DNA from: an uncultured Lachnospiraceae bacterium
GTDB lineage: Bacteria > Bacillota_A > Clostridia > Lachnospirales > Lachnospiraceae
Reading direction: 5' to 3'
Assembly (NCBI GenBank): GCA_946613735.1
Contig: CAMOFS010000006.1
Coordinates: forward strand, 1 to 15,452
Length of the DNA stretch: 15,452 nucleotides
In this document: positions 1 through 15,452 of the stretch, one piece after another
How positions within the stretch are numbered: the first letter of the stretch is position 1
Layout of the letters: the number at the start of each line of letters is the position of its first letter
Position numbers and translations under genes: made by a program
Notes under the pieces: model-generated
What the model saw: only the letters and a program-made list of their open reading frames with translations
Database searches by the model: none
Told to the model about the DNA's origin: nothing

Positions 1-2058
1 AACCGACTTGCCCTGCCACTGGCCTATAAATGCTCTGAGGTGATCCTTGTAATCCTCAAAATCACCACAGGCCAAAAGGCCCTCATCCGCATTTATCACG
101 GAGGGATCCAGAGCCTGGTCCGGATCATCTGTCTCTATAAGATCATCCTGAGGCTTTATGGGCTTTTTTTCAACCCTTAGGAACCTGCGTACCGTCTCCT
201 TTAGCTTGTCAGCCTCAATGGGCTTGGGCAAATACGCGTCAAAGCCAATATCCATGTATTTTTTCTCCGAACCCGACAGGGCGTCGGCAGTCAGCACAAC
301 GCAGGGTGTATCATGGTTTTTCGCACGCTCATCTCCACGGATGGTCTTAAATACCTCAGGTCCGTCCACAACCGGCATGAAGGCATCCAAGAGTATCAGG
401 TCAAACTTTTTGATCTTTAGGATGGCGAGCGCCTCCCGGCCTCCGCCGGCAGTAGTCACATGGACACCCGTATCCTTAAGGAAGCCCTCAACCACCTTGA
501 TGTTCATCTCATTGTCATCCACCACCAGCACCTTTTTGCCGGAACCGTCAAATGCAGTCACTGTATCATCAAGCCTGGTCTCGATCTCCCTGTTGCTGAC
601 GTCCCTGATGGTATCACCCTTGATGTATTTCTGGGGTATGGTGATATAGGTCATGGTACCCATGCCGTAGTTGCTCTGGACACTTATGGTGCCCCCCATT
701 TTTTCAACAAAGCTCTTTACGATAGAAAGCCCTATACCGGTACCTTCCACGCCTCTGGCCTTGTCCTCGTTGACCCTCTTATAGGTCTCAAAGAGGTTTT
801 TAATGTCCTCTTCCTTGATACCTATACCGGTATCGGTGATCTGTATCATCAGCTGCACCCGGTCGCCATCAGATACCTCGCCCCTGACGCAGAGGACTAC
901 AACTCCCCGCATGGTATACTTGACGGAATTATTAAGTACATTGACAAGGATCTGGCGTATGCGCACAGAATCGCCCACCAAAAGATCGGGCAGACCCTGA
1001 TCTACATCGGCGATATAAGTAAGCCCCTTGTCCTTGACTCGTGAGCCTATAATGATCTCCACATCGGCCAGCATATCCGAAAGGTGATACTCCGCTTCCA
1101 CGAAGTCTATGTTGCCGGTCTCTATCTTGGAGATATCTAAAACCTGGTTGATAATGGTAAGGAGTGCATCCCCGGCCTGCCTCATATCCCTGGCATGGTC
1201 TATGGTGGCGAAATCATGGGACTCCTTAAGGATCATCTCGTTAAGTCCCATGAAGGCATTAAGAGGTGTGCGGATCTCATGGGACATATTTGCCAAAAAG
1301 GTACTTTTTGCCTCATTGGCCGCCAATGCCTCCTCCCGCGCTTTTTCCAGGGAAGCCGTCATCTCCATAAGCTGCGCATAGTCCTCAGTCTCTATGCTAA
1401 GGTAGATAACGAAAAGCACCAAAGATGACATAAGCCCGCTAAGCGTAAAGATATTACCCAAAAGGGGCTGGGCCACCATACCCAGTACCATGAGCAAGCC
1501 CGCAACATACATGGTCATGCGGGATCTTGGCCGCAGGTTCTTTAGGTTAGTGATGAAAAACACCAGACCACAGGTATATCCAAACAGTGGCATACCTATT
1601 CCGATGGGCCAGTACAGCGGGCCATGCAAAAACCTGTGCTCCGTAAAGCTATACAGGGAAATGCTCCCATCCCACATATTTTTTACTATGAAAAAGAAAT
1701 ATACCAGTATAAAAAGATATTCAAAGACCTTAAAGCCCCGCTTCACCTTTTTACCAAAGACAAGGCTAAGATAGGTGATAAGCCCAAAGCCATAAAGCAT
1801 TACAAAAAGATAGGAGGCTATATTGACTGTGTTAAGGCTGTAGTAAGCCATTGTCGTAGGCCTCAGATCTCCCATCCAGGCGCGGGTCACCTCAGTATAG
1901 ATGATGATCATACTAAAGGCCGTAAGACGACGAAAGGCCCTGGTCTCCAGGGTCTTGCGCTTGGTCTGCCTGGCAGAAAAGATAATAAGTATGATGTTAA
2001 AAAGAATAGCAGAGGCCTCAATATGGGCCTCCGGGTGTCTTAAAAGTACATCAACCAT
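1..2058 (-). CDS. Membrane hybrid sensor histidine kinase with receiver domain (partial, continues past left edge)
   Basis: The reading frame is open from the ATG at 2058 to base 1, giving 686 residues in the window. Residues 1-225 contain several hydrophobic stretches (about 15-28, 47-57, 78-101, 111-126, 150-172, 182-222), suggesting six or seven membrane helices. A short linker (about 225-250) leads to a HisKA H-box with SHEIRTPLN and phospho-acceptor H260. The ATPase domain shows an N-box (NVLNNSVKYT), a DTGIGI box and GTGIGLSI. A receiver domain follows, with VVDDNEMN and phospho-acceptor D558 in LLDAFMP. The last visible residues (INADEGLLACGDFEDYK...) resemble the start of an HPt domain, so a full phosphorelay kinase is likely. 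It probably autophosphorylates and passes phosphate internally; the signal is unknown. It is the last visible gene of a chemoreceptor-cyclase-kinase operon and starts 3 bases after the cyclase stop, which suggests translational coupling. Confidence 0.9.
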   Translation of the reverse strand, partial: MVDVLLRHPEAHIEASAILFNIILIIFSARQTKRKTLETRAFRRLTAFSMIIIYTEVTRAWMGDLRPTTMAYYSLNTVNIASYLFVMLYGFGLITYLSLVFGKKVKRGFKVFEYLFILVYFFFIVKNMWDGSISLYSFTEHRFLHGPLYWPIGIGMPLFGYTCGLVFFITNLKNLRPRSRMTMYVAGLLMVLGMVAQPLLGNIFTLSGLMSSLVLFVIYLSIETEDYAQLMEMTASLEKAREEALAANEAKSTFLANMSHEIRTPLNAFMGLNEMILKESHDFATIDHARDMRQAGDALLTIINQVLDISKIETGNIDFVEAEYHLSDMLADVEIIIGSRVKDKGLTYIADVDQGLPDLLVGDSVRIRQILVNVLNNSVKYTMRGVVVLCVRGEVSDGDRVQLMIQITDTGIGIKEEDIKNLFETYKRVNEDKARGVEGTGIGLSIVKSFVEKMGGTISVQSNYGMGTMTYITIPQKYIKGDTIRDVSNREIETRLDDTVTAFDGSGKKVLVVDDNEMNIKVVEGFLKDTGVHVTTAGGGREALAILKIKKFDLILLDAFMPVVDGPEVFKTIRGDERAKNHDTPCVVLTADALSGSEKKYMDIGFDAYLPKPIEADKLKETVRRFLRVEKKPIKPQDDLIETDDPDQALDPSVINADEGLLACGDFEDYKDHLRAFIGQWQGKSV

Positions 2059-2061
2059 AGA

Positions 2062-3183
2062 TCAATCAATACCCTCTGACTCTATTTCATAGAACCCGAA
2101 AGAATCCTTACCCTTTTTCTTGACTTTGTACAGCGCCTGATCAGCCCTCTGGAACATGGTCTCATAGGGTACCTCCATTCCCTCAGGCTTTTCATAGGCA
2201 CCTATACTGGTGGTCACCACTATGTCCGGGCTGCCGGTAACTATACCGTGCATGCCGTCCCTGACACGGTCAAGGCAAGCCTCAACATCCGCGCGTTTGA
2301 CCTCTTTTTTGAAAAACATCATGAACTCGTCTCCACCCATGCGGCCAACGATAGCCTGATCTCCACCAACGTTGCGAAGAATGGTCGCCACACTTTTTAA
2401 AACATGGTCACCGGCAGGATGTCCTAAAGTATCATTAACATTTTTAAAGTTGTCCACATCCACTATGCAGAGTGTGCACCTCTCCTTGGAATACTTTTTA
2501 TTGTACTTAAGGAGCTTTTCCTCTACAGCACCGCGGTTGTATATCTGTGTCAGCACATCCTTTCTTGCCATCTCCTTGACCAGCTCTCCCTGGAGATAGG
2601 TGCTGTTGCGGAATTGATAGACCAGGTAGGAAAGATATATCCCCATGAACATGCCCAAAAGCGCCGCAAAAAGATTGATGGAGAATATCTCCTCGGACTT
2701 AAAAATATAAGAGGCCACGATCAGAGCCACAGACTCGATCACCGTGGAAAAGACCGAGGTATACCAGGAGAAAGTAAATGATGGTATAAAGCCTATCATG
2801 ATTGGCGCAAAATATATGGCACTCTGAGGCATCCAGGGCGGAGCCACCGATATCAGGACCACAAAAGACATCACATACAGCTGGAAGATCAGACAGGTAG
2901 CCTGCACCTCCTTGAAGCTGCGCTCCTTGTTGCGGTGTCTTAAAAATATATAAGCAACAACACATACCTGGACAATAAGCGCATCACGATATATGAAAGT
3001 GATCCCCCAGTGTGAAAACTTCAGGGGAATGATGATATTGTATGCAATAAGTATAGCTGTGTACAGTATCCCTACCGTACACAGCACTCCCTGGTTACGT
3101 TTTGCGATTGACTCAGACTCTGCCTCCAGATAATCCTTGGATATGCTGTTAAGCTGAGCCACTTCCTTGAAAACACTGTCCAT
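2062..3183 (-). CDS. Membrane-bound GGDEF diguanylate cyclase
   Basis: The 373-residue protein would make cyclic di-GMP from two GTP. Residues about 33-190 are hydrophobic with about six membrane helices, an uncharacterised MASE-like sensor. The C-terminal GGDEF domain starts near residue 205 (ARKDVLTQIYNR), has the metal-site segment VDVDNFKNVNDTLGHPAGD (first Asp about 242) and an intact signature GRMGGDEF with GGDEF at 283-287, so it should be catalytically active. The inhibitory I-site RxxD normally found five residues before GGDEF is absent (GDQA in its place). The start is supported by GGGGAG about 5 bases upstream of the ATG. It lies 46 bases downstream of the chemoreceptor with no convincing terminator between, and its TGA stop lies in the same frame as, and one codon before, the kinase start. 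Confidence 0.93.
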   Translation of the reverse strand: MDSVFKEVAQLNSISKDYLEAESESIAKRNQGVLCTVGILYTAILIAYNIIIPLKFSHWGITFIYRDALIVQVCVVAYIFLRHRNKERSFKEVQATCLIFQLYVMSFVVLISVAPPWMPQSAIYFAPIMIGFIPSFTFSWYTSVFSTVIESVALIVASYIFKSEEIFSINLFAALLGMFMGIYLSYLVYQFRNSTYLQGELVKEMARKDVLTQIYNRGAVEEKLLKYNKKYSKERCTLCIVDVDNFKNVNDTLGHPAGDHVLKSVATILRNVGGDQAIVGRMGGDEFMMFFKKEVKRADVEACLDRVRDGMHGIVTGSPDIVVTTSIGAYEKPEGMEVPYETMFQRADQALYKVKKKGKDSFGFYEIESEGID

Positions 3184-3229
3184 GGCCGCTCCCCATGCGG
3201 TGACTGACTATACCGAACTCTCCGGTCTT

Positions 3230-4987
3230 TTATTCCTGCTCTATCGCTTCTGTGGAGATCTCGGATGCATCTACCTTGAACTCCTTGATTATGCGATCGA
3301 GATCATTGGCTGACTGGCTGACATTGTTGCCGTTTTCTGCCAGTATCTCAACACTGGTGTTAACGGTATCTGTGGTGGCATTGAGCTCCTGGGCCGTTGC
3401 GGCATTCTCTTCTGAGATAGCCGACAGATTCTCGATAAGCCCGGATATATTGGCAACACCATCGCTTAAGTTCTGGTTGGCCGCGTGAAGCTCGTCCACG
3501 GTAGAGTTAATGTTCTGGATGCCGTTGGCAATATCGGCAAAGCTGTTGCTGGTCTCCTCCACAGCCTCCTTCTGTCGGCTGACATATTCACGCACATTCT
3601 CACTCTGTTTGGCCGCATTGTCTGTATTATGCTGAAGGTCAGCTAACATCTCATTGATGATATTGACTGAATTGGCCGACTGCTCTGACAGATCCCTGAT
3701 CTCGTCTGCCACAACTGCGAAGCCCTTGCCTGCCTCTCCCGCACGGGCTGCCTCGATAGAAGCATTGAGCGAAAGCAGGTTGGTCTGGCTGGCAATGGAT
3801 GAGATAAGATCCGAAGCCTCGGAGATCTTTTTGGTAGACTCCTCAATACCGTCAATAACCTCAAATATCTCCTCAAAAGCCGTAACACTCTGGTCTGTAA
3901 TGGTCTTAAGGCCTTCCACTCTCTGGAGTCCCTCATCCGTAACCTGTCGGATCTGAGCGGAAACCTCCGCAAGAGTATTGGCATTAGAGGAGTTCCTTTG
4001 CATCATCTCGTCCACGGTGGACATATGGCTGGCAATGTCCGCAATATCCGTAGCCTGTGATGTGGCTGTGTTGGCCAGCTCTGATGCAGCGCTGTTGATA
4101 TGGGCGATGGAACCTGAAGTCTCCGAAGTGCTATGCCCCATCTGGGTGGAGGACTCAGCAAGTGCCATGGATGATCCCTGGAGCATGGATATCATCTCCA
4201 AAAGGTGACCCTGAACATCCCTTGCCGCACGGTTAAGTGTGCAGATCTCATCTGTACCCTCCAGAGGCTTGATGGTGTCTGTAAGGTCGTTTTGGGCAAT
4301 AGACTCGATCTTGCCGGTAACATAGGCAAGATTGGTTCTTATATATCGGATAATATAGATGGCAAATACCACCACAACAAGAAGGATCACTATGATGATC
4401 GCAATGATGGAAATAAGTTTGGTATGGATCTCAGACTGCAGCTGTCCCTTTTCATAGGAGGCATAACTCTCAACCACCTCACCCATAGCGTCAATGGGCT
4501 CACGGACCATAACAAAATAGGTATCGGCCTGCTTGTACTTGTTGGTGGTAAGCCCCTGGGGATTGGCCAGATCCTGCCACGCCTTAAAGTTGGACTCGAA
4601 CTTCTCTATGGAAGAATTGATATCATTACCATCCGAGGAATACTTGCCGAGGTCGGGATACTTTTCAACTATCGCCTTGATGCTCTGGACTCCGTCATAG
4701 GTCTGCTGTGCATTCTCCGCAAAGCCATCAGTATAATCTGCAGAAGGCTCATTGCCGGACATGATCTCACCAAAGGCCTGCTCCTGGGCCAGTCTTGCCT
4801 GATACAGGTCACGGTCTGCCGTGATCACAAGATCCGTAACATTGAAAAGCTGCTCATAATAAATCTTTTCGGACTCTTCCATGGCATCGTTGACCTCAGA
4901 CGCCAAAAGCAGCATTCCTATGATAGCAGCAATCAGCATGGGCATTGCTGCCAGCATAAGCTTAACGCGGATAGATAAATTCTTCAT
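3230..4987 (-). CDS. Methyl-accepting chemotaxis protein
   Basis: This is a 585-residue transmembrane chemoreceptor that would control CheA/CheW at the membrane. I chose the ATG at 4987 because GGAGGG lies 5 bases before it; an in-frame ATG 21 bases upstream would place that site inside the gene. TM1 spans about residues 9-29. A helical extracytoplasmic domain of about 160 residues follows (30-190), compatible with a four-helix-bundle sensor. TM2 (about 191-213) is followed by HAMP (about 214-265). The cytoplasmic signalling domain has the conserved hairpin tip [19 protein letters not shown] at about residues 411-429. No C-terminal receptor-tether pentapeptide was seen. The ligand cannot be predicted. 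It is the first gene of an operon with a diguanylate cyclase and hybrid kinase. Confidence 0.95.
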
Positions 4988-4992
4988 GTTAA

Positions 4993-4998
4993 CCCTCC
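4993..4998 (-). promoter_or_regulatory. Ribosome binding site fixing the chemoreceptor start
   Basis: The minus strand reads GGAGGG, 5 bases before the ATG at 4987. This favours that ATG over the in-frame one at 5008. Confidence 0.85.
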
Positions 4999-5032
4999 AT
5001 TCCCTCAAAAACCTGCGTCTGTTTTAGTAAAG

Positions 5033-5092
5033 AATTCTGATATTATCAAAGAAAACGCATAATAATTATAATACAACGCAAATTACTTTGCC
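5033..5092 (-). promoter_or_regulatory. Candidate promoter region of the chemoreceptor operon
   Basis: The stretch between the glycosyltransferase stop (5104) and the chemoreceptor is very AT-rich and contains TATAAT on the minus strand (plus 5065-5070). The hexamer 17 bases upstream is TGGCAA, a poor -35. A second box, TTTGATAA (around 5046-5053), recalls the -10 of motility sigma factors but lacks a good TAAA at the right distance. The gene order makes a promoter likely here; the exact element is not resolved. Confidence 0.3.
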
Positions 5093-5103
5093 ATTAAAAA
5101 TCT

Positions 5104-6123
5104 TTAATTGAAGCCCATGATCCTCTGGGAGACCTTGTATGCCTTGACGGACAGATACCGTCCCAGCCGCCCCGGAAGGTTCATGGATCCCCCCATAACA
5201 CCGTACCTAAGATGCCTGTAGGTACGCCTGTCCTTATCTTTTATATATTTCCACAGTTTTTTTACCTTGGCCAGATTCACCGGATCGCGGCTTACATATC
5301 CGATGGCCGATGATACAACAGTGATGGTCTCGAGATAAGAAAGCATGTACTTTCTTAGATGATCATCGATGTCCATCTCATACAGATTGTAAGCATCGAT
5401 CATGAGGTAATTGACCTTGAGCTGTTGGTCTATGCGGGAGATCATGATCTGCTCCGTGACCGACTGCCCCTCTCGCCCGATAAAATACCTGTAAAAGTCC
5501 ACATCCAGATAATAAAGTGTCTTAACGTAAGGCAAAGGAATGTATACGAAAAGATTGTCCACATAAAAGGTGTGTTCCGGCAACACCAGCCCACACTCGC
5601 GCAGCATCTGCGTCCTGTAGGTAACCGAGTGCATGAGTATGGAAAAGCCTCTGATATTGTGCTTCATGCCATCCCATCCGATGACCTCTCCCTTGGGGAA
5701 AAGCGGGCCGTAGAACATCCTGCGATGCTGATCCGTGGAGATCTTTTCATATACGTAATTAGTCAACAGCATGTCAACCGGAGTGCCTGCATCCACAAGC
5801 CGGTGAAGGGTATCCAAAACCTGCCTGTATGCATCGGGATCCACCCAGTCGTCCGAATCCACCACCTTGTAATACATACCACTGGCAGCGGCAAGCCCCG
5901 CATTGACTGCGGAGCCGTGACCGCCGTTTTCCTTGTGGATAACCTTTACTATGTCAGGATAATGTCTGGCATAGGAATCGGCAATATCTCCGGTATTGTC
6001 CATAGAGCCATCATCCACGATGATGATCTCAACGTCATCTCCACCGGGGAGCAATGACTCTATGCACTTTCCCATATATGCAAATGAATTGTAGCATGGT
6101 ATTGCAAAGCTTATAAGCTTCAT
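5104..6123 (-). CDS. Family 2 glycosyltransferase (GT-A fold)
   Basis: The 339-residue protein begins with the classic GT2 N-terminus: ISFAIPCYNS, then EIIIVDDGSMDNT with the nucleotide-sugar-binding Asp pair at 37-38, and VVDSDDW (89-93) as the metal-binding DxD-like motif. It would transfer a sugar from a nucleotide donor in the cytoplasm, probably to a cell-envelope or exopolysaccharide acceptor. The C-terminal third is basic (KKLWKYIKDKDRRTYRHLRY) with no membrane helix seen. The SD GAGGAC lies 5-6 bases before the ATG and abuts the crotonase stop 11 bases upstream, so the two genes are probably co-transcribed. No linked polysaccharide genes are in the window, so donor and acceptor remain unknown. 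Confidence 0.92.
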   Translation of the reverse strand: MKLISFAIPCYNSFAYMGKCIESLLPGGDDVEIIIVDDGSMDNTGDIADSYARHYPDIVKVIHKENGGHGSAVNAGLAAASGMYYKVVDSDDWVDPDAYRQVLDTLHRLVDAGTPVDMLLTNYVYEKISTDQHRRMFYGPLFPKGEVIGWDGMKHNIRGFSILMHSVTYRTQMLRECGLVLPEHTFYVDNLFVYIPLPYVKTLYYLDVDFYRYFIGREGQSVTEQIMISRIDQQLKVNYLMIDAYNLYEMDIDDHLRKYMLSYLETITVVSSAIGYVSRDPVNLAKVKKLWKYIKDKDRRTYRHLRYGVMGGSMNLPGRLGRYLSVKAYKVSQRIMGFN

Positions 6124-6134
6124 AAAATGTCCTC

Positions 6135-6938
6135 TTAGAAATCAGTAAGTTCTGCTGCACGCTTCTCTAAGAATGCGCCCATGCCTTCCTTTTTGTCGTG
6201 TGTGTCATTGACCACTCCGAAGAGATTAGCCTCCATCTCAACTGCGTTATGGATGTCCATATCATAACCGTTGTTGATGGCAGCCTTAGCAACTGCGTTG
6301 GCATAGCTTCCCTTTGAAATGATCTTCTTAGCCATAGCCTCACAGGTAGGATAAAGCTCCTCAGTGGAAACAACCTTGTTGACAAGACCGATGCGGTATG
6401 CCTCCTCTGCGTTGATGTTATCGCAGGTAAAGATCATCTCCTTGGCACGGCCCATACCTACAAGACGCGCAAGTCTCTGTGTGCCGCCGAAGCCGGGAAT
6501 GATGCCCAGGCCTGTCTCAGGCTGTCCGAAAATGGCATTATCAGAAGCGATCCTGATATCACATGCCATGGCGATCTCGCAGCCACCGCCCAATGCAAAG
6601 CCGTTAACTGCAGCGATGGTTACCTGTCTCATCTCCATAAGCTTGAAGAAAGGCTTGCTTGCCTTGATGCCGAAAGCCCTTGCCTCGGGTGCAGTAAAGT
6701 TGACCATCTCGGAGATGTCAGCCCCTGCCACGAAAGACTTGTAGGGATTATCCTTTTTGTCGGGACCGCCTGTAAGGATGACTACCTTGACGTCATCTCT
6801 TGCCTCAATCTCATCCAGAGCCACTGTAAGCTCCTCAAGTGTCTCGGAATTGAGCGCGTTAAGCGCTGCGGGACGTGAGATGGTAAGTCTTGCGATCTCG
6901 TCTGCTACCTCAAGCTTAAGATTCTTGAAATCTGCCAT
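6135..6938 (-). CDS. crt: Crotonase: 3-hydroxybutyryl-CoA dehydratase / enoyl-CoA hydratase
   Basis: At 267 residues this is a normal-length crotonase. It would hydrate crotonyl-CoA or dehydrate 3-hydroxybutyryl-CoA, in clostridia a step of the butyrate pathway. Visible family features are SRPAALNALN near the N-terminus, the oxyanion-hole segment FVAGADISEM (69-78), NGFALGGGCEIAMACDIRIAS with catalytic E121, and FGQPETGLGIIPGFGGTQRL with catalytic E141. The 20-residue spacing of the two glutamates is that of the family. The sequence is close to what I recall of Clostridium Crt. A perfect SD (AAGGAGGG) lies 6 bases before the ATG. The usual thl, hbd and bcd-etf partners are not adjacent; instead a glycosyltransferase follows. 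It has its own promoter and sits behind a terminator. Confidence 0.93.
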   Translation of the reverse strand: MADFKNLKLEVADEIARLTISRPAALNALNSETLEELTVALDEIEARDDVKVVILTGGPDKKDNPYKSFVAGADISEMVNFTAPEARAFGIKASKPFFKLMEMRQVTIAAVNGFALGGGCEIAMACDIRIASDNAIFGQPETGLGIIPGFGGTQRLARLVGMGRAKEMIFTCDNINAEEAYRIGLVNKVVSTEELYPTCEAMAKKIISKGSYANAVAKAAINNGYDMDIHNAVEMEANLFGVVNDTHDKKEGMGAFLEKRAAELTDF

Positions 6939-6959
6939 TTTAAACCCTCCTTATTGGTA

Positions 6960-7006
6960 TATCATTTGGAGCCCCCTTGGCTCCCTCTAAACTAATCTAA
7001 ATGATA
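6960..7006 (-). repeat. Nested inverted repeats upstream of the crotonase
   Basis: Outer arms TATCATTT (6960-6967) and AAATGATA (6999-7006) are perfect 8-bp complements. They enclose an inner hairpin GGAGCC/GGCTCC (6968-6973 and 6979-6984, 5-base loop). The outer right arm overlaps the proposed -10 box, so the outer pair may be an operator, while the inner hairpin would lie in the 5' leader close to the SD. No U-run follows, so it is not a terminator. Confidence 0.5.
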
Positions 7007-7029
7007 CTAAATATCAGGTAAAAAAGCAA
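7001..7029 (-). promoter_or_regulatory. Candidate sigma-A promoter of crotonase-glycosyltransferase
   Basis: On the minus strand, TTGCTT (plus 7024-7029) is followed after exactly 17 bases by TATCAT (plus 7001-7006). The -10 matches TATAAT at five of six positions; the -35 is weaker and lies within the U-tract region of the upstream terminator. Initiation would fall near 6994, giving a leader of about 55 bases with the GGAGCC hairpin. Confidence 0.5.
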
Positions 7030-7058
7030 CAGAAAAGAGGGCAGCCAATGCCGCCCTC
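7020..7058 (-). terminator. Rho-independent terminator after the DUF4867 gene
   Basis: On the minus strand, GAGGGCGGC-ATTG-GCTGCCCTC forms a 9-bp stem with one G-U pair and a 4-base loop. It is followed by TTTTCTGTTGCTTTTTT. It begins 12 bases after the DUF4867 stop codon and ends the sulfosugar operon. Confidence 0.9.
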
Positions 7059-7069
7059 CAAAGACCGTA

Positions 7070-7786
7070 TCAATAAGATAATTCTTTGTTTTCTCCTATA
7101 ATACCCGGATGGGCACCCTGCTTTATAAGAGGCTCTCTTTCGGGATGGGCGATGACCCATTTGTTCTTTTGGAGTAAAAGCTTTTTCTCCGGATCCTCTC
7201 CAACCATTTTCGCATCGCCGCAGTTACAGCCCTCGGGCCTCTTTTCCAGGGGAGTGTTGGTCCCACGCGGCAGTACGACTATTCCTCTGAAGCCTTCGTC
7301 TGTAACCTTGAGGGGGCTTAAGTGGAGCGTGGTCTCATACATCTCAATAGCACATCCCTCCGGCACAAAGAAAACCTTTGCATCCCGGTTGTCGTAGGTG
7401 TTGTCGGATATCTCCCAGACATGTCCCAGCACCAGCATAAAATCACAACAGGCTACGTTGATCTCACTTCCCTTGTGGTATTCAAAGCCGTTGTAGGTGG
7501 AGTTTTTGCCGTTACAGTAACCGATCTGTATGGGCATGCCGCCATAGACCACGTCTGTTAAATATTGGAAGACAGCCTGCTGCTCCAGCCTCTCATCCGA
7601 GGGAACATAGACATTGCCCTCTGCAGGGATGTCGGTATACTGTACCATATAACGGATGGCGTCGGAAAAATCAACGCCTTTAAGTATACGGCCGTAGCTT
7701 TTGAACTCCTCATCCTCCACGGAATAGATCTTTACATCATTTACTTCGTTGAGATGCTCTAATAATCTGTTTTGCTTAGCATTCAT
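7070..7786 (-). CDS. DUF4867 cupin-like protein in a sulfosugar operon
   Basis: This 238-residue protein matches my memory of the Bacillota-specific DUF4867 family; its biochemical role is unproven as far as I know. I chose the ATG at 7786 (TGGGGT 6-7 bases upstream) over an in-frame TTG at 7801. Its core looks like a double-stranded beta-helix: FEYHKGSE (H104, E108) resembles the first cupin metal motif, and VFFVPEGCAIEMYETTLHLSP (E151, H155) the second. A small Cys-rich segment, CNCGD, lies at 187-191. No signal peptide or membrane helix is seen, so it should be cytosolic. It follows the transaldolase and is separated from it by a terminator hairpin. Context suggests an accessory step on a sulfosugar, for example anomer interconversion or isomer repair; this is inference. 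Confidence 0.8.
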   Translation of the reverse strand: MNAKQNRLLEHLNEVNDVKIYSVEDEEFKSYGRILKGVDFSDAIRYMVQYTDIPAEGNVYVPSDERLEQQAVFQYLTDVVYGGMPIQIGYCNGKNSTYNGFEYHKGSEINVACCDFMLVLGHVWEISDNTYDNRDAKVFFVPEGCAIEMYETTLHLSPLKVTDEGFRGIVVLPRGTNTPLEKRPEGCNCGDAKMVGEDPEKKLLLQKNKWVIAHPEREPLIKQGAHPGIIGENKELSY

Positions 7787-7799
7787 ATCGTTACCCCAC

Positions 7800-7831
7800 A
7801 AAAAAAGAGGCAGAGGATAGTCCTCCGCCCC
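7800..7831 (-). terminator. Intra-operon terminator between transaldolase and DUF4867
   Basis: On the minus strand, GGCGGAGGA-CTA-TCCTCTGCC forms a 9-bp stem with one G-U pair, extendable by one or two pairs. It is followed by CTCTTTTTTT. It starts 12-14 bases after the transaldolase stop, and its U-run ends only 13 bases before the DUF4867 ATG at 7786. It probably reduces expression of DUF4867 relative to the upstream genes, by readthrough. Confidence 0.85.
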
Positions 7832-7842
7832 CCTGATAATTC

Positions 7843-8529
7843 TTAGTTTCCAGCTGTGTTATCCCATGCAGCGGTAAATCTGCCCATGCCCATATCTGTG
7901 TAGGGATGTGCAATAGCATCCTTGTATACAGCCAGGCCTGCAGTCACGATATCAGCTCCTGCTGCCGCACAGTCAACAAACTGCTTGGGTGTACGGATGG
8001 CAGCGCAGATGATCTCGGTCTCACGAAGCCAGTCAAAGTTAGCATAGATGTCAACGATGTCCTGGATATACTGTCTGCAGTCCTCGCCATTGGCTTCCTT
8101 CCAGCCGATGAAGGGAGATACGAACTTGCAGCCAAACTTTCCTGCCCAGATAGCCTGTGCAGGGGAGAATACCAGTGTAAGGTTGGTACGGATGCCCTCC
8201 TTTTCAAGCTTACGGGCAGCCTCTACACCACCGGGGATGCAGGGGATCTTGATAACAAAGCAGGGTGAAATGGCATGCAGCTCACGAGCCATCTTCATGA
8301 TGTCCTCTGCAGACTCGAGATGAGGATTAACCTCAACGGAGATAGGAAAATCATTGTAGTCCTTGAAGCCCTGCTCCTTTGCCCAGTCTGCCATGTCCTG
8401 AATGGCTGTTAAGAAGGGCTTGCCTGAATTCTGAATATGCTTGGGATTGGTGGTAACACCATCGATTCCAAAGGTCTCATAAGCCTCTTTGATCTCGTCC
8501 ATTTTTGCACTGTCCAAGAAATACTTCAT
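7843..8529 (-). CDS. sftT: FSA/TalC-type transaldolase, probable 6-deoxy-6-sulfofructose transaldolase
   Basis: The 228-residue protein has the length of the small transaldolase/fructose-6-phosphate aldolase subfamily. Conserved features are MKYFLDSA at the N-terminus, DGVTTNP (23-29), VEVNP, the Schiff-base lysine K94 in FVIKIPC, NLTLVFSPAQA and AGADIVTAGL. In the context of a GH31 sulfoquinovosidase homologue, a fucose-isomerase-like enzyme and a HIBADH-family reductase, the likely reaction is cleavage of 6-deoxy-6-sulfofructose. It would release sulfolactaldehyde and pass the dihydroxyacetone unit to glyceraldehyde-3-phosphate to give fructose-6-phosphate. The family usually has S or T after TTNP; here it is K30. 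A strong SD (AGGAGG, 7 bases from ATG) overlaps the stop of the ROK gene 11 bases upstream, showing operon coupling. A plain TalC or FSA function for non-sulfonated sugars is the alternative. Confidence 0.85.
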   Translation of the reverse strand: MKYFLDSAKMDEIKEAYETFGIDGVTTNPKHIQNSGKPFLTAIQDMADWAKEQGFKDYNDFPISVEVNPHLESAEDIMKMARELHAISPCFVIKIPCIPGGVEAARKLEKEGIRTNLTLVFSPAQAIWAGKFGCKFVSPFIGWKEANGEDCRQYIQDIVDIYANFDWLRETEIICAAIRTPKQFVDCAAAGADIVTAGLAVYKDAIAHPYTDMGMGRFTAAWDNTAGN

Positions 8530-8540
8530 TTTTCTTCCTC

Positions 8541-9662
8541 CTATACTATGTAGTTTAAAAATTTGTTAAGGGGCATCGCCAGTGGCTCTAAATGATCGCT
8601 CTTGATACCCGGTTGCGACCCAACTATAAAATCGTCATCCTTTTCGATGTCGTATCCCCGGTAGATATTTCTGAATCTTTCTATCATCCCGGGCACCTCA
8701 AATATATATCCTAACACAATTATCCTGTCGGGGTCAATAAGTGCGACGGCATTTCTGAGCATCTGTGCCAGCATATCCATCTTTTCATCCATTATCGATG
8801 CCACCGCAGGGTCTCCCAAAAGCATGATATCCCCGGCATACCTGCTGTCTTCACCCAGGGTACGCTTTATATCCGCCCGGATGGCCCGGGTGGATATACA
8901 CGCCTCTAGGCTGGTTTTTTTATCCCTTCCCAAGGTAGTATGTCCTATCTCGCCGGCTGCATTAAAGGAACCATTGTAGATCTGAGACTCCAGGATCATG
9001 GCAGAACCAACTCCGGGACCCCACTTCAGAAGAAAAAGATTCTTTTCCTCCCTGCCCCTGCCAAATAAAAGCTCAAGCTCCGCGGCAGCCTTGATGTTAT
9101 TTTCCACCATCACCTCCACGCCCAGGCTTTCTTTGATCATATCCGCTATGGGGATGCTCCGCTTCCAGATGTTGTTGGCACTTTCGCTTACACCTTTTTC
9201 GCTGTCCACTTTTCCCGGCACGGTAACGCCCACAGGTAAAAGCATGTCTTTTGAGATACCCCTGTCCCATAAAAGCCTGCCGGCCCGGTCGGATACCTCC
9301 TTCAAAAATGCCTCCGGGCTAGAGCTTTCCTCAGTTTTAAGCTTAAGTGCATCGATGACATTTCCCTTCATGTCGGTAACGCTTATTACCGTCACGTCCG
9401 TTTCTATGGCCACGCAAAGGATCTTTTTATAATCCTTGTTGATATCCACCAGGATCTTTTTCCTGCCGGCCCTCTTTTCCTCCGCAGCTTCACCCAGCTC
9501 CACAATTATATTTTTTTCCAAAAGCTCAGAGCAGATAAGAGTAACGGAGGCTGCCGTAAGTCCCACAGCCTCCGCTATATCCTTTCTTGACATGGCTCCG
9601 TTGTTATTGATCAGTCTAAGCACTGCAGACTGGTTGGAATATTTTACATGTTCCAGATTCAT
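8541..9662 (-). CDS. ROK-family transcriptional regulator
   Basis: The 373-residue protein has an N-terminal winged helix-turn-helix (about 8-60: VLRLINNNGAMSRKDIAEAVGLTAASVTLICSELL) joined to a ROK sugar-binding domain (from about 80: VAIETDVTVISVTD; VGVTVPG at 144-150; GEIGHTTL at 238-244). Two usual ROK residues are changed. The ATP-site/catalytic Asp in the EnD motif is Asn (ENNIKAAA, 187-194), and the CxCGxxGC zinc motif after GHTTL is missing (DKKTSLEACIS instead). It is therefore a non-kinase repressor type, probably with sulfoquinovose, sulfofructose or a phosphosugar as inducer. It lies inside the operon it probably controls, 14 bases after the isomerase stop; an SD-like GCAGGA lies 6 bases before the ATG. 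Candidate operators are the two inverted repeats at 11911-11931 and 12023-12043. Confidence 0.92.
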   Translation of the reverse strand: MNLEHVKYSNQSAVLRLINNNGAMSRKDIAEAVGLTAASVTLICSELLEKNIIVELGEAAEEKRAGRKKILVDINKDYKKILCVAIETDVTVISVTDMKGNVIDALKLKTEESSSPEAFLKEVSDRAGRLLWDRGISKDMLLPVGVTVPGKVDSEKGVSESANNIWKRSIPIADMIKESLGVEVMVENNIKAAAELELLFGRGREEKNLFLLKWGPGVGSAMILESQIYNGSFNAAGEIGHTTLGRDKKTSLEACISTRAIRADIKRTLGEDSRYAGDIMLLGDPAVASIMDEKMDMLAQMLRNAVALIDPDRIIVLGYIFEVPGMIERFRNIYRGYDIEKDDDFIVGSQPGIKSDHLEPLAMPLNKFLNYIV

Positions 9663-9676
9663 GAAAAGTCCTGCTC

Positions 9677-11017
9677 CTAATACCTGTAAACCTCAAGGCC
9701 CAGCATGTTGCCCAGCTTTTCCAGCTCGTCGCCTACCCTGTCATAGATCACCACATAATGAGGCTCCCAGCCGTTTTTGATGGTATCCTCCACTATCCAC
9801 TCCGCAGGGGTGTCGGTCTTGACCACGATGGACGCACCATTGAACTGTCTGGGCTTATCCATGATACTTCCCTCGGCGATGAAAAATCTGAACTCTCCCT
9901 CGGGAGTACGGCCCACCCTGAAGATGGTGGCATTCTCAGAAGCCTCGCAGCCGAAGTCCATGACCGGTCCGATCTTTCTGTTGGGATGAACTCCCACGCA
10001 GGCTCCGGTGTCCTTTCTGGCAAGGTTTGTGGCAGCCATGCCGCAGTGCCAGTAGGTGATGGATCCTTCCTTTTCATCCATGGATACGGGATCACCAAAG
10101 AAGGTGGCTCCTCCGGTAAGTGCGGTGCCAATGTACATGGAGAGCGCTCCGTAGACATCGGCCTCACAGCTGGCTGGTATGTTTGCCGCATTTAAAAGGG
10201 AAAGCACCATACATACCGGCGTACCAAATTCGGTAAAAAAGTCAGGCCAGCACCTGGAAGATACCGCACCGATATTATTCTCATTTACATATGACTTGTA
10301 TGCCTTGTAAAGTCTCGCAAAATCCTTAACGTTCTGTTCGGGCATTGTGTCCAGACCCACGACCTGGCTTTTTGCCTCCTCAAGATCCCCGGCACATTCC
10401 TCATCGGAATATGCTTTTGCCTTGTTGATAAGCTCCCTGGCCTCGATAGCCTCAAGCGTCACACCAAAGACGGAAAGTATCTCCGCATCCAGTGCGCGTC
10501 CGAAGCCAAAGCCCTGCGGGGTGTGACCTATAGCAGAAAGCTTAAGGGTTGTAAGCTGTTTTTTAACTTTTGCGGCTGCGATAGTAGCCCTGATCTGATC
10601 ACCGGCAGCCTCCTCGTCAGCCGAGCCGAATACGTGCTCAAAGCTGCCGGGGCCCCTGAAGGCGCAGATGGCATTGGCTGCGGAATATGCACCGGTAAGG
10701 GAATTACTCCTGAGCCTGCCTCCGTCGATCACCGGCTCTCTGAGTGTCCAAAGCAAAATGGGGCAGTCAAAACGTCGGAGCACCTCGCTGGCATAGGCAG
10801 CATTTGCAAAGGTGATATTCTGGAGGATCACAAGATCCGGGGTTTTGTCGGAAAGGTAGTCAGCCACTGCATCCACGGTAAGAAGGATGTCCCCGGGCAC
10901 CACCACGCTTTCATCAATGGAGTGTAAAAGCTTTACAGACCTGTCAAACTGCTCATGGGCAGTTACCATCTCATAGGTACCCACACCGATGGGTACATAA
11001 ACAACCTGAAATTTCAT
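9677..11017 (-). CDS. sftI: L-fucose isomerase-like protein, probable sulfoquinovose isomerase
   Basis: The 446-residue protein belongs to the L-fucose/L-arabinose isomerase-like group (COG2407 type). The N-terminal half is a Rossmann-like sugar-isomerase domain (MKFQVVYVPIG...; TPDLVILQNITF). The catalytic half shows SRCWPDFF (254-261), SCEADVYGAL with E285, FFGDP with D309, YWHCGMAA with H324 and EPHYVVIYD with H420. The E285-D309 spacing of 24 equals that of the metal-binding catalytic pair E337/D361 in E. coli FucI, as I recall it. Given its neighbours, the expected reaction is sulfoquinovose to 6-deoxy-6-sulfofructose, a divalent-metal-dependent aldose-ketose isomerisation. An SD (AGGGAG) overlaps the end of the reductase gene only 2 bases upstream. 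L-fucose or another deoxysugar as substrate cannot be excluded from sequence, but no fuculokinase or fuculose-phosphate aldolase is present. Confidence 0.85.
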   Translation of the reverse strand: MKFQVVYVPIGVGTYEMVTAHEQFDRSVKLLHSIDESVVVPGDILLTVDAVADYLSDKTPDLVILQNITFANAAYASEVLRRFDCPILLWTLREPVIDGGRLRSNSLTGAYSAANAICAFRGPGSFEHVFGSADEEAAGDQIRATIAAAKVKKQLTTLKLSAIGHTPQGFGFGRALDAEILSVFGVTLEAIEARELINKAKAYSDEECAGDLEEAKSQVVGLDTMPEQNVKDFARLYKAYKSYVNENNIGAVSSRCWPDFFTEFGTPVCMVLSLLNAANIPASCEADVYGALSMYIGTALTGGATFFGDPVSMDEKEGSITYWHCGMAATNLARKDTGACVGVHPNRKIGPVMDFGCEASENATIFRVGRTPEGEFRFFIAEGSIMDKPRQFNGASIVVKTDTPAEWIVEDTIKNGWEPHYVVIYDRVGDELEKLGNMLGLEVYRY

Positions 11018-11019
11018 TT

Positions 11020-11880
11020 TTATCTCCCTTCACGGACTACCTTGATGGTTGCGCAGAAATCTTCCTTGCCGATACCCATTTCAAGGGCCTTGTCATACAC
11101 GCGGGCCGCGTTTTCCTCTCCGGGCATATCCACGCCGCACTCCTCGGCCAGCTTAAGACAGATATGTACGTCCTTGTGCTCGTTCTCGATGGAAAACGCA
11201 GTGGTGTAGTCCTCCTTCGAGAGAACATCCTTTTTTGAATCAAGATACCAGTTGCCGGCTCCACCGTAGGAAATAGCCTCGGCATAGGTCAAAATATCAA
11301 TGCCGTTTTTAGCTGCCAGGGTGGAGGTCTCATTTACACCATTCTGGATCTGGGACACCAGGGCGTTGTGACAGATCTTCATTACCAGTCCCTTGCCGTT
11401 GTCACCCATGCGGATGATGTTCTCTCCCATATAGGAAAGGATGGGCAGTGCCTTCTTATAATCCTCCTCGGATCCGCCTACATATATTCCGAGCTTGCCG
11501 GCGATAGCTGCAGGCTTGCTCTTTACAACAGGAGCATCTATGAAGTGTGCACCGGTCTTTTTTACCATCTCGGAGATCTCCACGGAAACAGAAGGGTCGA
11601 TGGTGCTCATGTCTATGCAGAACTTGCTGTCATCAAGCACGGAAAGTATACCTTCATATACAGCACGGGAATGCTCGCTCTTGGGGACCATAGAGATGAT
11701 GACATCAGAGTTCTTTGCCAGCTCCACTGAATCCTTGCAGGCTACGGCGCCCTTTGAAGCCAAAAGCTCAACCTTTTCCTTAACAAAGTCAAATGCATAC
11801 ACTGTATCGTCATGTTTCTTTACGATATTCTCACACATTGACTCGCCCATGATACCAAGACCGATAAATCCGATTTTCAT
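11020..11880 (-). CDS. HIBADH-family dehydrogenase, probable 3-sulfolactaldehyde reductase
   Basis: The 286-residue protein is a normal-length beta-hydroxyacid dehydrogenase, the family of E. coli YihU, the known sulfolactaldehyde reductase. Residues 4-12 (GFIGLGIMG) form the dinucleotide-binding loop; DAPV (115-118) opens the substrate loop; GKGLVMKICHN carries the catalytic lysine K168; SIENEHKD continues the C-terminal helical domain. It would reduce sulfolactaldehyde with NAD(P)H to 2,3-dihydroxypropane-1-sulfonate. The ATG at 11880 is chosen because AAGGAG lies 7 bases before it; an in-frame TTG at 11898 would overlap this site. It is the first gene of the minus-strand operon, with a promoter and operator directly upstream. 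The substrate loop has K120 where I recall R123 in YihU. A generic hydroxyacid dehydrogenase (GarR or GlxR type) is the alternative. Confidence 0.85.
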   Translation of the reverse strand: MKIGFIGLGIMGESMCENIVKKHDDTVYAFDFVKEKVELLASKGAVACKDSVELAKNSDVIISMVPKSEHSRAVYEGILSVLDDSKFCIDMSTIDPSVSVEISEMVKKTGAHFIDAPVVKSKPAAIAGKLGIYVGGSEEDYKKALPILSYMGENIIRMGDNGKGLVMKICHNALVSQIQNGVNETSTLAAKNGIDILTYAEAISYGGAGNWYLDSKKDVLSKEDYTTAFSIENEHKDVHICLKLAEECGVDMPGEENAARVYDKALEMGIGKEDFCATIKVVREGR

Positions 11881-11887
11881 AACTGCT

Positions 11888-11893
11888 CTCCTT
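11888..11893 (-). promoter_or_regulatory. Ribosome binding site fixing the reductase start
   Basis: AAGGAG on the minus strand lies 7 bases before the ATG at 11880. It rules against the in-frame TTG at 11898. Confidence 0.85.
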
Positions 11894-11910
11894 TTCAACT
11901 AAAAAACTGG

Positions 11911-11931
11911 TTGATTAATTGCTTTAACCAA
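11911..11931. promoter_or_regulatory. Operator-like inverted repeat 1 (reductase side)
   Basis: TTGATTAAT-TGC-TTTAACCAA is an imperfect inverted repeat of two 9-base half-sites around a 3-base spacer; seven of nine positions are complementary. It starts just downstream of the -10 box of the reductase promoter and covers the expected start of transcription. It shares its geometry and half-site type with the repeat at 12023-12043, as expected for binding of one dimeric repressor, probably the ROK protein. Confidence 0.65.
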
Positions 11932-11936
11932 ACAAT

Positions 11937-11964
11937 ATAATACACCGATTTTCTGAGAAGTCAA
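11937..11964 (-). promoter_or_regulatory. Promoter of the sulfosugar operon (reductase to transaldolase)
   Basis: On the minus strand, TTGACT (plus 11959-11964) is followed after 16 bases by TATTAT (plus 11937-11942), each matching the sigma-A consensus at five of six positions. Transcription would start near 11930, inside operator 1, giving a leader of about 50 bases. Confidence 0.75.
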
Positions 11965-11995
11965 TACATTTTTATTGAGAATTTTCATTTTATTG

Positions 11996-12024
11996 TTGAC
12001 GATTAGCTGTTTGTGGTATATATT
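11996..12024 (+). promoter_or_regulatory. Promoter of the DASS transporter gene
   Basis: TTGACG (11996-12001) and TATATT (12019-12024) are separated by exactly 17 bases, five of six matches each. Transcription would start near 12031, inside operator 2, leaving a leader of about 32 bases. Confidence 0.8.
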
Positions 12025-12043
12025 AATTAAACACTTTAATTAA
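12023..12043. promoter_or_regulatory. Operator-like perfect inverted repeat 2 (transporter side)
   Basis: TTAATTAAA-CAC-TTTAATTAA is a perfect 9-bp inverted repeat with a 3-base spacer. It overlaps the last bases of the -10 box and the expected transcription start of the transporter gene. Together with operator 1 the half-site consensus is roughly TT(A/G)(A/G)TTAA(A/T). Binding here should block the promoter directly. Confidence 0.75.
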
Positions 12044-12050
12044 ATTGATC

Positions 12051-12058
12051 AAGGAGGG
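12051..12058 (+). promoter_or_regulatory. Ribosome binding site fixing the transporter start
   Basis: AAGGAGGG lies 4 bases before the ATG at 12063. It favours that codon over the in-frame TTG at 12045, which lies upstream of the site. Confidence 0.85.
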
Positions 12059-12062
12059 CGTA

Positions 12063-13490
12063 ATGGATAACAAAAAGAGGGTAATCAAGCTGATACTCGG
12101 ACCGGTGTTATATCTTATTATGAGTATGGGACTGGGGAAAACCGGTATCATGGACTATACTGCTGCAAAGGGCATCGGTACGGCTCTGTGGATGATATAC
12201 TGGTGGGTGTCCAGACCCGTGGATATTACGGTGACCGCACTTTTACCCGGAGTGATCAACGCTCTCTTTTCCATCGTTCCCATGGAAGATGTGATATCCC
12301 AATACGCTTCCGGAAGCATCATACTTATCTTCGGCTCCTGTCTTTTGACAGCCCCCTGGAGTGAGATAGGACTTGATCGGCGGATCTCCCTAAAGGCCCT
12401 CTCCCTCATCGGACCTTCCATGAAATCTCAGATCACGGTCTGGCTTTTGGCCGCCGTGGTCCTTTCCAATATGATGCCCAACGTGGTCGTCGTAGCCATC
12501 TTTACCCCCATAGCAGTGTCCATGCTGGCAGCAGCGGGCTATGAAGATATCAAAAAATGTGAGGCTGCCACACCAATTCTTTGCGCCATAGCCTGGGGCT
12601 CCCAGGTAGGAGGAGCAGGGACTCCCCTGGGAGGCGCCATGAACATCACAGCCATTGCTTTTATCGAGGAGTTTACCGGCAGGGAGTTCATGTATGTGGA
12701 CTGGCTAATACGCATGCTTCCCTATACCGTCATTGCTACCGTAGCAGTACTGGCCACCATGCTTCTTAAGCCCATGGAGACCACCTCACTCTCCGGTACA
12801 AAGGAATACTTCGAAAAATGCTATAAGGAGCTGGGGCCCATGAAAAAGGACGAGAAGATAAGCCTGGTGCTTTTTATCATCGCCATGCTCGGTTCCTTTG
12901 TACGCCCTCTTTATGCCGATCTTCTGCCGGGACTGGTTCCGGCCTATCTGTTTTTGATATTGGGATGTGTGAACTTCGTGATCATATCCGCCGAAAAAAA
13001 GGATATGCTTTTGACCTGGGACAAAGCCCAGCGGGAAGTTATGTGGGGAATGCTTTTGCTCTTTGCCGGAGGACTGGCACTGGGGCAGATACTCACGGGC
13101 TCCGGCGCCAATGACGCCATAGCTTCCTTTGTATCCGGCATGAACCTTTCCGGCGGCTTTGGTACGGTACTGATCTTTGCAGTATTTGCCTGCCTCATTT
13201 CAGAGATGACCAATTCCACCGTATCCGCAGCAGTCACCCTCCCCATCGTCATCGGGGTGACTCAGAAAATGGGACTTAATCCCATCCCCTATATTTTCAC
13301 AACGGCCATGGCCATGAACTTCGAATCCATACTCCCCGTCAGTGTGAGAGCCATCCCCGTGTCATACGGGCTGGATCCCGGCAGGCTCATGAAAAACGGT
13401 ATCGTGGTGGCCCTGATCCGCATGATAGTGGCAGTAGTCATAGGATACCTTACCATGCTCATCTGGCCAGGTTTCGGTACCCTAAGCTAA
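12063..13490 (+). CDS. DASS/SLC13-family anion transporter, probable sulfosugar or sulfonate carrier
   Basis: The 475-residue integral membrane protein has about 11-12 hydrophobic segments and the two-fold pseudo-repeat of divalent anion:sodium symporters. Each half has a hairpin motif: SNMMPN followed by GSQVGGAGTPLGGAMN in the first, and MTNSTVSAAVTLPI in the second. The second is the family SNT-like sodium-site motif; the first departs from the usual SNTAT. The C-terminal MNFESILPVS region also fits the family. Classical substrates are dicarboxylates or sulfate; in this cluster uptake of sulfoquinovose or its glycosides, or export of dihydroxypropanesulfonate, is likely. It is transcribed divergently from the catabolic operon, under a promoter with a matching operator. 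The GH31 gene converges on it with a 20-base gap. Confidence 0.9.
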   Translation: MDNKKRVIKLILGPVLYLIMSMGLGKTGIMDYTAAKGIGTALWMIYWWVSRPVDITVTALLPGVINALFSIVPMEDVISQYASGSIILIFGSCLLTAPWSEIGLDRRISLKALSLIGPSMKSQITVWLLAAVVLSNMMPNVVVVAIFTPIAVSMLAAAGYEDIKKCEAATPILCAIAWGSQVGGAGTPLGGAMNITAIAFIEEFTGREFMYVDWLIRMLPYTVIATVAVLATMLLKPMETTSLSGTKEYFEKCYKELGPMKKDEKISLVLFIIAMLGSFVRPLYADLLPGLVPAYLFLILGCVNFVIISAEKKDMLLTWDKAQREVMWGMLLLFAGGLALGQILTGSGANDAIASFVSGMNLSGGFGTVLIFAVFACLISEMTNSTVSAAVTLPIVIGVTQKMGLNPIPYIFTTAMAMNFESILPVSVRAIPVSYGLDPGRLMKNGIVVALIRMIVAVVIGYLTMLIWPGFGTLS

Positions 13491-13510
13491 CCACTTTATG
13501 TCTTTTTATC

Positions 13511-15452
13511 TCACTCCTTAGCTACAGCCATAAGCTCATCAAACATGGTACTGCCGCGCCTTACAAATACAGGAGGCTGTCCAATGGGCGCTTCCACCTC
13601 AAAGGTACCGCCGGTGTACTCCCTGCCGGTAAAGATATTTACCCAGGTATCGTTCGGGAAGTATACCTGCCTGGATGTTGCTTTTTCACGATATACCGGA
13701 GCCACCAAAAGATCTGCCCCCAAAAGGTACTCGGTCTTTTCGGTATATGCATAGCTCTCGTTATAGTGATAAAAAAGAGGTCGCATTACAGGAGTACCGT
13801 GAGACTGTGTCTCCGCCGTAAGCCGCATGAGATAAGGCTTTAATGCGGCGTGCATACGGGAACATCTGGCAGTAAAATCTATAAGCTCTTTGTCATCATA
13901 CCACTGAACGTCATTGACGGGCTGGTTGCCCTCATGGGTGCGTAAAAGTGGTGTGAAAACATCCATCTCCATCCATCTTAGCAAAAGCTCCTTACTCCTG
14001 GATAAAAGCTTGCCATAGGTGGTATATCCACCGGCATCCGAATGTGTGATGCCATATCCGCTCATGGCCAGCGACAACGTAGCCGGCACCACGGATATGA
14101 GTCCGTCGTCAACGGACCAGTCCACATGCTGGTCTCCGGTCCACATCATAGTAGAAGCATCTATAGTTCCGGTATGTCCTGCCCTGGTAAAAAAGAAGAC
14201 CTCTCCCTCCTTACCGCTTTCCACTATGGCCTCACGATTAAGCCGCGCCCAGATAGCCGGCCACTTGTTGTGGATCACCTCGGGATCCTCACCGCTGTAC
14301 AGCACGGCATCCACCGGCAGATACTCACCAAAGTCAGCCATCCATCCACCCATGCCGATGCCGATCATGTTGTTTTTGATAAGATCCTTGTACCATTCAT
14401 AGGCGGCCGGATTTGTAAAATCTATCATGGCCGCGGGGAAGGTAGTTATGGTCACCAGGTAATCCTGCCCCTCCTTGTTCTTGACACAGTATCCCTTTTC
14501 TGAGGCCTCCTTGTATATCTCCTTTTCTATGGCAAGGAAGGGATTGATGTATCCCAAAAAACGGATGCCCTGCTGCCTCCATTTTTCTATCTGCTCCGTA
14601 AGTCCCGGATACAGCTCCCTGTCGCTGATCCAGTTCCACATTACCTGGTATCCGAAGCCTGTCCGTCTGCACCCGCTCCAGTCCTGGGACCAGATCCCGC
14701 AGATCTTTCCTCCGGCTCTTACGGCCATCTGTATCTTTTCGTCCACCCTGGACGTCCCCTCCTGGACCGCCAGGATGGCGCCATCGTATATCCACTCAGG
14801 CAGGGGCTGCGCTGCTCCGGTATCGGCCCAGCTATGCACCGTGCCGACTGTTTTGGAAAGCTTCTCTGAGACCTCCGCAAAGGTCTTGCCGCTCTCCGTC
14901 ACCAGATGAGGCGGCTGCTGCAGATACAGGGTGATCTTGTCCGGTCTGGTAAAATCAAACTCACTGTAAGCGTCCGTATAGACATGCATGTAGTATTTTT
15001 TCGAGCTGGTAAAGGTGGGCTGGGCATAGTATGACTCATAGGAGGAAAACTTCCCGGTCCGCTCCGGCTGGGGACCCACGATGCGGCCCACAGTAGCCCT
15101 CTTGATCACCTTTTTGGATATGCGGCCCACGTTCTGATGCTCAGCCACCCATACCCTGACCTTTTCTCCCTTGAGGTCAAACTTGGAATAGGTCTCTCCA
15201 CAGCCGTAAATATGCTCCCCGGGATCAGTATCAAAGGTGATCCAGTAGCGATTCACCTCAGGCTTAACTTCCCCCACATAATCCAGCGTCATCCTGTCAT
15301 TTTTTTCTTTGATGACGGTCTCATGGCCTCCCTCAAACTTAAAGGACAACCCATTGGGATCCTCTCTTTTTGATACGACTTTGAGACTCTTTTTGCCCTC
15401 GATCTTTTGCTTATATGAAAAGCTTCCCCTGTTCATGGTAAAAGCGTTCTCT
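13511..15452 (-). CDS. sftG: GH31 alpha-glycosidase, sulfoquinovosidase (YihQ) homologue (probably 5'-partial)
   Basis: An in-frame ATG lies at 15436 (641 residues from there), but no SD precedes it. The frame is open to the right edge, and that methionine (MNRGSFSYK) aligns with an internal segment of E. coli YihQ (MFRGNFSIK), so some 40-50 N-terminal residues are probably outside the window. Numbering from this Met, the nucleophile is D368 (GGWMADFGEYLP) and the acid/base D435 (MWTGDQHVDW). All compared sites align to YihQ with a constant offset of 37: Q225, Q251, W267 and Y471 match YihQ Q262, Q288, W304 and Y508, whereas YihQ R301 is Q264 here (GYQVMWNW). No signal peptide is visible in the part seen. 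It would release sulfoquinovose from sulfoquinovosyl glycerol or diacylglycerol. Another alpha-glycoside is possible given the Arg change. Confidence 0.9.
   Translation of the reverse strand, partial: ENAFTMNRGSFSYKQKIEGKKSLKVVSKREDPNGLSFKFEGGHETVIKEKNDRMTLDYVGEVKPEVNRYWITFDTDPGEHIYGCGETYSKFDLKGEKVRVWVAEHQNVGRISKKVIKRATVGRIVGPQPERTGKFSSYESYYAQPTFTSSKKYYMHVYTDAYSEFDFTRPDKITLYLQQPPHLVTESGKTFAEVSEKLSKTVGTVHSWADTGAAQPLPEWIYDGAILAVQEGTSRVDEKIQMAVRAGGKICGIWSQDWSGCRRTGFGYQVMWNWISDRELYPGLTEQIEKWRQQGIRFLGYINPFLAIEKEIYKEASEKGYCVKNKEGQDYLVTITTFPAAMIDFTNPAAYEWYKDLIKNNMIGIGMGGWMADFGEYLPVDAVLYSGEDPEVIHNKWPAIWARLNREAIVESGKEGEVFFFTRAGHTGTIDASTMMWTGDQHVDWSVDDGLISVVPATLSLAMSGYGITHSDAGGYTTYGKLLSRSKELLLRWMEMDVFTPLLRTHEGNQPVNDVQWYDDKELIDFTARCSRMHAALKPYLMRLTAETQSHGTPVMRPLFYHYNESYAYTEKTEYLLGADLLVAPVYREKATSRQVYFPNDTWVNIFTGREYTGGTFEVEAPIGQPPVFVRRGSTMFDELMAVAKE

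Follow-up and report, generated by a model that had tools for sequence, protein, structure and literature searches.

Of the systems described so far, the locus considered here is closest to the sulfo-SFT (sulfo-TAL) clusters found in Eubacterium rectale and in Clostridium symbiosum. The accessible part of PMC11968277 describes the cluster of E. rectale, gives a complete sulfo-SFT gene set for C. symbiosum ATCC 14940, and reports no function found for DUF4867. A long branch separate from the A. rectalis/C. symbiosum cluster holds 64% of 1220 and 47.5% of 1548 yihQ variants from the rumen, according to the accessible part of PMC13219744.

The window, that is, the whole stretch of 15,452 nucleotides analysed, contains a gene set that, on comparison with 80 genome loci, makes up a typical sulfo-TAL (sulfofructose transaldolase) locus, of the sort present in anaerobic gut Clostridia. 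Identities to the counterparts in C. symbiosum ATCC 14940 are 79% for the reductase, 69% for the isomerase, 67% for the transaldolase, 61% for DUF4867 and 42% for GH31. Given these values and the accounts of E. rectale and C. symbiosum in the accessible part of PMC11968277, the core pathway is already known. Its first enzyme is from an unrecognised clade, and an operator is predicted and an exporter proposed in addition. On balance we favour a sulfo-TAL regulon under ROK repression in a gut bacterium resembling Lachnospiraceae, with a Q-type GH31 enzyme (defined below) acting first and the DASS protein as exporter of DHPS.

Gene layout

The seven genes named in the original prediction are all open frames within 7070..15452, and each matches the Pfam family ascribed to it (Table 1). 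The DASS gene is on the plus strand and divergent from the reductase gene; the other six genes are on the minus strand. The DASS frame opens with TTG at 12045, and the ATG at 12063 was taken as the start. The GH31 gene runs past the window edge (641 residues in the window frame against 662 in P0001, a 99% relative), and hence its start and promoter lie outside the window. No structured RNAs were found at the gathering score. Positions 1-6938 are occupied by unrelated neighbours, a hybrid sensor kinase, a GGDEF protein and a chemotaxis receptor (all named by eye), together with a GT2-type glycosyltransferase and a crotonase.

Table 1. Genes and predicted regulatory sites of the locus
Feature	Position	Strand	Evidence
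DUF4867 cupin (SftX/SqvB)	7070..7789	-	Pfam DUF4867 6e-74; metal ligands E103, H105, E109, H156 kept
Predicted sulfofructose transaldolase (SftT/SqvA type)	7843..8529	-	Pfam TAL_FSA 2e-39; BmSF-TAL match
ROK-family regulator, candidate cluster repressor	8541..9662	-	Pfam ROK 1e-27
Predicted sulfoquinovose isomerase (SftI/SqvD type), fucose-isomerase-like	9677..11017	-	Pfam Fucose_iso_C 5e-8; NCBIfam match
Predicted sulfolactaldehyde reductase (SftR/YihU-like, HIBADH family)	11020..11880	-	Pfam NAD_binding_2 1e-41
Predicted ROK operator before reductase	11911..11931	no strand	starts 5 bases past TTGACT-16-TATTAT promoter match
Predicted ROK operator before DASS	12023..12043	no strand	overlaps final two bases of TTGACG-17-TATATT promoter match
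DASS-family transporter, candidate DHPS exporter	12063..13490	+	Pfam CitMHS 3e-41, Na_sulph_symp 3e-34
Q-type GH31 glycosidase (YihQ relative, Gln264 at Arg301 site)	13511..15452	-	Glyco_hydro_31_2nd 2e-39; PRK10426 746 bits, cut-off 553; 5' end cut

The window transaldolase was compared with genome_contigs, and the best 80 of 121 relatives were kept with their neighbourhoods. Reductase and isomerase are both present in 61 of these 80 loci. Thus the gene set is not a chance grouping, and the predicted association of the genes is upheld. Absences in this sample are soft, as likeness to the window transaldolase guided its choice and contig fragments make up many of the loci. Eleven loci contain a transaldolase in which the conserved residues are the same, but their fetched stretches show neither isomerase nor reductase; hence the transaldolase alone is not diagnostic, which counts against the favoured explanation.

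In nine loci (L030, L032, L036, L039, L040, L041, L065, L068, L078) a transaldolase with 61-65% identity to BmSF-TAL, located at or near 10001 in most, precedes frames of similar lengths, and neither isomerase nor reductase is seen. In L039 these frames encode relatives of triosephosphate isomerase and of lactate racemase (Lar_N), and an NMT1-type ABC transporter. The nine loci possibly represent another sulfosugar pathway.

Core pathway

The best match of the transaldolase among solved structures is BmSF-TAL (8bc3, 6e-80, 57% identity); the first other transaldolase is 1vpx at 2e-45. Lys94 (Bm Lys89) and 33 further polar positions are kept. The sole NCBIfam match of the isomerase, "sulfoquinovose isomerase", covers the full length at 397 bits, below the cut-off of 700, which counts against the favoured explanation, and no sequence relative of this protein was found among solved structures at E 0.001. 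A plasmid home of the isomerase was considered and rejected: 16 plasmid records match, each with less than 60% identity.

The reductase obtains 160 of 348 bits with the YihU model, which is not its best-scoring match. It has Lys at the site of E. coli YihU Arg123, with Lys in 59 of 60 relatives (X in one), and the Lys171 site is kept in all 60; we take both residues to be functional in YihU. The DUF4867 protein is SftX/SqvB. Its E-x-H-x3-E motif and additional His have the same spacing as in B. megaterium SqvB (E97, H99, E103, H150), and the protein retains the 2His-2Glu metal site known from the structure of the B. megaterium protein (Table 1).

The predicted route is as follows. The Q-type GH31 enzyme, with a pocket lacking Arg301, would cut a sulfoquinovoside, and the isomerase would convert the released SQ to sulfofructose. 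The transaldolase would transfer the dihydroxyacetone part of sulfofructose to glyceraldehyde-3-phosphate, yielding fructose-6-phosphate and sulfolactaldehyde. The latter would be reduced to DHPS by the reductase and exported by the DASS protein. The ROK protein would occupy palindromes at the -10 boxes and would be released on binding a pathway sugar.

Support for the sulfo-TAL assignment extends to the isomerase, transaldolase, reductase and DUF4867, which are 61-79% identical to their C. symbiosum counterparts. The claim that no core step between glycoside and DHPS is missing goes too far as regards the first of these steps: the GH31 protein, 42% identical to that of C. symbiosum, belongs to a separate clade without Arg301.

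GH31 residues and clade

The window protein has the GH31 fold and the catalytic Asp pair. Six of its residues, D368, D435, Q225, Q251, W267 and Y471, agree with D405, D472, Q262, Q288, W304 and Y508 of YihQ. However, the residue-level match to YihQ claimed earlier does not extend to Arg301, which is aligned with Gln264; this counts against the favoured explanation. Arg is found at this site in all four solved SQases aligned (E. coli YihQ, 8r56, 6pnr, 5ohy). In YihQ the sulfonate is presumably held by Arg301, Trp304 and Tyr508, and QQRWY/KERWY is reportedly the published sulfonate-site signature of GH31 sulfoquinovosidases. The corresponding residues in the window are Q225, Q251, Q264, W267 and Y471, without the arginine. 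A literature search, with subscription journals mostly outside its coverage, yielded no paper on the signature or Arg301, and a search on R301 gave none among the matches listed.

Among the 80 loci, 42 GH31 genes have Tyr-Gln at the Arg301 site (Q-type) and 16 are of the Arg type (R-type); L043 has one gene of each type, and fragments in L008 and L021 are unreadable. Butyrivibrio sp. FCS014 and VCB2006 (L012, L014) carry a Q-type gene within a sulfo-TAL cluster. Tyr-Gln is also present in all database relatives of the window GH31 among the matches listed (120 of 4818). In a tree of 47 rows, including 30 Q-type and 15 R-type rows with YihQ among the latter, the two types form two groups with support of 97/97 and 99/99 at the forks. 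All 30 Q-type rows have Gln at the Arg301 site, and they differ from all 15 R-type rows at H100-Q101-N102, R105, K109, Y263-Q264, T329-T332, A335-A336 and H437; the types also differ at V97 and A98. The two catalytic Asp residues, as well as Trp267 and Tyr471, are conserved throughout (45/45 rows). By this alignment and tree, the Q-type is a clade apart from the tested sulfoquinovosidases, and we read it as a putative glycosidase feeding sulfoglycolysis via a rebuilt pocket.

Arg258, at the site of YihQ Met295, was considered as a stand-in for Arg301. It is present in 24 of 30 Q-type rows, the other six having Cys, Lys or Val, and so is not a general replacement. A plain GH31 alpha-glucosidase or alpha-xylosidase is disfavoured by the fold scores and the tree. 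In L001, a Q-type GH31 gene is adjoined in the same direction by a hydrolase gene (6678-7493) with weak Peptidase_S9/Hydrolase_4 matches; its product may serve as an esterase for acylated SQ-glycerol.

Distribution in one family

In 397 genomes from one family (that of G004), GH31 proteins of the superclade were sought at E 1e-100 or better and SQ isomerase at E 1e-60. The superclade is present in 26 genomes with 29 genes, of which 12 are R-type and 17 Q-type, the latter including one Arg-Gln (L110) and one Lys-Gln (L120/L133). SQ isomerase was found in 16 of 17 Q-type genomes, in 12 of 12 R-type genomes, and in one (G215) of 371 others. Pathway genes lie near the GH31 gene in 14 of 17 Q-type genomes. 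Of the three exceptions, G244 and G301 have the isomerase elsewhere in the genome; in G085 neither isomerase nor transaldolase was found, which counts against the favoured explanation. No transaldolase was found in G244 and G248.

Both GH31 types occur in five genomes, G005, G006, G076, G174 and G301, the latter three within the sweep. Transaldolase and transketolase-like genes (the latter named by eye) lie near GH31 in G174. In this locus (L130) the Q-type gene is beside an Fe-ADH-like gene, two transketolase-half-like genes (again by eye) and a 60% transaldolase. Judging from this gene content, the Q-type clade also extends to a sulfo-TK/TAL type cluster.

Transporters

Transporters were counted in the 61 loci, GPH at 60% identity or more and TctA at 40% or more. 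The 39 loci with only Q-type genes have GPH in 23 cases and TctA in none, and among the 14 loci with only R-type genes, GPH is absent throughout and TctA is present in 8. L043 contains a GH31 gene of each type together with GPH and TctA; no readable GH31 is present in the remaining 7 of the 61 loci. The Q-type often accompanies the GPH symporter, and the R-type often accompanies the tripartite tricarboxylate transporter. In G005 the cluster contains an R-type gene, and a Q-type gene with GPH is found elsewhere in the genome. No GPH symporter was found in the closest relatives, G001-G003 (MAGs, the genomes of L001-L003), which counts against the favoured explanation.

DASS occurs in 6 of the 61 loci, none of which has TauE, whereas TauE occurs in 34 of the 55 others. 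This exclusion suggests that DASS, a candidate DHPS exporter, carries out the export of this compound. The protein scores 140.7 bits with TIGR00785 (cut-off 198.6) and is above the cut-off for Pfam CitMHS and Na_sulph_symp. A literature search on DASS, judged by titles and with most subscription journals outside coverage, gave nothing on the subject. The DASS gene opposes the direction of its neighbours in the window and has the same direction in L002 and L003; the palindrome precedes it in all three. Its orientation in the window would be a local inversion or an assembly effect.

ROK regulator and candidate operator

The 21-base palindrome TTRRTTAAA-N3-WTTAAYYAA is present at two places in the 182 bases between the reductase and DASS genes (three matches, one place being counted on both strands; 0 in 200 window shuffles). 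Both lie where the two highest-scoring promoter matches in 7000-15452 (10 of 12) have their -10 boxes. However, such promoter matches are no commoner than in shuffles (2 vs 1.4), which counts against the favoured explanation.

Six sites, located in the window, L002 and L003, were used to derive the pattern. It is found at 26 sites in 23 of the 80 loci (1.29 Mb), and every one of these sites is close to the 5' end of a frame belonging to the pathway; 20 resampled sets gave 0. Given the origin of the pattern, 22 of the 26 sites are independent. There are 17 sites before GH31, 4 before transaldolase, 3 before DASS and 2 before reductase genes; among the 17 is the L034 site, which lies in a divergent gap with another gene as the nearest frame. 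Since all 26 sites precede sulfoglycolysis genes, the palindrome is probably the operator of the ROK repressor, as predicted from its distribution. At this strictness no site was found in 57 of the 80 loci, which counts against the favoured explanation. No paper linking sulfoquinovose with the ROK family was found in a literature search covering few subscription journals.

Terminator-like hairpins are seen on the minus strand at 7804-7834, between the transaldolase and DUF4867 genes, and at 7036-7059, past DUF4867. The region has 12 terminator-like matches against 7.7 in shuffles.

Alternative readings

Degradation of a non-sulfonated sugar is compatible with the family names alone, and DUF4867 occurs also in non-sulfo clusters in the accessible part of PMC11968277. 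However, the closest relatives of the transaldolase, isomerase and DUF4867 come from sulfo clusters and the reductase retains a basic side chain at the position of YihU Arg123, and we consider this reading highly improbable. It is rather unlikely that the DASS protein is an importer, or an exchanger of SQ (or its glycoside) for DHPS, rather than a plain exporter. In L002 and L003, as in the window, it is the sole transporter seen in the cluster. A search of the genomes of L001-L003 gave no GPH symporter, and some DASS proteins, such as CitT, are antiporters. On the other hand, L027, L043, L074 and L077 have DASS beside a GPH or Tct importer, again without TauE.

Another possibility, also doubtful, is that the core is sulfo-TAL but the Q-type enzyme lacks the SQase specificity of YihQ and has a different glycoside as its substrate, either another SQ conjugate or a sugar carrying a different group at C6, so that a second kind of substrate feeds the cluster. 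The loss of Arg301 with coordinated changes separating 30/30 Q-type from 15/15 R-type rows, the co-occurrence of both types in the five genomes listed above and the different transporters kept by them point in this direction. However, Q-type genes are almost restricted to genomes with SQ isomerase (16/17), are the leading gene of the operon after the palindrome at 17 of 26 sites, and retain both catalytic Asp, Trp267 and Tyr471 (45/45). A related, tentative proposal is that the Q-type is a second glycosidase class of sulfoglycolysis with its own substrate, a different sulfosugar conjugate held, without Arg301, by the His100, Arg105, Lys109 loop and Gln264. It would form a unit with the GPH symporter that can be added to a cluster in which a canonical SQase is already present, as in L043, or be located at another place in the genome, as in G005, and would be counted by YihQ models among ordinary sulfoquinovosidases.

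Comparison with known systems

The orthologues of isomerase, transaldolase, reductase and DUF4867 are common to the window and the E. rectale and C. symbiosum clusters, as is, by prediction, the DHPS branch, represented by the reductase with no aldehyde dehydrogenase seen in the window. In contrast, the window GH31 is from another clade, and DASS replaces the TauE and Tct genes; it is a candidate DHPS exporter for sulfoglycolysis. The palindrome can serve as a search pattern for the regulon.

The GH31 sulfoquinovosidases YihQ, SftG, BmSQase and AtSQase have Arg301, whereas the window protein has Gln and jointly changed active-site loops. YihQ homologues are a marker for sulfoquinovose-freeing bacteria, and 17 of the 29 such genes in the family sweep lack the signature arginine. 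Hence either the signature is drawn too narrowly, or the marker picks up a different activity. An SQase family other than GH31 likewise includes a subset with an altered sulfonate-site residue. However, in that family the residue binds by its backbone and the site is intact, whereas the Q-type GH31 loses a charged side chain.
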